Source: Balneolales bacterium ANBcel1
GTDB lineage: Bacteria > Bacteroidota > Rhodothermia > Balneolales > Natronogracilivirgulaceae
Direction: 5' to 3'
Assembly (NCBI GenBank): GCA_029688905.1
Contig: JARULB010000001.1
Location: 248,001-312,000, forward strand
Length of the DNA: 64,000 bases
The position numbers were made by a program, and so were the translations under genes. The notes beneath the pieces are model-generated. The model worked only from the letters and a program-made list of their open reading frames with translations. It ran no database searches and was not told the DNA's origin. Below are positions 1 to 64,000 of the stretch, one piece after another (positions within the stretch are counted from its first letter, which is position 1; every line of letters starts with the position of its first letter).

Positions 1-1429
1 GCCGGATATACGTTTCCCGCTCCATCTCAGGCATTCTTCCGATAATCGCCGCCATTTGTTCCACATCCCGGTCGGTGATCTGTGTCTCTCCTCCAACTGA
101 CTGAAATCCCCTGTTTGAGAGACGCGCCGCGATTTTCTCGTATTCGTAGAAAGTGAGGTTACGCACCTGCGACAACGAAAACAGAATGCGGCCGGCTTCT
201 TCCATACCATACTTTTTAAGCACGCCGCTTTTGCGGTCATCGGGCAGGTGACTGAGCACCAGCGCCTTAACCCGTTCTTTTTCGGATGAGAGAAGCTCCA
301 TAAGCTGTTCGTCGCTCAGGTAGTGCACAAAATTAAAGGTGTGGAGGATGGAGAAGCCGGTTGAAGCGGCACTCGCGGTGGAGGCCAGTGCCATTTGCTG
401 CTCGTGTTCAATGCTGTCATGAACGTTTCCCCCCGCTACCGCGTGTCGGCCTTCTTTTTTTTTTTTTCGCGAAAGCATGACCATCAGGTACCAGACCAGC
501 AGTGCCAAAAGCAGCGCAAGCAATACGGCGGCAGCCAGCATCAGGTAGAAGAGGCGGTTGGAATCGGCGAAAAGACCTTCGGGGGCGGGCGCTTCGGCCA
601 CTGCAGGCTCTTCGGTGCGCAGATTCCGCCTGACCAACTCGAACGTGTCGCCGCGCTCCGGATCTATGTCGATGCGGGAGGTGACCGTCTCGCGCATCAG
701 CTCGAGATCCTGCTCGGTCAGCATCGAATCAACGCGCACAAGGATGTGCATCCGCTCCAGTTCGGGTACGCGGGTCTCCACCACCTCGACACCTTCCTGC
801 TGTACCCGCGATGTTGTTTCGCGCTCACGAATCAGGTCACGCGGGACAAACGGCAGGCCCGGAAGTCGTCCTTCGGGTTCTGCGGTCTCTTCAGGGGCCG
901 CGGCAACGGGCACTTCCCGGCGCAGGGTGCGCACCGACATTTCCACTCCGATTCTAAGCATATAGTCCTCCGGCCTGAAAAACCGGTTGATCGCCTCGGT
1001 AAGCACCTCGTAGAGCTGCTGCTCCAGCTGCATGGTCTCCAGGGCGGTGAGCTCTCCGTCGGAGAGGTCGCTTCGGCGGACTGCGGTCCGGTCGCCTTCA
1101 TCGGCGGCGGCAAGCAGCGCCTGATTGGCGGCGGTCACCGGAATACGAAGGGTACTGCCTGCAGCGAGGCCCTCCCCGCACTGCGGATTGATGGCGCGCA
1201 CGCGATCCGGCGATACCCGATAGGCCCGGGCAATGCCGAAGCAGTTCTGCCCCGGCCGCACCGTATGGATGAAAAAGTCGGCGCCGTCATGCCGCTCCAG
1301 GGTTTCGGTGATCGACACACGAGCCTGGCCCGCGGCGCTCTGTACAGCCGGCGTCAGGGTTACGGATGCCAGCAAGATCGCAATCACGCCTGTAAACCGT
1401 CGTTTTTGGACTAATGGTTTCGGTATCAT
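1..1429 (-). CDS. LysM / FliF-like ring domain / FliG-like fusion protein, partial (runs off left edge)
   Basis: An uninterrupted frame of 476 codons runs from the ATG at 1429 to the window edge. Residues 11-35 look like a signal peptide or first membrane segment. Residues 55-97 are a LysM domain (HTVRPGQNCFGIARAYRVS, then a second half ending LRIPV). Residues about 130-170 and 223-266 resemble the periplasmic ring-building region of the flagellar MS-ring protein FliF; IDIDPERGDTFEL is close to the FliF motif before its last membrane span. Residues 293-319 are one strong membrane span followed by RKKKK. From residue 365 (FNFVHYLSDEQLMELL, ALVLSHLP) it resembles the armadillo middle domain of the rotor protein FliG and continues past the edge. 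Flagellar FliF and FliG are normally separate proteins. It lies 112 bases downstream of the usher gene on the same strand, so co-transcription is possible. No stator gene is visible. The domain calls are by eye; a membrane ring with a fused cytoplasmic switch domain is inference. Confidence 0.75.
   Translation of the reverse strand, partial: MIPKPLVQKRRFTGVIAILLASVTLTPAVQSAAGQARVSITETLERHDGADFFIHTVRPGQNCFGIARAYRVSPDRVRAINPQCGEGLAAGSTLRIPVTAANQALLAAADEGDRTAVRRSDLSDGELTALETMQLEQQLYEVLTEAINRFFRPEDYMLRIGVEMSVRTLRREVPVAAAPEETAEPEGRLPGLPFVPRDLIRERETTSRVQQEGVEVVETRVPELERMHILVRVDSMLTEQDLELMRETVTSRIDIDPERGDTFELVRRNLRTEEPAVAEAPAPEGLFADSNRLFYLMLAAAVLLALLLALLVWYLMVMLSRKKKKEGRHAVAGGNVHDSIEHEQQMALASTASAASTGFSILHTFNFVHYLSDEQLMELLSSEKERVKALVLSHLPDDRKSGVLKKYGMEEAGRILFSLSQVRNLTFYEYEKIAARLSNRGFQSVGGETQITDRDVEQMAAIIGRMPEMERETYIR
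455..467 (-). other. 13-A homopolymer at the FliF-like/FliG-like junction
   Basis: Thirteen consecutive T on the plus strand (A in the coding strand) fall just after the membrane span of the fusion gene. The annotated frame reads through as four Lys codons and continues into the FliG-like part. Losing one A brings a TAG at 436-438; gaining one brings a TGA at 417-419. Either slip would therefore give a protein ending shortly after the membrane span with a basic tail and no FliG-like domain. Transcriptional slippage at A runs of this length is known in bacteria; its use here is inference, and a sequencing error in the run is an alternative. Confidence 0.5.
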
Positions 1430-1541
1430 TGGTTGGACAATGGTTTCGATGGCTGAATATTATTATCTGCCGGAATTACTTCCAGGGAATTGTTGCTCTC
1501 CGGCAGCCCGAAAATGCTGCTGCATAGACAAATACATACGA

Positions 1542-4500
1542 TCAGTCTCGTATTTCAGAAAAATCAAAATCTCCGTTTTCACCTGCTTGAATGATTCTTT
1601 CCAGTTCCTCCACATCGGGGATCTCCAGTTCGGGGCTGCGTTCGGCGGCACGATCCCAGTACTGCTGCGCCGCCTCACGCCGTCCGTGAACAAACAGTAA
1701 CGAGCCCTTGAGCGCCAGTCCGTAGTCGGTTTCGTAACGCTCCAGCGAGGCGTCGATCAGCTCCAGTGACGCGCCGAATTGACCGCGGTAGAACGCCTCC
1801 TGCGCACTCACATAGAGGCGGATGGCTTCCATGGATTGCCCCGCCAGGGCCCGTGCCAGCTGCTCCTCATCCCACTCGGGCTCCGGATCTGGCTCGGGTT
1901 CGGGTTCCGGCGCCTCCCGCGGCAGCAGCATGATATTCAGGCCCTCCAGAAAATCGCCGTGCGCGAGTGCCTGCACTTCAAATTGGAGTACCGGCGGCTC
2001 TGAGCGGGCATTCAGAAAATTCTGCTGTGTGGTGTCGACCCACGCCTCATAGCGCCCGGGGGGGATCTCCATGGCGTAATAGGAACCGTCGGAGAAGGTC
2101 CGCATCGTCTCGCGGAAGTCACCGTCCACCTGCCGGAGCATCACCCGCACCCCGCCGAGGCCGCGCTCGGTCTCCCCTTCCCGCCGCTGCACCATGCCCT
2201 CGATCACCCCGCTCATGTAAAACGGAATGTCCATGGGCTTGAACCGGTTGGGGTCGGATACGAACGAGAATTCGCGGATCACCGGAACCAGCATGGGATT
2301 GGGGATGGCCCCTACATTGACCATCAGGTTGTTCCGGTAATACTGCTGAAGCTGGGTGACGCGGATGACGCCGTCGTTGTGGAGCCGGCTCTGGCCGGAG
2401 CGGTCGAGCCGTACTGCGTTGGCGCGGATCAGCTCGTCGCCTTCGTCGAAGGTGCCGCTGTTGTTGTTGTCGGTGAACAGGCGGATGGACGCGGCCGAGC
2501 GCCCGACCTGCTGGCGGTTTTCGAGGACCAGCCGGTTGTGGTAGTCGTCGTAGCCGATCGACCCGCGGAAGTTCTGGCGGAAGGAGCTGCCCTGGCGGCT
2601 GGTGCGCGCAGTCGAGGTGGAGCGCGTGCGGTTCAGGTCGAACGAGAGGCCGCCCTCGATGGTGTTGAAGCCGGTCACCAGGTTGCGGGAGAAGGTGAAG
2701 CGGAGCCGCCCGCCGCCGAAAATATTTCGGGAGATTTGGAGATCAAGCCGTTCAAACTGGTCGCGCCGCATGCTGTAGTCGAGCTGCCCGCGCAGGTAGG
2801 TGCCCCGGATGATGGCGGGTATGGAGCGCGCGCGCGGCGCCGAGTAGGAGGCGGTGGTACGGATGCTGCCGTCGGTGGACTGCAGGTCGCTGCCCAGCAT
2901 CCGGTAGGTGTTGCGGAACCCGCCGCGCAGGTTGACACGCCCCAAACGCATGCCGAGGTCGGCGCGCAGCCGGTTGGTGCTGCCCGTGCCGAAATCCTGG
3001 CGGTCGCCGCCTACCCGGAAGTTGAACGGCACCGGACCAATCTCAATCGGGATGAACAGGTTGGCGCGCGCCTCGTAGTCATAGCGGCCGATGTTGTAGA
3101 GGCCATCATCGGCGGCGTAGTAGGTGTAGCTGGCATCCCAGCTCATGGAGTTGGGGTAGACCACACTAGCCGACAGGCGGTAGTACGCCTCGGGGGCGAT
3201 GTCGATGTTGGCGAGATACCTTCCCATAATACGGCTGGAGATGCCGGCGTAGAGATGCGGACGCACGTCATGCACTTCGGTGAGGTATTCGCTGCCCAGA
3301 CGCACGGTCATCCAGTTGGTCGCACCGTAGGCGAGCTCGGCCGAGGCCACCCCCGAGTCATCTTCGGCGCCGAACACCGGCTGATCCATCTGCCCGCCGC
3401 TCAGATGATAGGTGAACTCGCCTGGTGGCAGAAACGTGAACGGTACCTGGATGCGTTGGTCCTCTTCCCGAATCCTGCCGTCGGGCTCATAAATCATGAT
3501 GCGCACATTGCTGCTTCCGTAGGTCAGCGGCACGGAAAACCGGTAATTGCCCAGCTCGTCCACCTCCACAAAATCGATCAGGCGGTTGTTGATGAACAGT
3601 TCCACTTCGGATTGCGGCGGGGCGGTGCCGCGAAAGACGAATTCGTCGAGCGTGCGCCTCGGCTCAATAGGCTGGTTGGTGAGGTGGACCCCGCGGAACT
3701 GGCGGGATTGCGGACCTTCGGTGCGGTGCTGCCCGAGCCGGATCTGGGTAATGGCGGGCTGGTCGTGTATTGCGTAGCGCCAGCGGAGGCCGCTGGTGGT
3801 AAAACTGCTGGACATCTCCGACCAGGATCCGAACAGGTTGCCCTGCACGTCGCCGCCCAGGAATTCGGCCCCGATGCTGGCGGTGTAGCTGTAGCTGTTG
3901 TATTGATCGGTGATATTGCCGGTAAGCGAATAGTCGAGGAAGCCGCCGCCGAGAAGCTGACGGTCGCGTTCAAACTCCTGCGGGAAGAGCCGGCGCTCGC
4001 GGACCCCCAGCTCGGCCCGGGCCCGGCGCCTTTCACGTTCAATCCGCCGAACGACCGGCATGATGTCGGTGGTGTTCAGGCGTACTACCAGGCCGCTCAT
4101 ATCCACGGTGAATTCGAGTCCGAATACCTCGTCAAACACTTCGGGCAGCAGGTAGAAATCCAGCTCGTCGATCAGCATGTCATCCGCGGTAAAGGCGGTC
4201 TGTTCGCCGTCGAGGGTGGCGGTACGGTTCTGGAAGTGGATTTCGTAGGGGCGGTCGGTTTCCAGATAATGGCCGTGGAGGCGAAGGTTCTGCGAATCCA
4301 ACTGATAGTAGATTTCGAGCAGGTCAAACAGCTCGGTGGTGGGCAGGTAAATGCGATCTGTGTCGTAGGAGTACATACCGATGATGACCACATCTCCCAC
4401 TCCGCGAAACCGGAAGGAGAGAAACACCTCTTCGCGGTCGGGCTCCGCGGGTGTCTGCGCTATCGATACCACCGCGCCTGTGCCGCCTGTCACCACTCCG

Positions 4501-4568
4501 GCAGCGGGTGCCAAGAGCAGCAGCATGAAGCCGATCAGGAGTGACAGTAACAGGGGTGGATAATGCAT
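1542..4568 (-). CDS. Outer-membrane fimbrial usher-like protein (FimD/PapC type) with C-terminal TPR tail
   Basis: About 1008 residues from the ATG at 4568, chosen because it is followed at once by a hydrophobic signal peptide (residues 4-25); an in-frame ATG at 4784 would add 72 residues of unlikely sequence. Residues about 40-180 look like a periplasmic N-terminal domain. The bulk has alternating aromatic/polar strands typical of a large beta-barrel. Near residue 320 a segment (VELFINNRLIDFVEVDELG, then NVRIMIYEPDGR) matches the usher middle-domain pattern. Residues about 785-870 resemble a carboxypeptidase-regulatory-like beta sandwich (IEGMVQRREGE). An acidic Glu/Pro linker near 885-905 precedes TPR-like helices to the end. 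The role would be to export and assemble the pilins encoded upstream, with the chaperone as partner. The TPR tail is not standard for proteobacterial ushers. Family placement is good; substrate assignment rests on context. Confidence 0.8.
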   Translation of the reverse strand: MHYPPLLLSLLIGFMLLLLAPAAGVVTGGTGAVVSIAQTPAEPDREEVFLSFRFRGVGDVVIIGMYSYDTDRIYLPTTELFDLLEIYYQLDSQNLRLHGHYLETDRPYEIHFQNRTATLDGEQTAFTADDMLIDELDFYLLPEVFDEVFGLEFTVDMSGLVVRLNTTDIMPVVRRIERERRRARAELGVRERRLFPQEFERDRQLLGGGFLDYSLTGNITDQYNSYSYTASIGAEFLGGDVQGNLFGSWSEMSSSFTTSGLRWRYAIHDQPAITQIRLGQHRTEGPQSRQFRGVHLTNQPIEPRRTLDEFVFRGTAPPQSEVELFINNRLIDFVEVDELGNYRFSVPLTYGSSNVRIMIYEPDGRIREEDQRIQVPFTFLPPGEFTYHLSGGQMDQPVFGAEDDSGVASAELAYGATNWMTVRLGSEYLTEVHDVRPHLYAGISSRIMGRYLANIDIAPEAYYRLSASVVYPNSMSWDASYTYYAADDGLYNIGRYDYEARANLFIPIEIGPVPFNFRVGGDRQDFGTGSTNRLRADLGMRLGRVNLRGGFRNTYRMLGSDLQSTDGSIRTTASYSAPRARSIPAIIRGTYLRGQLDYSMRRDQFERLDLQISRNIFGGGRLRFTFSRNLVTGFNTIEGGLSFDLNRTRSTSTARTSRQGSSFRQNFRGSIGYDDYHNRLVLENRQQVGRSAASIRLFTDNNNSGTFDEGDELIRANAVRLDRSGQSRLHNDGVIRVTQLQQYYRNNLMVNVGAIPNPMLVPVIREFSFVSDPNRFKPMDIPFYMSGVIEGMVQRREGETERGLGGVRVMLRQVDGDFRETMRTFSDGSYYAMEIPPGRYEAWVDTTQQNFLNARSEPPVLQFEVQALAHGDFLEGLNIMLLPREAPEPEPEPDPEPEWDEEQLARALAGQSMEAIRLYVSAQEAFYRGQFGASLELIDASLERYETDYGLALKGSLLFVHGRREAAQQYWDRAAERSPELEIPDVEELERIIQAGENGDFDFSEIRD

Positions 4569-5042
4569 TGTAAACGGGTTCGGCCCAAACGTGCCGGATG
4601 GCAACAGTACCGGGATACCGGGTGGATGGAAAAATGACTGGATTTTCGGCACTGATTCAATACATACAAACAGACAGACGGCGCCTTTGGCAGCCTGTTC
4701 CAGTGCTTTTGCCCAATAAACAGCAATATCGGAAAAAATGTGCCGAATCTCACCGGAATGGCGGTTAGATTGTTCTAACGACAACGGTTGGAAAACGGGC
4801 TGGAGCAGATGAAGATCCGGTGTTTTGAGGCGCCGCGCCTATGCGTTTTTACATAAACGGCCCCGAATATTAACCATTCTTAAAGTTGTGCGCTTTTCAG
4901 GCGCATTCCCCCTGATTTCGGGGATAAAACGTCCGTTTTTCGCTTATCGGGCGTCCCAGGAATTAAGAAAATATAATGGGGGAGGAATACACCGGGGGTG
5001 TGTTCTCGAAGAAGAGATAAGTGTAAGGCAGTGAGACCATAG

Positions 5043-5130
5043 CAGGGAACCGGGCCTGTGCATGGATATGCAGCCAGTGTGGCTAATGATTTATGAATAG
5101 CCAGTGGCAGGGTACCGGGCCTGTGCATGG
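5043..5130. repeat. 23-base direct repeat (5043-5065 and 5108-5130), one mismatch
   Basis: Both copies share the core ACCGGGCCTGTGCATGG and start 65 bases apart. The second copy is extended into a hairpin; the first is not. Confidence 0.7.
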
Positions 5131-5136
5131 CCCGGT
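5114..5136 (-). terminator. Hairpin downstream of the chaperone gene
   Basis: A perfect 8-base stem (ACCGGGCC / GGCCCGGT) with a 7-base loop lies about 18 bases beyond the chaperone stop. There is no clear U tract after it on the minus strand, so it may be an RNA-stabilising or attenuating element rather than a classical terminator. Confidence 0.4.
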
Positions 5137-5154
5137 GGCCGGGGCGTCTGGTAC

Positions 5155-5994
5155 TTACGGGATGGTAAAAGTGACCGATTCGGAGACCGGGGGGCCTTGC
5201 ACAATGTCACCTGAGGAAACATCGGGGCGCCGGGTTTCGAAGCGCACATCGGCGGTATAGCTGCCGGAGGGGAGGTCGGAGGCGTCAAACGAGACGCGAC
5301 GTACCGCGTCCATGTATACGGTCGTCGAGCTGCGGCGTTCGTGGACGACGTTGCCGTTGGCATCGGTGACGGTCAGGAACAGTGAGCCCAGGAACGGGGA
5401 GTTGCCGGTGCGCTCCACATCAGCGCGCACCACAACGTCATCCTGCTCCAGAGAGGCGGTCAGGTTCCGGAACTGCACGCCGGTGGTGACACTGCCTTTC
5501 TTGTAGAAGCCGGCGGTCACCTGTTCAAAGCGGAAGGTGATCTGGGCCTGCACGCCTTCAGCCACTTCGTCGTCGATATCGGGCACGGCGGGATTGGAAG
5601 CGGTCTTGATACGGGTCCAGTAGGTGCCGTCGGGGATATCGCCGGGCGGACGCACGGTGAGCCGCACGGTCTGGCGTTCACCGGGCTGGAGGGTGAAATT
5701 GCGCGGAAATCCGCGAACCCACTCGGCGATGGAGTAGCGCTCCTTCGCCTCCTCGTCCTCATAATTCATGAAGCTGTTGCCGTCGGCATCGGTATCGGGG
5801 TAGCCGAACTCAAACGACAGGGCCACCTCCTGGGTCTGATCCGAGCCGTTGATGACGAGGAACGTACCAAAGCGGGTCTGGTCATCGATAAACAGGGCGG
5901 TCGGGGCGATGGTGACCTGCGCCACCGCCGATTTAAGCAGTAGTCCGGCAAGCAAAAAGAAAAACGTGCCAGCGCGCTTGAATAGAGGGATCAT
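5155..5994 (-). CDS. Periplasmic PapD-like pilus chaperone
   Basis: About 279 residues from the ATG at 5994, selected because MIPLFKRAGTFFFLLAGLLL begins a signal peptide ending AVAQ; an upstream in-frame start at 6120 adds 42 implausible residues. The mature protein starts VTIAPTALFIDDQTRFGTF, which fits the first Ig-like domain of pilus chaperones; the first domain ends with a QPGERQTVRLTVRPPGDIPD stretch resembling the PapD G1/F1 region. A second beta-rich domain follows. The chaperone would hold pilins in the periplasm and deliver them to the usher encoded downstream. It is somewhat longer than classical PapD-type chaperones. Recognition is by pattern and by the usher/pilin neighbourhood. 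Confidence 0.75.
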   Translation of the reverse strand: MIPLFKRAGTFFFLLAGLLLKSAVAQVTIAPTALFIDDQTRFGTFLVINGSDQTQEVALSFEFGYPDTDADGNSFMNYEDEEAKERYSIAEWVRGFPRNFTLQPGERQTVRLTVRPPGDIPDGTYWTRIKTASNPAVPDIDDEVAEGVQAQITFRFEQVTAGFYKKGSVTTGVQFRNLTASLEQDDVVVRADVERTGNSPFLGSLFLTVTDANGNVVHERRSSTTVYMDAVRRVSFDASDLPSGSYTADVRFETRRPDVSSGDIVQGPPVSESVTFTIP

Positions 5995-6263
5995 GGATGG
6001 GCCAATTTTGTGCCAATAATAAGAGCTCCCGTTGCGGGTAACCCGTTGTATTACAATATCGCTAACGTAATCAAAGCTTACAAATGTTGCAACTAAAAAA
6101 GTGGCATAATTGTAAAGCATATAACCCGAGACTCAAAGAGGATCAATACTAGAAATACGGCCCGTTTACGGACCTGAATTGTTGCAACCAACGGGATGGA
6201 TTTAATTCTGTTTTTGAGAAAAGGCGTTATAGTAAGACTGTGAAACGACTATCACGTTAGAAT

Positions 6264-6294
6264 AAAAGTACTCACGCTAAGAAAAAAAGTACTC
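6264..6294. repeat. Paired 10-base direct repeat AAAAGTACTC, 21-base period
   Basis: The two exact copies contain the palindrome AGTACT and sit on the same helix face about 270 bases upstream of the chaperone start. They may be a regulator site; this is inference. Confidence 0.4.
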
Positions 6295-6412
6295 TCAGAA
6301 GGTATCGATGTTGTCGGTGCTTACTGATGCATATAATAGCTCTAATGACATGTATGACCTATGCTTCTGAATTCACTACAAAGGAAAACGCACACAACGT
6401 TTATCGTTACAC

Positions 6413-6451
6413 AAAAAAAGGCTCGAGTTATCTTCTCAAACCCGAGCCTTT
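6413..6451 (-). terminator. Rho-independent terminator after the major pilin gene
   Basis: On the minus strand a perfect 9-base stem (AAAGGCTCG / CGAGCCTTT, plus-strand arms 6417-6425 and 6443-6451) is followed by a run of U (plus-strand A at 6413-6419). It begins about 23 bases beyond the pilin stop codon. Confidence 0.85.
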
Positions 6452-6474
6452 CGAAAGTTGACCAACAGATGAAA

Positions 6475-7002
6475 CTATAATTCGTAATCGATAGTCAGGG
6501 TAAATTCACCGCTGAAGAAATCCGGATCAATATCCTCATCTTCCATCTCCAATGTTCCACCAACCCAGAATGTAGCATCACCGCCTGCATCTAAGTCAGC
6601 TGTCTCAGTGGTCAAAATTGCACCACCACCGTTTTGTACAATCATCGGCACAAAATTAATTGTCTGATTAGTTGCATTTCCTTCAAGCGTAACATCTCCA
6701 AATGTCAATACAACTGTTGCCTCATCAACCCCGGAAAGGTCAAACTGACCTGTTTCAGCACCTGTTCCAGTATTAATTTCAGAATCAATACCACCTGAAT
6801 TGTCAGGTGTAAGAACTGCATCTGAATCACCATCAGTAATGTCACTACCAAAATCCAAAGCTCTCTCCCCAGTAAGTGTCAGCGCAGCATTAATACCTGC
6901 TCTTACCACAATATCATCAGAGACTTCTGTTGACTGAGCAGCTACCGTACTTGCTGAAATTACGAGGAAAAACACCAAAGTTATTATGCTTGTATATTTC
7001 AT
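6475..7002 (-). CDS. DUF4402-type pilin, probable major subunit
   Basis: 175 residues with a signal peptide (MKYTSIITLVFFLVISASTV, cut near AAQ) and an acidic, Ala/Thr-rich beta protein ending FSGEFTLTIDYEL. This ending, and the internal WVGGTLEM strand, match the pattern of DUF4402 family pilins. A purine-rich ribosome site (GGAGAAG) sits about 5 bases before the ATG, the clearest one in the cluster. It is flanked by 444 bases upstream and its own strong terminator downstream, so it is probably transcribed alone and at high level. It is visibly AT-richer than neighbouring genes. It would be folded by the PapD-like chaperone and exported by the usher. The family call is strong; the major-subunit role is inferred from its separate expression signals. 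Confidence 0.75.
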   Translation of the reverse strand: MKYTSIITLVFFLVISASTVAAQSTEVSDDIVVRAGINAALTLTGERALDFGSDITDGDSDAVLTPDNSGGIDSEINTGTGAETGQFDLSGVDEATVVLTFGDVTLEGNATNQTINFVPMIVQNGGGAILTTETADLDAGGDATFWVGGTLEMEDEDIDPDFFSGEFTLTIDYEL

Positions 7003-7446
7003 TTTTCTTCTCCGTTTAGTTCGTGATCGTTAAAAGATCGTGTGTGTGATAAAAAACTTTTGATTCAGTTTGTGTAGATTTCAACCTAAAATTACTGTGC
7101 AAAATTCCTGCATCCTAATTATTATTCATTAATGAAAACCGCGCAAATCAAGCGCAATAGCCACTTTATTATTAGTGTTCTCTAATATTTCTGCTGTTTT
7201 TAATGCCCACTCCGTCACCGAAAACCCAAGTGTTAATTGTTATTAATATTACAGGGCTTTGTAGCATTATTTATTGGTTTTTTTAATGATAAGCCTAAAA
7301 TATTATCTGGAAAAAACATCCAGGTTTTTTTATTTTCTGCAACCACTTGATTTTGCATATCCTAATCAATCGAGTTCTGCCAGAACTCGGCAAAATTGCC
7401 TGCTTTTTTTTCAGCCTCACATCCATCCGGCCGTCACACCGGCCCG
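7003..7446. other. Long AT-rich leader/promoter region of the major pilin
   Basis: 444 bases without a credible gene. On the minus strand it ends with the ribosome site GGAGAAG (plus-strand 7006-7012). The short motif GATCG is repeated on both sides of TTAAAA near 7025-7040. No promoter consensus could be called with confidence. Confidence 0.45.
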
Positions 7447-8004
7447 TCAATGGTACTCCACGGCCATGAACACCTCGGCATCATACACACCGGCCGGAAT
7501 GTCGCCGACATCGATTTCCCCGTACACATAAATATACGCCGTGGCAACCGGCACAGGAGTATCCGGCGAAGCCTGCTGCGGCGCGTCCTCCCTTATCGGG
7601 AACAGGGCCGCAGCGCCGGTAATCGGCTGCAGATGGTCAATGTTGTTCTGGTTGCGGTTGGCGAAGCCGACATCCAGCGTAAGCGGCACCCGGAATTCCG
7701 GCGCCTCCGCCGACTCCAGGTATTCCGGAATTTCGAGTACAACGTCCACCATCAGGTTCTGCGGACCCGTAATCGCGTATGTGCCCATGTTCGGGTCGCC
7801 CAGCTCAATCCGGATAATGCCGGAGTTGGGAACCACCGCGCCGAAGTTGAGCGGCGTCATCTCCTCGGCCGTCAGCTCCGAATCAATCTCGAACGACAGC
7901 CGCAAAAATTGCGCTTCCGCGATAGCAGGCATCACCGCCACCAAAGCGGCAAAGAGCAACGCTTTGCACCGGCAGCCGCGGGCACTATGGATGGTAACAG
8001 CCAT
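7447..8004 (-). CDS. Pilin-like secreted protein, DUF4402-related
   Basis: 185 residues with an N-terminal signal peptide (ALLFAALVAVMPAIAEAQ). The mature protein resembles its upstream neighbour in layout: an early TPLNFGAVVPNSGIIRIELG strand, a central hydrophobic strand, a glycine-containing YVYGEIDVGDIPAGVYDAEV segment and a short final strand (VFMAVEYH). This is the DUF4402-like arrangement in which the last strands carry the pilin fold. Its ATG overlaps the upstream stop by one base (TGATG), so translation is coupled. It is probably a minor or adaptor subunit; no individual role can be assigned. Confidence 0.65.
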   Translation of the reverse strand: MAVTIHSARGCRCKALLFAALVAVMPAIAEAQFLRLSFEIDSELTAEEMTPLNFGAVVPNSGIIRIELGDPNMGTYAITGPQNLMVDVVLEIPEYLESAEAPEFRVPLTLDVGFANRNQNNIDHLQPITGAAALFPIREDAPQQASPDTPVPVATAYIYVYGEIDVGDIPAGVYDAEVFMAVEYH

Positions 8005-8618
8005 CAGATATCGTAGGAGACTTCGATAATGATTTCCGCCGAATAGAACCCGGCGTCCTGGCTCTCACCCACCTCAATGGAGCCGCCAAGAAACAGGTAG
8101 GCGCTTTCTCGGGGTGGCACATAGCCCGAGTGCGGCGGGGTAGGCGGCGGACCCGGAGGCCCTCCCGTCCTGCGAAAGATGGGAAAACGGGCCGAAGTGC
8201 CGGTAAACAGCTGTCGGAACGCCGGGGTGGTATTGCCGCTGCCCTGGTTGGCATACGCCCCCTGCAGGGTAAACTCCATCCGCTCATTCTCTTCGGTCGT
8301 CGGCAGCCCGCCGAGTGTCAGATACGGGGGCGCGTCCAGGGTCACAAACACATCCAGGTACCTGACCCCCTCGATCTCGACAATCACCACATCCTCGCTG
8401 TTAATATCAATTTCAACCAGCCCGTCACCCGAAATCAAAAAACCAAAGTCAAGTTCATCGTTGCCGCTCAGGGGGGTGAGCACCAGCGAATAGTGGCCCA
8501 TGGGATCATCTTCGGGGATGTAGTCGCCGAAATTGATCTGCGCGGCGGCCGGCACCGCAGCCGTCAGCCAGAGCAAGCCTGCCAGTGTCACTGCGGTATG
8601 TCGGTGCGTTGAAGCCAT
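8004..8618 (-). CDS. Pilin-like secreted protein, DUF4402-related, Pro-rich insertion
   Basis: 204 residues with a signal peptide ending near AVPAAAQ. It follows the same plan as the two neighbouring subunits: an early LDFGFLISGDGLVEIDI strand, a mid-section starting YLDVFVTLDAPPYLTL, and a final YLFLGGSIEVGESQDAGFYS segment ending in a beta strand (IIIEVSYDI). A proline/glycine stretch (GGPPGPPPTPPHSGY, near residues 152-166) interrupts it and could be an exposed loop. It ends in a TGATG overlap with the next subunit gene. It lies in a three-gene run (9345 to 7447) with probable shared transcription. Confidence 0.65.
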   Translation of the reverse strand: MASTHRHTAVTLAGLLWLTAAVPAAAQINFGDYIPEDDPMGHYSLVLTPLSGNDELDFGFLISGDGLVEIDINSEDVVIVEIEGVRYLDVFVTLDAPPYLTLGGLPTTEENERMEFTLQGAYANQGSGNTTPAFRQLFTGTSARFPIFRRTGGPPGPPPTPPHSGYVPPRESAYLFLGGSIEVGESQDAGFYSAEIIIEVSYDI

Positions 8619-8706
8619 GGCAATTCAGGTTGCAGCAGATGGTGTGAGGAGGTCAATATACAGCGCTTCCGGCTCTCCGCCAACGAGAACCTGAGGCCGC
8701 GGGTAC

Positions 8707-9345
8707 TTACAGATACTCGATTTCTACCGTAAACTCGCCGTCGTAGGCGCCCTGGGTCGCCCCGCGGATGTCCACGCGGCCGCCGATCCAGAAGTAATAC
8801 TCGCCATCTTCGTTCAGCTGGAAATCGCGGTTCTCCAGTTCCAGCAGTTCGGACGAAGGCTGATCGTCGATGTCGTTGCCGGCCACTTCATAGAAAAATG
8901 TGAGGGTTTCGCCGCCCCCGATGCGGGTCAGTTCCCGCTCCTGCAGAAAGCTGATGCGGACCTCCGCGTTGGGTTCGCCCTCGGCGCGCATTTGTCCGGC
9001 ATTGATGCTGGTCATCGGATCTACCACGATCTCCTCCTCCCTGGTCACCTGCCGGTCGAGGACGATATCGCGCAGGGTGATCATCGCCACCTCCATGTCG
9101 GTCGTGGCCGTCACCGACGCCGAAACCGAAATCGTCGCCGTCACATCATCGTTATTGCCGTTGAACCCGTTCTGGGCCAGGGCCGGGACCGACGGCAGAA
9201 AAAGCAGCACGGCGAGGACCATTACGGCGGGTGGTAACAGCCGCGCCAGGCCACCACTAAGGGAGCCGTTCAAGCAGCCGGACCGCTTGCGCCGGATAAT
9301 CAGAAAAAAGGGCAAAAAAAGATTCAAAGCTTCTCCGTGTTGCAC
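8707..9345 (-). CDS. DUF4402-type pilin subunit, first gene of the subunit operon
   Basis: 212 residues from the ATG at 9345; a later in-frame ATG at 9222 directly precedes the hydrophobic core (VLAVLLFLPSVPALAQ) and could be the true start. The mature domain has the DUF4402 pattern: ITLRDIVLDRQ near the start, FLQERELTRIGGGE in the middle, and YYFWIGGRVDIRG followed by AYDGEFTVEIEYL at the end, closely like the end of the major pilin at 6475-7002. It heads a tight cluster of three subunit genes. The upstream region carries the motif shared with another surface gene of the locus (9412-9430). Confidence 0.75.
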   Translation of the reverse strand: MQHGEALNLFLPFFLIIRRKRSGCLNGSLSGGLARLLPPAVMVLAVLLFLPSVPALAQNGFNGNNDDVTATISVSASVTATTDMEVAMITLRDIVLDRQVTREEEIVVDPMTSINAGQMRAEGEPNAEVRISFLQERELTRIGGGETLTFFYEVAGNDIDDQPSSELLELENRDFQLNEDGEYYFWIGGRVDIRGATQGAYDGEFTVEIEYL

Positions 9346-9384
9346 CTGCGGACAGGTGTATGGATTTGTAGGTTGTTTTCGAGT

Positions 9385-9430
9385 GAAATATAAGGAATAA
9401 CCCCCGAAACGGCAGTTAGAATGGATTAAT
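9385..9430 (-). promoter_or_regulatory. Candidate promoter and upstream element shared with the 16202-19801 gene
   Basis: On the minus strand, ATTAATCCATTCTAACTGC (9412-9430) is followed after 22 bases by TATATTTC (9385-9392), which is near the Bacteroidota -7 element TAnnTTTG. The start codon of the subunit operon is about 40 bases further on. The same arrangement occurs at 19814-19860. Confidence 0.5.
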
Positions 9431-9505
9431 TCCCAGAGGTGTTTTATTAGATGGATTTAACATCGCAAGCGTTTTTGCCGGGGCTGATCCCGCGAGCCCG
9501 GGCCG

Positions 9506-12500
9506 TCATTTTACCAGGGTCATTTTACGTGTGGAAATCCCGTCTTCGGTAACCAGCCGATAGATATAGACACCTGAAGCGTGGTGTTCCGCACTCCAGC
9601 TTACCGTATGGCTGCCGGCGGAAAGCTCGCCGTCGATCAGAGTAGCCAGGCGCCGGCCCAACAAGTCAAAGACCTCGAGCCGCACCTGTCCGCTGCGGGG
9701 CAGTGTAAACGGGATGGATGTGGAGGGATTGAACGGATTCGGGTAGTTCTGAAGCAGCGCGGGTTCGTCCGGCAGATACGCCATCTCGCCGCGGGTGCTT
9801 ATCACAATGCTGAAACGCGGCTGACTCTGACCTGCTACCGCTTTTGCAGTCCGCGTGTCATGACCTGCCTTTTCATCTTCGGCGGCACCCTGACCGGCTT
9901 TTGTCGCCGGCTGTTCCGCACCGTCATGACCAGGAGTGCGGGCAATGCGGGAAGGCAGTCCGAACACCACGCCGGGCGAGGTATTCCGGTCAGGTCCCGC
10001 CGTATCCGCCGGACCTTCCGCAGTCTCCTTATGATCGTCACTGTCTTTCCGCTTTCCGGCGACCTGATCCGACATAAGCGAGCCAGTGGTGGCGTGCCTG
10101 ACGACATACCGCTGCTCCTCCATCATGTTGACCGCGTGTCTTTCCTCATGATCCATCAGGATTAGCGTGTAGTCTTCGTTCCAGTTGGCCGACCGCTCCC
10201 AACTGATTTCGAATATCCCGGAATATGCCTGACCGTTTTCGGCGGCTCCGGCATAAAACGGCAAATTCAGCGTACCCGTCAGATTATTCGGCAGACTGTT
10301 GATGGCCTTACCGGCTTCTCCGGGCTTCATGGATGTCGCAGCGGTGATCCAGGTGTCGTTGAGCGGTTCCAGCAGATAGGCGTCGTAGCGGTCGTGCCCG
10401 GTGCGCCCTTCTTCGGACAACATGATCCACGAGCGGGCGTTCATTCCCGCTACGACAACTTTGAGGGCAAGAAGCTGCGGAGCGTCATCCCCCGTCGGCC
10501 GATGTTCCGAGGCAGTAACCAGATTCTGGCCTGCCTTGCCATAAAAGGTGCGGTCGGAACCCGTCTTCGCCTCGTTGGTAAACCCAAGCTGGGGACTGGC
10601 ACCACTGGCCTTTACCCAGAAAGCCTGAAACGGTGCTATGAGTCCGCCTGCAATTTCCGGATCGCCTGCCACTCCATTCCAGACACGGTAATAGCCCGAT
10701 CCGCCGTTTGCCGCAGGGTCCCAGATGTAAATGGTGTTGTCGATGCCGCTGCGCACCCATCCGGGGTCAGCGTCCCATGAAAGGGCCGAAGCGGTCGGGT
10801 TGCCCACCAGGTTCCAGCCCTCATCGACTCCCACCGAATCGACAAAAACGCCGTTGTCCACCTGAAACTCCCTCTCGGTAGCACTCAGGCCGGTGAAATC
10901 AAAGCGGTTGCCGCCATCGGCGTTGAAAGGATGTTCCTGGCCGGAGACAGTCATGTGCACCGGCAGCTGGTCGGGATACACCGACCCCGAGGAGCTGCCA
11001 TCCCGGTTCAGCCGCCCCGCCCCATCGAACAGATAGTGAAAGTAGCCGCGTCCGGCCGTAACCTGCTCATTGATGCTGCCCGGGGCACGCCAGCCCTGCT
11101 GGGTGGTTCCGGCTTCGGATTCGTCCCACCACATCAGGTTGGGCTGCAGGTTGTCGAAATCGGATCCGCTGAAGCCCTGGGTGACCAGGTTGCCGGAGAA
11201 CATGTCGGAGAAGTCGGTGGCGAGCGGAGAGGTGACGGAGCGCCAGCCTTTTTGCCCATCGAACCGGCGGCGCATTTCCAGCAGCGGGTTCTGGTCACTC
11301 AAATTAAGATACCGGACATCCGATTCCAGAAGAATTCTGGCGTTGCCTTCAAGTGAGATTTCGGCGCCATCCCGGATGGCGAACAGCGGACCGGCTGCAA
11401 CGGTAAGAAGCGCGTTGTTTTTGATTGAGAGGATGCCACCGTCGTCGATTTCCACTTCCAGGGCGGGAGAACCGGAAATCACCGGATCGTTGGCCGTTCC
11501 ATCGGGAATGGTGATGATGGATGTGGTGCCGGGAAGGGTTCCGGTGCTCCAGTTCGACACATTGAACCAGTCATCATCCACACTGCCTTCCCAGACAAAC
11601 GCATCGGGAGCGATGTACCGCAGCACCACCACACCGGTACCGCCGGCACCTCCTGCACCGCCGGCTCCGCTGCCTCCGCCGCCACCGCCGCCCGTATTGA
11701 CGGTTCCGGTGACACCAACCGGGCTCGCTCCACCCTGACCACCACCGCCGGTACCACCGCCTCCCTGTCCACCGGCAGCCTGAGCTCCGTTACTTCTTGA
11801 CCCTCCACCGCCGCCGCCGGCAAAGAAGCCGTTAACACCCACGGTGCTTCCGAAAAAGGCCGAATAATCCAGGCCCGTCCCACCGGAACCCCCGTCCCGG
11901 TTGTTTGCAGCGCTGCCTGCACTGCCCGCACCCCCGCCACCGCCGCCGGTCGGTACGTTCCCCTGTTCTGAGCCCGCGCCGCCATCGGTTCCCTGGCCCG
12001 GTTCACCGGCACCGCCGACGTTGCCGTTGTCACTACCGCCGCCACCCGAACCGCCTGACAAGCCGGCCGACTGCGACCCGCCTCCACCGCCACCGGTCGC
12101 GGTCAGTACCGATCCGTTCTCAAACCCGGAGTTGCCGCCGGAGCCCCCGCCGTTTGTACCGGTGCCTGCGGCACCACCGGCACCTACTGTGACCGTGATT
12201 TGCCCTGCGGCGGGCACGTCCTGCTCAAAAACCACTCCACCGGCGCCACCGCCGCCGCCGCCGGTTCCCCCGCCGCCGCCGCCACCGGCGACCACCAGTA
12301 CATCCACGCTCTCCACACCCAGCGGCAGGGTTGCCGTGCGGTTTGTGCCGCTTTCAAAAACCTGGACACAGTACACCGTGCCGTTATCCTCAAACTCGAT
12401 GGCGCGGTCGCCGATCTGCTCACACTGGCCGGTTTCATCCACAGTAAAAGCCTGAGTGGCGTTGGTTAGGGACGGGTTGGCCGCTTCCAGCAAATAGGTA

Positions 12501-15500
12501 TCGCTCAGGGACGCTGTAGCCCGGAAATTGGCTGCGGACTCCCCGTCGCCAACGGTTACCTGCGTAATATCCTGAGTGTCTGCGAAATCGCGGAAGGTGA
12601 CTCCCGCGGGTGCGGAACTCAGCGTAATATCCGTTTGGCCGCTGCTCAGCGCCTGGTTGCCGAACGCATCCCGAAGCGCTACGGTAATACGGGCGGAGGT
12701 CTGCCCGGGGGAAATAGCCCGTTCGGGAGTAGTAAAAACGATGTTGTCCGGATCGGCGGGGATGACCTCAAAGGAGGCGCTCACCGCATCAGTCGTGACC
12801 CCCGCAGCGTCAAACACAAGGGTGTAGCTGCCGGTCTGATTGATCACCAGATCATCGAAAACACCAATGCCGTTGGCGTTGGTGTTCACAGTCAGTGTTC
12901 CGGCATCAAAAGAGTATCCGCCCTGTTCACTTACGGTGACCGAAATCCCTTCAACCGGATTGCCCGACGCGTCGGTCACGATCACTGCCGGCGGACCCTG
13001 AACAGTCTGACCGGCGACCGATTCGGCAGGTTGCGTATTCACAGCCACTTCCTCGGCCTCCACTTGTGTGATTTCAAAAGTCTCACTTTGATCGGAATCC
13101 AGTCCGGAGGCGGTGGCGGTCAGCGTATAGGTACCGGGCTCATCCACGCTAAGGTCATCAAACGTAGCCACTCCGTTCACCGCGTTCACGGTAAGCGTAC
13201 CGAAAAGAGTGGCTCCAGCGGGATTTGTGAGCGCGACCGTGACCGGGTGGGTTGCGCTCGGCACCAGCTGATCGGCGTTATCGCGAATTTCAACTGTCAC
13301 CGGCGGGGTGATGGTTTGGTTGACGGTCGTCTCTGTGGGCTGGTCGGCGAAAGCCAGCCGGGTGGCGCCCACGACGTCAATCGCCGTTGTAAGCGACACC
13401 ACTTCATCGCCATTGGAGTCAAGCGCGGCGCCGCGGATGCGGATCACGCTGCCGTGCGTATCGTCGGCGTTATAGGTGACATCCACCGTGCCATCCTGTC
13501 CGGTGACGGCCTGCGTTGCCGGGGTGATGGATCCGCCGCCTTCGACAAGAGTAAGCGCGACGGTCACATCTTCCGCCGGATCAAAACTTTCGTCAAGAAC
13601 AAGAAAGGTGACGGTAGTCTGGCCGTCCGGTGCCACCGGGTCTTCGGAGATCGCGTCAATAAACAGGAAGTACACCTCCGTCGGGATTACCAGCACCTCG
13701 TTGGAAATATCGCTTTCGGCTTCGCCGGTATTTTGCGCGGTTGCGGTGATGATGACGCCCGGCTCCACCAGATCCCCGATGGTAAGTCCGCCTCCGTCAA
13801 TGGCCGGCTGTGAAAAGGAGGCTGAGGCGGAGGATGTTTCCAGCACCAGGTTGCCATCAATAAAGAACCGGTTGATATCGCCCGGATTTGCGGTGATGTC
13901 GATGGCATCGTTAAAATCGTTGACAAGCTGCTCGGCGGCTCCGTTTTCGATCACTGGAGGCGGGGCGGTTTGCTGGCTCTGGATGATGGCGGGATCCGAA
14001 GGGTCGCTTACCAGTTTGCCTCCGGCCTGGGCCGTTGCGGTAATCTGGTCACCGGTACTGTACACGGACAGGTCCACGCCCTCAAAGGTCCAGTTTCCGA
14101 ACGCGTCGGATGTGGTAGTACCGATCTGGTCTCCATTGATAAAGACTGTGATAAAAGCTCCCCCATCGTTGTCAAAACCGGTGATATCGGTGTTGGTCTG
14201 GCTGGTCAGATAGGTGCCGGTAATAACCGGCGGATCGGTTTTCTCCAGATTGGCCTCCCCGACGATCACCTCGTTGGATTTCAGGGAAACCATCTCATCT
14301 TCTGCGGAATCAAACGCTCTGGCGTAGATGATGTCGCCATCTGTCAGGGACACTCCCGCGTCAATCGTGACGGTGCGTGCGATGCTGTTGTCGTTGTTTT
14401 CGCCTATTTGGTTATCATCCGAATTGAGGTAGAGAAAAACCGTTGCGCTCTCTGTGGGAGCATCCACATCCACGCTGGTATCATTGGATGAAACTGACGG
14501 TGAGGTGATGACGGGCGGATCGGTCTGCGTGCCTCCATCCGACCTGAAAACAAAATCCGACTCACACTGATCTCCCCATTGTGCGGTTACCAGGAAATCC
14601 TCGTTGTTATAGGGATTTCCTCCGAAAGGTTGGTTATCCAGTGTAAAGTCAACATCTCCGGTCGCACCATCCTGAGTAAACACGGCATAATTGGTGACGC
14701 CATCGGGATTTTCATCCGCCAGGGTGGACGCGAACAGTACCGGCTGGCCATTTTCATCCGTCTGGTACAGGCGTATCACTAGATCTGCTTCCTGGGTATC
14801 GTCAGGCAAACCAGGAACAACACCGACAAAATTATTTCCCTGGTTATCGAGATTGATCGGCGGCACGGTACACACCGGTGCCTGGCCGAGCACGGTAACG
14901 GGATCACTGAAAGCGGACTGGCTCTTTCCCGTTGCGTCCGCCCGGGCTCGTACCTGCTCACTCTCCGTCAACCCTGGCGAGAGCGAAACGGTCCATGTGT
15001 TATCGGCCACGGTGGTATTATAGGTGGCGGTTCCACCATTGGTGACCTCTACGATTATGCTTGTGCCATCGGCTTCAATGCTGGTTCCGGATATTTCGGT
15101 GTCGCCGTCCAGAAGAGGCGTAGTTATGGAAGGAACCGATGTGACGATATCATCAAACCCCCCGTTTTCATCGAGGTTGTCGCCGCTGCTCAGGGGCATG
15201 GAACCCAGCACTGTTTGCACCGCGAGGTCCTCACTGCCGAAATCACCATCGGAAACACCGCCAATATCGCCGATGCGGCTTCCGGTCAGATACGCACCGC
15301 TGGCGCTGGTAATGGTGGTAGCGGCCACTCGGAAATTCTGGCTGGAATTGAAGGGCATAATACTCCATGGCACATAATAGTCGTAAAACGCATATTGGCC
15401 GGAGCCGAAGTTGCCGGCAAAGGCTTTCTGGAAGTGGCTGTCAAGGGGCAGCCTGGTGGAGAGCAGGGTATTTCCGTTGCTGTCGTAGATCTGAATTCCC

Positions 15501-16018
15501 TGCTGCCCGCCGCCGGTTCGCAGTATGACCTCGTAATCGGGAGTTCCGTTGAGCTGTGTGTCAAACAGAAAACTGTATCCCTTGGAAGCGTTGGAGTAAT
15601 CCACCAGCCTGAGGCGGAACAGCAAGTTGGTGCCATCGCTGAACATGAACGCCCCGGGGTCTTCGTAGCTACCAGCCTGGACACCGACCAGGTCGGTGTG
15701 CGCGCCCCCGGTAGCAGCATCCCCGGCTTCCTCCTGGAAAAGTACCGGCAGTGGATGGTAGTTGATTTCACTGGCCGCACCGTAATCGATATTGGCAGGG
15801 CTGAAGCCGGTGGCATCGGCGGATACGAAACCATCACCATTGGGATCCAGAATGGCATTTCCGCTTCCTGTTGCCGGCTTGAAAATCTGTCCGGGAGTCT
15901 GTGCCAGGGTTTCTCCGGGAAGATGGATGCCAATCAGAACCGCAATCAATACCACCCACATATATGGGCGGCCGGCACTGCATGTATTATTTCCCCGTAA
16001 AAAGATCAGCGTGAGCAT
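9506..16018 (-). CDS. Giant type IX-secreted adhesin-like protein with Ig-like repeats and glycine-rich block
   Basis: 2170 residues. The signal peptide core is VVLIAVLIGIHLPGETLAQ; an ATG at 15961 directly before it is an alternative start. An N-terminal region of about 250 residues carries a DPNGDGFVSAD calcium-binding-like loop. Several Ig-like or invasin-like repeats follow (stretches such as TYTLTATASGLDSDQSETF and TVTFLVLDESF). A strongly glycine-rich block spans about residues 1240-1465, then a long beta region holds a GQKGWRSVTSPL segment shared with the neighbouring 1200-residue protein. The end has the NYPNPFNPSTSIPFTLP block and a tail ending YIYRL...STRKMTLVK, a type A sorting signal of type IX secretion. 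It would be exported through the type IX machinery, not the usher, and anchored or released at the surface. The ligand is unknown. Confidence 0.8.
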   Translation of the reverse strand: MLTLIFLRGNNTCSAGRPYMWVVLIAVLIGIHLPGETLAQTPGQIFKPATGSGNAILDPNGDGFVSADATGFSPANIDYGAASEINYHPLPVLFQEEAGDAATGGAHTDLVGVQAGSYEDPGAFMFSDGTNLLFRLRLVDYSNASKGYSFLFDTQLNGTPDYEVILRTGGGQQGIQIYDSNGNTLLSTRLPLDSHFQKAFAGNFGSGQYAFYDYYVPWSIMPFNSSQNFRVAATTITSASGAYLTGSRIGDIGGVSDGDFGSEDLAVQTVLGSMPLSSGDNLDENGGFDDIVTSVPSITTPLLDGDTEISGTSIEADGTSIIVEVTNGGTATYNTTVADNTWTVSLSPGLTESEQVRARADATGKSQSAFSDPVTVLGQAPVCTVPPINLDNQGNNFVGVVPGLPDDTQEADLVIRLYQTDENGQPVLFASTLADENPDGVTNYAVFTQDGATGDVDFTLDNQPFGGNPYNNEDFLVTAQWGDQCESDFVFRSDGGTQTDPPVITSPSVSSNDTSVDVDAPTESATVFLYLNSDDNQIGENNDNSIARTVTIDAGVSLTDGDIIYARAFDSAEDEMVSLKSNEVIVGEANLEKTDPPVITGTYLTSQTNTDITGFDNDGGAFITVFINGDQIGTTTSDAFGNWTFEGVDLSVYSTGDQITATAQAGGKLVSDPSDPAIIQSQQTAPPPVIENGAAEQLVNDFNDAIDITANPGDINRFFIDGNLVLETSSASASFSQPAIDGGGLTIGDLVEPGVIITATAQNTGEAESDISNEVLVIPTEVYFLFIDAISEDPVAPDGQTTVTFLVLDESFDPAEDVTVALTLVEGGGSITPATQAVTGQDGTVDVTYNADDTHGSVIRIRGAALDSNGDEVVSLTTAIDVVGATRLAFADQPTETTVNQTITPPVTVEIRDNADQLVPSATHPVTVALTNPAGATLFGTLTVNAVNGVATFDDLSVDEPGTYTLTATASGLDSDQSETFEITQVEAEEVAVNTQPAESVAGQTVQGPPAVIVTDASGNPVEGISVTVSEQGGYSFDAGTLTVNTNANGIGVFDDLVINQTGSYTLVFDAAGVTTDAVSASFEVIPADPDNIVFTTPERAISPGQTSARITVALRDAFGNQALSSGQTDITLSSAPAGVTFRDFADTQDITQVTVGDGESAANFRATASLSDTYLLEAANPSLTNATQAFTVDETGQCEQIGDRAIEFEDNGTVYCVQVFESGTNRTATLPLGVESVDVLVVAGGGGGGGTGGGGGGAGGVVFEQDVPAAGQITVTVGAGGAAGTGTNGGGSGGNSGFENGSVLTATGGGGGGSQSAGLSGGSGGGGSDNGNVGGAGEPGQGTDGGAGSEQGNVPTGGGGGGAGSAGSAANNRDGGSGGTGLDYSAFFGSTVGVNGFFAGGGGGGSRSNGAQAAGGQGGGGTGGGGQGGASPVGVTGTVNTGGGGGGGSGAGGAGGAGGTGVVVLRYIAPDAFVWEGSVDDDWFNVSNWSTGTLPGTTSIITIPDGTANDPVISGSPALEVEIDDGGILSIKNNALLTVAAGPLFAIRDGAEISLEGNARILLESDVRYLNLSDQNPLLEMRRRFDGQKGWRSVTSPLATDFSDMFSGNLVTQGFSGSDFDNLQPNLMWWDESEAGTTQQGWRAPGSINEQVTAGRGYFHYLFDGAGRLNRDGSSSGSVYPDQLPVHMTVSGQEHPFNADGGNRFDFTGLSATEREFQVDNGVFVDSVGVDEGWNLVGNPTASALSWDADPGWVRSGIDNTIYIWDPAANGGSGYYRVWNGVAGDPEIAGGLIAPFQAFWVKASGASPQLGFTNEAKTGSDRTFYGKAGQNLVTASEHRPTGDDAPQLLALKVVVAGMNARSWIMLSEEGRTGHDRYDAYLLEPLNDTWITAATSMKPGEAGKAINSLPNNLTGTLNLPFYAGAAENGQAYSGIFEISWERSANWNEDYTLILMDHEERHAVNMMEEQRYVVRHATTGSLMSDQVAGKRKDSDDHKETAEGPADTAGPDRNTSPGVVFGLPSRIARTPGHDGAEQPATKAGQGAAEDEKAGHDTRTAKAVAGQSQPRFSIVISTRGEMAYLPDEPALLQNYPNPFNPSTSIPFTLPRSGQVRLEVFDLLGRRLATLIDGELSAGSHTVSWSAEHHASGVYIYRLVTEDGISTRKMTLVK
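11620..12290 (-). repeat. Glycine-codon low-complexity block inside the giant adhesin
   Basis: About 670 bases of GGN-rich, interrupted repeat encode runs of up to six glycines separated by short polar inserts. The plus strand shows CCGCCG runs. It encodes a glycine-rich domain and is a likely site of copy-number change and assembly error. Confidence 0.7.
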
Positions 16019-16201
16019 CTATTGGCTTCCAGATAGACCTTATTTGCTAATGACTCGATTCGATATTGACGCTATTTAATCCAGAGCCTGACTGTGAATA
16101 ATATAGTAAATAAACACAAGCCCGGGTATTATAATGCATTAATGAGCAACACGAAATTCCCCCCTATTGATGTGCTATCCAGTCGGCCGGTGACTCGGTT
16201 T

Positions 16202-19200
16202 TTACTTCACCAGTGACATCTTTCTGGTGCGCACCACTCCGCCGGCTTCGAGCCGGTAGATATAGGTGCCGCTGCTCATGGATCCGGCGTCCCAGACGAC
16301 CTCATGAAGGCCTCTTGTGTAGATGCCGTCGGCCAGCAGGGCCACTTTGCGGCCCAGGATATCGTACACGGCCAGCCTCACCCGGCCCTCTTCCGGCAGT
16401 GAAAACCGGATGTTGGTGGACGGGTTGAACGGGTTGGGGTAGTTGGACCGCAAAATCACTTCCTCGGGAACCGCCTGACCGTAATCAAGCGAGGGTATTC
16501 TGCGGTCGATGCGGATTTCAAACCGGGTATCGGACGATGCCGCCATTTGGTGGAGCACCATGGGTCCGCCGAGCTGGTTGACACTGACAACGGGGGGACC
16601 GTCTTTGGCAGCGGACTTCCGGCTATCGGTTCCGGCATCGGCCGCCATTTTGAAAAACGGGCTGCTGCCGGATGCCAGGTCAAAGGTGTAGGAACTGTGC
16701 CTGCGCATATCCACCTGATCGCCGGTCCGTTTGTCCACCAGGATAATCGAAATATCCTCCGGAAAGTCGTGCAGGCTGTTCCACTCCAGCTCGGACTGCC
16801 CTTGCAGCGCCATGCCGTGGATCACACCGTAGGTTTCCAGGGGGATGGACATTTTGCGCTCGACCCGATCCGGCAGACTGTTAATCGAAAGTTGTGAGCG
16901 ATCGTCGCGAATGGTGAAGACCGACAGGTAGGAGTTGGAGAGCGAGGCGAGCCGGTAGGCGTCGTAGCGGTCGCCGGAAACATCACCGGCTTCGGAGAAC
17001 ATCAGGCGCGTTTCCGCTTCCAGGTCGTTGTTATGATGGCGGAGCTGCAAGACGATTTCATCGAAGGAGTCCACGGCACCGCTTCCGGCGGCATGGCCTG
17101 CCATCTTGCCCCGGAAACCGGGTCCGCCGAGCGTGCGCGCGTCCGGCGAAACCGTAAGGGAGGCGCCCGGTTCTTCGGCCTTCACCCAGAATGCCTGGAA
17201 GGGGGCGATTTCGCTTCCGCCCAGCGAACCGGTTGCGCCGTTCCACTCCAGATAGGCGCCGTCGCCGCCGTTCGCGTTCGGATCCCACACATAGATGGTT
17301 TCATGGATATCGGTTTTATTCCAGTTGGCCTCATCGTCCCAGTCCAGCGACGCCCCGTACGGGTTACCGACCAGATTCCAGCCCTCATCTTCGGTGTAGA
17401 TTTGGCGTGCGGTGTAAGTGACACCAAAGTCAAACGGGTCGGCGGTATTCTCGGTACCGCTCACTGATATGGTGAACGGGAGCTGGTCCCCTCTGGCGGG
17501 TACGCTGCCGGGACCATCGGCGCCGTCGAATGCGTAGGCGAAATAGCCGCTGCCGGGGCTGACAGAGCCGGAAAGCGAGCTGATAGAGCGCCAGGCCATG
17601 TTGGTGGTCACGGTATCGCCGGGGGTATTTTCAGCGAAATGGAGGATATTGGGCTGCTGGTCGGGCAGGTCGGCGCCGGAAAAACCCTGGGTGGTGAAGC
17701 CTCCTCCGGGTCCGCTGAGAAAGTCACCGAATGTGGTTCCGACCGGCGAGGAGATCAATCGCCACCCTTTGTTGCCGGTGATATTACGCAGATAACGCAC
17801 CGTGCCGGAGCCTGTGCGGGTATCGGCGATCAGGCTGTTGCCCGAAAGGATGGTAAACTGTCCGCTGGAGAGGTTCAGGGTGCCGGCGACAAACAGGTCG
17901 GAGGTTGCGTCGACCCCGCCACTATTGTTGATACTCAGGTTGTTGACCTGTTGCGGCAGGCCGGTGCCGGTCACCTGCGCCGATGTGCCGCCGTAGATAT
18001 AGTTGGCAGCGGTGCTGAACGAGCGGGAAGCGGTGCGGATGTTGCCGGTATTGCCCGAGGCGGCGATGCCGTCGGGGGAGCCGATCTGCAGGGTTCCGCC
18101 GGAAGCAAGCTCAATGGCGCCGTCGCCGGTCACGGCCTTGTTGAGTGTGGTAAGGGTTCCGGAGGAGCCAACGGTGAGCGTGCCGGTGCTGTTGACGGTC
18201 AGCGAAGCGAGCGGATCGAGCGAAACGCTGCTGTTTATGGTGATGGTGTGGCTGTTGCCGATGACGACCTGATCGCCCGCCTGGCCGGGTGCGCGGGAAG
18301 CAGCCGGGCCGGTATGCGACTGGATGGACCAGCTCGAGGTCTGGTTCCAGGCGCCGGTGGTGATGCTGTAAAAAACGGGCGGGGAGTCGTCGATGAACCG
18401 CTTGCGGTGGTCGTCGTTGACCGGTTCCCCGTTCACATTGGCAACATTATTCACAAACAGATAATATTGCACATCGCTTTCGATGCCCGTTGCCGGGGCT
18501 TCAAAGGCCAGCTCCAGCGTAACCACATTATTGTTGGCACCGGATAAAACGGCTGAAGTGGCATCCGCCACTTTGCCTGTCTTGTCTACATTCAAAAACA
18601 CTTCGTAGTTAGCTGCTGTCTCCGCGCTCGATTGCTCCAGCGGGTTATTATTGTCGAAGTTCACCCGGATGGTGGTGGGGCCGAGAATATCTATGCTTAC
18701 GATATACGGGCGCTCGGTAATAATTTCGGGATCACCCGTTACCGTACCGACCACATTGAGCGTAGTGTTATTTACGTTTTGGTAGTCGGCGTCATCATCA
18801 ACTGTCATGTTATTGTTGACAAAAACATTAGCCTCAGATACAACATTAGCCCCTTCCTCAATCTCCAGATCGTAAAAGTTTATTGTATTACCATCGATAT
18901 TGCTACCAACTGTAATTATTGAGTTACTGGTAATGGTAACCGTACTTGTCTCCGGATTAAAGTCGGCATTCCCATCCAAACTGATATTTCCATCGAAAAC
19001 AATATTTCCGCTGCCCGCGTTAAAAGCGCCACTATTATTGAAAGCAGAATTACCGTAAATATTGAGCGAGCCATTATTCAGGTTGAAAGTAGCATCGTTT
19101 CCAATCACTAAGTCAGCATTGATGACCGGAGGCCCAGGATGACCGATATTTACCGTACCCGTTTGTACTGTAACAAGACTGCTGGAAACCAGAGAGAAAT

Positions 19201-19801
19201 CATCAAGAAATGTTATTGACCCGTCATCGACAAAAATTGCTCCTGAAATCGACGTGGGGTTATTGACAGTCACATGTCCGTCGCCAACATCAAAGGCAAT
19301 TTGCCCGGGGGTTTCGGTAGCAGCAACCGCAAGATTATCCATCTCAACTTCCACACCGGGAGCCACATTAACACGTACTTCGCGACCAAAGTTATTGATT
19401 GTCAATCCACTGAAACTGGTATTGGAAGTAATTAGCGGATCGGGGTTGGCTGGAGGGAACCATTGAATGTTAGCTGAAGTATTTGCATCCGGCACCCCAT
19501 TGCTCCAGTTAGCGGGATCAGACCACTCATTGCTCACCGAGCCGTTCCATGTCGTCGTCTGTGCCAGGGCGGCCGGGCCCAGCGCCGGAAGAGAAATCAG
19601 AACCAGAAGCAGCATCGCCAGCAGGCCCGGAATCACTTTGCCTGACCCGGCGTTTATTCTACTGACTTCTATGTGGCTGATTTTGTGCAATGGCTTGTTT
19701 CTGATGGTGCCTGACGGAAATTTTTGCTGAAAAAAAGCTTCCAATTTAATAACTGCCCGAAGCTTTCCGGCGACCCCGATTCGCTTGTCGGCCGCCTTCA
19801 T
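16202..19801 (-). CDS. Large type IX-secreted surface protein with array-type beta region
   Basis: About 1199 residues from the ATG at 19801 (a TTG immediately upstream is possible). The hydrophobic signal core (LLAMLLLVLISLPALGPAAL) begins only near residue 60, so a downstream start is possible. The mature protein begins TTTWNGSVSNEWSDPANWSN, a motif common at the start of secreted autotransporter-like beta-helix or array proteins, followed by many short Asn/Ser/Thr-rich strands. A NKGWRLISSPVG segment with TQGFSGADL resembles GQKGWRSVTSPL and TQGFSGSDF in the 2170-residue protein, so the two share a homologous C-terminal half. It ends with NYPNPFNPSTNIRFSLP and a tail finishing TYIYRLEAGG...RKMSLVK, a type IX sorting signal. 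No enzymatic motif is apparent; it is probably an adhesin or matrix protein. Confidence 0.75.
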   Translation of the reverse strand: MKAADKRIGVAGKLRAVIKLEAFFQQKFPSGTIRNKPLHKISHIEVSRINAGSGKVIPGLLAMLLLVLISLPALGPAALAQTTTWNGSVSNEWSDPANWSNGVPDANTSANIQWFPPANPDPLITSNTSFSGLTINNFGREVRVNVAPGVEVEMDNLAVAATETPGQIAFDVGDGHVTVNNPTSISGAIFVDDGSITFLDDFSLVSSSLVTVQTGTVNIGHPGPPVINADLVIGNDATFNLNNGSLNIYGNSAFNNSGAFNAGSGNIVFDGNISLDGNADFNPETSTVTITSNSIITVGSNIDGNTINFYDLEIEEGANVVSEANVFVNNNMTVDDDADYQNVNNTTLNVVGTVTGDPEIITERPYIVSIDILGPTTIRVNFDNNNPLEQSSAETAANYEVFLNVDKTGKVADATSAVLSGANNNVVTLELAFEAPATGIESDVQYYLFVNNVANVNGEPVNDDHRKRFIDDSPPVFYSITTGAWNQTSSWSIQSHTGPAASRAPGQAGDQVVIGNSHTITINSSVSLDPLASLTVNSTGTLTVGSSGTLTTLNKAVTGDGAIELASGGTLQIGSPDGIAASGNTGNIRTASRSFSTAANYIYGGTSAQVTGTGLPQQVNNLSINNSGGVDATSDLFVAGTLNLSSGQFTILSGNSLIADTRTGSGTVRYLRNITGNKGWRLISSPVGTTFGDFLSGPGGGFTTQGFSGADLPDQQPNILHFAENTPGDTVTTNMAWRSISSLSGSVSPGSGYFAYAFDGADGPGSVPARGDQLPFTISVSGTENTADPFDFGVTYTARQIYTEDEGWNLVGNPYGASLDWDDEANWNKTDIHETIYVWDPNANGGDGAYLEWNGATGSLGGSEIAPFQAFWVKAEEPGASLTVSPDARTLGGPGFRGKMAGHAAGSGAVDSFDEIVLQLRHHNNDLEAETRLMFSEAGDVSGDRYDAYRLASLSNSYLSVFTIRDDRSQLSINSLPDRVERKMSIPLETYGVIHGMALQGQSELEWNSLHDFPEDISIILVDKRTGDQVDMRRHSSYTFDLASGSSPFFKMAADAGTDSRKSAAKDGPPVVSVNQLGGPMVLHQMAASSDTRFEIRIDRRIPSLDYGQAVPEEVILRSNYPNPFNPSTNIRFSLPEEGRVRLAVYDILGRKVALLADGIYTRGLHEVVWDAGSMSSGTYIYRLEAGGVVRTRKMSLVK

Positions 19802-19813
19802 CAATAATCAACA

Positions 19814-19860
19814 CAAAAATAGCTAAAAAACGTCTCATTACGCAGTTAGAATGGGTTAAT
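19814..19860 (-). promoter_or_regulatory. Second copy of the shared promoter element
   Basis: On the minus strand, ATTAACCCATTCTAACTGC (19842-19860) is followed after 23 bases by TATTTTTG (19814-19821), a good match to the Bacteroidota -7 element TAnnTTTG. The annotated ATG at 19801 would then have a very short leader, which also supports a start further downstream. Confidence 0.55.
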
Positions 19861-20075
19861 CAATATCGGGTTATATGAGGCTTTTTGCATTAAAACAACC
19901 TCATTTTGGCCTTGTTTATTAGCCGGTTTTAATGTTACGGCCTTCCATGGAGCCGGGCGGACCCAAAAGCCGAATCCGCCCCCCGGACGCGGGAGTCAGG
20001 CAGTATTTATATTAAAATAATCTAATAATCATAATACACAAGCTGCCGCCGGCTTAATTTCAAGCATAACCTGTT

Positions 20076-20100
20076 TTCCGGCAAAACCTTTCTGCCGGAA
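20076..20100 (-). terminator. Hairpin after the GLUG-repeat protein gene
   Basis: An 8-base perfect stem (TTCCGGCA / TGCCGGAA) with a 9-base loop lies 94 bases beyond the stop at 20194. It is followed by AAAACAGG rather than a U tract, so intrinsic termination is uncertain. Confidence 0.3.
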
Positions 20101-20193
20101 CCATCTCTCCACCGGCAGGTGCTGACGAACTCCCGGCCAAGCCATTCTGCCGAAGAGATCATGCTGCCTGCAAGGCCCTATAGCTACACTGCC

Positions 20194-22605
20194 TTACTTC
20201 ATCAGCAACATTGTACGGCACTCACTATAGACATCGGCGGTGACCGATACGGCCTGAATCCGGACAATGTACAATCCGCTGGCAAGTCCACCGGCATCAA
20301 ATTGGACGATATGCGCGCCAGCCGGCCGATACCCGCTTGCCAGGGTGGCCACAAGCCTGCCGGTGACATCGAACACCTGCAGTTGCACATCAGCAGTCTC
20401 GGGAAGCGTGAACGGGATCTGGGTGACCGGATTGAAGGGATTCGGATAGTTTTGTGACAGGGCGAATTCCACCGGATGTTCCGGATTCCCGATGTCGTCT
20501 GCAAGATCATCCTCCCCGGCACTGGTACTTATAAGCTGCATGGTATTCCTGAGATAGGGGTAGCCGTTATTTACCGCAAAGTCAGGATCAGCGCTCCAGA
20601 CCTCATCAAAATCCCAGGCCCCATAGACCTCCCCTTGATGCGGATACGTCATTTCCAGAGTGGTGAGGCCGACAGTGCCGTCTCCTCCTTCGCTTTCAGT
20701 TATTCCGGACGTTTCGATGTCCCAGTAGCTGTCGTGTGCTGCGGCAGCCGTAGTTCCGGTGGAACCTATAAGTCCGCCAACCCGGCTATCATTAGCGCTG
20801 ACCCGCCCGGTGCTGTAGCTGCGATAGACCTGTCCGGAGAGCCCTCCAACGAGGCCGCCGACCCGGTCATGAGAATGCACTTCTGCATGACTATAGCTGT
20901 CCGTAAGCATGAGTCCCCAGGAGTTGCCTATGAGTCCGCCGGCACTTCTAGCGGTTTGGAGGCTTGCTCCCTGAATGATTCCATCCGACCAGCAATGCCG
21001 AACTTCCGAGTTTCTGGCACTTCCGAAGACCCCTCCGATATTGGATGATCCAAAAAGGTGAACTTCGGCATCAAGACGATGAGCAAAGCTTTCATCCAGA
21101 TAGCCGATCACTCCTCCTACATCATCTTCGTTGGAAACGATTTGGCCGCTGACCGAAATGGCTTCAACAGTTCCGTTGTCCAGGCGTCCGGCCAGGCCGC
21201 CACTGTAACGGTTGCCGAAAAGGTGGACCGATTCCATGCTGACCTGCTCAATGTGTGCGCCATCGGCAAAGCCAAAAAGTCCCTGATATTCTACTGCGGG
21301 ATTGTTGATGGCAAGGCCGGTGATGGTGTGTCCGTTTCCGTTGAAAGATCCCGAAAAAGCGGCCTCGTCATCCGGCGAACCCACCGGGGTCCATCCTGCC
21401 CCATAGTTCCATGCGGATGAGGGGCTCAGGTCGATATCATCCGCAAGAACAAAATGGGCATCCAATCCTTCATTCATGGCTTTGAGTCCGGCGGCATTGG
21501 TAATCACATAGGGATCTTCCTCGGTGCCTGTCCCCGGAAGCGAAGAAAGCGGAGCTGCTTCCGGCCGGCTTCCGATTTCCAGCGGTTGAAAGGAGGGGTA
21601 GCCGTTGTCAGGGTCCATCTGCCAGACGGAGTAAAAATTGTACTCGGCATAGGTTTCCTGCTGTTGCATCTGGGCGGTGCTCAGGCCTTTGAGCAAATCG
21701 CCTCCGTCACTTTCAGGCTGGCCGGACCGATCTGTGTCCCAGAAGCTGCGATAGGCAAACGAAGCGGTTGTACCGCTAGCGCCGATCAATCCTCCGACAA
21801 GGTCTTCCTCGCCGCTCACCGGACCGGTACTGAAACAGCGGTGGACTCTGCCCGCCAAAGCACCCACCAGTCCGCCTACACGGTTTTCCGCCGTTGCAGA
21901 TGCATGGCTGTAGCTGTCGGACATCAAAAATCCCCAGGAGCCGCCAACCAGTCCGCCCACCTGTTGCCTTCCCTCCATGTGTCCATTCGACATGGCGTGC
22001 CGCACTTCGGAGTATCTTGCCCTTCCTATGATGCCGCCTACCGCGTCATTTCCTAGCGCATTGACTGATGAGGAGACATAATGGACGATGCTTCGATCGA
22101 TAGCTCCGATGATACCACCGGCATAATTATCAAATGAGCGTATTTCACCAGAAACGGAGATGTTCTCCACGTAACTGTCTTCCGCGAAGCCGGCTAGTGC
22201 ACCCACAAAGCGGCTTCCCTGAACATCGCTGTCTACAAGTGTGACATTGTGGATTACGGCCCCATCCAGATAGCCGAACAAGCCCTGATAATTTGTATTA
22301 GGGTCGTAGACGGTCATCTCTTCGATGAGGTATCCGCCACCGTCAAATGAGCCGGTAAAAGGTTCATCCGAATCACCGACAGGAATCCAGGTTTGATCCA
22401 GGGGGCCGATCGCCAGGCTAATATCATCAATTTGGATAAAATGTCCGTCGCGATACGATCGCATTTCGGCCAGTTCGGCGGCACTGGAAATCTGCCAGGG
22501 TTGCTCCATGGAGCCGTCGCCCCCGGAAAACTGTGCCGGTGCGGTTGGAGCGGCAAAAACAATACAAACAGATACAAGAAGTGGAAAGCAAGAATACTTT
22601 TTCAT
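20194..22605 (-). CDS. Type IX-secreted GLUG-repeat surface protein
   Basis: 803 residues with a signal peptide (residues 5-25). Two long halves (about residues 28-330 and 355-670) repeat the same order of motifs: LAEMRSYRDGHFIQIDDISL against LKAMNEGLDAHFVLADDIDL, YQGLFGYLDGA against YQGLFGFADGA, then VGGLVGG/VGGLIG units ending YRSFWDTDRSGQPESDGGD against HDSYWDIETSGITESEGGD. The VGG(L/I)(V/I)G units are GLUG motifs found in secreted adhesins and proteases. A type IX tail follows (NYPNPFNPVTQIPFTLP, ending MLLMK). It is the first gene of the surface locus in transcription order and is divergent from the photolyase gene. The internal duplication is plain; the ligand is unknown. Confidence 0.8.
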   Translation of the reverse strand: MKKYSCFPLLVSVCIVFAAPTAPAQFSGGDGSMEQPWQISSAAELAEMRSYRDGHFIQIDDISLAIGPLDQTWIPVGDSDEPFTGSFDGGGYLIEEMTVYDPNTNYQGLFGYLDGAVIHNVTLVDSDVQGSRFVGALAGFAEDSYVENISVSGEIRSFDNYAGGIIGAIDRSIVHYVSSSVNALGNDAVGGIIGRARYSEVRHAMSNGHMEGRQQVGGLVGGSWGFLMSDSYSHASATAENRVGGLVGALAGRVHRCFSTGPVSGEEDLVGGLIGASGTTASFAYRSFWDTDRSGQPESDGGDLLKGLSTAQMQQQETYAEYNFYSVWQMDPDNGYPSFQPLEIGSRPEAAPLSSLPGTGTEEDPYVITNAAGLKAMNEGLDAHFVLADDIDLSPSSAWNYGAGWTPVGSPDDEAAFSGSFNGNGHTITGLAINNPAVEYQGLFGFADGAHIEQVSMESVHLFGNRYSGGLAGRLDNGTVEAISVSGQIVSNEDDVGGVIGYLDESFAHRLDAEVHLFGSSNIGGVFGSARNSEVRHCWSDGIIQGASLQTARSAGGLIGNSWGLMLTDSYSHAEVHSHDRVGGLVGGLSGQVYRSYSTGRVSANDSRVGGLIGSTGTTAAAAHDSYWDIETSGITESEGGDGTVGLTTLEMTYPHQGEVYGAWDFDEVWSADPDFAVNNGYPYLRNTMQLISTSAGEDDLADDIGNPEHPVEFALSQNYPNPFNPVTQIPFTLPETADVQLQVFDVTGRLVATLASGYRPAGAHIVQFDAGGLASGLYIVRIQAVSVTADVYSECRTMLLMK

Positions 22606-22787
22606 AGTTCGACCCGATTACGTCCCCGATTGTGATGGTTAAATACTTTACTTTTAAAAAAGGGAAAAAATACGCAAAATGCTCCCTTTACGAGTAAAAA
22701 ATCACTGAAGAGCTGTTCTTATAGCACAAAGTGAATCCATAAAAAATCCGGCAACTCAAGGCTGTTTCCGGGCAGACAGGTAATAGC

Positions 22788-24311
22788 ATGGCCGTAAGTC
22801 TCCATTTTTTCCGTAATGATCTTCGCCTCAACGACAATCCGGCATTGTCCCATGCGGCCCGAGGCGGTAGCCGTTTGATTCCCCTTTTTGTGTTCGATGA
22901 CAGGGCGACAGCCAAAAGCAGCTTTGGCTTTTCGAGAACCGGCCCGCACCGCCAGCGATTTATTCTCGAATCGGTAACCCGCTTACACAACAATCTGAAA
23001 GCGAGAGGATCGGGACTGATTACCGCAAGTGGCAGGCCTCATGAAATCATCGCTTCTTTATGCGATGCCATGGATATTACACTGGTCGCATTTCAGGAGG
23101 AAATCGCGCCTGAGGAGAAAGAGACGGAGCAAGCCATAAGGGAGGTTCTGTCGACCCGAGGAATTCCCCTGCGGACCTTCCGCTCATTCACCCTGATTCA
23201 TCCGGATGATCTGCCCATGCCGGTCACCGGGACCCCGGACGTATTTACGCACTTTCGCAAGAAGGTTGAAAAGCACTCTGAAATCAGGTCACCGCTGCCT
23301 GTACCGGAACTTCCGCCGCTTCCATCCGGTATGGAACCTCCTGAAAACGGATTTCGACTGATCGGACCTGCACCTGCAGATCATGGACAGTCTGCTTCCG
23401 GCACATCACCTGCCGAACGGGGTTTGGCCACTATTGGCGCCGGTATTCCACCGTTGGATACTCTTTTTCCTCATGAAAATGCCGAGTCGGACCCGCGGGC
23501 TGCCATAGTTTTTCGCGGCGGAGAGGACCAGGCACTGGCGCGACTGGATCATTATTTCTGGAAAACCGACGAGCTGCAAAAATACAAATTCAAGCGCAAC
23601 GGACTGCTCGGTCCCGATTACAGCTCCAAGTTTTCTGCCTGGCTGGCCAATGGCTGCCTGTCTCCGCGAACCATTTACGACCAGGTCAAACAATATGAAT
23701 CCAGCCGAAAAAAAAACGTATCCACCTACTGGCTTATATTCGAGCTGATCTGGCGTGATTATTTTCATTTCATCATGGAGAAGTACTGCGCACGGCTTTT
23801 TCATCGTGATGGATTGTCGCCGGAGCCCGTCAGCTGGCAAACCGATTGGGAACGGTTTCAAAAATGGCGGGACGGAGAAACGGGCATTCCGTTTATTGAT
23901 GCCAATATGAAGGAGCTCTCAGCTACGGGCTACATGTCCAACCGGGGGCGACAAAATGTGGCTTCCTTTCTGAGCAAATATCTGGAGCTTGACTGGCGGA
24001 TGGGCGCGGAATGGTTTGAATCGATGCTTATAGACTATGATGTTCACTCCAACTGGGGCAACTGGGCTTACGTGAGCGGAGTGGGCAACGACCCGCGTGA
24101 CCGCTTTTTTAACATCCTCAATCAGGCCCGGAAGTATGACCCAAAAGGCGCCTATGTCCGTCACTGGCTGCCCGAACTGGCCGGCCTGCCGGATGAGCAC
24201 ATTCACCAGCCGTGGAAATCAGCACATGCCCCGGCAGAATATCCCGGACAGCTTGTTGATTTCGAGAGGTGCCTGGAGAAGCTTTCCGGAAACGGCAACG
24301 GATCCGGTTGA
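22788..24311 (+). CDS. Cryptochrome-DASH / DNA photolyase family flavoprotein
   Basis: 507 residues. The N-terminal alpha/beta domain starts VSLHFFRNDLRLNDNPAL, the usual opening of photolyases, and continues to about residue 130. A low-complexity linker follows (about 165-215). The C-terminal FAD-binding helical domain carries YSSKFSAWLANGCLSPRTIY, ELIWRDYFHFIMEKYC and SNWGNWAYVSGVGNDPR, the last typical of the DASH subgroup. DASH proteins bind FAD and a folate antenna and repair cyclobutane pyrimidine dimers mainly in single-stranded DNA. The gene is monocistronic and divergent from the surface locus. Confidence 0.9.
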   Translation: MAVSLHFFRNDLRLNDNPALSHAARGGSRLIPLFVFDDRATAKSSFGFSRTGPHRQRFILESVTRLHNNLKARGSGLITASGRPHEIIASLCDAMDITLVAFQEEIAPEEKETEQAIREVLSTRGIPLRTFRSFTLIHPDDLPMPVTGTPDVFTHFRKKVEKHSEIRSPLPVPELPPLPSGMEPPENGFRLIGPAPADHGQSASGTSPAERGLATIGAGIPPLDTLFPHENAESDPRAAIVFRGGEDQALARLDHYFWKTDELQKYKFKRNGLLGPDYSSKFSAWLANGCLSPRTIYDQVKQYESSRKKNVSTYWLIFELIWRDYFHFIMEKYCARLFHRDGLSPEPVSWQTDWERFQKWRDGETGIPFIDANMKELSATGYMSNRGRQNVASFLSKYLELDWRMGAEWFESMLIDYDVHSNWGNWAYVSGVGNDPRDRFFNILNQARKYDPKGAYVRHWLPELAGLPDEHIHQPWKSAHAPAEYPGQLVDFERCLEKLSGNGNGSG

Positions 24312-24531
24312 AGTCCGGTGTCCATACCATATGGCGGTATCCATTTCGAATGAAAAGTTCACGACTGCACTTTTGATTCATGTCAGCCGAGCATGAGTCC
24401 GGCGGTCCCTTACTTCATGCTTCCAGGTAAATGGCTGGCGGGAATGATCCGAGGTAACTGCCGGTTCAGTTTACTTTGGACGATGCATTGCGTCCGGCAC
24501 CGATCGCAGCGAAACCTTCAGCACATCCGAC

Positions 24532-25365
24532 ATGGAAAACCTGAAACAGGAAACCTATTACGCCGAAGTAGCTTCCTATTATGATGAGGATGCCCGTGAC
24601 TTTGAACAGCGGTATGAGGAAAATCCGGTTCTTCAGAAAATCCGAACCTCTTTCCGTAAGCAGACCGAGCGGTACCCGTTCAGCCATGCACTGGAGATTG
24701 GATGCGGTCCAGGGTTTGATGTCTGCCATTTTGCCGCCCGCTATCCCGATCGTATGGTTTATGCCATAGACGTGTCTCCGGAAATGGTTCGCCTTACCCG
24801 GGAAAATGCCAGTTCCATGGGACTGGAGAACGTGAGGGTTGAAACCGGTTCCGTGGAGGATGTCCACCTCCTGTTTCCCGGCCTGAGATTTGACCTGGTT
24901 TATGTCTATTTCGGCGGATTGAATACCGTTTTTGATCTTGAAGCCGCTGCCGGGGAGATCGCCTCGTTCTGCTCGGAAGACGCCAATTTGGTGCTGACAT
25001 TCGTTAACCGCTTCTACGTGACCGAGATTCCGCTGTGGCTGGCCCGGGGAAGGTTCCACAAAGCCTTCGAGCGGATCCTGGAAAAGTGGCGTGGCTATTC
25101 GGATGTACGAAAAATTCCTAGTCGGGTATTGTCACAAGGGGACATCAAAAGGGCTTTCGGATCCCATTTTACTATCACTTCGCGACGCGGATACAGCATT
25201 TTCTACCCTGCCTGGTACCGATCCCACCTTCTTCCCGGATTGGGCAGTATGGCCGAAAAACTCTGGAAGCTTGACCGGCTGATATCCCGGACACCGCTCT
25301 GGAACACCGGCGAATACAGCCTCTATGCAATGCAGCCTTCGGGCCCTTCACAAAAGCCCGGTTGA
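24532..25365 (+). CDS. Class I SAM-dependent methyltransferase
   Basis: 277 residues. Motif I is HALEIGCGPGFDVCHFA (residues about 44-60), followed by VYAIDVSPEMVRLTREN (motif II acidic residue D) and a VYVYFGGLNTVFD segment in the motif IV position. This is a methyltransferase_11/25-like Rossmann fold. The C-terminal part (KWRGYSDVRKIPSRVLSQGD) is like that of uncharacterised small-molecule methyltransferases. It lies 220 bases after the photolyase gene and converges with the epimerase gene. The substrate cannot be deduced. Confidence 0.8.
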   Translation: MENLKQETYYAEVASYYDEDARDFEQRYEENPVLQKIRTSFRKQTERYPFSHALEIGCGPGFDVCHFAARYPDRMVYAIDVSPEMVRLTRENASSMGLENVRVETGSVEDVHLLFPGLRFDLVYVYFGGLNTVFDLEAAAGEIASFCSEDANLVLTFVNRFYVTEIPLWLARGRFHKAFERILEKWRGYSDVRKIPSRVLSQGDIKRAFGSHFTITSRRGYSIFYPAWYRSHLLPGLGSMAEKLWKLDRLISRTPLWNTGEYSLYAMQPSGPSQKPG

Positions 25366-25397
25366 CCCACCTGTGCGGATGCGATATACCCGCTGCA

Positions 25398-26393
25398 TCA
25401 GTCTTCCAGATTCCGGACCACATCCCGAAGCGCCGCACCGACCGTTGGAAATCCGGGTTCCCACTTTGATACCGTATCACGTTCGGATATAAGCGATAGC
25501 GAAAAAGTTAGCGCCTCTGTAACCGTTTGCCCATACCGGGTCCGAAGCTGCCGCTCCGTATAGTACCTTACCGGAACACCGGTGAGTGCGGACAGCGTCT
25601 GGCAGAAGTCACTCTGGGTCACTGCCGGAATCGTCGTTATGTTGAAAATTTCCGGAGAAGCGGCGCGGTCTCCCGGGCCCTGAGATGTGGCCGGCTGTCC
25701 CGCCTTGACGGCGGCCAAACCGGATATCCGGGCAATCAAGCCGGCGCAGTCGCGCAAATGCACCACAGACATCAGATTTTCACCCTCCCCGAAGCAGGGG
25801 ATTTCGTGTTGTTTGCGCACTGCCCTCCAGTAAAATTGCCGAAACCATGAAGCCGGTCCGAGCACCCAGGGTACCCGGGCAATAGAGACGGGAACTCTTG
25901 AATCTGCGGCTGATTCCAGAATGGGCCTCTCGGCACGAATATAATACTTCTGAAACCCGGCAGGATTTAATGGAGCGGATTCACTCACCCCGGCGCCTCC
26001 TTGTGAACCGTACACGAGTGAGCCCGATACATATACCAATGACGGAGGATTGGTTAACCTGCTGAGCCACTTCATCAGCCGGGCATTGGCGCGCCGCCCC
26101 TGCATTCCGGCCAGAATGCGCCCCGGCCATGTGCGTCCCGAAATCCGACCACTGTGGATGATCACATCGGGAAGATCATGCTCCAGCCGGCTCCAGTCAA
26201 AGGTTCGCAAATCGCCCTCAATACTCCGGACTCCATTCACCCTGACCCTGCTGCGATGCTGCAAGGCCGTGATCCTGCAGCCGCTTGCTGCAAGAACTTT
26301 TACTACCTCCGAACCGATAAAGCCGCTCCCTCCAATCACCATGACCTTCGGCGGCTGGCGTGTATTGCCGAATAATTCGATGGAAGAGGCCAT
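25398..26393 (-). CDS. NAD(P)-dependent epimerase/dehydratase-like protein, atypical active site
   Basis: 331 residues of the extended short-chain dehydrogenase type. The Rossmann motif is VMVIGGSGFIGSEVV (about residues 17-31), followed by EGDLRTFDW for the adenine-side contact and LVYVSGSLVYGSQ holding the catalytic Ser. At the usual YxxxK position the sequence is KYYIRAERP (149-157), so the catalytic Lys is replaced (Ala154 or Glu155, depending on which Tyr is used). It starts 11 bases after the glycosyltransferase-fusion gene, so the two form an operon. A nucleotide-sugar or lipid-sugar modifying role is likely, but loss of the Lys makes normal sugar-epimerase chemistry uncertain. Confidence 0.75.
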   Translation of the reverse strand: MASSIELFGNTRQPPKVMVIGGSGFIGSEVVKVLAASGCRITALQHRSRVRVNGVRSIEGDLRTFDWSRLEHDLPDVIIHSGRISGRTWPGRILAGMQGRRANARLMKWLSRLTNPPSLVYVSGSLVYGSQGGAGVSESAPLNPAGFQKYYIRAERPILESAADSRVPVSIARVPWVLGPASWFRQFYWRAVRKQHEIPCFGEGENLMSVVHLRDCAGLIARISGLAAVKAGQPATSQGPGDRAASPEIFNITTIPAVTQSDFCQTLSALTGVPVRYYTERQLRTRYGQTVTEALTFSLSLISERDTVSKWEPGFPTVGAALRDVVRNLED

Positions 26394-26404
26394 ATAAGGA
26401 GTGT

Positions 26405-28432
26405 TTACCAGTTGCGGGATACCTTTCGAAGCTTCACGGTGCCGAGAGGTACCATACTGTCGAGCGTGTTCTGCAAGATATCTTCATACCTTCGATAGAC
26501 CCATGGCCGATGGTCGTTCGTATGCAGTTTGATACGAAATGCATCCCACATGAGTCCACCGGCCCGATTCTTTTTTCCAACCCTTTCCCAGCGAGAGGTT
26601 AGCAGGCGCATGACGACAAGGTTCGCTGCAAAAAGAAACCCTTTGGCGGCAGGGACCGGTCCGGCATTTCCAGCATTATTTTTCCCGGCTTCGCCTGTAT
26701 GGCGAGAAGCTCCCGGAGAGTTTGGAAAAAGTTGCAACATCCAGGGGTTGCACTGCCGGATATGCATTGTTCCCGGCTTTCGGAAGACCTGTTTCAAAAA
26801 TAAAAGCTGAAAAGCACTGTAGTGATCCCGCTGCCAGAAAATCTCCTGAGCCTGCTCGTCAACCAGGTAATTGCTGCAGCAACTCTCTTTTCGGAGCATA
26901 ATGATACTCAGCAGGCGAACAAACAGATAGGAAATCCAGACCGTATTTTTTCTGGTGACTATAAACAGGTCGAGATCGGGCTTGTCATAAAGGCTGTTCT
27001 GATGAGAGGTGCCGCCGGAATAGTAGACTGCCCTGATCAGTGGCAGGGTCCCGAGCAGACGCAGAAGCAAGCGGTGCCGCTGGCGGATCCGGGCATGATC
27101 TGCCCTATTATCCCGTTTTGTTTCTTTCAGGGGGGCATACCGTAAAATATGAAACCGGTCCCGGTGCATCGAGAACTGGTCGGGGAACTGCTTCGTCAGT
27201 CGATCCGCTTTTCGGCGTACCTGCTCCACCCCGGAAACAGGCACTGGAAAAGCCTGGTACATTTTGACAGCGGATAATGCCTCCCCGAACACTGCGGCAT
27301 AGGAAGCCGCGGCAAGAACCCCTTTGGTACTGCCGGGTTTTGCGGCTCCCAACACGGGGAAGATGGTGTTATTTCCGGCTTCCAGACGGTCTGCAATTTC
27401 TCTCAGGCTTTCCATGTACCTTTTCCTGGAGTAACGTTTCCACATTTCCTCGGCATGCCGGCGCGATTTGTCAAAACCGAATGTGGCAAGTTCGCGCATG
27501 TCACGTGAGATCCGAGCCGGATCATGGGGATCCGTGACCAGCGATCGGCCTCCGCCGACCTCCTGCATGGCCGCGTCATCGGATATAAGACAGGGTGTAC
27601 CGGCAGAAAGGGCCTCTGCCTGGGGCAGGCCGAATCCTTCCACAAAACTCAGGTTTACCAGTCCGGAAGCTTCAGAAATGCGACGCTTGACCTTATCATC
27701 TGAAAGATAGCCCATCCACCTCACCCTCTCAGAATTATCCGTCAACTTGTGAAATCTGCGAAGCCAGGACCTGCCAGCGTGCAGTTTGCCCACCAGCTCA
27801 AGCCGGTAGTTATCCAGGCCGCTGTTGTTGAATGCCTCGATGAGGGTCAGTACATTTTTCCTGGGCTCCATATTGCCAAGATAGAGCAGCGTTTGGGTCC
27901 GCTTTTCAGGCGGCAAAATCTCCCTTGGCTCCAGCCAGCACGGCGGATGAACCAGGATACGTGAGCGCGAAACATTTAAATGCCGGTTTATCTGCCGGGC
28001 GGATGCCTCGCTCACCGTGAGGATATACCTGGCCCTGGCAATAGAGTGCCGAATCCGCCGCCGATACCACTGCCGCATTTTGATCGAGTAATATTGCGGA
28101 TGAGTAAGAAACGAGACATCGTGCACCGTGACAGCTGAAGGTATTTCCCAGAAAAAAGGCATGAAGTAGTTGGGAAACAGCGCGATGTCGGCAGGGATGC
28201 GTTCGCGGTTTCCAATCAACCGGTGATTCAAAACCCGGTGCGGAGACGGGTGTGTGGACGACAGTGTTGTTTTTGGGAGAATAGGCAGGATGTGGGCGAT
28301 ATCCCTGCTCACGGCCGCATGGACATGCTCGGTACCGGACAGGCGAGGCAGCGCATGCAGCAGATTACGTGCATAGGTACCGGTACCGCTGTGCCCGCTG
28401 GATATGGTGGTGGCATCAAGAAATATTCGCAT
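26405..28432 (-). CDS. GT4 glycosyltransferase fused to a nucleotidyltransferase-like domain
   Basis: 675 residues. Residues 1-370 are a GT-B glycosyltransferase: a TGTYARNLL N-terminal loop, LLYLGNMEPRKNVLTLIEAF at the start of the second Rossmann domain, and the EX7E motif EGFGLPQAEAL in the donor site. From about residue 400 a second part begins; its VYYSGGTSHQNSLYDKPDLD stretch and following LFIVT match the nucleotidyltransferase pattern G-[ST]...D-x-D, and CNPWMLQLFPNS is typical of a standalone nucleotidyltransferase family about 280-300 residues long. The join is in one frame without a linker stop. Together with the downstream epimerase-like gene this suggests surface glycan or lipid-sugar synthesis. 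The substrates are unknown. Confidence 0.75.
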   Translation of the reverse strand: MRIFLDATTISSGHSGTGTYARNLLHALPRLSGTEHVHAAVSRDIAHILPILPKTTLSSTHPSPHRVLNHRLIGNRERIPADIALFPNYFMPFFWEIPSAVTVHDVSFLTHPQYYSIKMRQWYRRRIRHSIARARYILTVSEASARQINRHLNVSRSRILVHPPCWLEPREILPPEKRTQTLLYLGNMEPRKNVLTLIEAFNNSGLDNYRLELVGKLHAGRSWLRRFHKLTDNSERVRWMGYLSDDKVKRRISEASGLVNLSFVEGFGLPQAEALSAGTPCLISDDAAMQEVGGGRSLVTDPHDPARISRDMRELATFGFDKSRRHAEEMWKRYSRKRYMESLREIADRLEAGNNTIFPVLGAAKPGSTKGVLAAASYAAVFGEALSAVKMYQAFPVPVSGVEQVRRKADRLTKQFPDQFSMHRDRFHILRYAPLKETKRDNRADHARIRQRHRLLLRLLGTLPLIRAVYYSGGTSHQNSLYDKPDLDLFIVTRKNTVWISYLFVRLLSIIMLRKESCCSNYLVDEQAQEIFWQRDHYSAFQLLFLKQVFRKPGTMHIRQCNPWMLQLFPNSPGASRHTGEAGKNNAGNAGPVPAAKGFLFAANLVVMRLLTSRWERVGKKNRAGGLMWDAFRIKLHTNDHRPWVYRRYEDILQNTLDSMVPLGTVKLRKVSRNW

Positions 28433-28648
28433 CGCGAAATAGGTTGATTAAAAACCCGAACGCAGTCGATCAGTAAATCATTCAGCAAAACGGATTCGAA
28501 ATCAATCGCACAGCCGCTTCACGGCGTTCACCAGGCGGGATCACGGCATTCGGAGTATTATCTCACCAAAAGCGTTCAAACCGTCAGCTCCGGCTGAATG
28601 CCTCCCGCGATGCATCAATCCAACGATCACAATGACGGTACAAAAAAG

Positions 28649-29839
28649 TCAATCCTTCACTTCAGGCGGATTGGCATAATTGTCATAACGGCGCTCTATC
28701 TCGGAGCGGTCAGGGGCCTCTCCCCCTCTGATCCAGAACCGGTAATTCATTACCAGGGTTTCTCCGCCGGCCAGTTCCTGCTCGAAAAATTCACCGAACC
28801 GGCCGTAGAGCCGTTCCGACATTTCGGCACCCCGGGGATTGGTCGGATGACTCATGTACGCCACCGTATAGGTCCGCCCCTCCACTTCAAACACCATCGC
28901 GTTCCAGGGGAAGTCGAGAATATCCCCGCTCTCCAGCTCCTCATCCGGGGGCACATCGCTCCAGGCATCAGGACGGATGAAGCGGGTCGCCTCGCTGTTG
29001 TCGGCCACCTCCTGCGCGGCGCGGAACTGGAGTCCGGCATGGTGGCGGTCACCGCCAAGGAACACGCTGCTTTCCAGCGCTGTCAGTTCGGAGCGAACAT
29101 CCACCAGCAGGTGTCCGTCAGGCTGCCGAAACGTCCTGATCTCACGGACTTCATCCAGAAACGTCTCACCGCTGTGGTCCTTCCAGTCGATCGACACAAC
29201 GTGGCCGCCAAGCACGGGCCCTTCCATCCGGCGGATTACCCGGTTATGCTCGCTTCGTTCGCCGTCTCTGGCGTGCCAGATGTCGATGCGTTCATCGCTG
29301 CCGTCAACATAGGCATAATAGCCCAGGAAAATCCCCCTGTGGTGGGAAAAGAGTCCGCCGGGCCCTTTGGTGATGAACCGCACGCCGCTCGGACTAAATA
29401 CGTGATGAAACGGCTTCTTTGTGTGCTCCACGTCGTCGGCATCGTAGACGGGGTGCTCGTACTGCAGTACCGGCTTTTCTCCCAGCAGCAGGCGATCCGA
29501 CTGCGGACCGGCTTCCCGCCATGCGAAGGGGGTAGCGCCGCACTGCGCGTCACGGTCGACGGTGTATTGTATGGCCGATCCCTTCGGCTGCGACACCATC
29601 CACCAGACCCTGCTGGTCCGGTCATCCACCCGTTCAATCTGTGCCGTTTGCAGGCCATGCTCCGAGGAGAGGCAGATCACCTCCTCCTGGAACATCTCTG
29701 AAGGCACATCGGCATGCACAGGTTCATGAAACAGCTCCCTGTCGTGGCTTTGCACCATCCAGGAGGTTTGGTTCACGGCCAGGCAGGCACCGGCCGCATG
29801 TGTCAGTATCACTGCTGCGAGAATGGAAATTTTCAGCAT
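28649..29839 (-). CDS. Secreted PmoA/DUF6807 family protein
   Basis: 396 residues with a signal peptide (AAVILTHAAGACLAVNQ). The body contains PVLQYEHPVYDADDVEHTK, FHHVFSPSGVRFITKGPGGL, FSHHRGIFLGYYAY and GGDRHHAGLQFRAAQE, the His-rich pattern of the PmoA (DUF6807) family. Despite the name, this family is not methane monooxygenase; it is found beside Gfo/Idh/MocA oxidoreductases in Planctomycetes and Bacteroidota sugar-degradation loci, and its reaction is not established. It is the last gene of the polysaccharide cluster, 41 bases after the oxidoreductase. Confidence 0.8.
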   Translation of the reverse strand: MLKISILAAVILTHAAGACLAVNQTSWMVQSHDRELFHEPVHADVPSEMFQEEVICLSSEHGLQTAQIERVDDRTSRVWWMVSQPKGSAIQYTVDRDAQCGATPFAWREAGPQSDRLLLGEKPVLQYEHPVYDADDVEHTKKPFHHVFSPSGVRFITKGPGGLFSHHRGIFLGYYAYVDGSDERIDIWHARDGERSEHNRVIRRMEGPVLGGHVVSIDWKDHSGETFLDEVREIRTFRQPDGHLLVDVRSELTALESSVFLGGDRHHAGLQFRAAQEVADNSEATRFIRPDAWSDVPPDEELESGDILDFPWNAMVFEVEGRTYTVAYMSHPTNPRGAEMSERLYGRFGEFFEQELAGGETLVMNYRFWIRGGEAPDRSEIERRYDNYANPPEVKD

Positions 29840-29880
29840 GGGTAGGAATTTTCGTTTAAAAAATTTTGAAGGTTACCGGG

Positions 29881-31215
29881 TCAGATGGTCGGTTCCCAGC
29901 CGGGTTCATATCTTCGGGTCCAGTAGCTCATGGCTTCCGAGTCGCCGATAATCCGTCCGGTTTTCGGATCGAGATTAAGCGATCGCCCAACAAACTGGGA
30001 AATATTGCCGATATGCAGCGGCATCACCGACTTTTGCGCATCCTCGATGGGGGCGTTCAGGGATTCTCCCTGGCGGATGGCCATGGCAAAATTATTGATA
30101 TGGATATTGGTCATGTCTCCGCCGCCGACGGTATCCAGATGATCCCTGTCCTCGTCATCGTCCATGACACGCTTGACCTCTTCATTATCCAGGTCATACA
30201 AGATATAGCCGCTCCGGTCGATCTTGATCGTGCCTTTGGTACCGTGGATGGTGGTGCCCCTTCCGCGGTTATAGAACGCGAATCCGTTGGCGCTTCGGCC
30301 TTCCCAGTTGATCGCCTTGCCCCCGGGAAACTCAAAATTGACATTCTGCACATCAAAGAACTCCCAGTCGTCGTCGTAGTGAAACCTTCCTCCCGAAGAG
30401 CTTACGCGGTTGGGAAGGTCCACTCCCAGCGCCCAGCGTGCGATATCGTATTCATGGGTTCCGTTATTCAGAAGCTCGCCGGTTCCCCATTTCCGGAACC
30501 AATGCCAGTTATAGTGGATGACATTGCTGCGGAAGGGTGTTCGCGGGGCGGGACCCTGCCAGAGCTCATAATCCAGCCACTCGGGCACCGGGGCGATGCT
30601 GCCGTGGCCGATGGAGCTGCGGGCGTTGGCGTAGAAGGCTTTGGCGTAATACGGTTCACCGATCATGCCGTCGGCAATATCCTGCATTGCCTGGAGTGTC
30701 TCAATCGCCGATCTTTGCTGGTTGCCCATTTGAACCAGTTTGCCATAGCGCCGGCTTGCCCTGACTACCAGCTCCGCCTCTGCAGGGTTATAGCTGGCCG
30801 GCTTCTCGACATATACATGCTTCCCGGCCTGAAGGGCCATGATGGTCGCGGACGCGTGCCAGTGGTCGGGGGCGCCGATGACCAGCGCATCGATATCGGG
30901 ATCGTCCAGTGCCCTCCGGAAGTCGGTGCCCGTCTCGGGCCGGGTCCCCTGCCGTTCGGAAATATCATCGGCCAGCTCTGCCAGCGGACGATAATCCACA
31001 TCAAAAATCGATTTGACATGGGTGCTGTCGAGGTCTGCAAAAATCCTTGCAAGAGCGCCGGCGCGGCTGCGGCCGCCCATGATCGCTACGTTGACCCGCT
31101 CGTTCGGGCTTTTGGCAGCGCGAGCCAGGCTGTAGGGCCCTGCAAGTCCGATCGCGGCTCCCGCCAGTGCCGTGGTTTTAATGAAGTCACGTCGCTTGAT
31201 TTCCGTCTTTTTCAT
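29881..31215 (-). CDS. Gfo/Idh/MocA family oxidoreductase, Tat-exported
   Basis: 444 residues from the ATG at 31215, selected because it begins MKKTEIKRRDFIKTTALAG, a twin-arginine signal; an upstream ATG at 31266 adds 17 unlikely residues. After the signal, VNVAIMGGRSRAGALARIF is the NAD(P)-binding Rossmann start and VYVEKPASYNPAEAE carries the conserved EKP. The C-terminal beta-sheet domain follows (NGTHEYDIARWALGVDLP). These enzymes oxidise or epimerise sugars. Periplasmic members often bind their cofactor before export and act on liberated sugars. Here it lies between the last sulfatase and the PmoA-like gene, so it probably handles a monomer or derivative released from the sulfated glycan. 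Confidence 0.85.
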   Translation of the reverse strand: MKKTEIKRRDFIKTTALAGAAIGLAGPYSLARAAKSPNERVNVAIMGGRSRAGALARIFADLDSTHVKSIFDVDYRPLAELADDISERQGTRPETGTDFRRALDDPDIDALVIGAPDHWHASATIMALQAGKHVYVEKPASYNPAEAELVVRASRRYGKLVQMGNQQRSAIETLQAMQDIADGMIGEPYYAKAFYANARSSIGHGSIAPVPEWLDYELWQGPAPRTPFRSNVIHYNWHWFRKWGTGELLNNGTHEYDIARWALGVDLPNRVSSSGGRFHYDDDWEFFDVQNVNFEFPGGKAINWEGRSANGFAFYNRGRGTTIHGTKGTIKIDRSGYILYDLDNEEVKRVMDDDEDRDHLDTVGGGDMTNIHINNFAMAIRQGESLNAPIEDAQKSVMPLHIGNISQFVGRSLNLDPKTGRIIGDSEAMSYWTRRYEPGWEPTI

Positions 31216-31288
31216 AGTACAATATGCTGTTGGTTTTATATTGAGGGATAGAGCGGCCGAAGACATCTTACCGCAGATGTGGTCTCAT

Positions 31289-32695
31289 TCAATCCTCAAT
31301 AATATAAAAATCCCCTCCGTACTCTTCACGCAGATACTCAAGATGTGACTCATCAGGACTGACCGTCGTAGTTATCGAAGGGGGAAGCGGCCCCAGCGAC
31401 TGGTATGCGCTGTCCATTTTTTCCAACATCCACTCCACCCGCTCCGGATACTCTTCCGCAAGATTTATTCTCTCGGAGGGATCCGTATCGAGATCGATCA
31501 GCAGCAGCGGATGCGGCGCCACATTGTGGCGGTACCAGGCTCCGGGAAACCCCTCATATTCCAGTTTGATTTTCCAGTTTTCGTAGCGATAGCCCTGGAG
31601 CTCCCCGTACTCCATAAACAGAAAATCGTTACCCGTCCTTTCGCCCTGATCAAACAGAACGGGTGAAATATCTTCTCCATCGAGGACGATACTATCCGGC
31701 ACTTCGGCACCCGCCAAATGGGCAAAAGTCGGGAACCAGTCCATCATATTGGCCATTCCTTCATAGACCGTATTTTCAGGGATGGTCCCCGGCCACATGG
31801 CGACGGTCGGCACCCTCATCCCCCCTTCGAAGGTGTAGAACTTGCCTTCGCGCAAGGACCCGGCGGAACCACCGTGATCTCTCATCACAAGCCAGGGTCC
31901 ATTGTCACTGGTAAAAACCACAAGGGTGTTTTCGTGCAGGTTTTCGGCTTCCAGCTTATCCAGTATCTCTCCAACGCTCCAGTCCAGCTCCTGTACAACA
32001 TCACCATACAGGCCGCGTTCGGATGTTCCCAGAAAATCCTCTGAGGCATACAGGGGCACATGCGGCATCGTGTGGGATAGCAGAAGGTAAAACGGCTGCT
32101 CCCGGTTGCGTTCGATGAAATCCAGTGCTTCTTCGGTAAACCTTCTTGTGGAGTACCTCTGATCCACTTCGTGCTTTTCCACATCATTGCCTCTCATGTA
32201 GACCGCACTGGCCATATCGTTGCTGTAGGGCATGCCGAAATACTCATCGAAGCCACGCTGCAAAGGCAAATAACGATGCATATGTCCAAGGTGCCACTTC
32301 CCGATTATGGCCGTAGCATAATCCTGTTTGGCGAGCAGTTCCGCTTTAGTCAGTTCGTCCACTGGCATGCCGGTCAGGCTCTCCGGAAAAAAAACGGCAT
32401 TCACCCCCATTCGCTGGGCATAGCGGCCTGTCAGCAGGGATGCCCTCGAAGGACTGCAAACCGGAGACGTTGCGTAGAAATCGGTAAAAAGAATGCCTTC
32501 CTCAGCCATTCTGTCGATGTTCGGAGTGTGGATATCCTGAGCCCCATACACGCCGATATCCCCATAGCCGAGGTCATCGGTGAGGATGAAAACAAAATTG
32601 GGCGGTGCGTCCTGACACGAATTCTTTGAAAGGCCCTCGGCCGGGAGGGTCAGCAGAGAGGCCATTCCTGTGGTTACCAGGATGTGTTTTTTCAT
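31289..32695 (-). CDS. Arylsulfatase-like sulfatase, Cys-type (S1 family)
   Basis: 468 residues with a signal peptide (residues about 3-22). FVFILTDDLGYGDIGVYG gives the metal-binding Asp pair, and SPVCSPSRASLLTGRYAQR carries C80-x-P-S-R84, in which Cys80 would be converted to formylglycine. AIIGKWHLGHM and VFTSDNGPW are the further conserved sulfatase blocks. C-terminal length is as expected for S1 sulfatases. It would remove sulfate esters from a glycan in the periplasm. It starts 50 bases after the previous sulfatase gene and 73 bases before the oxidoreductase start. Confidence 0.9.
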   Translation of the reverse strand: MKKHILVTTGMASLLTLPAEGLSKNSCQDAPPNFVFILTDDLGYGDIGVYGAQDIHTPNIDRMAEEGILFTDFYATSPVCSPSRASLLTGRYAQRMGVNAVFFPESLTGMPVDELTKAELLAKQDYATAIIGKWHLGHMHRYLPLQRGFDEYFGMPYSNDMASAVYMRGNDVEKHEVDQRYSTRRFTEEALDFIERNREQPFYLLLSHTMPHVPLYASEDFLGTSERGLYGDVVQELDWSVGEILDKLEAENLHENTLVVFTSDNGPWLVMRDHGGSAGSLREGKFYTFEGGMRVPTVAMWPGTIPENTVYEGMANMMDWFPTFAHLAGAEVPDSIVLDGEDISPVLFDQGERTGNDFLFMEYGELQGYRYENWKIKLEYEGFPGAWYRHNVAPHPLLLIDLDTDPSERINLAEEYPERVEWMLEKMDSAYQSLGPLPPSITTTVSPDESHLEYLREEYGGDFYIIED

Positions 32696-32745
32696 GGCAG
32701 ACAGTTTTTATAATGTATGATTGCAGACGGCGGCAGCAACACACC

Positions 32746-34425
32746 TCAATTTCTTTCCGGGTTGATGAAATCCAGGAGCTTGATTCTGAATTCGCGGAGC
32801 AGCTCCTCGTGCCCTTCAACACGGGCAAGATTGGTCCATTCAAAAGGATCATTTTCATGGTCATAGAGTTCCTGTTCACCATTGGGCATAAGTGAATAGC
32901 GGTATCGTTCAGTTCGTATGGAGTGAAACTGCCTGGCGGGTATTCCGGGCTCATTAAGTTCAAGGAACTCACCGCTTGGTATCGACATCAGGGCAAAGTC
33001 AGGCCCATCCCAGGCATCAAAATCCGGGTTCTCAATGAAAGGAAGCAGACTGTGTCCTTCAAGCGGCAGTCCGTTACCTGAAGCATTCGGCTCCTTGGGA
33101 AGTCCGGCGATATCAATGATGGTAGGATACAGGTCGATCAGGGATACCGGATGGTTGATACGTGCTCCCGGATGATCAAGATCCGAGGACCAGACAATAA
33201 ACGGAATGTGCGAGGATTCCTCCCAGACGGTCATTTTACTTCTGAGGTACTCCTTTTCTCCCAGATGCAGACCGTGGTCGCTCGTAATAATCACCACCGT
33301 GTTATCGGCATAGCGGCTCTCCATGATTGACTCCATGATGTCACCTACGACATCATCCACAAAAGTGACACTGGCAAGGTAGGCCTGCACCGTTTTGAGC
33401 CACATATCGGGTTTGGGATGATTGATAATTCTCTCGAACGCATTGTACCCGTTGCAGTGTGCCGTCTGACAGGGATTCCAGAGCATATCGGGCACATCAT
33501 CAAGAACATTCTCTTTTACATTGGGCAGCTTCAGATCTTCCAACGGATACATGTCAAAGTATTTTTTCGGGGCGTGAAAGGGAGTATGAGGCCTGTTCAG
33601 TCCGACAAAAAGGAAAAACGGATCATCATGATCCTGCTCCAGGACGGTCGCCGCATATTTCGCATTCAGCTCATCCGGCATCAGGTCCCGATTGTCATCA
33701 TCCTCGTAATGCCATGGTTCCCCGTACAAAATCCAGCCGTCAAAACCGGGGGCTCCGGTTTCCGGGTTGGGGGGATAGGATGGGATATCAGAAAGAGGAC
33801 CGAAGCTCTGACCCCAATGCCCCCGGTATTCCGGATGTTCATTAATATCGACCTCAAGGACATCGGGATGGGGCAGCCCAAGCGCATGATCCCAGTCACC
33901 TCTGTCATAGCTGCCATCCCATGCAAACGGGCCGAAGCTGGATTCGTACCCGAAATGTCCTATCGGATCGTCACCACGCCAGACACTCCAATCCTCATGT
34001 CCGTTATGGAACACTTTTCCTGTTCCATAGACACTATATCCGTTATCATAAAAATGCTCCATCATGGTGACGGCATCGCTTAGCTTGTCAAATTCCCGCC
34101 AATGGTTATTCTGCTGGTTGTACCCGAAGAGTCCGGTTGTATGGGCATACAGACCGGTGAGCATACTGGCGCGACTGGGCCCGGATAACGGGCTGTTTGC
34201 ATGAGCATTGGTGAAGTTAACCCCCGCTTCCATCAGCCGGTTGAAATTCGGGGTGATGGTTTGTGGATGCCTGTCAAATTCTTCCAGCCAGTTGTTCAAA
34301 TCATCTGCGTGGATGATGACAATATTGGGCCGGTCCGATGCTCCGGCGTCATGGCCAAAGGCGGTCAGTGCCACAGTACTTGTTATCGCAAGTGATTTTG
34401 CGAATGTCACTTTTCCAGGATTCAT
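32746..34425 (-). CDS. Iduronate-2-sulfatase-like sulfatase, Ser-type
   Basis: 559 residues with a signal peptide ending near DAGAS. NIVIIHADDLNNWLEEF supplies the metal Asp residues, and NSPLSGPSRASMLTGLYAHT has S81-x-P-S-R85, so the residue to be oxidised is Ser rather than Cys. YGTGKVFHNGHEDW and VIITSDHGLHLGEKEYLRS are typical of the iduronate-2-sulfatase-like S1_7 branch. Ser-type sulfatases need the radical-SAM maturase encoded downstream of the GH39 gene. It is probably active on a uronate-containing sulfated chain. Confidence 0.85.
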   Translation of the reverse strand: MNPGKVTFAKSLAITSTVALTAFGHDAGASDRPNIVIIHADDLNNWLEEFDRHPQTITPNFNRLMEAGVNFTNAHANSPLSGPSRASMLTGLYAHTTGLFGYNQQNNHWREFDKLSDAVTMMEHFYDNGYSVYGTGKVFHNGHEDWSVWRGDDPIGHFGYESSFGPFAWDGSYDRGDWDHALGLPHPDVLEVDINEHPEYRGHWGQSFGPLSDIPSYPPNPETGAPGFDGWILYGEPWHYEDDDNRDLMPDELNAKYAATVLEQDHDDPFFLFVGLNRPHTPFHAPKKYFDMYPLEDLKLPNVKENVLDDVPDMLWNPCQTAHCNGYNAFERIINHPKPDMWLKTVQAYLASVTFVDDVVGDIMESIMESRYADNTVVIITSDHGLHLGEKEYLRSKMTVWEESSHIPFIVWSSDLDHPGARINHPVSLIDLYPTIIDIAGLPKEPNASGNGLPLEGHSLLPFIENPDFDAWDGPDFALMSIPSGEFLELNEPGIPARQFHSIRTERYRYSLMPNGEQELYDHENDPFEWTNLARVEGHEELLREFRIKLLDFINPERN

Positions 34426-34560
34426 AATGGTTCGTTTTGGTGGGTTCAGAATAACCGGACAATACCGGTCCGGTTCGGTTTTAGCGGCAATTTGCCCGGT
34501 GAGGCAAGCCGTATTCCGTTTTTAAAAATTGTAATGAGAGCTTTTCGCCAGCCGCGGAAT

Positions 34561-34593
34561 AAAAGAGAAGGGGCACATTAAGACCGTGCACCC
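34561..34593 (-). terminator. Candidate terminator after the 34641-36194 sulfatase
   Basis: On the minus strand a GGG(T)GCAC / GTGCCCC stem with one bulge and a 9-base loop is followed by a pyrimidine tail TTCTCTTTT. It lies about 48 bases beyond the sulfatase stop. Confidence 0.45.
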
Positions 34594-34640
34594 TCCCCGG
34601 TGTTTTCCAGGGTGTTTATTCATTGCTGAAGGCGGCCTGG

Positions 34641-36194
34641 CTACGGTGCTGCTTGTTTATACATCAGATTACGCATCTTCTCCACCACATCGGCATAATC
34701 GGGATCATCTACGAAGTTGCGGGTCTCGTCATAATCCAGCTCGTAGTCATACAGCTCCCGGGCCACTACTTCGTTGCCCGGTGCCGGATGCGCATAGTTG
34801 GTGCCGTCCCATTCCGGATTCACGACCCACTCCGTATAGCGGTATCGCTCGGTACGTATGGAATAGCCCATGCCGTTAGGATCTCCCTGGATGTTGCGGG
34901 GGTACTGACTGAGCGCGTACGGCTTCCACTCAGTTTCCGGGTTTTCCATGATGGGAACAAAACTCTGCCCCTGCATCATCTCGGGCATATCCATTCCGGT
35001 GAAGTCCACAAGCGTGGGGAAAATGTCGAGCAGTTCAACCGGCTGACTGACTACCGTACCGGAAAACAGCTCCGGATGCCTGAAGATCAGAGCGCTGTGA
35101 TTGGCCTGTTCAAAGTTGGTGTGCTTGCACCACATGCCGTGATCCCCCAGGTGATAGCCGTGATCGCCGAACAGTACTATGGCCGTATTGTCAGCAAGTC
35201 CCGTTTCTTCCAACGCATCCAGGATGTAACCAATCTGCGCATCCACAAAACTCACGGAAGCGTAATAGCCATGCAACAGTTCCAGTTGCTTTTCCATGGG
35301 GATGGGCTCGCCTCTTTCCGGTATGTCGGGGTAGTTGCGCAGCTCCCAGGAGTCCTGAAAAGCAAAATCCGGGGCGCCCTCCGGCATTTCCATAAACCCG
35401 GGAAGCGAGAGTTCGTCCCGGTCGTACAGTTCCCAGTATTCTCTTGGGGCGGAAAATGGCAGATGTGGACGAATATAGCCTATAGCGTAGAAAAACGGGT
35501 CGCCGGTCTCCGATTTCTCCTTTAGCGCATCAATGAGCTCCATGGTCATATGCCCGTCGGAGTAGGAGGTGTCCGGCACATCGGCAACCTCAACGGATGG
35601 CCCCCGGGTGAATATGTAGCGTTCCAGACCTTTCAGGCCGATTTCTTCCGCCCACCTCTCACGCATGGCCATGTAATCGATATTATCCTGATTGGCGTAG
35701 TCTTTGTGTCCGCCTTTGGCCCATCCCTCCGTCCAGGCATACGATTCACCGCTACCGTCCGTACGCAGGTCATGTTCCCTGCCCCGACCAGGATAGTGCT
35801 GCAGTTTTCCCCATCCCCTGGTAGCATAACCGTGATCCTTGAAATACTGCGGGATGGTCACCACATCGGGAACCGTTTCCCTGACATCGGTATTCAGGTC
35901 ATAGACACGAGTCGAGTCCGGTCGCAATCCGGTAAGCAAACTGGCACGCGATGGAGCCGAGATGGCTTGCTGGCAGTAGGCGTGTGTGAACAGAATGCCC
36001 GTGTTGGCCAGGCGATCCATATGGGGAGAGTGGATGAAGTCATGGCCATACACATTGAGTTTTGGCTTCAGGTCATCCACAGAGATAAAGAGAATATTCA
36101 TCTGTTCTTTGACCGTGCTGCCAACGAACATGAACCAGGCCATCAGAGCAAAAACAATACGTGACAGAAAACCTGTAATACTTAATTTATACAT
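34641..36194 (-). CDS. Iduronate-2-sulfatase-like sulfatase, Ser-type
   Basis: 517 residues with a signal or membrane segment at residues 9-26. MNILFISVDDLKPKLNVYG opens the catalytic domain, and CQQAISAPSRASLLTGLRPDS has S79-x-P-S-R83, again a Ser-type site. GWGKLQHYPGRG and IVLFGDHGYHLGDHGMW match the S1_7 iduronate-2-sulfatase pattern. The pair with the next Ser-type gene looks like paralogues. It begins 351 bases after the previous sulfatase stop, so it may have its own promoter. Confidence 0.85.
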   Translation of the reverse strand: MYKLSITGFLSRIVFALMAWFMFVGSTVKEQMNILFISVDDLKPKLNVYGHDFIHSPHMDRLANTGILFTHAYCQQAISAPSRASLLTGLRPDSTRVYDLNTDVRETVPDVVTIPQYFKDHGYATRGWGKLQHYPGRGREHDLRTDGSGESYAWTEGWAKGGHKDYANQDNIDYMAMRERWAEEIGLKGLERYIFTRGPSVEVADVPDTSYSDGHMTMELIDALKEKSETGDPFFYAIGYIRPHLPFSAPREYWELYDRDELSLPGFMEMPEGAPDFAFQDSWELRNYPDIPERGEPIPMEKQLELLHGYYASVSFVDAQIGYILDALEETGLADNTAIVLFGDHGYHLGDHGMWCKHTNFEQANHSALIFRHPELFSGTVVSQPVELLDIFPTLVDFTGMDMPEMMQGQSFVPIMENPETEWKPYALSQYPRNIQGDPNGMGYSIRTERYRYTEWVVNPEWDGTNYAHPAPGNEVVARELYDYELDYDETRNFVDDPDYADVVEKMRNLMYKQAAP

Positions 36195-36545
36195 GCATTT
36201 AAAAATTTAGGTTTAGTAGACACATGCAAATCCATGACCGGTTTTAATCTTGTTCCCGTATATCCGGGTTTTGGCCCGGTCATGAGCATTTCATAAATAT
36301 TTTTTAATAGTTACAACTCAGCAGACTGACACCTGCCTCGACAGTGGCCCCTGCATTTTCAAATTGCTCAGATCAGAATAATAATTGCTCTCTTGGGCTG
36401 CTAAAGCGATGCCATTACAAATGATTATGGAAGCGCTTTTTATATCTCTAAAGCTACCTAACCCCAACCAGAAGGTCAAAAAAAAACTCAAAACTGGTGT
36501 ATCCCCTGTAGTGCAGGAAGATAGCTGGCAGCAAGATCGAGCCGC
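36195..36545. other. Gap between sulfatase genes
   Basis: 351 bases without a supported gene; moderately AT-rich at 36290-36450. No promoter or terminator could be identified with confidence. Confidence 0.4.
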
Positions 36546-38261
36546 TCAGGGTGCCGAGAAGCGCACGCGCTCTGCAGGACGGTATCCGATTCGTACCGCC
36601 TTGGCCTGAATGGTTTCCCCGGCGGAGAGCGATACCGGCTTGTGATACAGTTCCCAGTGGTCACCGTCAATGCGGTCGCCAAGCTGATAGGCGATGCGCG
36701 CACCTTCGGTGGGTGAACGAAGCGTAACTTTGTCGCCACTATGGGAAAATTGGACCGGTTTCGTTTCCGGCTGAATCAGGCCCGGCCACATCATTTTGAC
36801 GAGGTCGCGTTCCGGTATGAACCCCATATCACCTGCTTCGAGCTGCCAGTCAGCCAGCGCACCGCGCAGCTCTTCCAGCTTTTCAGCATATTCCGGTTTT
36901 TCGGCCACGTTGTTGACTTCATACGGATCGTACTTCAGATCATACAGTTCCTCCAGGGGTTTGGTGGGCATAAAAATATAAGCGGCATCGCCTTCAAGTT
37001 TGCCCAAACGGTTCATTTCTATGAGCACGCGGGTCATTTCGATCTGTTCCCGATAGGCGATGCGATAAATCAGCGGGAGTTCGGGACGGAAATTTCGGAT
37101 ATAGACAAAACGGCCGTCCAGGACCGAGCGGCTCATGTCATTGGCGGTATCAAACCGGTCAGCCGCCCCAAATATGTAAGGATGCGGAGTTTCGGTTACA
37201 TACGGCCCCAGGAATGCTCTGCCGTGCAGATGGTCGGGTGCGGGTATGCCTGCAAGGGACATCACCGTCGGGCCCAGGTCCATCAGCGACACCAGATCAT
37301 CCACCTCGGTTCCGGCTTTTTCGCCATGCGGAAGTTTGACGATGAGCGGCACGTGCAATCCGGTGTTGCCGACCGCTCTCTTCTCGCGCAGCAACGGTCC
37401 GCCATGATCGCTCCAGAAAAAGATCACCGTTTCGTCATATATCCCTTCCTCCTTAAGCTGATCGATGATCTCACCAACCTGCTCGTCCAGTTCCATGATA
37501 TTGGAAAAGTTTCTGGCCTGTGCTTCTCTCACCACAGAGATGTCGGGGAAATAGTCCGGAATTGGAACCGTGTCGGGATGGGTCAGCAGTGGATCATCCT
37601 TCTTCATCCACATCCGCGATTCATGGGTCACATGATGGTTGATTATTGAAAAGAACGGCCTGCCCTCCGGCGCGTTGCTGTAGTGGGCCTCCGGGCTGGA
37701 TTCATCCCAGGCCGTAACCGGTCCGCTGAACTGATAGTCCATTTTATCGGCGTTGGTTGTATAGTAACCTACCTCCCTGAGATATTCCGTAAAGGGCCGC
37801 ACATACGGGGGTATGACCGCCGAATACTCGGGCACATTTCGGCCGGTCACATCATACACACCCTGATAGGTTTCGTAGGTCTCCTCCTCGGCGGAACGGT
37901 AAAGGTAGTGGGAGCCGGTACGCATGTTGTGCGTGCCGATGCTTACCTGGTGCATAGCCGTAATGATCGAGCTCCGGCTTGGCGCACAGACACCGGAGGT
38001 GGTGTAGGCGTGGTTATAGCGGATACCGTCTTCCGCAAGCCTGTCGATATTGGGTGTGTGGATGCCCGGAGTGCCGTAGACACTGAGCAGCGGACCGATA
38101 TCCTCCGTTGTGATCCACAGGATGTTGGGAAGGTCGGACCTGTCGTGCGCATCCGAAGCTTCAACAGAATTTGCTGATCCCATGGTTGCGGTTCCGGCCA
38201 GAGCCATGCAAGCAAATCCAATCATGTTCTTGTGGGATGAAGCGCTGTTTTTCATAGTCAT
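36546..38261 (-). CDS. S1_8-like sulfatase, Cys-type, with C-terminal beta domain
   Basis: 571 residues with a signal peptide near residues 12-30. ILWITTEDIGPLLSVYG gives the metal site, and TSGVCAPSRSSIITAMHQVS has C92-x-P-S-R96. MDYQFSGPVTAWDES and IFFWSDHGGPLLREKRAVGN are characteristic of the S1_8 branch. A small domain after residue about 495 (VTLRSPTEGARIAYQLG, ETIQAKAVRIGY) resembles a chitobiase/hexosaminidase C-terminal beta sandwich. Its ATG overlaps the upstream maturase stop (ATGA, 38258-38261), so this sulfatase is translated coupled to its maturase. Confidence 0.9.
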   Translation of the reverse strand: MTMKNSASSHKNMIGFACMALAGTATMGSANSVEASDAHDRSDLPNILWITTEDIGPLLSVYGTPGIHTPNIDRLAEDGIRYNHAYTTSGVCAPSRSSIITAMHQVSIGTHNMRTGSHYLYRSAEEETYETYQGVYDVTGRNVPEYSAVIPPYVRPFTEYLREVGYYTTNADKMDYQFSGPVTAWDESSPEAHYSNAPEGRPFFSIINHHVTHESRMWMKKDDPLLTHPDTVPIPDYFPDISVVREAQARNFSNIMELDEQVGEIIDQLKEEGIYDETVIFFWSDHGGPLLREKRAVGNTGLHVPLIVKLPHGEKAGTEVDDLVSLMDLGPTVMSLAGIPAPDHLHGRAFLGPYVTETPHPYIFGAADRFDTANDMSRSVLDGRFVYIRNFRPELPLIYRIAYREQIEMTRVLIEMNRLGKLEGDAAYIFMPTKPLEELYDLKYDPYEVNNVAEKPEYAEKLEELRGALADWQLEAGDMGFIPERDLVKMMWPGLIQPETKPVQFSHSGDKVTLRSPTEGARIAYQLGDRIDGDHWELYHKPVSLSAGETIQAKAVRIGYRPAERVRFSAP

Positions 38262-39424
38262 ACCTTTTTGTAGTCACTGGGCGGATACCCAAGCTCCAGG
38301 CATCGTACCATTTTTTTAAAAACCGGATAGGAGTGCGCATAAAATCGTTTATACCCCTCACAAAGGTAATTCAGGCCGGGCTCACCATCGGGTGTATTGA
38401 TGATTCGGTCTTTGGGGCATCCGCCGTTGCACACCTCCAGATAGTCACACTGCCTGCAGAAAGCCGGGAGCTTCTCTTTTTTATCCAGGCCAAACTGCTG
38501 CTGCCGGGCACTTTCATGCATGGCTTTGGCCTTCTGATCCATGATATTTCCCAGCTTGTACTCCGGGAAAACAAAATGGTCACAGCTGTAGAGGTCACCG
38601 TTGTGCTCGATAGCCATGGCATGGCCGCAGGTTTCCGCATGAATACAAATCGGTGACGGATAGCCGGCAAGAATACTAAGTGCGACATCAAAATCCTGGA
38701 CAAATATCCTGCCCACATCTTTTCGCTTGAGCCATTCGTTGAATACGCCGGAGAGAAACGAGCCGTATTTCTTTGCGCGTACGCTGCGATAGCTGACTCC
38801 TCCACCGGGCTCCGGCTCAACTATGGGAATAAACTGCATATGCGTTGAGCCAATTTCTTTCAGAAATCGATATATCTTTACCGGATAGGATGAGTTGGAT
38901 GACTGAATGCAGGTCAAGGTATTAAAAAGCACCCCGTGCTTTTTGAGCAGCTCCAGTCCATCCATTACCTCGTGGAACGAGCCGTAGCCTCTCTTGTCCG
39001 GACGAAATTCGTCGTGAAGATCCTCCGGACCGTCAATGCTGATACCCACCAGGAACTCATTGTCCCGGAAAAACTGCGCCCAGTCTTCATTGAGTGTGGT
39101 ACCGTTGGTCTGAAAGGAGTTGGTAATCCGCATGCCGGCACGCGCGTATTTTTTTTGCAGGGCCAGCGCCTTCCTGAAAAACGGCAATCCCATCAAGGTG
39201 GGCTCACCGCCCTGCCAGGTGAAGTTTACTTCCTGCGCATCGGCGGGTTGTGCATAGATATACTGTCGAGTGTACGAATCCAGCACCTCTTCGGTCATTT
39301 TAAATGACCGGGTTCCCGGATACAGATCCTCCTTCTCCAAATAGTAGCAATATTCGCAATCGAGATTGCAGATAGCGCCAATCGGCTTTGAAATGATATG
39401 AAAAGGGTCGTCATGAGACCGCAT
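38258..39424 (-). CDS. Anaerobic sulfatase-maturating enzyme (radical SAM, SPASM)
   Basis: 388 residues from the ATG at 39424, chosen because sequence similarity begins there (MRSHDDPFHIISKPIGAICN); an earlier in-frame ATG at 39604 would overlap the GH39 coding end. The radical-SAM cluster is C19-x3-C23-x2-C26. FTWQGGEPTLMGLPFF follows, and the C-terminal SPASM cysteines are visible in CDHFVFPEYKLGN and CRQCDYLEVCNGGCP. The enzyme oxidises the active-site Cys or Ser of sulfatases to formylglycine in the cytoplasm before export. It is the only maturase in sight for two Cys-type and two Ser-type sulfatases, and such enzymes are known to accept both residues. Confidence 0.92.
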   Translation of the reverse strand: MRSHDDPFHIISKPIGAICNLDCEYCYYLEKEDLYPGTRSFKMTEEVLDSYTRQYIYAQPADAQEVNFTWQGGEPTLMGLPFFRKALALQKKYARAGMRITNSFQTNGTTLNEDWAQFFRDNEFLVGISIDGPEDLHDEFRPDKRGYGSFHEVMDGLELLKKHGVLFNTLTCIQSSNSSYPVKIYRFLKEIGSTHMQFIPIVEPEPGGGVSYRSVRAKKYGSFLSGVFNEWLKRKDVGRIFVQDFDVALSILAGYPSPICIHAETCGHAMAIEHNGDLYSCDHFVFPEYKLGNIMDQKAKAMHESARQQQFGLDKKEKLPAFCRQCDYLEVCNGGCPKDRIINTPDGEPGLNYLCEGYKRFYAHSYPVFKKMVRCLELGYPPSDYKKV

Positions 39425-39557
39425 AATGACTGCTGATTTTATTGTGTCCCTCCATCCGAAGATGGAAAAACGTCTGTTTTCAAGCCGGTTTACCACTTCC
39501 CGCCGCAACGGCAGGTGGGAATACCGAAACACTCCTCGGCGCTGTTTCCCGGGCGTG

Positions 39558-41468
39558 TCACAAATCCACGATGCGAATCCGGTATGATACCGAATCGACA
39601 TCATCCGGGACTACGTGTAAAAAGCCAAGATCTAAAACCGGCACAGGATTGACCCGGGCGTACTCGCCGCCATCGTGCGAGGCATACACATCATAGGCTA
39701 CGACATCATCGGTGGCCTGTTCCCACCTCACGAACTCCTTGCGCTCTCCGTGAAATCCCTCATAAGCGGCAACAGAGGCAATCTCAGGTTCTTTGCGCGG
39801 TATCGCCGCGTCTTCGGCGCCTTCGGAAATAATAATCATGCTGACCGACGCCGGACTCATTACAAGCTCCAGCCGGTTATCATCAAGAGGCCGCCTGGAG
39901 TGCATGATGACAGGTTCCATGTACCCTGTGAGAAACTCATACTGTTCAAGATCAAGTTGCTCCGGCCTGCCTATTTCAATCCACGTCTGGTATGGATTGG
40001 CGTGGACATCATCGATTCGGATGTGGGATACGACCGGGTTTTGGATTCCGGTATTCGCCACCGTCAGATTGACCAAAGCCGCGGCTGCGTCGTGCATCCG
40101 TTTCTGTTCCGGCGTAATCACCTGGTCGGAATCGGCTCCGGAACGTACCGGTCCGAATTCGGGCATATTGGAGACAAGCATCACAATCTGGCCATTGTCC
40201 TTTCTGACGGGAATGACGGTGGTGAGTTCATGGTCCGTCTCATAGCCCTGGACCTGGTAGCGCCTTCCGGGCATATGTGCCAGCAGTGACATGGCATTAT
40301 GCACCGGTTTTTTAATCAGCCAGAATCGCTCTTCGTTCTCCTCGTTGGCAAAGCGTGCCAGGGCCGTCCGGGTATACCAGTCGCCCAGAAAACCTTTGTC
40401 ATTGATCAGCTTTCCGTAATTGATGTCGATGGCATCCATGATTAAACGGTTGTGGGCGTCCACTGACTGAACGATAAAACCGGCATACCACGGTTTGGGC
40501 CGCCACCAGAACGGCCTCAGCCAACCGAACGTCGGGTCGGCTTCATTGTTCCAAAAACTGACATCACGGAACCCGGGGTGATGTTCACGAATATAGTCGA
40601 TCGCCTCCATTTCGCTTTCGACCATGTCGTAAGGCAGGTTTTTATTGTGAACCGATATAAAATCCAGTACGGATCCCTGTTCGCCGGTAATCGCGTTGGT
40701 CCCACGGTCGGCGTGTTCTATCACGGCTTTGAATTCATCAGAGAGAATCAGGGCGGTTCCGGGCCCGCCGAACAGGTAGTTTTCATTCACCGCCTTAATA
40801 GCTTCGCTGGTGGCATCCCAGTAATTCAACAAAGCGGGAATTCCCAGATCCCAGAACCACTCGGGCATGTCCGGCTCGTTGGTGCTTTCAAAATACCAGC
40901 TCTCCAGCTCTTCCCTGCCGTAACGATCCTCGAGTTCCGAGATCATTTCAACCACAAAGTCATACCACAGCATAAGCTCGTCCTGCTGCTCAAAATCGGG
41001 CACCCACTGATTATCGGCATCTTGCTGACCCTGAGCGAACTCATCGTACTTCATTTCGGCCGTTTCACCCTCGGAGTCGACAATCATGGGAAAGCCCATG
41101 ATCTCAAATACGGGCTTCATCCCTCTGGAAACAAACTCGTCCAGCGCCTCAAAAAGGCGGTCAAAATGGTATATGGCCTCTTCGGTTCCGGGATTTTGGA
41201 CCGTCACCAGATTCAGCAGCCAGTGAGGCCTGACATACCTCATCCCCTGGTTTGGCACGGCCGCCTGATAATCGAGCGTGAGCTGCATGTCTTTGCGAAA
41301 CAGCAGGCTGCCCGGTGTAAAGCCGGTGCCGTTCCAGTAATTGACAAACTCCGTTCCTTCACCAGAAAAATCGATGTGATAATCGTGCGTTTGGTACTGA
41401 ACCTGCGAAAAGGCAGAACTATTTAACAGCAACAGAAGTTTAAAGATCAGAAAAAGAAATCTACTCAT
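39558..41468 (-). CDS. GH39 glycosidase, alpha-L-iduronidase-like
   Basis: 636 residues with a signal peptide (FLFLIFKLLLLLNSSAFSQ). The TIM-barrel part includes WYFESTNEPDMPEWF with the predicted acid/base Glu198, and FWNNEADPTFGW with the predicted nucleophile Glu309. The latter is very close to the NDEADPLVGW segment of human alpha-L-iduronidase as recalled, and LIKKPVHNAMSLLAHM resembles LLRKPVLTAMGLLALL of the same enzyme. A C-terminal beta domain (YDVYASHDGGEYARV) has the fibronectin-like arrangement also seen in iduronidase. It would hydrolyse terminal alpha-L-iduronic acid. It is the first gene of the cluster, ahead of the maturase and sulfatases, which makes an iduronate-containing sulfated substrate likely. 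Confidence 0.85.
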   Translation of the reverse strand: MSRFLFLIFKLLLLLNSSAFSQVQYQTHDYHIDFSGEGTEFVNYWNGTGFTPGSLLFRKDMQLTLDYQAAVPNQGMRYVRPHWLLNLVTVQNPGTEEAIYHFDRLFEALDEFVSRGMKPVFEIMGFPMIVDSEGETAEMKYDEFAQGQQDADNQWVPDFEQQDELMLWYDFVVEMISELEDRYGREELESWYFESTNEPDMPEWFWDLGIPALLNYWDATSEAIKAVNENYLFGGPGTALILSDEFKAVIEHADRGTNAITGEQGSVLDFISVHNKNLPYDMVESEMEAIDYIREHHPGFRDVSFWNNEADPTFGWLRPFWWRPKPWYAGFIVQSVDAHNRLIMDAIDINYGKLINDKGFLGDWYTRTALARFANEENEERFWLIKKPVHNAMSLLAHMPGRRYQVQGYETDHELTTVIPVRKDNGQIVMLVSNMPEFGPVRSGADSDQVITPEQKRMHDAAAALVNLTVANTGIQNPVVSHIRIDDVHANPYQTWIEIGRPEQLDLEQYEFLTGYMEPVIMHSRRPLDDNRLELVMSPASVSMIIISEGAEDAAIPRKEPEIASVAAYEGFHGERKEFVRWEQATDDVVAYDVYASHDGGEYARVNPVPVLDLGFLHVVPDDVDSVSYRIRIVDL

Positions 41469-41930
41469 GGACAGGTGATTTAGTCGGTTGGTAGCAGTAC
41501 CGGTTGTCAGTACTGGTCAGGAAATATTGTGATTTGGAGCCGTTTCGGCCGGTGACTGTACCGGTTTGGAAATATCCTCGAAAATAATATTTGCGGCAAC
41601 ATGTCTTTACAATACAAACTAAAACACTCTTTTTCAAAAATATCGGCAATAAAAACAACAAAATAGCCCATACGAATACGTTACATAGACCGCAGCAGGC
41701 AGTTGACGACTCCGGGACTTTCGCAGGTTTAAGTAACCTGCATATACCCGAGGCCGGCGAGCTTGTCAGGGCTGTTGCCGGCGTCCGTTCGATGCAAGAC
41801 TATGCACCTGCCCGGTGTCCTGTTCACCCGTCTATCCGCAAGCTCATTACGGGCAACATGCACGAACACCTTGCAAACCGTACTTAATAGCGTTTTAATA
41901 TCGTAAGTGGCTCATAATGCTTGATCACAA
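41469..41930. other. Divergent promoter region between GH39 and DoxX-like genes
   Basis: 462 bases without a supported gene; AT-rich between about 41570 and 41700. It must carry the promoter of the polysaccharide cluster (minus strand) and of the DoxX-like gene (plus strand). No operator was recognisable by eye. Confidence 0.45.
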
Positions 41931-42410
41931 ATGAACATCAATCCGTTTACCTACTTTGACCACATCGACCGGACCGTCACACGCTGGATGGCGCAAAACG
42001 GAATCTTCCTACTGCGCATCAGCATCGGGTTCATCTTTATCTGGTTCGGTGCATTGAAACTTTTCCCGGGCATGAGTCCGGCCGAGGAGATGGCCGGCAC
42101 AACCATTGAAATTCTCACATTCGGACTGATTGGCGCCGGCACCGGACTGCCGATACTTGCCGTTTGGGAGTGTCTGATCGGGGTGGGAATGTTCGTGCGC
42201 CGCTACATGCGATTTACCATCCTGATGTTGTATCTGCAGATGATCGGTACTTTTTCACCCATAGTGCTGCTTCCGGGCATTGTGTTTGAGTCGGCTCCGT
42301 TCGCTCTCGCCCTGGAGGGGCAGTACATCTTCAAAAATGTAGTGGTGATTGCGGCGGCGCTGGTGATCGGCGCCACCGTGCGGGGCGGGAGGCTGAAAGC
42401 CGAGCCGTGA
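41931..42410 (+). CDS. DoxX/DUF417-like membrane protein
   Basis: 159 residues with about four hydrophobic segments (near residues 25-47, 65-85, 95-112 and 130-150). The first segment LLRISIGFIFIWFGALKLFP and the following ILTFGLIGAGTGLPILAVWE are typical of the DoxX/YkgB (DUF417) group of small inner-membrane proteins; the biochemical role of these is poorly defined, with links to quinone or thiol redox. It is monocistronic and converges with the Ycf48-like gene across a strong hairpin. Confidence 0.7.
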   Translation: MNINPFTYFDHIDRTVTRWMAQNGIFLLRISIGFIFIWFGALKLFPGMSPAEEMAGTTIEILTFGLIGAGTGLPILAVWECLIGVGMFVRRYMRFTILMLYLQMIGTFSPIVLLPGIVFESAPFALALEGQYIFKNVVVIAAALVIGATVRGGRLKAEP

Positions 42411-42474
42411 ACTTCCCGCCTTTCGCCCCTTAGTTTTCAGTCCGCTCCATTTTAATTCACTTAAAGTTTGAGAC

Positions 42475-42514
42475 ATATGACCATAGGAGGTATTATCCTT
42501 GTGTGGTCATATGA
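42475..42514. terminator. Long hairpin between convergent genes, probable bidirectional terminator
   Basis: The arms CATATGACCA (42475-42484) and TGGTCATATG (42505-42514) are perfectly complementary, and the interior adds AGGA/TCCT pairing. It lies 2 bases after the stop of the Ycf48-like gene (minus strand) and 64 bases after the stop of the DoxX-like gene (plus strand). U tracts are weak on both sides. Confidence 0.6.
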
Positions 42515-42516
42515 AA

Positions 42517-44688
42517 CTATTTTACAAGGGTCATCATCCGTGAGTACGTCGTTCCATCGGCGCGAAGCTGATAGATGTAGACCCCGCTGGAAAGGTGAGC
42601 CGCGTCAAACGAAACGGTATGCACCCCCTGGCCGTATCGGCCGCTCGCAAGCTCGGAAACCAGTCTGCCGGTAATATCATATACCCTCAGTGAAACATCT
42701 GCTCTCTGATCCAACTCAAATGTAATATTGGTCGCCGGATTGAACGGATTGGGGTAGTTTTGCCGCAAGCCGATTCCCTCAGGAACGGTTCGCTCTTCGA
42801 CGATTGCCGATGTCGGGATTGATTTTGCATCCGTATTCCGAAGTACGGCTCCATCACGGCCGGCAGCCCAACCTTCGCCGGACTCGGTGATAAACAGAGT
42901 GTAGAGCGCACCATCTGACCGGGTTGGCGCCCATCGCCAGCTATCGGCCAGATCATCGGTATAGAGGATACGGCCATCCGCGTCAACGGCCCATGCCCTT
43001 TGATCGTCAATCAGCTGCAGGTCATGGAAAATGCGCACATTGGGATTTCTTCGATTGACCCAGCTTGAACCTCCGTCCGATGTTCTGAGAACGATTCCGC
43101 TTCTGCCAACAGCCAGGCCATTGCTCTCATCGATGAAATCAACCGCATTCAAATCCAGTCCGGTATCGGAATTTGAAAACTCCCATGTTTCGCCTCCGTC
43201 GGTCGTTTTTCTGATAATTCCGTCATCTCCAACCAGCCAACCGGTTTGATCGGAGACAAACGTGATATCGTTCAAATCATCGGTATCTCCGGCCGACTGT
43301 TCCTCCCATGTGCCGCCACCATCCCGGGTGTGAAGCACGATGCTGTTATCTCCTACAGCCCAGCCGGTTTGCGTATCATGGAAGTAGATCGCATTCAAAT
43401 GCTCCTCGGTGCCGCTGTCCTGTTCCTGCCAGGTTTCGCCGCCATCGCCGGTGTGCAAAATGCCTCCGTTCCTGCCGGCGATCCAGCCATAATCAACCGT
43501 GGCAAAGCTTATGCTGTTGATCCTGAAATCCAGCTCCAGTTCCAGTTCCTGCCAGGTCTCACCGCCATCGTTTGTTGAAAAAAAATGATGGGACGGGCTC
43601 CATGATGATCCACTATCGGAACTCATCCACCCGGTATGTTCACCTGAAAAATGGATCGCGAACACATTGGATGGAGGAATGACATCATAAGACGCATAAT
43701 TACTCCAGGATTCACCGCCATCTCCCGAGTGCATGAGGTGCCCCAGGCCGCCGCCGGTCCAGACCCGGTCGCTGTCCAGTGCAAAAACAGCACGATTGGT
43801 TTCCCGGTTGTCATCCGGTCGTTGATCGGTCCAGGTCTCCCCTCCGTCGGTCGTCTTCATAACGTTTCCACTGGATCCGGTCACCCAGCCGGTCTGTTCA
43901 TCGATGAAGTGCAAATCCCAAAGTGTCGGTGTCTCTTCCAGACTCCGGGTTGTCCAGTTTTCACCGGCATCGGTCGTTTTACGAACCAGACCGTCAACGC
44001 CGGCAATATAGGCGGTTTCTTCAGCTACAAATTGCACACCGTAGTACGTATCTATACTAAAGGAATCCACCCAGGTATCACCACCGTCATGGGTATGGAA
44101 TATGAGGTTGTTATTTCCACTGATACGTGCAACCATAATGCCGTTGCCGGCTCCGTCAAAACTGACCGAGAGATAGGAAACTCGCGCAAAACCACTCACA
44201 TCAACATCAATTCCTTCAAAGGCCGTCCATGTCTGGCCCGCGTCGCCGGTGGTATAAATGCTGTTATTGCTTCCCACGGCCCAGCCTGTCTGTTCGTCGA
44301 TAAAATGGAAGTCTCTCACCCCGCCATTGGCCATGGATGCCTGATGCTCCCATGTGACGCCGCCGTCGGTGGTATGCAGGATTTCTCCGGCAAGGCCACC
44401 GGCCCAGCCCGTCTGCTCATCCACAAAAATAATGGCGTTTACCGGGTTGGTCGAACCGGTATGGTATACTTCCCAGGTGGTACCTCCGTCTTCGGTTCTC
44501 ATGATGATGCCGCCATCGGTGGCGGCCCACCCGAGGTCGTTGTTATAAAAGGTGATGGCGTTGATCTGGTTTCCGTGTGGAGATGGATTCTGCCATTCCC
44601 AGGAGCCTGGCAATTGCGCATGGACATCCGGTAATAAGTTGATGAAAAAGAAGATAACGATACCTGTGCATGTGTATTTGTTTTTCAT
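42517..44688 (-). CDS. Type IX-secreted Ycf48/BNR-like beta-propeller protein
   Basis: 723 residues from the ATG at 44688 (MKNKYTCTGIVIFFFINLLP is the signal peptide; an ATG at 44745 adds 19 unlikely residues). The body is about a dozen repeats with the pattern TGW(A/V)(A/V)G...(I/V)xxTxDGGxTW, for example TGWAGGLAGEILHTTDGGVTW and TGWLVGDDGIIRKTTDGGET, as in Ycf48 and BNR/sialidase-like propellers. The end has NYPNPFNPATNITFELD and a tail finishing YIYQLRADG...RMMTLVK, the type IX sorting signal. It lacks an obvious catalytic site and probably binds a ligand at the surface. A palindrome about 75 bases upstream may place it under the adjacent two-component system. Confidence 0.8.
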   Translation of the reverse strand: MKNKYTCTGIVIFFFINLLPDVHAQLPGSWEWQNPSPHGNQINAITFYNNDLGWAATDGGIIMRTEDGGTTWEVYHTGSTNPVNAIIFVDEQTGWAGGLAGEILHTTDGGVTWEHQASMANGGVRDFHFIDEQTGWAVGSNNSIYTTGDAGQTWTAFEGIDVDVSGFARVSYLSVSFDGAGNGIMVARISGNNNLIFHTHDGGDTWVDSFSIDTYYGVQFVAEETAYIAGVDGLVRKTTDAGENWTTRSLEETPTLWDLHFIDEQTGWVTGSSGNVMKTTDGGETWTDQRPDDNRETNRAVFALDSDRVWTGGGLGHLMHSGDGGESWSNYASYDVIPPSNVFAIHFSGEHTGWMSSDSGSSWSPSHHFFSTNDGGETWQELELELDFRINSISFATVDYGWIAGRNGGILHTGDGGETWQEQDSGTEEHLNAIYFHDTQTGWAVGDNSIVLHTRDGGGTWEEQSAGDTDDLNDITFVSDQTGWLVGDDGIIRKTTDGGETWEFSNSDTGLDLNAVDFIDESNGLAVGRSGIVLRTSDGGSSWVNRRNPNVRIFHDLQLIDDQRAWAVDADGRILYTDDLADSWRWAPTRSDGALYTLFITESGEGWAAGRDGAVLRNTDAKSIPTSAIVEERTVPEGIGLRQNYPNPFNPATNITFELDQRADVSLRVYDITGRLVSELASGRYGQGVHTVSFDAAHLSSGVYIYQLRADGTTYSRMMTLVK

Positions 44689-44762
44689 AGCGATAGCTTG
44701 GGGTTTGCATTCAGAAAGGTCAGTTGGAGACCATAAGTTGAGCACACTCTGCCACGGTCACA

Positions 44763-44780
44763 ATACTTACAAGTAAGTAT
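44763..44780. promoter_or_regulatory. 7-2-7 palindrome, candidate NarL-family operator
   Basis: ATACTTAC-AA-GTAAGTAT is a perfect inverted repeat. The inner heptamers TACTTAC and GTAAGTA separated by 2 bases fit the 7-2-7 layout bound by NarL-type regulators (heptamer TACYYMT). It sits between the kinase stop and the start of the Ycf48-like gene, 75 bases upstream of that start. Confidence 0.5.
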
Positions 44781-44808
44781 ATTTTATATACTTGAGGCGA
44801 GCCCCGGA

Positions 44809-46872
44809 CTATGCCTGCACGCGGGTTTGAGGATGTACGGGAACGGTAATCATCATTTCGGTGCCGGTTCCCGGAACCGATGTAACCATGATCTCCCCTT
44901 TCATGTAGCTGACGCGCTTCCGGATATTATCCAGCCCGATCCCGTTGGTTGATGAGTTTTCGAGGTCAAATCCCTTGCCGTTATCGTCGATGGTGAGGAC
45001 CAGCTGGTCGCTGTGGCATATCAGCTGGATTTCCGCTTTATCCGCCTGACTGTGCTTTTCTATGTTTTGAAGCCCCTCCTGCACAATACGGAAAAGCTGA
45101 ATGGTGATATCTTCCGGCAAATCATCCGGCACATCCACGGATTGAAAGGTATAGCTGATCGTGCTGCTTTGGTTGACTTCCAGCACCAACCGCTCGATTT
45201 GAGGTGCCAGTCCGACCAGCTTTAGTCCGGGCGGCGCAAGTTTCTGCGAAATAACCCGTACATCCTGAACAATTTCCTGAACATCACGGGTGATTCGCCG
45301 CATGTTGTTTTGGCCGGATTCGATCGTTCTGCGCAGCTGTCCGAGTTTGCTTCCGATGTTGTCATGCAGTTCCGCGGCCACCCGGCTGCGCTCTTTCTCC
45401 GTCCCCTGGATGTAGGCGCTCAGCTTTTCATTTTCCAGGCGATGGACTTTATCGGCCAGCGCAATTTGCCTTTTTTCAACAAAACGGACCTGCCAGGCCA
45501 GTCCGAAACTTAGAAAAACAATTTCCATCACGGATCCGATTTGAATCGGGGTAAAGAGAAGGTCAGGTGTCTGAATCAGTCCGAATTCACTCATGATAAA
45601 GATAGTGCCCGCGACAAAAATAAAGGAGAAGGCCAGGATAAAGAGGATTGCCGTGTTTCGTTCGATCGTCAAATATTTGAACGCGACCCAGAGCGCGAGG
45701 CTGATGGAAGCAAGGATATCAAAATAGAGCAGGTAGAGGATATAGGTTACATGCTGCTGGGCAAAGCTGGTAAAAAAAGCGTGCGTAAAGGCAATTCCAA
45801 TAATTATGGCGCATAGTATCCAGAACAGCCGGTGTACAAGCGGATAGTTGTCGCGTGTCCTGAAATAGGACATGGTGAACATGTTGAAAGTAAAAACCAG
45901 AAGATAGCTCAGGCCAATGCGCGACGCCCCGCCGATGGTGGATGATTCGGGGTATAAGTATTGATGTGCCAATCCGATATCCACAAATACAAACAGGCCG
46001 ACGCTCATCACATAGCAAAGGTACCAGAAATAGATACGTTGCAGAGTGAAAAGAAAAGCAACCAGGGTGGTCAGTACCACGATGCCGAAGATGCCGAAAT
46101 AGAGCCCGAAATATGCGTAGTGGCGTTGCTGAACAGAGTTAAAGTCGGTCATCGTCCACATGCGAACGGGGTAGTTAATGGAAGAGCGCCGTTTGTCGAG
46201 CAGCAGCACGAAATCCGAACTGGTTTGCTGCGCAAGGTCCAAATCGAAAACAAAGTTGAAATGGGGCACCGGCCTGGTTGAAAAGGGACTGGTTCGGCCC
46301 GTATAAGCAATTTCAAACCAGTCGGACAGGCCGGATGGGGAATGCACGCGGGAGTACAGGCGAATGTGATTGATGTGGTTATTGGCAACTTCCAGATACC
46401 AGGTATTCGCATCCGACTTGTTTGCCAGGGTAAAGCCCATCCAGACAAAATGCTGGGCAAATCCGTAATAGTGATCGCCATATGTCTCGCTTTGCTGCAA
46501 ACGCGCCCAGGCCTCCCCGGGAGTGAGCAGGGTGGCGGAAGTGTCCACTGCCGCATCCCCGGTAATCAGGGACCCGCTTAACGCCCGTTGCAACGGAGTG
46601 GCTGGTATCACATTGGCCGACAAAGGCGATGCCGGTTCCCTCCTGCTCATTTCCGAATCCGGCATTGGCAGCCTCTCATGCATATCCGTAGACTCCGAAA
46701 CAGGTAGCACCTCCCCCGCTCTCATTGACTCAGATGCCGGTATCTCACTCCTCGTGTTAGCCGAAGCGTGATTTTCGGCCACTTCCGGAGTAAGTACGGC
46801 AATCGCAGAACAAGGCAAACCATGCATCCAAAAAAGGAGATTGCAGAAGATATATATCGTGTAGCATGCCAT
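44809..46872 (-). CDS. Sensor histidine kinase with 7TMR-DISM sensor
   Basis: 687 residues. A signal peptide ends near residue 26. An unusual Ser/Glu/Pro-rich segment (about 28-115) precedes a 7TMR-DISM extracellular domain (about 116-245). Seven membrane spans run from about 255 to 460. HisKA_3 dimerisation contains RVAAELHDNIGSKLGQLRR with the predicted phospho-His503. The C-terminal HATPase has NIEKHSQADKAEIQ (N box), IDDNGKGFD (G1) and GIGLDNIRKRVSYMKGEI. It is encoded 3 bases after the response-regulator gene, so the two form an operon. 7TMR-DISM sensors are thought to perceive carbohydrate-like or diffusible ligands. The signal here is unknown. Confidence 0.88.
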   Translation of the reverse strand: MACYTIYIFCNLLFWMHGLPCSAIAVLTPEVAENHASANTRSEIPASESMRAGEVLPVSESTDMHERLPMPDSEMSRREPASPLSANVIPATPLQRALSGSLITGDAAVDTSATLLTPGEAWARLQQSETYGDHYYGFAQHFVWMGFTLANKSDANTWYLEVANNHINHIRLYSRVHSPSGLSDWFEIAYTGRTSPFSTRPVPHFNFVFDLDLAQQTSSDFVLLLDKRRSSINYPVRMWTMTDFNSVQQRHYAYFGLYFGIFGIVVLTTLVAFLFTLQRIYFWYLCYVMSVGLFVFVDIGLAHQYLYPESSTIGGASRIGLSYLLVFTFNMFTMSYFRTRDNYPLVHRLFWILCAIIIGIAFTHAFFTSFAQQHVTYILYLLYFDILASISLALWVAFKYLTIERNTAILFILAFSFIFVAGTIFIMSEFGLIQTPDLLFTPIQIGSVMEIVFLSFGLAWQVRFVEKRQIALADKVHRLENEKLSAYIQGTEKERSRVAAELHDNIGSKLGQLRRTIESGQNNMRRITRDVQEIVQDVRVISQKLAPPGLKLVGLAPQIERLVLEVNQSSTISYTFQSVDVPDDLPEDITIQLFRIVQEGLQNIEKHSQADKAEIQLICHSDQLVLTIDDNGKGFDLENSSTNGIGLDNIRKRVSYMKGEIMVTSVPGTGTEMMITVPVHPQTRVQA

Positions 46873-46875
46873 GCG

Positions 46876-47493
46876 TCAGGTCAGGCCATTGGAATGAGCG
46901 TAGGTAATCAGCTCCTTGATGTTGGATATTTTGAGTTTTTTGTAAATGTTCCGGCGGTGGGTATTGACCGTATGCGGACTCAGAAATAGTTTTTTTGCTA
47001 TTTCGGCGGAGGTTTGTCCGGTTACAGTGAGGTGGATGATCTCCTTTTCTCTGGCGGTCAGAAAAAGGGCGTTCGCATCCTGATTACTCTCTTGCTGGAG
47101 GTACGGGAGGTTTTTGAACCAGGGCCTGCCGCGATTGATACAATCCATGGCATCCAGAAGCTCTTTCTCGCCAAAATCCTTCAGCAGATATCCGTCGGCG
47201 CCCATCTGCCTGACCTTTCTGATGAGGATGGGGTCGCGGTGCATGGTGAGAATAAGAATATATGTATCGGGATAGCGGGAACGGATATCGGGAATCAGAT
47301 CGATGCCGTTGACATCCGGCAGGTTCAAGTCCAGCAGCAGGATATCCGGAGAGTGGTAACTCAATGCGGCCGTCAGCGCTTTCGCCGACTTGAAGAACTG
47401 CACCGGCTCGTATTTGCCGGAATTGGAGAGAATTCGCAGAATGCCATCAATAACGATCTGATGGTCTTCGCATATGTACACGGAGCAGGACAT
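46876..47493 (-). CDS. NarL/FixJ-type response regulator
   Basis: 205 residues from the ATG at 47493 (MSCSVYICEDHQIVIDGILR); an earlier in-frame start at 47520 adds 9 residues. The receiver domain has the acidic pair E9/D10, phospho-acceptor D55 in ILLLDLNLPDVNG and a GADGYLLKDFG Lys near 104. A LuxR-type helix-turn-helix follows (LTAREKEIIHLTVTGQTSAE, then IAKKLFLSPHTVNTH). It pairs with the downstream histidine kinase and would bind two inverted heptamers as a dimer. Its likely target is the palindrome at 44763-44780, and possibly genes in the flanking glycosidase region. Confidence 0.9.
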   Translation of the reverse strand: MSCSVYICEDHQIVIDGILRILSNSGKYEPVQFFKSAKALTAALSYHSPDILLLDLNLPDVNGIDLIPDIRSRYPDTYILILTMHRDPILIRKVRQMGADGYLLKDFGEKELLDAMDCINRGRPWFKNLPYLQQESNQDANALFLTAREKEIIHLTVTGQTSAEIAKKLFLSPHTVNTHRRNIYKKLKISNIKELITYAHSNGLT

Positions 47494-47846
47494 GTCTAGA
47501 CCGGTGTCTGATTTGGACAAGGGCGATTGAACAGCACGGCTGCAACAAGCGACGGAGTCGGGACTGAAACTCTACCTCTGGATGCCGTGAAACGGGATGT
47601 AAGGTGCTGCTAAGCTCAGGATATCAATGCTCTCAATGATCCGTAAATAAATAATAATTAACAAGATAAAAATCACCCGGGGCGGGATCGCAGCTATCCG
47701 GATACCCCATGGGTAGACATGTGAGGGTCCGGTATGCTTCCCGGATGTATCCGAAAGAACCCTTTTTGGATTGGCCCGGTTTTATGGGAGGGGCCGGCCA
47801 GCATAATGCGTTTGAGTTACGCGGGCAGAACGCCGGGAGCGTGATA
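47494..47846. other. Gap upstream of the two-component operon
   Basis: 353 bases without a supported gene, between the solute-binding lipoprotein stop and the response-regulator start. No clear promoter or terminator is visible. Confidence 0.4.
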
Positions 47847-48779
47847 TCAGTGGTCCGTGCCGGAGTGGGCTTCAAGCAGAGTTGCTGCCAGCCGCGTGCC
47901 CAGGTGGGTTTCCATGATCTCTCTGTATAGTCGGGTGGACACGATGCCGCCGTTATGTTCAAAAAACTCGCTGATAACGGGTTGCCAGGTTGTATTTAGT
48001 GGCATAATGTAACCGAATTGTTCGGCTGCTTCGTCACCGGACGTATGCCGCTGGAGGGCGGCCCCCTGGTCCACTGCCCGCCAATAGTTGTACAGATCGA
48101 TATAGGCAAAGTACCGGTCGCCGGAACCGACCAGCTCGATGATTTCATCGTTGGAGCCGGCCATGCGGAATCGCGCGTCGGGATAGTAGCGGGAGGTGAG
48201 CGTGCGAAGGCGCTCCTCGTGCAGGGTTCCCTCGAAGGCCAGTGCGGAGCGTCCGCCCAGCACCGATTCAAGATCCTTCAGGCGTGTGAGGGTGGGCGCG
48301 TCGCGATGGGTGATGAGCGATGCGATGTTGGTCATGTAAGGCGGACTGAAGGCCAGCTCCTCCCGACGCTCTTCGGTGATGGTTACATTGCCCATGCCGA
48401 TGACTCCGTCGTCGGCATCAACGATATCGGAATAGAACGTGCGCCAGTCCTCTTCACGGACGAAATCGAGGGTGAGCTCCACATTGTGATAATCCGCGAC
48501 ATACCCGGCGAAAGCGCGCATCAACTCCACGGTGACGCCGGAGAGGTGCCCCTCATCGTCGTGATAGGCAAAACCCGGAGCCGGGACGTAGACGGCCGTC
48601 AGGGTGCCGGAGCCGCGTGCTTTGGCCTGCGGCCAGGAGTCGCCCGAGAGGGCGCCATCGTACGAGGCGTAATCATCGCCGGTCCCCCCGATGTCGCCGG
48701 AATCGGTATCACCGGTTCCGCTGCAGCTGCTTATGGCCAGTGAAAAAATCAGAATTGCTGTTGCTGCCAGGTTGTGCAT
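47847..48779 (-). CDS. Periplasmic solute-binding lipoprotein (SBP_bac_3-like)
   Basis: 310 residues with a lipoprotein signal (ATAILIFSLAISSCSGTG; lipobox with Cys19). After an acidic Gly/Asp-rich spacer, the body begins GTLTAVYVPAPGFAYHDDEG and continues with LSGVTVELMRAFAGYVAD, GVIGMGNVTITEERREELAF and SPPYMTNIASLITHRD, the pattern of family 3 solute-binding proteins for amino acids or of related periplasmic sensors. No permease or ATPase gene is next to it, so it may be an orphan binding protein or serve a distant system. It lies 107 bases downstream of the GH9-like gene on the same strand. Confidence 0.75.
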   Translation of the reverse strand: MHNLAATAILIFSLAISSCSGTGDTDSGDIGGTGDDYASYDGALSGDSWPQAKARGSGTLTAVYVPAPGFAYHDDEGHLSGVTVELMRAFAGYVADYHNVELTLDFVREEDWRTFYSDIVDADDGVIGMGNVTITEERREELAFSPPYMTNIASLITHRDAPTLTRLKDLESVLGGRSALAFEGTLHEERLRTLTSRYYPDARFRMAGSNDEIIELVGSGDRYFAYIDLYNYWRAVDQGAALQRHTSGDEAAEQFGYIMPLNTTWQPVISEFFEHNGGIVSTRLYREIMETHLGTRLAATLLEAHSGTDH

Positions 48780-48886
48780 GCTTGGATACAGAGGGTGGTT
48801 TCACCCAACCCGCGGTTTATGAACAGGGTTCGAGGCATGTCCCCTTCGATCAATGGCATGACCGAAGGGGACCGCTCGGAAAACGA

Positions 48887-51433
48887 TCAATTGGCGATCA
48901 TATTTCTGAACGCCGATCCAAAGAACAAGTAGCTGGTATTTCCACCAATGGTACCCTCATTTTGTCCCCAGAGGAAAGGCCAGTCATCGTAGTTCTCAAA
49001 ATGATCCGGCTGACGGAACAGGATACCAGGGGCAAGGTTACCGGGAATAAAGGAGAAATCGGCCCGGTTGTTGCCGTAAAACACCTCCTTCGGACGTGTT
49101 GCGCCTACCGTTGCCACCAGTGAGTAGTTGTGGTAAGGATGGCATCCATACAGCCAGTTGGTTGTCTTGAATGCATGGTCGGCATCGATGATATCCGGAA
49201 AGTGCTTGTTGGCGAATATGATGGTGGTACCGAAATTCACGATGGTTCCGCTTCCCGCCCAGTTGCCGAGTCCGATGGGCACGCCGTACGGATTATCCTC
49301 TTCCAGTGCGAGGATATACTCCCTGTACTGCTCAACATAGGGACGAAGCCTCTCTTTGAATGACGCGTCCATATGCGGAATGCCATGCAGTCCAAGAGAA
49401 ACGACGAATGTGACATTGCGGTCGAGTGCAGGCCACAGCAGTTCCTCGTACATATCCGCATACTGTTGCTCTCCGGTTGAGATATAGAGCTGAAGATTGG
49501 TGGCAATATCGCCGATCCCTCTCCACCATGACCGTTGTTCTCTCTCCTCCTCCGGCTGGTCGGCAAGCAGTTCCGTAGCCTCTGCAAGCAGTCTCTTCGA
49601 CTGATAGAGGGCTCTGTCGGCAAGGTCGTCATTGTATCCCCTCAGTGCCCGGCTTGCGGAGGCGAACATGGCGGCAGCCCGGAGATCGAGATCCGGATTA
49701 CGGCTGGTAAAGGCCCACATGTCGTCCATGAGTCCGCTGGAAAGGCCGTCGGGCGCTATTTCATAACGATCCAGTTCCGGGTTGTATGGAAGTCCGTCGG
49801 TCAGTGACGCGGCGTCCCCGAGGTGATGGTAGTTCCAGAGAACGGAATTGGATAGCGCCTGTGCCATGTGGCCGATGATCTCTGCCTGGGCGACCAGCTG
49901 CAATGTTCCATGCTCGATAAACTGCAATATGTCGGGAACACCGTCCGGGCGGTGAAGCAGCACATAGCGCTGATCCTGATCCACAAACGTCTGGTCACGT
50001 TGCGGCTGGAAATACTCCCAAATCTGAACAAAATTTTGCACAACACTGATATTCGAGCCGGTCTCGATATCAAAGTCACCGGCATCAAAAAAGCCGCCTA
50101 CATTCAGGCCCGGGATATGTTCCAGGGCTTCGTACTCGGTATCGGTTGTGGGCCCCTGCCAGTGGAGATCGAAGTGGTCGGTATCGGGCGGCGCCTGGAG
50201 GTATCCCTCTTTAAACGGCTCGCCGTGCCACACCCTGTACGCTTCCTTCACATAGATGTGATTCATATGGATGGGGATCCAGATATCGCTGGTGGCATCG
50301 GTGATATTATCATAGACATCGTCGGCGATGAGGAAGTTATTGGTTTTGAAATCACCATACTGGATATAATAGATTCCGGGAGTGTCTACCGAAGAAAAAT
50401 CAAAGCGCACATAGTGGTACTTGAAATAATCACCCCAGGGCTCGATGTCACCGGTAAACGCTCTGGTTCTGCTTCCATCTTCGTTGATTCTGTAGAGGGA
50501 TGCTTCGGACAGCGGGGTGTCCTTCTTGTCGAGTTCAATCACGGACACCTTGGGTTGCTCAGGGAGGTATCCCACTTGCGAGAGCCCGATATTGGGTTCG
50601 CGGATCCAGCCGTCGATGGCGTTGACATCGATCGTCCAGGTCAGCACTTTCCCGGTTTTCCCGGCCGGGAGCAGGCTCCGGACCACGTACCAACCATTTT
50701 GTGCGAGGATCCGGCCGTCAAAGAGCATCAGGTCGGCGTCATGCGAGGTGATTTTGACCATTCGCTCGGGGTCATCGGGGGCAAGAACGATGGTTCCGCC
50801 GGTTTCGAGTGGCAACGGATCAATAAAGGTGCCGGTGCCTCTGTCGTCTGCGGTCACATATCCTTTATACTGTTTGATCTTTTCGCTGTTGGGCCGTGTG
50901 ATGGTTTCGCCAACCGCATAGCGGGGGAAGCGATTAAGGCGCCCATCCATCAGATAGGCTTTTCCCCAGTACTGTGACGGCAGAAATTCGAGATTAAACC
51001 CTGCATCCCCTTCAAGCTCTTCGGGGATGGGTTCATCCAGATAGACAGAGATTTCAACACTTTTTCCTTTAGCCGTGGCCACAACCCGCGAGCTGAAATC
51101 ATAATGGTCGTAGACCAGGTCGGCTTCAATCGTTTTCGAATCCTGATGAACCGTACGGGATGGGATATCGGGAACAAGATCCCACTGTTCGGGGGTATTT
51201 GAGAGCCTGACGGCTCCGCCCTGTGCTGTCCGGACGCCGTGGTGGATGATTTCGATGCCGGCGGTTTTCTCATCGTTAAACCCACCGGTGAAAAGATTGC
51301 TATAGATAAGAACATTGACCCCCTGCCTTTCAAAATATTCCAGGTCATTCAGGGTCAGGTCCTGGCATGAACCGTCTTTAAATGGCACCGCTAATAACAA
51401 CGCAAGAAGGGGAATAGAAAGAATTTTTTTCAT
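48887..51433 (-). CDS. GH9-like glycoside hydrolase with CelD-type Ig domain
   Basis: 848 residues from the ATG at 51433 (MKKILSIPLLALLLAVPF is the signal peptide; an ATG at 51475 adds 14 residues). Residues about 20-265 are a beta-rich N-terminal region. Residues about 270-370 form a cellulase-type Ig domain (VGYLPEQPKVSVIELD, GIYYIQYGDFKTNNF). The alpha/alpha-toroid follows, with LNVGGFFDAGDFDIETG containing the conserved DAGD of GH9, and a C-terminal YGCHPYHNYSLVATVGATRP and FLWGQNEGTIGGNTSYLFFG carrying the predicted catalytic Glu. It is probably a secreted endo- or exo-glucanase or related glycosidase. Substrate preference cannot be read from sequence. Confidence 0.8.
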   Translation of the reverse strand: MKKILSIPLLALLLAVPFKDGSCQDLTLNDLEYFERQGVNVLIYSNLFTGGFNDEKTAGIEIIHHGVRTAQGGAVRLSNTPEQWDLVPDIPSRTVHQDSKTIEADLVYDHYDFSSRVVATAKGKSVEISVYLDEPIPEELEGDAGFNLEFLPSQYWGKAYLMDGRLNRFPRYAVGETITRPNSEKIKQYKGYVTADDRGTGTFIDPLPLETGGTIVLAPDDPERMVKITSHDADLMLFDGRILAQNGWYVVRSLLPAGKTGKVLTWTIDVNAIDGWIREPNIGLSQVGYLPEQPKVSVIELDKKDTPLSEASLYRINEDGSRTRAFTGDIEPWGDYFKYHYVRFDFSSVDTPGIYYIQYGDFKTNNFLIADDVYDNITDATSDIWIPIHMNHIYVKEAYRVWHGEPFKEGYLQAPPDTDHFDLHWQGPTTDTEYEALEHIPGLNVGGFFDAGDFDIETGSNISVVQNFVQIWEYFQPQRDQTFVDQDQRYVLLHRPDGVPDILQFIEHGTLQLVAQAEIIGHMAQALSNSVLWNYHHLGDAASLTDGLPYNPELDRYEIAPDGLSSGLMDDMWAFTSRNPDLDLRAAAMFASASRALRGYNDDLADRALYQSKRLLAEATELLADQPEEEREQRSWWRGIGDIATNLQLYISTGEQQYADMYEELLWPALDRNVTFVVSLGLHGIPHMDASFKERLRPYVEQYREYILALEEDNPYGVPIGLGNWAGSGTIVNFGTTIIFANKHFPDIIDADHAFKTTNWLYGCHPYHNYSLVATVGATRPKEVFYGNNRADFSFIPGNLAPGILFRQPDHFENYDDWPFLWGQNEGTIGGNTSYLFFGSAFRNMIAN

Positions 51434-51834
51434 AGATATAAACATATAGATGTGCACGTGGATGGTATAAACCATTCATACCCTGTCAAATTAAGCGTCA
51501 AGACTGCATAACAATCCCTGTACTATGGTCAATATACCCTTTTATCCCTTTTGGCGCGCAACATTATCCTGTTGTAAAAGCCCTTTTCCCGCATAAATTG
51601 GCACATGTTGCCTTTGCGGTGCCATACGAAGCACAAAAACGGTCGCACCCTTACATCTTTTAACCTATGTTAATGATGTGGAGTGCAGGATGAGAATTTG
51701 TATACCTGGGTATAGAAAAGACCCGCTCAAACTGTTCCTGCCCGGGGCCGAACGCAGGCTGTTTCCAAAATGAAAAGTGGTCTTACCGCACAATTTGCCA
51801 ATCCTTTCTGGATCAAACTATTGAATCGATTCTT
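51434..51834. other. Intergenic region at the boundary of the accessory zone
   Basis: 401 bases without a supported gene. Base composition shifts toward A/T on entering the LysE pseudogene. No mobile-element end was recognised. Confidence 0.4.
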
Positions 51835-52464
51835 ATGTATGGTATTGAAAATTATTTTGGATTTATACTGGCAGGAGTACTTTTGAATCTGACTCCCGGA
51901 GCTGACACAATGTATGTTTTGACTCGTTCTGTTTCGCAAGGTCGAAGTGCTGGTGTTTACTCAGTCTTTGGGATTACGACAGGGGGGCTGATTCATACAA
52001 CATTAGCAGCATTCGGATTGTCAGTGATTTTGGCTTAGTCAGCATTTGCATTCAGTTTGATCAAATACACTGGAGTTGCTTACCTGGTTTACCTGGGTAT
52101 AAGAATGACAATTGAGAAAAATAATTTTGTTGATAATAAGTCTCAGCGGATTGAGACAACAGGTTTACTCAAAATTTATCAACAAGGATTATTAACAAAT
52201 CTATTGAACCCCAAAGTCACCTTGTTTTTCATGTCGCTTTTACCTCAATTCATTGATCCTCATTATGCAAATGGGCCAATCCCGTTTTTGATCTTGGGTG
52301 TAACTTTCATGACAACAGGAACGATTTGGTGTTTGATTCTCGCGTGTTCCGCATCATTCATGACACAAACGTTGCGAGAAAATGATATGATTGGGAAGTT
52401 TTTGCAAAAGATTGGTGGATTAATATTAATTGGACTTGGGATCAAAATATTAACAAATCAATAA
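51835..52464 (+). pseudogene. LysE-family amino-acid exporter interrupted by an in-frame TAG
   Basis: The reading frame from ATG 51835 encodes a LysE/RhtB-type exporter (YFGFILAGVLLNLTPGADTM, GRSAGVYSVFGITTGGLIHT) of about 209 codons but is cut by TAG at 52036-52038, codon 68. The frame then resumes without shift (SAFAFSLIKYTGVAYLVYLG, NLLNPKVTLFFMSLLPQFID) to the stop at 52464. A single-base nonsense change explains this. The gene is AT-rich and differs in codon use from its neighbours, suggesting acquisition by transfer. Stop readthrough is possible but less likely. No neighbouring regulator is present. Confidence 0.85.
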
Positions 52465-52656
52465 GCCAAAAACTGCCCGACTCCAACAAGGGGTACAACC
52501 CATCCAGGCTGAGACCGATCGTCCCGACCCTGTCGGAGGCATTAACAGAAGTCAAAAACGATTCGCACGGATGCTTTTTCGGATGAAGGATATCATTACG
52601 CAAAACCTGCAGATAATCACAATGTCTGACCAAGTACACTTCTCCCCTACCGAACC

Positions 52657-52770
52657 ATGGCCGCTCCTCCCCGATACGTTCCTGAAGTTGCGCTGCCACC
52701 CTATGCCTATGTGCCTTGGCATCGGCCCCATCCAAACCGGGATCCGAACGGGCACGGACAGGGCCGATAA
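52657..52770 (+). pseudogene. Short coding remnant of an unrecognised small protein
   Basis: A 37-residue frame begins MAAPPRYVPEVALPPYAYVP and continues WHRPHPNRDPNGHGQGR before TAA. The PPYAYVP...PHP..DP.GH pattern resembles the N-terminal end of small conserved proteins seen in Planctomycetes and related groups, from memory. If so, the rest of the gene is missing. The alternative is a chance frame. Confidence 0.3.
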
Positions 52771-53013
52771 AGATCCTGATATATCAAAATCACATCGTTT
52801 CAGTGAACCGGACAGTTTTCCCCGATCATTTTTATTGCACTGGTAACCGAAAGGCGCGCAAAGATGTTATTCTCAGGCTCCCTGTTGATTGGTCTGAAGC
52901 AAATGGCAGCTTCGGCCAGAGGAAATAGTCAATGGCAAGCAGATCATAATCATCAATGCGACCATGGTCGAGGGATTTAAAGCTCGTAATTTGATGCCGG
53001 ATGCGGACGCGGA

Positions 53014-53037
53014 CATTAAAAAGCGAAGTATTTAATG
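53014..53037. promoter_or_regulatory. 24-base palindrome, upstream copy (Fic gene)
   Basis: The arms CATTAAA and TTTAATG flank a 10-base centre. It shares the preceding CGGA and the arm sequence with the copy at 53085-53108; the starts are 71 bases apart. Confidence 0.55.
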
Positions 53038-53084
53038 TTTGTTTAATCGGAAAGTCTTATTTTGAGGTCGGATTTGAATTCGGA

Positions 53085-53108
53085 CATTAAAAAAACGGAT
53101 TTTTAATG
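53085..53108. promoter_or_regulatory. 24-base palindrome overlapping the Fic start codon
   Basis: The arms CATTAAAAA and TTTTTAATG are perfectly complementary around a 6-base centre; the last three bases are the Fic ATG. As DNA it could be an operator, as RNA a hairpin that hides the start codon. Confidence 0.6.
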
Positions 53109-54242
53109 CCAAAAGAGCAACAATACACCGTCAACCCGGATCGTACACAGCCGTGGAATTCATTACCTGATTTGCCGGTTGCACCGGATCTCTACAGGGA
53201 TGTAGATATCTACGAGCAGCTCGGCCGGGCAAAGGAAGCACTGGCGTTGCTGGCAGGGCGAAGTATAGCCATTCCAAATCCAGGGATGCTTATTAACTCC
53301 ATAACCCTTCAGGAAGCCAGGGTATCAAGCGCCATCGAAAACGTGTTCACCACCGATGACGACCTCTACAGGGCGCTGAGTGATTCGAAAACAGATGGAG
53401 AAGCTGCAGGTCCGGCCAAAGAGGTGCTTCGATACCGGGAGGCCCTTTGGGAGGGATATCACTACCTGAAAAAGAAGGGTGCATTCGACCGCGACTATTT
53501 TATCAGGCTGTATCAGACCATCAAGGAGAGCGGAGATGGCATTCGTCCGCCGTTTGCCAGGACATTGATCCGGATGGGGGGAAGCGGTCCGAATGCGGGA
53601 AAACCCGTCTATACCCCGCCTCGCGGCAAGGGAGTAGTGGAAGCCAAACTCGACAATCTGATTGACTTTCTGAACGATGAGCAGTCGCAACCGGATGATG
53701 TACTGCTTAAAATGTGCATTGCCCACTATCAGTTTGAAGTGATCCATCCGTTCCGGGATGGTAATGGACGGGTGGGACGCATCATGAATTTGCACATCAT
53801 CACACGGAACCATCAGCTGGAACTACCTATTCTTTACCTTAGCCGGTACATTCTTGAGCATAAGCAGGATTATTATGAACACCTCGCGGGCGTATCCCAG
53901 CGCGGCGACTGGAAGAGCTGGTTGCTCTACATGCTGAAAGCTGTGGAATGGACCTCACAGCTTACCCTGCGGAAGGTCAATGACATCATTGGAACAAGGG
54001 AGGATATACTTGATGTGCTGCGGGAACAGACAGACATTCGCCGGCCCGGGGATCTCGCCGAAGCGATTTTCACCCAACCTTATGTCAAGGTGCAGCATCT
54101 GGTGGATCGCGGAATCTATGCCGAAAACACGGCCCGCAACTACCTGAATGAGCTGGCGAAAATACAAATCCTGGAGAAAAGAGAGATCAGGGGCCGGCAC
54201 TACTACATCAACCCGGCCCTGGTCGAGATTTTGTCGTATTGA
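53106..54242 (+). CDS. fic: Fic family protein (AMPylation-type, auto-inhibited class)
   Basis: 378 residues. The N-terminal region has the inhibitory motif SSAIEN (residues 74-79; pattern S/T-x3-E-G/N), which blocks the nucleotide site in class II Fic proteins. The catalytic motif HPFRDGNGRVGR spans 214-225 with the conserved His and both Gly residues. The target-docking flap is in PVYTPPRGKGVVEAKLDNL (167-185). A C-terminal winged-helix-like part follows (REDILDVLREQTDIRRPGDL, VQHLVDRGIYAENTARNYL). Such proteins transfer AMP to hydroxyls on target proteins. The gene is monocistronic and its ATG lies inside a palindrome that is repeated upstream, suggesting self-regulation through the C-terminal DNA-binding-like domain (inference). 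Confidence 0.9.
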   Translation: MPKEQQYTVNPDRTQPWNSLPDLPVAPDLYRDVDIYEQLGRAKEALALLAGRSIAIPNPGMLINSITLQEARVSSAIENVFTTDDDLYRALSDSKTDGEAAGPAKEVLRYREALWEGYHYLKKKGAFDRDYFIRLYQTIKESGDGIRPPFARTLIRMGGSGPNAGKPVYTPPRGKGVVEAKLDNLIDFLNDEQSQPDDVLLKMCIAHYQFEVIHPFRDGNGRVGRIMNLHIITRNHQLELPILYLSRYILEHKQDYYEHLAGVSQRGDWKSWLLYMLKAVEWTSQLTLRKVNDIIGTREDILDVLREQTDIRRPGDLAEAIFTQPYVKVQHLVDRGIYAENTARNYLNELAKIQILEKREIRGRHYYINPALVEILSY

Positions 54243-54394
54243 ACATATGCCGTGCAGAACCGCATTCTATTCGATCCATGATATTGCAGGTGGCGCAGGT
54301 ACAACTTGCTGCACGACTATGACCATATGATGAACATGACTTAGCGTTCATGTGACAGCCGGAACCGAAAAGGCATCACTCTGATTTCAACTCA

Positions 54395-56380
54395 TCACCG
54401 GGAGGTCTTTTCCAGCCGTTCGCGAAAATACTGCTCCAGCGGCTTGTCAGAGATATACACACAGCAACCTTTCATGCCGCGGGTGAGCAGGATGCGGTAG
54501 ATGTTGCGGATCATCCGGCACATCTCTGCGGGTTGGCCCTTGAGGCCGGACTTGCCCTTGGCATCGCGGTATTCTTTCCAGTTGCTGTAGAATGATCCGC
54601 GGCGGGCGGTGTGTGCCTTGTATGATAATCTGTCATCAGAAGCATGAGAGATCTCGTTTAATCCGGCATCCGTCCGCTCAAATACTTCCTCATCAAACAA
54701 CAGTCCCGACTCCCCGGCCTGCTGCCCGTCCAAAAACCGGAACCGGAGATCACTTCCGATCAGCACGCCGACATAATCAAACTCAAGCCCCTGAGCGGTG
54801 TGTACGCATCCCACCTGATCCAGCCCTGCTTCCTTAATCGCCCAGGTCGATCCCAGCTTCCGTGAGTTCCAGGGCATCGCAAAGTCAAATTCCGGGATGG
54901 CCACATCCGCCACTTCGGCATCCGGATTCCCGTCCTTCGCGGCGGTCCACTTCCACGCATATCCTGCCAGCATACGTGCACGAAATCCTTCATCGGCGCG
55001 CTGCCGGACCCAGTCGCGCACTTCGTTGGGCGATTCCGCAATCCGAAACTCAAAATCGTTCTTGTCCCATCCGTCGAAATTGCCGGTATCCCGGATGTCG
55101 AGCACATCATTGACCCAATTGACGTACCCATCCGCCCCGGAACAGCGGAACTGAGTGGCCAGCTCCAGATCGATGATTTCAGCCTGATGTTGTCCCGCGA
55201 CTCGCCGGACCTCAGAAACGGCACCGATGTCTTCCGGACGAATCACCTGATCGTCATCAATAAAGAAGATGCTGACTTTGGCCGCATTGACTATGTCATC
55301 CACCTGATTCTCCCCCTGGTACATGAAGGCCGACTCGTTTTTGAGCCGGTGCGCTTCATCGACTACGATGACATCAAACGTATCCTTTGGTGTGTCCAGA
55401 TACTTGCCGGATCCCGTAAGCAGATGTTTGGCCCGGGCTCCGTCCCCGCCTGATGCCAGTTTGTCCAGCATCACCTGGCGAAACGCCGCATTCGGCGCGA
55501 CAAAAAAGACATTTTTCCGCTTTTTCAAGAATCCGCCTAACAAGCTCATCGAGACGACCGACTTGCCGGTGCCGGGTCCGCCGTTGACCAGAATCACCGT
55601 CTTGCGGTCGGCGTTGAGTCCGCGCTCCAGCGCCATTTCGTAGGTGACCTTCTGCTCGTCAATCAGGCGGAATTCCCTGTTGCCCCGGAACAGTCCCACG
55701 ACATGATCCACCAGCTGCTTGCTCGGCCGGATGTTGCCGGATTCGATATCGTACATGATATCCATACCACGGCCGCGGCCCACATGATCGCGGAGGAACT
55801 GCTCCAGCTTTTCGTAATCATCCCTGAAATAGATCGGGGCATCGGCGATCGACTCTTCGTAGACCGGATCGGTAAGCGGCTCGGGGTTGCTGCGGCTGTA
55901 ATTATGCAGATAGGCGCAGGCTACAGGGGTGATTTTTTTCGTGTAGACGTTTTCGTTGAAATCCGACAAAAAGCCTTTGTAGGATGAGGCCTGGTAGGAC
56001 GGGTGCGTGACGTAGTGTCTGTAATAGGGTGTCTGCACGAGGTCCTTCTGATCGGTACTTTGCGCCTCGGTCCACTGCTTCAGTTCAACAATGACGAACT
56101 TTTTGCTGCCGTCCTGGTCGCGACCGGATATGATAAAATCGACCCGTTTGGATGTGGACGGGAGTTTGTACTCGATGAGCACGCCGCAGTCATCGGGGAT
56201 GCCGGACCGCTGCAGCACCCGGTCCATGTACATCAGTGAATTTTGCCAGGACATGTCCTCGGCGGGATGAAAGCGGACCTTGCCGGTCTTCTCGAAAAAC
56301 GCCTCCTTGATGCGATCCACGATTCGGAAAGTATCCACATCCTTCCGGAACCCTTCGGCCGAGTTCTTGTAGATTATCAT
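54395..56380 (-). CDS. PD-(D/E)XK nuclease-DUF2075 helicase protein, probable defence gene
   Basis: 661 residues. The N-terminal domain carries KRVDFIISGRDQDG with D81 and KFVIVELKQW with E99-x-K101, the D...ExK active-site pattern of PD-(D/E)XK nucleases. The helicase part (DUF2075, Schlafen-group-3-like) has Walker A VNGGPGTGKSVVSMSLLGGF (266-285), Walker B DVIVVDEAHRL, FFIDDDQVI and the C-terminal RNIYRILLTRGMKGCCVYIS. It resembles known proteins of unassigned function that occur in defence islands. It is minus-strand, 160 bases after the MazG-like gene, in the same direction. It probably degrades or unwinds nucleic acid. Confidence 0.8.
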   Translation of the reverse strand: MIIYKNSAEGFRKDVDTFRIVDRIKEAFFEKTGKVRFHPAEDMSWQNSLMYMDRVLQRSGIPDDCGVLIEYKLPSTSKRVDFIISGRDQDGSKKFVIVELKQWTEAQSTDQKDLVQTPYYRHYVTHPSYQASSYKGFLSDFNENVYTKKITPVACAYLHNYSRSNPEPLTDPVYEESIADAPIYFRDDYEKLEQFLRDHVGRGRGMDIMYDIESGNIRPSKQLVDHVVGLFRGNREFRLIDEQKVTYEMALERGLNADRKTVILVNGGPGTGKSVVSMSLLGGFLKKRKNVFFVAPNAAFRQVMLDKLASGGDGARAKHLLTGSGKYLDTPKDTFDVIVVDEAHRLKNESAFMYQGENQVDDIVNAAKVSIFFIDDDQVIRPEDIGAVSEVRRVAGQHQAEIIDLELATQFRCSGADGYVNWVNDVLDIRDTGNFDGWDKNDFEFRIAESPNEVRDWVRQRADEGFRARMLAGYAWKWTAAKDGNPDAEVADVAIPEFDFAMPWNSRKLGSTWAIKEAGLDQVGCVHTAQGLEFDYVGVLIGSDLRFRFLDGQQAGESGLLFDEEVFERTDAGLNEISHASDDRLSYKAHTARRGSFYSNWKEYRDAKGKSGLKGQPAEMCRMIRNIYRILLTRGMKGCCVYISDKPLEQYFRERLEKTSR

Positions 56381-56540
56381 GCTGATGTAATTGGTTGACG
56401 TGTTTGGAAGACTCCCGGAATTGCGTGAAAATGGCTTGCTGGTGGTTCGCCCACTTCAGGTACCGGGCCGGTTGATTCAGAGATGCAATGTGCCTTACTG
56501 ATGTTTTTTTGCAGCCTGGGGACAATAGCTCACCGTACTC

Positions 56541-56861
56541 TCACAGCTCGGTATACTTTCGCGCTGTGCCCTTCGCCTTATCCACCGGGTACTTCTTGTC
56601 GTTGGATTTGATCTTCTCCAGGACGATTTCCTTAACGTCGAAATCGTACTTTTCGGCCAGCAGGAAAGCGTAGGCAAAAATGTCAGCCAGCTCCTCTCTG
56701 ACCTTTTCCTTGGATGCATCCTCCGGCTGTTTCCACAAAAACTGTTCGAGCAGTTCGCCGGCTTCGACGTTCAGGGCGACTGCGAGGTCCTTGGGATTGT
56801 GGAACTGCTCCCAGTCGCGCCGATTCCGGAATGTGATCAGGGCATCGATAATCTCTTGCAT
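56541..56861 (-). CDS. MazG-like nucleotide pyrophosphohydrolase
   Basis: 106 residues, the usual length of a single-domain MazG-like enzyme. The metal-binding motif is visible as NVEAGELLEQFLWKQ (ExxE, near residues 30-44) and EELADIFAYAFLLAEKYD (ExxD, near 66-83). These all-alpha enzymes hydrolyse nucleoside triphosphates or dCTP-like nucleotides to monophosphates and are often carried with phage-defence or restriction genes. It is transcribed toward the DUF2075-nuclease gene. Assignment of exact substrate is not possible. Confidence 0.85.
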   Translation of the reverse strand: MQEIIDALITFRNRRDWEQFHNPKDLAVALNVEAGELLEQFLWKQPEDASKEKVREELADIFAYAFLLAEKYDFDVKEIVLEKIKSNDKKYPVDKAKGTARKYTEL

Positions 56862-57017
56862 GGGCGATGAGTGTGATGGGGGATTACGGATACGGGGAAT
56901 ATCCGATATGTTTTGTTTTTTTACAATTGGTTGATAAGTGAATACCCTGTAATGGTTTATTTATTGACTTCCATATGCTTTTTGATAAATTTCAGCTTCC
57001 ATTCGATAAATCCTGAC

Positions 57018-57464
57018 ATGCAATTCTTCATCGGAGTAACCGACGATACCTGGTACAACTATCTGGCACATCATCAACCAGACGAGGTTAACTTTTGGCG
57101 TCCCCGAAGTAAAAGTACGTTCAGGGCGATTCCTGAAGGTGCTCCATTTCTATTCAAGTTGCACAGTCCGAATAACTTCATTACTGGAGGCGGTTTTTTT
57201 GTTCGACATTCTTTGCTTCCATTGACCCTGGCCTGGGACGCATTCGGGGAAAAAAATGGGGCGGCCACGTTCGATGAATTTCGTCGCATTTTGATGAAGC
57301 ATAACCAATCTGGAGAACCGAATCCAACAATTGGCTGTACTATACTCACTGACCCTTATTACGCATGGCACGGCCAACCTCTAACGCAGCTGCCGGAATC
57401 TCCTCGGGATCAGCCAGCTGTACCATTTCTAAACTGGCATCAGCAAAATGTGTATAGAGGGTAG
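57018..57464 (+). pseudogene. HNH-endonuclease gene truncated after its N-terminal domain
   Basis: From the ATG at 57018 the frame encodes MQFFIGVTDDTWYNYLAHHQ, then GAPFLFKLHSPNNFITGGGF, the N-terminal (EVE/PUA-like) part of a family of putative HNH restriction endonucleases. It ends after 148 residues at VYRG and a TAG, just where the nuclease domain normally starts; no HNH motif follows in any frame before 57537. It is therefore likely a 3'-truncated remnant. An ATG at 56913 is in frame but adds an unrelated hydrophobic stretch. It lies just upstream of the PLD-helicase gene in the same direction and may once have been its partner. Confidence 0.7.
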
Positions 57465-57536
57465 CCCATTTTTTAAGGCCATATTAATCCAAACTTTTAT
57501 ATGTACTACGGTCCTTAAGCCGTATCCATATTCATC

Positions 57537-60500
57537 ATGACATTAACCGCCGGACTGTACGAACAACTCATCAGCCAAACTCTACGACGCAAGCTTGAGA
57601 GTCAAGATGAACACCGATACCATATCGCAAAGGAGCCTCTCGATCCGGAAGAGGCTGCCCTCTACCTGAGCCATTATCTTTCCCGAGTTATGAAATCGGT
57701 CCTGGGCGAGTTTCGGTCCGACCGAGAAGGACTCAAGCGTCAGATCCAATTGTGCAATGATCTCATCGAGCGACTGGAGCAATCCACAAAAGGGCTGGAT
57801 CTATCCGAAGATCTTATCGAGGCTGGTGGTCAGGTTCTAACGGCAGTTTTTCACCGGAACAATTCGTCGGTTTCGAACCTAAAAGAACATCTGAAACGCA
57901 TCACTCCGGTTACCCGCCTTACGCAAAGCGAGCTTTTCACTGGTAGTCGCGCAGGAATCACCATGGAGAGCGAGCTCAAAAAGGAGATTCTGTCATCAAA
58001 CCGTATCGACTTTCTGATTTCGTTTATTAAATGGACCGGTATCCGCATTTTTGAGCAGGAATTGCGAGAGTTTACCAGTCGCGGCGGACGCCTGCGTGTT
58101 ATTACCACATCATATCTGGGTGCTACAGACGAAAAAGCCATCCGCTTTCTGGATGAACTACCGAATACTGAAATCAGGGTCTCCTACAACACGGGCAGTG
58201 AACGGTTGCACGCCAAGTCGTATCTATTTCGGCGCAATACCGGTTTTCATACTGCCTACATCGGCTCATCCAACATCTCGCAATCCGCTCTCACCAGCGG
58301 GTTGGAGTGGAACTTGAAGGTCACAAACAGCGAAATCAGCCACATTATTGACAAGTTCATCAAGACTTTCGAAACATACTGGAATGATTACGATTTCGAG
58401 CCTTATGAAGCCAAACGGCTTTCCAGTGCACTGCGAGATGCGCGTCGGTCTTATGATGCCACACCATCTGTCGTTTATTTCGATCTGAGACCTTACCCGT
58501 TTCAGCAGCGGATTCTGGAAACACTCAGCGCTCGTCGGTCGGTTCATGACAGCTGGCGTAACCTGATTGTTGCTGCAACTGGTACAGGAAAAACGGTGAT
58601 CTCTGGTTTCGATTATCGCAGGTTTTGCAAAAATCAGGAAGAGGAACAAGAAAATTTGCAAAGGCAAGCGAAAACTACCAAACGTCCAAAGTTGCTATTC
58701 ATAGCACACCGCGAGGAGATCCTCAAACAGGCAATGGCCACGTTCCGCGGTATTCTCCGTGATCAGAATTTTGGTGAATTATGGACTGGTCGCTACGAAC
58801 CTGCCCATCTTGATTATGTATTCGCGTCCGTCCAGACTCTCAATAGCCGATGGGATCAACTTTCGCTAAGCGAGGATTATTACGACTACATTGTGGTTGA
58901 TGAAGTGCATCATATTGCTGCGTCCAGTTACCGTCCCATAATCGACTATTTCAAACCAAAGGTGCTGCTTGGCCTCACGGCCACGCCTGAACGCATGGAC
59001 GGTGAAGACATCCTGCGTGATTTTGACAATCGGATAGCCGCGGAAATCCGTCTGCCTGAGGCACTCAACCGAAAACTACTTTGTCCATTTCAGTACTTCG
59101 GCATCACCGATAGTGTCGATCTTTCAGGCGTGACCTGGCGACGCGGAGGTTACGCGACCGAAGAATTGTCCCATGTCTACACCGCATCTGATGCACGTGT
59201 CGGTGAGGTTATTGATAGCATTCGTAAATACACCGTCGATGAGCACAAAGTGCGTGCCTTAGGTTTTTGCGTGGATATGCGACATGCTGAGTTTATGGCG
59301 GAACGCTTTGCCTCTGCGGGTTTCCGGGCCGCTGTACTTACCAGCAAGAATGACATCCGGAGAGAAGAGTTGCGTCTGAAGTTGGCACGAGGTGATATAA
59401 ACTACCTTTTTGTGGTGGATATGTTTAATGAAGGTCTCGACATTCCTGAGGTGGACACGGTGCTGTTTTTACGTCCCACGGAGAGTTTGACCGTCTTTCT
59501 GCAGCAACTTGGACGTGGATTGCGCAATGCGGATGGTAAGGAGTGTTTAACAGTGTTGGATTATGTCGCAAATGCCCGCAAGGAGTACGATTACGAACAT
59601 AAGTTCCGAGCATTGGTAGGCAAGACGGACACATCTACACGACGCGAAATCGAACGTGATTTTCCGAATCTGCCACTGGGGTGTTCCATTACACTTGAGC
59701 GAGTGGCCCGAGATCGAATCGTCGATAATATCCGCCGAAACACACGGCGCACCCATGCTCATCTGCGCCATCTGATCCGGCAGTTTCGCCATCAGTCGAC
59801 ACTGCCGCTTGCACTTGAAAACTTTCTGGAGTTTTACCATTTGGATCCGGAAGTAATATACAAGAGGGATACAAATTTTCACCGATTGTGCGCCGATGCC
59901 GGCTTGAAACCGGGATTCTCCGAATCTCTCGAAAAGAATGTCACTAAAGCTATTTTCCAGAAATGGTTGCCCAATCGATGTGTGGGATACTTCCGGTTTA
60001 TAAGGCAGCTGTTGACGAAATTCGCACAAAACAAGGTATCTAGCCTGGACGATTCTGATTTTAAAGAACCAGAACACGCGTTGATGGCTATGATGCTCTG
60101 TTACGATATATGGAGCGTCCCGCCGGCTAAAGCAGGATTTAGCTCCTTGACGCGGGCTGTAGAACATATCGGGTCACATCCTGTGATGTGTACTGAAATT
60201 GTGCAGGTACTGGATTGGATGATCGCCCGAATCGAATTAGAAGAAAAAATATTTCGACCGGGGTACCCTTGTCCCCTTAGAGTTCATGCGCGTTACCATC
60301 GTGATCAGATTTTGACAGCTTTCGGATTCAATGATTTTAGAAAATCAAAGTCAGTTAAAGAGGGGGTAGCACGCATTGGTGAAACCAATACCGAGCTACT
60401 TTTTGTCACGCTGGAAAAAAGTGAAAAAGAGTACTCACCAACCACCATGTACCACGATTATGCCATCAACGAAGAACTCTTCCACTGGCAATCACAAAAT

Positions 60501-60746
60501 TCAGCCCGACCCGATCGTGGTCGAGGTCAGGAATATGTACAACAACGTGATAAAGGCAAGAACGTGTTGCTTTTCGTACGTGAGCGGAAAAAGTCGAAAT
60601 GGGGTAATACTGTGGGGTATGTTTTTCTGGGATCTGTGCGGTATGTGACGCATGAAGGGGCGCAACCAATGAACATAACCTGGCGACTTGAGGAACCGAT
60701 GCCGGCTTCTTTATTGGAAAGTGGAAGAAAGCTGATTGCGGGATAA
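57537..60746 (+). CDS. PLD-like nuclease / SF2 helicase / DUF3427 protein, probable defence gene
   Basis: 1069 residues. The N-terminal region begins AGLYEQLISQTLRRKLES as in DUF3427 helicases. A phospholipase-D-like domain carries HAKSYLF (H225, K227) and AYIGSSNISQSAL. The helicase core has Walker A AATGTGKT (about 346-353), Walker B VVDEVHH with DEVH at 455-458, LLGLTATPERMDGED, and C-terminal GFCVDMRHAEFMAERF, NEGLDIPEVDTVLFLRPT, QLGRGLR motifs. The last 300 residues match the DUF3427 domain and end LEEPMPASLLESG. Homologues lie in restriction/defence loci. It is preceded by a truncated HNH gene and abuts a relic toxin gene at its 3' end. Confidence 0.88.
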   Translation: MTLTAGLYEQLISQTLRRKLESQDEHRYHIAKEPLDPEEAALYLSHYLSRVMKSVLGEFRSDREGLKRQIQLCNDLIERLEQSTKGLDLSEDLIEAGGQVLTAVFHRNNSSVSNLKEHLKRITPVTRLTQSELFTGSRAGITMESELKKEILSSNRIDFLISFIKWTGIRIFEQELREFTSRGGRLRVITTSYLGATDEKAIRFLDELPNTEIRVSYNTGSERLHAKSYLFRRNTGFHTAYIGSSNISQSALTSGLEWNLKVTNSEISHIIDKFIKTFETYWNDYDFEPYEAKRLSSALRDARRSYDATPSVVYFDLRPYPFQQRILETLSARRSVHDSWRNLIVAATGTGKTVISGFDYRRFCKNQEEEQENLQRQAKTTKRPKLLFIAHREEILKQAMATFRGILRDQNFGELWTGRYEPAHLDYVFASVQTLNSRWDQLSLSEDYYDYIVVDEVHHIAASSYRPIIDYFKPKVLLGLTATPERMDGEDILRDFDNRIAAEIRLPEALNRKLLCPFQYFGITDSVDLSGVTWRRGGYATEELSHVYTASDARVGEVIDSIRKYTVDEHKVRALGFCVDMRHAEFMAERFASAGFRAAVLTSKNDIRREELRLKLARGDINYLFVVDMFNEGLDIPEVDTVLFLRPTESLTVFLQQLGRGLRNADGKECLTVLDYVANARKEYDYEHKFRALVGKTDTSTRREIERDFPNLPLGCSITLERVARDRIVDNIRRNTRRTHAHLRHLIRQFRHQSTLPLALENFLEFYHLDPEVIYKRDTNFHRLCADAGLKPGFSESLEKNVTKAIFQKWLPNRCVGYFRFIRQLLTKFAQNKVSSLDDSDFKEPEHALMAMMLCYDIWSVPPAKAGFSSLTRAVEHIGSHPVMCTEIVQVLDWMIARIELEEKIFRPGYPCPLRVHARYHRDQILTAFGFNDFRKSKSVKEGVARIGETNTELLFVTLEKSEKEYSPTTMYHDYAINEELFHWQSQNSARPDRGRGQEYVQQRDKGKNVLLFVRERKKSKWGNTVGYVFLGSVRYVTHEGAQPMNITWRLEEPMPASLLESGRKLIAG

Positions 60747-60865
60747 TTACCTATTGGGATGGCGTTTTGCGACATCACCTGGTGAGTTTTTTCTATCTCT
60801 TGGGAAAGAGGCGACTTTCTGGCATAGTGGAGTAAAATTCCCGCATCAAAAATATACTTTTCCAT
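60747..60865 (-). pseudogene. PIN-domain toxin remnant
   Basis: The frame from ATG 60865 starts MEKYIFDAGILLHYARKSPL and continues SQEIEKTHQVMSQN, the opening of a PIN (VapC-type) toxin with an acidic residue near position 7. It then runs into the 3' end of the PLD-helicase gene (stop at 60746) in antisense, so only about 40 codons remain. Its start overlaps the antitoxin-like stop by one base. Confidence 0.65.
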
Positions 60866-60980
60866 CAATCAAGACCTTTGAGCATCTCCTCAAATTCTTC
60901 ATCGGTCTCATCACCAGGCCATTTGCCAGAGAGTTCAGACAATCTATGTCAGTTATCCTTCCCTCACAGGTTTCGATCAA
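60865..60980 (-). pseudogene. Antitoxin remnant upstream of the PIN fragment, frameshifted
   Basis: One frame ends SGKWPGDETDEEFEEMLKGL, a typical antitoxin C-terminus, with TGA overlapping the PIN ATG (TGATG). It is closed upstream by TGA at 60949-60951. A neighbouring frame from a TTG at 60980 reads MIETCEGRITDID and would join the first after a shift, so the antitoxin gene seems broken by a frameshift. Confidence 0.5.
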
Positions 60981-61124
60981 CGCTTAATCATCACCTCCGG
61001 AAAGAATACATGGTGACCAACGATATCCTGCATAGCTGGTTCCCTTGAAAAACGAAAACATTGTCCAATTTAGTAAAATTATTGTGATGTTACTTAACCG
61101 CACTAGCACCGATATTCATCATAT

Positions 61125-62471
61125 CTAACCCTCGTATTTTCCCCAGAATGACGTCTTTCGGCCATGGCGCTCCCGTAACTCCCGAACATATGCCTGATGG
61201 TCGTGCACTTTCTTCCAGTCATCAACTTCGGTGGCCAGCCGATCCAGCTTTTTGAGATAGCGAACGCCATGATGATAAATGGTGGATTTGCCGCGTCGCA
61301 GAATGGAATCGAGCAGTGATCGGTAGACAACTGTGGCCGGAAGCGGATAACCGGCTTGTTCCAGGGCTTTTGCCAACGGTAACAGGTTGGAGTAAAAATC
61401 CCCGTTGAGTTGTTCCGCCCGCTCAAGGATATAGTCTCCGGCTTCCTCCATAAGGCCCAGATCAACAAGGAAAGCGGCATGGGTCGGCGACAGTTCGCTA
61501 TCCGCAAGGATCTTCGGCAACTCTTCCTGCAGGACCGCATCATACTGGTCTTTGCCGATCACCGCCAGTAATTCCTGCAGCCCATCAAATGTACGGGAAC
61601 TGCGAAAGCGTCTCCAGGCAATATCTTTCTGATTTTGTGACTTTCCGAGCTTACCGTAAACGTCAAGCAGCAACCTGTCCCGCCGGGATACTTGATTGAC
61701 ATCTTCGTCGCTGATCTTTTCCAGCCACCCCAGGGCGCTTTGCGCATCTCCTGATTCCAGATACACTTCGGCGATATCAAGCCAGGCATTGGCGTTCAGT
61801 GAATCCCAGGAAGCCTGGCGGGTTTTGAGGAACAGCTCGGGATCCCTGATTTGCCGGGCCAGTGACTCGATAAGAAGCAGCCAATGTCTTTTGTGATATT
61901 CGTCCGACTCCGCATCCGCCGTTTGTTGTATCCGGTGGATAAGAGACCGAATAACAGATTCCGGGAGGTATTCCGATGCGCGATGAATCAGAGCGTCACG
62001 GACGCCATAGCCGTCATGCTTGTTAAGATCAAATACCAGATCAGCCAGCCACTCTTTGTCCGAACAGCGTTGTGCATACGTCGAAAAAATCTCGGCAGCA
62101 TCATAGCGGAACACGTCCCCGATATACCCGCTGGAGTCATCGCATCTTCCCAGAGTCGCTTCGTCACATTCATAAAACTTCGCCACCAGTTTCGAGCCGG
62201 TAACCGGATCATCCGCTCCCTCTTTAAGCATTTCAAGCAGCTGCTGCAGTTCGAGAGAAAACCCGTATGATTCCCCCCATCGGATGAAACGACGGGAGCG
62301 CTTGAGTCCGGCCAGTTTCGCCTTGAATTTTTTTACATTCTCCTCGGGAGTGGCAATCAAACGTTCCACAAGCTCATTAGCAATATCATTTTGTTCGGCA
62401 AGTTGCAAAAGCGCGTCCGAAAGGGCATCCGGACCCAGTTCTGCAAGGCGCTTTTTTCGGGAGTCATTCAT
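61125..62471 (-). CDS. DUF6880-like alpha-helical repeat protein
   Basis: 448 residues, almost wholly alpha-helical. It opens RKKRLAELGPDALSDALLQL and IANELVERLIATPEENVKKF, which matches the N-terminal pattern of DUF6880 proteins. The middle is TPR-like (NAWLDIAEVYLESGDAQSAL) and the end is LKKLDRLATEVDDWKKVHDH. No catalytic motif or signal peptide is seen; it is likely cytoplasmic. Proteins of this type have no established function. It is transcribed away from the toxin-antitoxin remnant at 60.8 kb and lies 134 bases downstream of the Phd-like antitoxin. Confidence 0.7.
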   Translation of the reverse strand: MNDSRKKRLAELGPDALSDALLQLAEQNDIANELVERLIATPEENVKKFKAKLAGLKRSRRFIRWGESYGFSLELQQLLEMLKEGADDPVTGSKLVAKFYECDEATLGRCDDSSGYIGDVFRYDAAEIFSTYAQRCSDKEWLADLVFDLNKHDGYGVRDALIHRASEYLPESVIRSLIHRIQQTADAESDEYHKRHWLLLIESLARQIRDPELFLKTRQASWDSLNANAWLDIAEVYLESGDAQSALGWLEKISDEDVNQVSRRDRLLLDVYGKLGKSQNQKDIAWRRFRSSRTFDGLQELLAVIGKDQYDAVLQEELPKILADSELSPTHAAFLVDLGLMEEAGDYILERAEQLNGDFYSNLLPLAKALEQAGYPLPATVVYRSLLDSILRRGKSTIYHHGVRYLKKLDRLATEVDDWKKVHDHQAYVRELRERHGRKTSFWGKYEG

Positions 62472-62526
62472 GCTATTATGTGCTTAATTATGCATTTGTG
62501 CTATAGTCTGCAGCTTCCTGTTCCGG

Positions 62527-62609
62527 TTAATCCTGCCGGGTATTTTCTGATAGCTTGTCCGAAACGGAAACGCGCCAAACCAGCACATGGGTTCCAGAAC
62601 AACGGTCAT
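62527..62609 (-). pseudogene. PIN toxin remnant with a one-base deletion
   Basis: The ATG at 62609 overlaps the antitoxin stop (ATGA), as in intact Phd/PIN pairs. The first five codons read MTVVL; the sequence then continues, one frame over, as THVLVWRVSVSDKLSENTRQ before a stop at 62527. A one-base loss in the expected Asp codon (GA-ACC) restores MTVVLDTHVLVW, the canonical PIN opening. The remaining domain is missing. Confidence 0.65.
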
Positions 62610-62836
62610 GTATCGGCCTCCCACTCACCTCCGACCGAACCAACGATATCTTCTTCGTATAAAACAGAGTCCTTTAGCAAGTTTTTTCCGGTATCTTCTT
62701 TTTGAGGCGATTCCATCCGGGCAATCGCTTTATTCTGCCTGGTGACTATGTACCGCCCCTGCTCATCGTGCATTACTCGAAGATTTTTTAGGCACCGGGC
62801 TTTGAACTCCGTGACTGATATGGTTGTCTTCTTCAT
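62606..62836 (-). CDS. Phd/YefM-type antitoxin, toxin partner broken
   Basis: 76 residues. MKKTTISVTEFKARCLKNLR is the DNA-binding beta-alpha start of Phd/YefM antitoxins, followed by GRYIVTRQNKAIARMESPQK and an acidic C-terminal segment (LYEEDIVGSVGGEWEADT) that would wrap the toxin. The frame is intact. Its stop overlaps the start of a frameshifted PIN toxin remnant, so this is now an orphan antitoxin. Antitoxins of this type also repress their own promoter. Confidence 0.8.
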   Translation of the reverse strand: MKKTTISVTEFKARCLKNLRVMHDEQGRYIVTRQNKAIARMESPQKEDTGKNLLKDSVLYEEDIVGSVGGEWEADT

Positions 62837-63055
62837 TTATAACCACCTCTTTAATAAAAATAGTCATTAAACATAGTTATTATGCAGCCTCAATAAAAGC
62901 GATAGCGCTGAATGATGCTCACCCACATATCCTGAAGTCATTCAACGGCAGCCTCGGTAAACTCAGCTCAACATCCATCAAAAGATGGCTTCACAATCAG
63001 GCAAACATGACCTCACACCCCGGATTATCCCTTCTTCACATCCCCCCGAAAAACA

Positions 63056-63676
63056 TCATTCGTTTGACGGATACCTGAGCAGCGGCAGCGATACGTTCCA
63101 GTACAGCGCGGCAATGCGGATTATCAGAACAGCCATAACGGCCGGAATCACCGCCCAGACTCCCGGAACCTGGAAGTAGTGGAGCACGGCAAACAGCACG
63201 GCGCCGCATAGGCTTGCCGACGCGTAAATTTCCCGGCGCAGAATCAACGGAATTTCACCTGCAAGCACATCCCGGATCATCCCGCCGACAACGCCGGTCA
63301 TCATCCCCATCACAATGGCAATGCCGTAGGAGCCGGTCACTTCAAACCCGTGCCGAAAGCCGATGATTGTAAATATGGCCAGTCCCCCGGCATCGGCATA
63401 TAGCAGCGTTTTCATCGGAATCCACCAGTACCGCACCAGCAGAAAGGTGCCAAGTGCGGCAAGCGCGGCAACCGGCAGGTAGACCGGGTCGGAAACCCAG
63501 AATACCGGATGATTCCCCAATATCACATCGCGCAGCGTGCCGCCCCCTACAGCGGTTACACAGCCCAGCACCACCACACCGAAAACATCCATCCGTTTCC
63601 GGCCGGCGGCAAGCGCGCCGGTCACAGCAAATGTTGCCGTGCCCAGCAGGTCAAGTATGTAGATCAATGGAATCAT
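63056..63676 (-). CDS. TRIC-type cation channel family membrane protein
   Basis: 206 residues with about seven hydrophobic segments arranged as two repeats. The first has ILDLLGTATFAVTGALAAGR and VVVLGCVTAVGGGTLRDVIL; the second has LAIFTIIGFRHGFEVTGSYG and MGMMTGVVGGMIRDVLAGEI. The paired GG(G/M)xxRDV(I/L) motifs are diagnostic of the UPF0126/TRIC family of trimeric cation channels. It would sit in the inner membrane and pass K+ or similar ions. It is monocistronic, with a possible sigma factor gene divergent from it. Confidence 0.88.
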   Translation of the reverse strand: MIPLIYILDLLGTATFAVTGALAAGRKRMDVFGVVVLGCVTAVGGGTLRDVILGNHPVFWVSDPVYLPVAALAALGTFLLVRYWWIPMKTLLYADAGGLAIFTIIGFRHGFEVTGSYGIAIVMGMMTGVVGGMIRDVLAGEIPLILRREIYASASLCGAVLFAVLHYFQVPGVWAVIPAVMAVLIIRIAALYWNVSLPLLRYPSNE

Positions 63677-63901
63677 TCACTGCTCGCGTTCATCACGGTT
63701 CAACGTTACGAAAGGCGGAACCCCCGGTCAATTCCAAAATGAACGAACCGCGTGAAGAGCAGCCACCCCGGCAATGGCGCAGGAAGGATGGTGACTGCAC
63801 GCTGTCGGTCACACCGGGACAAATTGATTCACCACCGGGACTTTTTCGAAGGAATGATGAAATAGATCATTTTTTTATGAATACATTACCGAATCCGGTG
63901 T

Positions 63902-64000
63902 ATGATTGGTAAAAACCACAATGACGTGAAAAGCCGAATTGATATAGAACCAGGCCTGGTGCATCGGGTGCGCAGCGGTGATGCACGGGCGTATGGCGAG
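63902..64000 (+). CDS. Probable ECF sigma factor, partial (runs off right edge)
   Basis: Only 33 codons are visible from the ATG at 63902. They end IEPGLVHRVRSGDARAYGE, which resembles the start of sigma-70 region 2 in extracytoplasmic-function sigma factors (pattern LVRRVRxGDxRAFEELY). The gene continues beyond the window. Too little is present to be sure of the subgroup. Confidence 0.45.
   Translation, partial: MIGKNHNDVKSRIDIEPGLVHRVRSGDARAYGE

Follow-up and report, generated by a model that had tools for sequence, protein, structure and literature searches.

A family of single-chain FliF-FliG proteins linked to usher and flagellar-type stator genes in the Balneolales, with a reduced member in Balneolales bacterium ANBcel1

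The 64,000-nucleotide stretch of Balneolales bacterium ANBcel1 analysed here (the window) carries at its edge a gene whose product combines a LysM domain, a ring-building domain of the FliF type, a membrane helix and the middle domain of FliG in one chain. With a probability of about 0.6, we consider this protein to belong to a family of flagellar-type rotors made in one piece, whose complete members would be ion-driven motors on a pilus or outer-membrane complex, the window copy being reduced and forming a static ring. The odds are about even for a more specific proposal, namely that in non-flagellated bacteria a chaperone-usher pilus is turned or powered by a complete ion-driven rotary motor, with one FliF-FliG chain as its rotor and MotAB of the flagellar type as its stator, and that the motor was lost in the window genome while the anchor ring was kept.

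The fusion protein and its gene neighbourhood

The fusion gene occupies positions 2-1429 on the minus strand, corresponding to codons 1-476 of 512, with the remainder lying past the window edge; the complete gene in the source genome (L002:17891-19429) encodes 512 aa. Its shortness as a mere artefact of the window edge was ruled out, the gene ending 36 codons further on, where it overlaps the next gene. Along the 512 residues, a signal peptide is followed by LysM, a FliF-type RBM3 domain, one membrane helix and FliG_M. The initial annotation had read LysM, FliF ring domain, membrane span and FliG middle domain in a 476-codon frame directly downstream of an usher. The frame is real, Pfam and predicted folds agree on the domains, and the usher gene ends 112 bp before the fusion gene.

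The LysM domain (residues 55-97; 1139-1267, minus strand) was recognised by Pfam (E 2.9e-5, 24.4 bits, cut-off 20.9), its predicted fold matches 4uz2 at 1.6 A over 46 columns (Foldseek), and it is periplasmic by topology. The membrane helix (residues 290-324; 458-562, minus strand) was assigned from the predicted helix and from sequence reading, with a basic SRKKKK stretch at its cytoplasmic end. The FliG middle domain (residues 374-438; 116-310, minus strand) is a clear Pfam match (FliG_M, E 3e-7, 31.0 bits, cut-off 25). FliG_C, the torque domain, for which a search past the window edge had been proposed, is absent from the complete 512-aa protein, which ends after the middle region, and FliG_N is absent too. 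No match to the window protein was found in NCBIfam.

The assignment of the FliF RBM3-like ring-building domain (residues 121-271; 617-1069, minus strand) came from structure. Of the two FliF profiles suggested at the outset, YscJ_FliF, which covers RBM1/RBM2, gave no match in the window protein or in the relatives scanned, its sole match in the window genome (G000) being the flagellar FliF; YscJ_FliF_C matched residues 204-266 below the Pfam cut-off (E 0.005). Prediction with the window protein and 17 relatives as input yielded a model with a mean pLDDT of 65 and a pTM of 0.31, so that only single domains can be trusted; its confident parts are the LysM, ring-building, membrane-helix and FliG parts. 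The best 18 Foldseek matches of the predicted fold in the PDB are FliF MS-ring structures (top E 3.2e-6), with FliG and LysM structures among the weaker matches after them. Structural re-alignment placed residues of about 121-271 on FliF RBM3/S-ring structures with Z scores of 11-13 (8z5v: Z 13.0, residues 121-271, 1.9 A, 101 aligned) and residues 360-447 on FliG 3usy (Z 13.3, 2.1 A, 88 aligned), both well above the next rows, which are OsmC-like. In the predicted structure, the FliF identity of the domain is secured by its fold, beyond the sub-threshold Pfam score. In addition, P190, G191, D234, R259, G260 and D261 of the RBM3 region are invariant columns, the last three forming the RGD motif conserved in the family.

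Upstream of the fusion gene and on the same strand lies a set of usher, chaperone-like and pilin-like genes, of which counterparts are found in the operons called type A below. The outer-membrane usher (1542-4784, minus strand) is recognised by Pfam above the cut-off (Usher, 7.1e-8) and is 38% identical to the usher of the type A locus L044 (blastp E 0.0). Its C-terminal segment (residues 986-1053; 1626-1829, minus strand) is TPR-like and homologous to the TPR part of a lipoprotein encoded nearby (35% over 68 aa, pairwise E 1e-9), a relation that was also seen in the genome search. The next product (5155-6120, minus strand) is a periplasmic protein with 44% identity (2.8e-77) to the protein in the same slot of type A loci; it has no Pfam chaperone match, and a role as chaperone of the usher system is inferred from its position. 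Four pilin-like proteins follow, all on the minus strand and none with a classical pilin match in Pfam. Two are clear DUF4402 members, namely those at 6475-7002 (Pfam 1.5e-8) and at 8707-9345 (Pfam 4.1e-6; 6.6e-42 to slot A of type A loci). The one at 8004-8618 resembles slot B (2.8e-29) and is DUF4402-like below the threshold (5.6e-4), and the one at 7447-8004, without any Pfam match, corresponds to slot C (29% over 178 aa to the L044 counterpart, pairwise E 3e-27). Further upstream, two very large proteins of secreted type are encoded on the minus strand (9506-16018 and 16202-19804), the first with Gly_rich_2, a Big_1-like stretch and a Por_Secre_tail-like end; related proteins are encoded ahead of the pilin-like genes in several loci of type A.

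Downstream, beyond the window edge, the gene of the TPR lipoprotein shares 4 bases with the end of the fusion gene and is followed by a gene named by reading as an Obg-type GTPase. No export genes are found near the fusion gene, and in the window genome no MotAB or ExbB/ExbD genes lie to its left, where the initial annotation had proposed to look; in the relatives, MotAB are located exactly there. The suggestion of a bacterium without a flagellum was not supported for the window genome. Another of its contigs carries fliG in a flagellar locus, where motB, motA, flgE, flgD, fliI, fliF and others were assigned by reading and position, and profile searches confirmed flagellar FliF, FliM, FlhA and one flagellar MotA. 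A dedicated stator elsewhere in this genome was ruled out, the other two MotA_ExbB genes sitting in loci of the ExbB/ExbD type.

Complete family members and their stators

A search of the phylum revealed relatives of about 620 aa in the same order, Balneolales, the assignment to which was made via named records such as Balneola sp. EhC07 and the MAG chromosome CP051242. Full family members, of about 585-770 aa, carry RBM3, a membrane helix and all of FliG (N-M-C) in one chain; LysM is present in the full-length relative L087 as well. The family was found in Balneolales and in one family (f38) of another class, and other families of the class of the window genome yielded FliG-sized proteins only. 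Not every match to the family within the order is a fusion, since many of the 61 matching genomes show a flagellar FliG only. Counted from tables, a full-length fusion occurs in 27 of the 117 genomes of the order sampled. Flagellar FliF is present in 14 of these 27 and absent from 13; the latter also lack FliM and FlhA in profile searches, and 12 of the 13 are at least 98% complete.

Two types of operon were distinguished, both of which occur on CP051242. In type A, pilin-like genes, a chaperone-like gene and the usher gene are followed by the fusion, a TPR lipoprotein, MotA and MotB. In type B, where pilus genes are absent, the order is fusion, a protein of 360-400 aa, TPR lipoprotein, MotA and MotB. 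The intergenic gaps often amount to a few bases or are overlaps, and neither these operons nor those of f38 contain genes for export apparatus, rod, hook or filament. Within the operons of the relatives, Pfam recognised FliG_M and FliG_C in the fusions, MotA_ExbB, and MotB_plug together with OmpA. Complete fusions with their own MotA and MotB, together with the 13 genomes without flagellar FliF, FliM and FlhA, lend support to the repurposed rotary or scaffold complex that had been suggested from the window alone.

Some features of these operons deserve mention on their own. MotB of type A is often 500-630 aa long (e.g. L044:10256-12019), and in the one that was scanned a C-terminal SPOR domain is present beside OmpA, which would be an unusual double wall anchor. 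The 360-400-aa protein of type B (L040:9166-10272 and counterparts) is conserved, and the motor clusters of f38 have a relative in the same slot; no sequence relative was found in Pfam, NCBIfam or the PDB. Read by eye, the sequence resembles an outer-membrane barrel with a terminal Phe in the C-terminal half and a domain of the CsgG type in the N-terminal half; it is probably a barrel-forming protein of the outer membrane. In family f38, a motor-only cluster was seen and, in one genome (G483), the whole usher-linked set: locus L146 holds an entire usher-linked rotor and stator operon which groups with type A of Balneolales and may stem from transfer between classes or from ancient inheritance. 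A 269-aa MotA (L182:1046-1855, genome G290) branches next to the MotAs of the operons; no MotB or rotor gene is visible within its 3-kb stretch.

The rotor and stator assignments were examined by structure and phylogeny. Compared with the PDB, the family profile matched FliG 1lkv (1.1e-37) and the FliF M-ring 8z5s (2.8e-4). In the predicted complete type A fusion, RBM3 aligns to 6scn with Z 14.1 at 1.5 A and FliG N-M-C to 8wiw with Z 15.3 over 279 residues; the rmsd of 11 A of the latter is as expected if the domains are placed differently, and with a mean pLDDT of 65-69 and a pTM of 0.31 the domain arrangement is not given by the fusion models. In the tree, the MotAs of the operons group with flagellar MotA against ExbB/TolQ with a support of 100. 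Those of types A and B form one clade (support 99), into which the single usher-linked MotA of f38 falls with type A. The FliG tree shows the same split, with all flagellar FliGs on one side; branches are long, so deep placements are unsure. A type B MotA matched only PomA/MotA in the PDB, and together with the tree this ruled out that the MotA-like genes of the operons are ExbB/TolQ.

Several functional residues are conserved. P173 and P222 of MotA and the ion-binding D32 of MotB are invariant (36/36), R281 of FliG is Arg or Lys in 38 of 39 proteins, and D289 is Glu in 31 of the 32 full-length proteins of types A and B. K264 and D288 of FliG are kept in part only. At two MotA positions with uncertain loop alignment, R90 is Arg or Lys in all 12 type B and in 14 of 18 type A proteins, and E98 is replaced in Balneolales, being retained solely in the motor clusters of f38. 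Since MotA E98 is replaced and MotA R90 and FliG K264/D288 are partly kept, the torque interface of these proteins, judged from the aligned residues, probably differs from the textbook one. Per-position counts revealed that the FliM-binding motif EHPQ is not kept whole in the full-length fusions, whereas it is kept in the flagellar FliG of the same genome. This loss fits the expectation for a rotor without a C-ring switch.

Loss of the torque domain, proposed mechanism and alternatives

The window protein keeps LysM, as in L087, RBM3, the membrane helix and FliG_M; by sequence comparison with full-length relatives from its own family it is a reduced family member from which FliG_N, FliG_C and the dedicated MotAB were lost. 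Similar cases exist. The relative in G296, with the same gene order as the window, has the FliF half only, and genome G112 possesses, besides a complete type A operon (L048), a second usher locus that encodes a protein of 343 aa with the FliF half only (L049:7857-8888). Where FliG_C is present and the flanks are intact, MotA is present too, and the three loci without FliG_C (the window, L097 and L049) have none beside them. A non-flagellar MotA is likewise not found elsewhere in G000 or G296. It is present in G308 and G319, which have complete fusions; G312, from the same genus as the window genome and with a full-length fusion, gave no match to a non-flagellar MotA in a genome that is only 76% complete. 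This co-loss, a pattern of three partly related loci, suggests that FliG_C and MotAB are functional partners in complete systems and that the window copy has ceased to generate torque.

From domain content, operon structure, homology, loss pattern and the conserved ion-binding residue, we infer ring assembly, rotation, a path of torque and an output as follows. The RBM3 domains of complete members would assemble into a ring in the inner membrane. This ring would be turned via FliG_C by ions passing through the MotAB stator, which the OmpA domain of MotB fixes to the wall. From the periplasmic face of the ring, torque would be passed via the TPR proteins to an outer-membrane complex, turning or energising a pilus; rotation of the pilus, its retraction or energising of the usher are possible outputs. 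The partner in the outer membrane would be the usher of a DUF4402 chaperone-usher system in type A and the probable barrel-forming protein in type B. That the motor drives the usher rests on gene order, and the formation of a ring by a periplasmic domain without RBM1 and RBM2 is not guaranteed. The window protein most likely forms a static, wall-anchored ring, which would be tied to peptidoglycan by LysM and dock the usher complex to the inner membrane.

The homology between the TPR lipoprotein and the TPR end of the usher, an adaptor-like arrangement, and the type B operons, which have a different probable outer-membrane protein and no pilus genes, would also suit a motor that turns no appendage. 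Such a motor would transduce force from ion flow in the manner of Tol/Ton systems, energising usher secretion, pilus retraction or the upkeep of the outer membrane via the TPR lipoprotein. We regard this as unlikely: motors of the Tol/Ton type need no FliG rotor, whereas here FliG_C is present with its key charges conserved, and the stator is of the MotA type.

For the window copy itself, the loss of FliG_N, FliG_C and MotAB, together with the FliF half that is left in G296, could indicate a functionless remnant in decay. This seems rather improbable to us, as the periplasmic part is still 39% and the middle region, with FliG_M, 49% identical (over 148 residues) to the full-length relative L086, the reading frame is intact and overlaps the next gene, LysM is intact, and so are the adjoining usher and pilin-like genes. 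A working rotor that uses the flagellar MotAB of the genome (L052) is very improbable and largely refuted by the absence of FliG_C, the domain pushed by MotA. Least credible is a place in the inner ring of a type III injectisome, an idea raised for the chlamydial FliF-FliG fusion, which is truncated in the same manner to an RBM-like domain, a membrane helix and FliG_M (PMC4768692), given that no export genes lie nearby, an FlhA-type export protein is absent from 13 family genomes and the operon partners are usher and MotAB.

Relation to known systems

With the flagellar motor, the family shares the RBM3 fold, the N-M-C organisation of FliG, and MotA and MotB with ion-binding Asp and OmpA wall anchor, and its MotAs cluster with the flagellar ones. 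It differs in that the FliF part has no RBM1 and RBM2 and is fused to FliG, the FliM-binding motif is missing, and the operon, free of export apparatus, rod, hook and filament, includes an usher or else some other protein of probable outer-membrane location; the genomes concerned often lack flagellar FliF, FliM and FlhA. The chaperone-like, usher and pilin-like genes follow each other as in chaperone-usher pili, but the usher has a TPR end and shares an operon with rotor and stator; classical chaperone-usher systems are not known to need an inner-membrane motor.

To our knowledge, no FliG- or FliF-like rotor exists in the GldLM, AglRQS, Tol and Ton motors. Like the proposed motor, these 5:2 motors are powered by ions, reside in the envelope and serve its machinery in the absence of a flagellum (PMC9389320), but their stators lie outside the flagellar MotA clade (PMC12505986). 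In a stator survey from 2025, flagellar stators formed one clade and non-flagellar relatives fell into the ExbB/TolQ clade (PMC12505986); the operon MotAs are outside the ExbB/TolQ group of our tree.

The view that no characterised protein has such an architecture must be qualified, as a natural FliF-FliG fusion is known from Chlamydiaceae (PMC4768692). This protein, the nearest case that was found, joins a truncated FliF to the middle domain of FliG in bacteria without flagella and is most like the reduced window copy. However, it keeps an RBM2-like domain and two membrane helices, comprises the M region of FliG only and is discussed with the injectisome, a link to LysM or an usher being undescribed. 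Engineered FliF-FliG fusions of Salmonella and Vibrio (PMC4768692; PMC11481574; PDB 8z4d) likewise make a covalent rotor subunit; these are man-made, contain full-length FliF and are part of a flagellum. They assemble, and in Salmonella rotation is unimpaired (PMC4768692). In the part of the literature that was covered, we found, apart from Chlamydia, no natural FliF-FliG fusion, no system with a non-flagellar FliG homologue, no rotor or MotAB with an usher, and nothing on DUF4402 with an usher. The novelty of the rotor-stator-usher system is provisional on this basis.

According to published descriptions, Balneolaceae either are non-motile or move by flagella, and gliding is unreported (PMC5167729). 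In a motility survey from 2025, 11% of non-motile species had FliG, FliM or FliN but no filament protein, and the function of these rotor proteins was left unexplained (PMC12199754). The family presented here is a conserved, specific case in which rotor and stator stay together, away from the genes for export and filament, and are associated with a different appendage. Should it rotate, a minimal FliG-MotAB motor would consist of about three proteins, which bears on the modular assembly or breakdown of the flagellar motor, and the reduced copies show what may stay useful once torque is lost.

Follow-up and report, generated by a model that had tools for sequence, protein, structure and literature searches.

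A predicted chaperone-usher pilus operon of Balneolales beside a gene for a flagellar-type FliF-FliG fusion protein

The window analysed here, a 64,000-nucleotide stretch of the genome of Balneolales bacterium ANBcel1, carries on its minus strand six open reading frames (ORFs) that run in one direction and encode an usher, a chaperone and four small, secreted proteins that resemble pilins (Table 1). An earlier note on this DNA had read the place as a unidirectional pilus gene set and had proposed a search for the same gene order in relatives; the chaperone and usher folds were predicted as expected, and subunits, chaperone and usher were found as a clustered set in the same order at dozens of loci in relatives. 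Because this identical order recurs so often, the six-gene set is not a chance assembly. We concluded that the locus is a Balneolales operon for a chaperone-usher pilus, in which the pili themselves are predicted from the genes, and that this kind of surface pilus is not usually reported from the host phylum. A promoter and terminator scan returned about as many terminators as shuffled sequences did, and a tblastn search of plasmids gave four matches in Proteobacteria, all weak.

Table 1. Features of the pilus locus and of the neighbouring gene (positions in the window)
Feature	Position	Strand	Evidence
Pilin-like subunit 1 (DUF4402)	8707..9345	-	Pfam 27.9 bits, cut-off 25.2; conserved first cluster gene in relatives
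Pilin-like subunit 2	8004..8618	-	DUF4402 21.0 bits, under cut-off; conserved second gene
Pilin-like subunit 3	7447..8004	-	No Pfam match; phmmer homology with subunit 2, E 4.2e-12
Pilin-like subunit 4	6475..7002	-	DUF4402 35.8 bits, over cut-off, best of the four
Periplasmic chaperone, PapD-like fold	5155..5994	-	AF2 model; Foldseek/VIA to PapD, FimC, CsuC, Caf1M family
Outer-membrane usher, 1008 aa	1542..4568	-	Pfam Usher over cut-off; AF2; FimD/PapC top structure matches
Usher beta-barrel with plug (residues 206-674)	2547..3953	-	DSSP strands of AF2 model
Usher C-terminal domains (residues 675-883), including carboxypeptidase-like match	1920..2546	-	Alignment with FimD reaching residue 833
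TPR-type helical tail of usher (residues 901-997)	1578..1868	-	Helices in AF2 model; homology to TPR lipoprotein
LysM / FliF-C-like / TM / FliG-middle protein, 512 aa	1..1429 (whole gene L002:11891-13429; last residues beyond window)	-	Domain searches
LysM domain	1139..1267	-	24.4 bits, cut-off 20.9
FliF C-terminal-like stretch	632..820	-	17.7 bits, under cut-off of 23.8; family profile matches FliF 6scn, E 5.3e-5
FliG middle domain (FliG_M)	116..310	-	31.0 bits, cut-off 25

All four small proteins had been called DUF4402-type subunits, which holds for two of them by the Pfam cut-off, whereas a third scores under it and the fourth has no Pfam match; a profile of the subunit 1 family found no match among PDB sequences. 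The chaperone ORF is listed to position 6120, and its likely start is the ATG at 5994, which gives 280 codons including the stop, as in relatives. No Pfam family scored over its cut-off for this protein, and a profile search found no significant PDB sequence match. Its AF2 model (pLDDT 93.5) has a two-domain Ig fold, and PapD-family chaperones make up most of the top 50 matches in Foldseek and VIA searches with the model, which bears out the PapD-like chaperone proposed earlier. The same top 50 also contain WxLIP, RbmA, GH2 mannosidase/mannanase domains and CEP192, with WxLIP scoring about equally; the fold therefore resembles that of PapD, although not uniquely.

For the usher, an earlier choice of start (1542-4784) would begin with TTG; a start at the ATG of position 4568, which precedes a signal-like segment, agrees better with relatives. 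The protein matches Pfam Usher at 32.2 bits (cut-off 27.1), and its AF2 model (pLDDT 84.9, pTM 0.61) finds FimD/PapC as the best structural match (Foldseek, 9.4e-31; VIA, Z 23.1 over 623 residues with an rmsd of 10.3). The first 15 rows of the VIA comparison are all FimD or PapC (Z 19.4 to 23.1), followed in row 16 by a siderophore receptor (Z 16.6); residues 188 to 880 align to FimD 123 to 833. The VIA comparison barely covers the N-terminal domain and the tail. By sequence profile, the best PDB matches were to biofilm-associated surface proteins, over short stretches, rather than to ushers. About 24 barrel strands were counted from the DSSP assignment of the model, and with the plug and the C-terminal domains this predicted fold agrees with the FimD-like usher that had been suggested.

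Two of the elements after the barrel that had been singled out as additions and possible docking elements, a carboxypeptidase-regulatory-like domain and a set of TPR helices, fared differently. The carboxypeptidase-like domain is real, but it lies within the C-terminal stretch that aligns to FimD and is also found in a tail-less usher (L105), so it is a normal usher C-terminal domain, and a role as an added docking element was ruled out. The TPR helices are truly extra: they are present in the model, and the tail is homologous to a TPR lipoprotein encoded two genes downstream, the Pfam TPR match in the usher itself being below threshold (E 0.25). Among relatives, the usher tail is of TPR, SPOR or OmpA-like type or is absent.

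Beyond the usher lies the gene for the protein to which the tail was thought to dock, described as LysM/FliF-like. Because its FliG_M match exceeds the cut-off, we rejected the view that it is a plain LysM or FliF protein; a membrane helix between the FliF-C-like stretch and FliG_M was read from the sequence. It is not an ordinary flagellar FliG either, because the same genome (G000) carries a separate FliG, a 352-aa frame on contig C3. The window's copy of this fusion has no counterpart of the segments aligning with FliG_N and FliG_C, and FliG_M is the only FliG domain found. No linked MotA/MotB was found at the window's locus, where the TPR lipoprotein gene is followed by genes read from the sequence as ObgE and DprA; the single MotA match of the genome sits on C3 near FlhA and FliG.

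Usher relatives occur in 38 of the 59 genomes searched, and the scan of named genomes placed them at 72 loci; their records are from Balneolota, Bacteroidota, Neomarinimicrobiota and Ignavibacteriota. A few of the labels, among them those of an actinobacterium and an archaeon, suggest metagenome-assembled genomes that were mis-binned. A profile built from 17 fusion sequences, one of them the window's, matches FliG (1lkv, 1.6e-27) and FliF (6scn, 5.3e-5) in the PDB, the FliF-C homology being weak in any single protein (under the Pfam cut-off). At TPR loci with enough sequence, exceptions aside, the genes behind the usher are in turn those for the fusion, the TPR lipoprotein, MotA and MotB. In one such cluster (L080), Pfam matches over the cut-off comprise FliG_C and FliG_M in the fusion, MotA_ExbB, MotB_plug, OmpA and SPOR. 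The linked MotB has an OmpA domain, to which SPOR is added in L080 and L093, the two put through Pfam. Among the 59 genomes, 17 have an usher-linked fusion in which FliG_C (PF01706) scored over its cut-off; the fusions of G000 and G005 are not among these. In NCBIfam, the linked MotA had matches at E 0.001 to flagellar stator models only (e.g., MotP, 2.7e-33), all under the models' own cut-offs. In the membrane helix of MotB, the ion-binding Asp is invariant in 32 aligned MotB sequences, and two MotA prolines are invariant in 29 aligned MotA sequences. When aligned to 1lkv, the fusion family has Leu in place of one of two adjacent acidic residues of the FliG C-terminal helix. A paralogous Balneolales locus without an usher has the order fusion, predicted outer-membrane protein of about 360 aa, TPR lipoprotein, MotA and MotB, and more distant fusion/MotAB loci occur in other Bacteroidota.

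The fusion gene tracks the type of usher tail. It lies behind 23 of 23 TPR-tailed ushers, whereas it was found behind none of 48 ushers with a SPOR tail, an OmpA-like tail or no tail (Fisher, 3.8e-19, uncorrected for kinship). This count started from 79 different ushers that had the core C-end; 71 could be scored, having either a fusion or 1 kb or more of sequence behind them. Left out were fragments (L141, L121 and L142-L144, for example) and distant ushers such as L068, and the tail of L137 was unclassified here and “none” in the tree. The row for the window has an artificial downstream length, its lack of MotA resting on the separate reading of the genes and the MotA search, and its TPR lipoprotein was scored as missing, yet lies just outside the window. 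In a tree of 76 ushers, built quickly with SH-aLRT support only and containing several long branches, the TPR label changes at least eight times on well-supported branches. Independent contrasts on this tree (68 rows with both traits) agree on TPR tail and fusion in 8 of 8 pairs (p 0.0078), and they are less independent than this suggests because the tail and the fusion gene are adjacent, so that a single recombination can swap both. For the same reason, the association argues for a unit and does not prove contact. Of the TPR loci, 17 could be tested, and MotA and MotB follow at 14 of these; they are absent from the window, L037 and L065, all of which have short fusions.

In a search of 59 genomes, FlhA turned up in 20, one of them the window's own, but in only 4 of the 14 with an usher-linked MotA. 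In the other ten, the FliG_C matches included no stand-alone FliG of about 350 aa. Balneola sp. EhC07 (L081, genome G056) is an example of a relative that has the complete cluster but no FlhA. The points counted against a motor-driven pilus include the weak FliF-C homology of single proteins, the Leu in the FliG C-terminal helix and the presence of flagellar FlhA, MotA and FliG in the window's own genome; in addition, PMC5167729 describes Balneola vulgaris as flagellated (and B. alkaliphila as not).

From the predicted folds, the domains, the gene order and the association, we infer a pilus whose usher is docked on a flagellar-type inner-membrane ring, driven by a motor in relatives and degenerate in the window, and we consider this combination probable. 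The chaperone would hand DUF4402-type subunits to the outer-membrane usher, which would assemble the surface fiber, as fold and gene order suggest. The TPR tail would extend from the usher into the periplasm and dock on an inner-membrane ring formed by the FliF-FliG fusion protein, with the TPR lipoprotein as a probable docking partner; for the docking role proposed earlier, then, the TPR tail draws strong support from the comparative association, with the contact itself predicted, and the carboxypeptidase-like domain drops out. In most relatives with the TPR arrangement, the ring may be a complete rotor served by a MotA/MotB stator of its own, so that ion flow might exert torque or force on the usher or the pilus. 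The motor of the window's organism appears degenerate, with neither FliG_N nor FliG_C, no MotA/MotB behind and a LysM domain present, and its ring is probably a nonrotating platform anchored to peptidoglycan by LysM. The fuller version, in which many Balneolales have a rotary pilus that works independently of the flagellum, with its own FliF-FliG/MotAB motor passing torque through the TPR tail, and in which the window represents a lineage whose motor became a static, peptidoglycan-anchored platform, is one we advance tentatively, giving it slightly less than an even chance.

The same genes can be read without torque. SPOR, OmpA-like or TPR tails together with the LysM/FliF-FliG protein might simply fix the pilus base to peptidoglycan, with FliF-FliG/MotAB in relatives serving as a torque-free scaffold; the 32 SPOR-tailed and 3 OmpA-tailed ushers of the tree set bear peptidoglycan-binding-type domains, and the window's copy has LysM and no stator. 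Dedicated stators with an invariant MotB Asp and invariant MotA prolines are nevertheless hard to explain without torque, as is the retention of FliG_C where MotAB is retained, and we regard purely static anchoring as rather unlikely. Alternatively, the motor could power subunit export or usher gating rather than rotation of the pilus, in keeping with the direct adjacency of the motor genes to the usher and with the placement of the same motor beside a different predicted outer-membrane protein. However, no fusion lies behind 48 of the 71 scored ushers, and therefore assembly as such needs no fusion; energized assembly or secretion seems to us unlikely. Finally, the pilus and motor genes might be functionally separate and merely adjacent, a view to which the occurrence of the fusion-MotAB module away from ushers lends something, but which the 23/23 versus 0/48 distribution and the 8/8 contrasts make very improbable.

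With the classical and archaic chaperone-usher pili (Fim, Pap, Csu and CupE), the Balneolales family shares the chaperone and usher folds, clustered subunit genes and the usher C-terminal domains. It differs from them in the periplasmic TPR, SPOR or OmpA-like usher tail, in its DUF4402 subunits, for which as a literature term no open-access paper was found, and in the linked FliF-FliG protein, joined in relatives by MotA/MotB. Assembly of chaperone-usher pili at the outer membrane is regarded as needing no energy source. PMC4827864 lists ushers from Proteobacteria, Spirochaetae, Cyanobacteria and Deinococcus/Thermus, and PMC10104325 lists archaic pili from proteobacteria, cyanobacteria and Deinococcota. 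In open-access literature covered by titles and the starts of abstracts (preprint servers and most subscription journals lying outside), we found no chaperone-usher system joined to FliF/FliG/MotAB. In papers on stators and force transducers, term counts gave no usher (PMC12505986, PMC12204202 and PMC9389320) and no mention of FliG in the one on force transducers (PMC12204202).

The flagellar motor (FliF, FliG, MotA and MotB) has in common with the usher-linked loci a FliF-C-like stretch, FliG domains and a stator of the MotA/MotB family with an OmpA-like domain. Unlike in the flagellar motor, the FliF and FliG parts are fused in one protein, MotB has SPOR repeats (L080 and L093), 10 of the 14 genomes with a linked MotA have no FlhA in the search of 59 genomes, and the usher adjoins in place of rod and hook genes. 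Tol-Pal, Ton and the T9SS/gliding motors also couple an ion-driven inner-membrane unit to an outer-membrane component and so resemble the proposed system, although they are not known to have a FliG-type rotor. An usher joined to a flagellar-type rotor and stator would, if true, be a new coupling of ion flow to an outer-membrane fiber, and such a nonflagellar use of FliF/FliG/MotAB would bear on the evolution of the flagellar motor.

The large secreted protein encoded next to the pilus cluster contains a glycine-rich domain that scored above the cut-off, together with Big_1-like and T9SS sorting-type parts that each scored below it. Large proteins are also encoded upstream of the cluster at two loci of relatives (L080 and L091), and these proteins have an end that appears sorting-like, as judged by eye. 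At three loci of relatives (L093, L122 and L076), small ORFs lie 5′ of the pilins, each with a short hydrophobic N-terminal stretch, and the impression from their sequences is that they are possibly pseudopilin-like. The terminator scan that gave the stem inside the cluster found about as many terminator-like stems in total as were found in shuffles.

Features in and beside the pilus cluster
Feature	Window position	Strand	Location
2170-aa secreted protein	9506-16018	- (as pilus cluster)	Immediately upstream of cluster
Terminator-like stem plus T-run	6419-6443		Between fourth subunit and chaperone genes

A second type of locus lacks the usher and encodes the FliF-FliG fusion, a protein of about 360 aa, a TPR lipoprotein, MotA and MotB (L145-L152, L154, L156 and L160). 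The last residue of the about 360-aa family is Phe in 10 of the 11 aligned sequences, the eleventh having been supplied one codon short. More distant FliF-FliG fusions adjoin MotB in other families of Bacteroidota (L168, L169 and L170), and MotA is also present beside two of these three.
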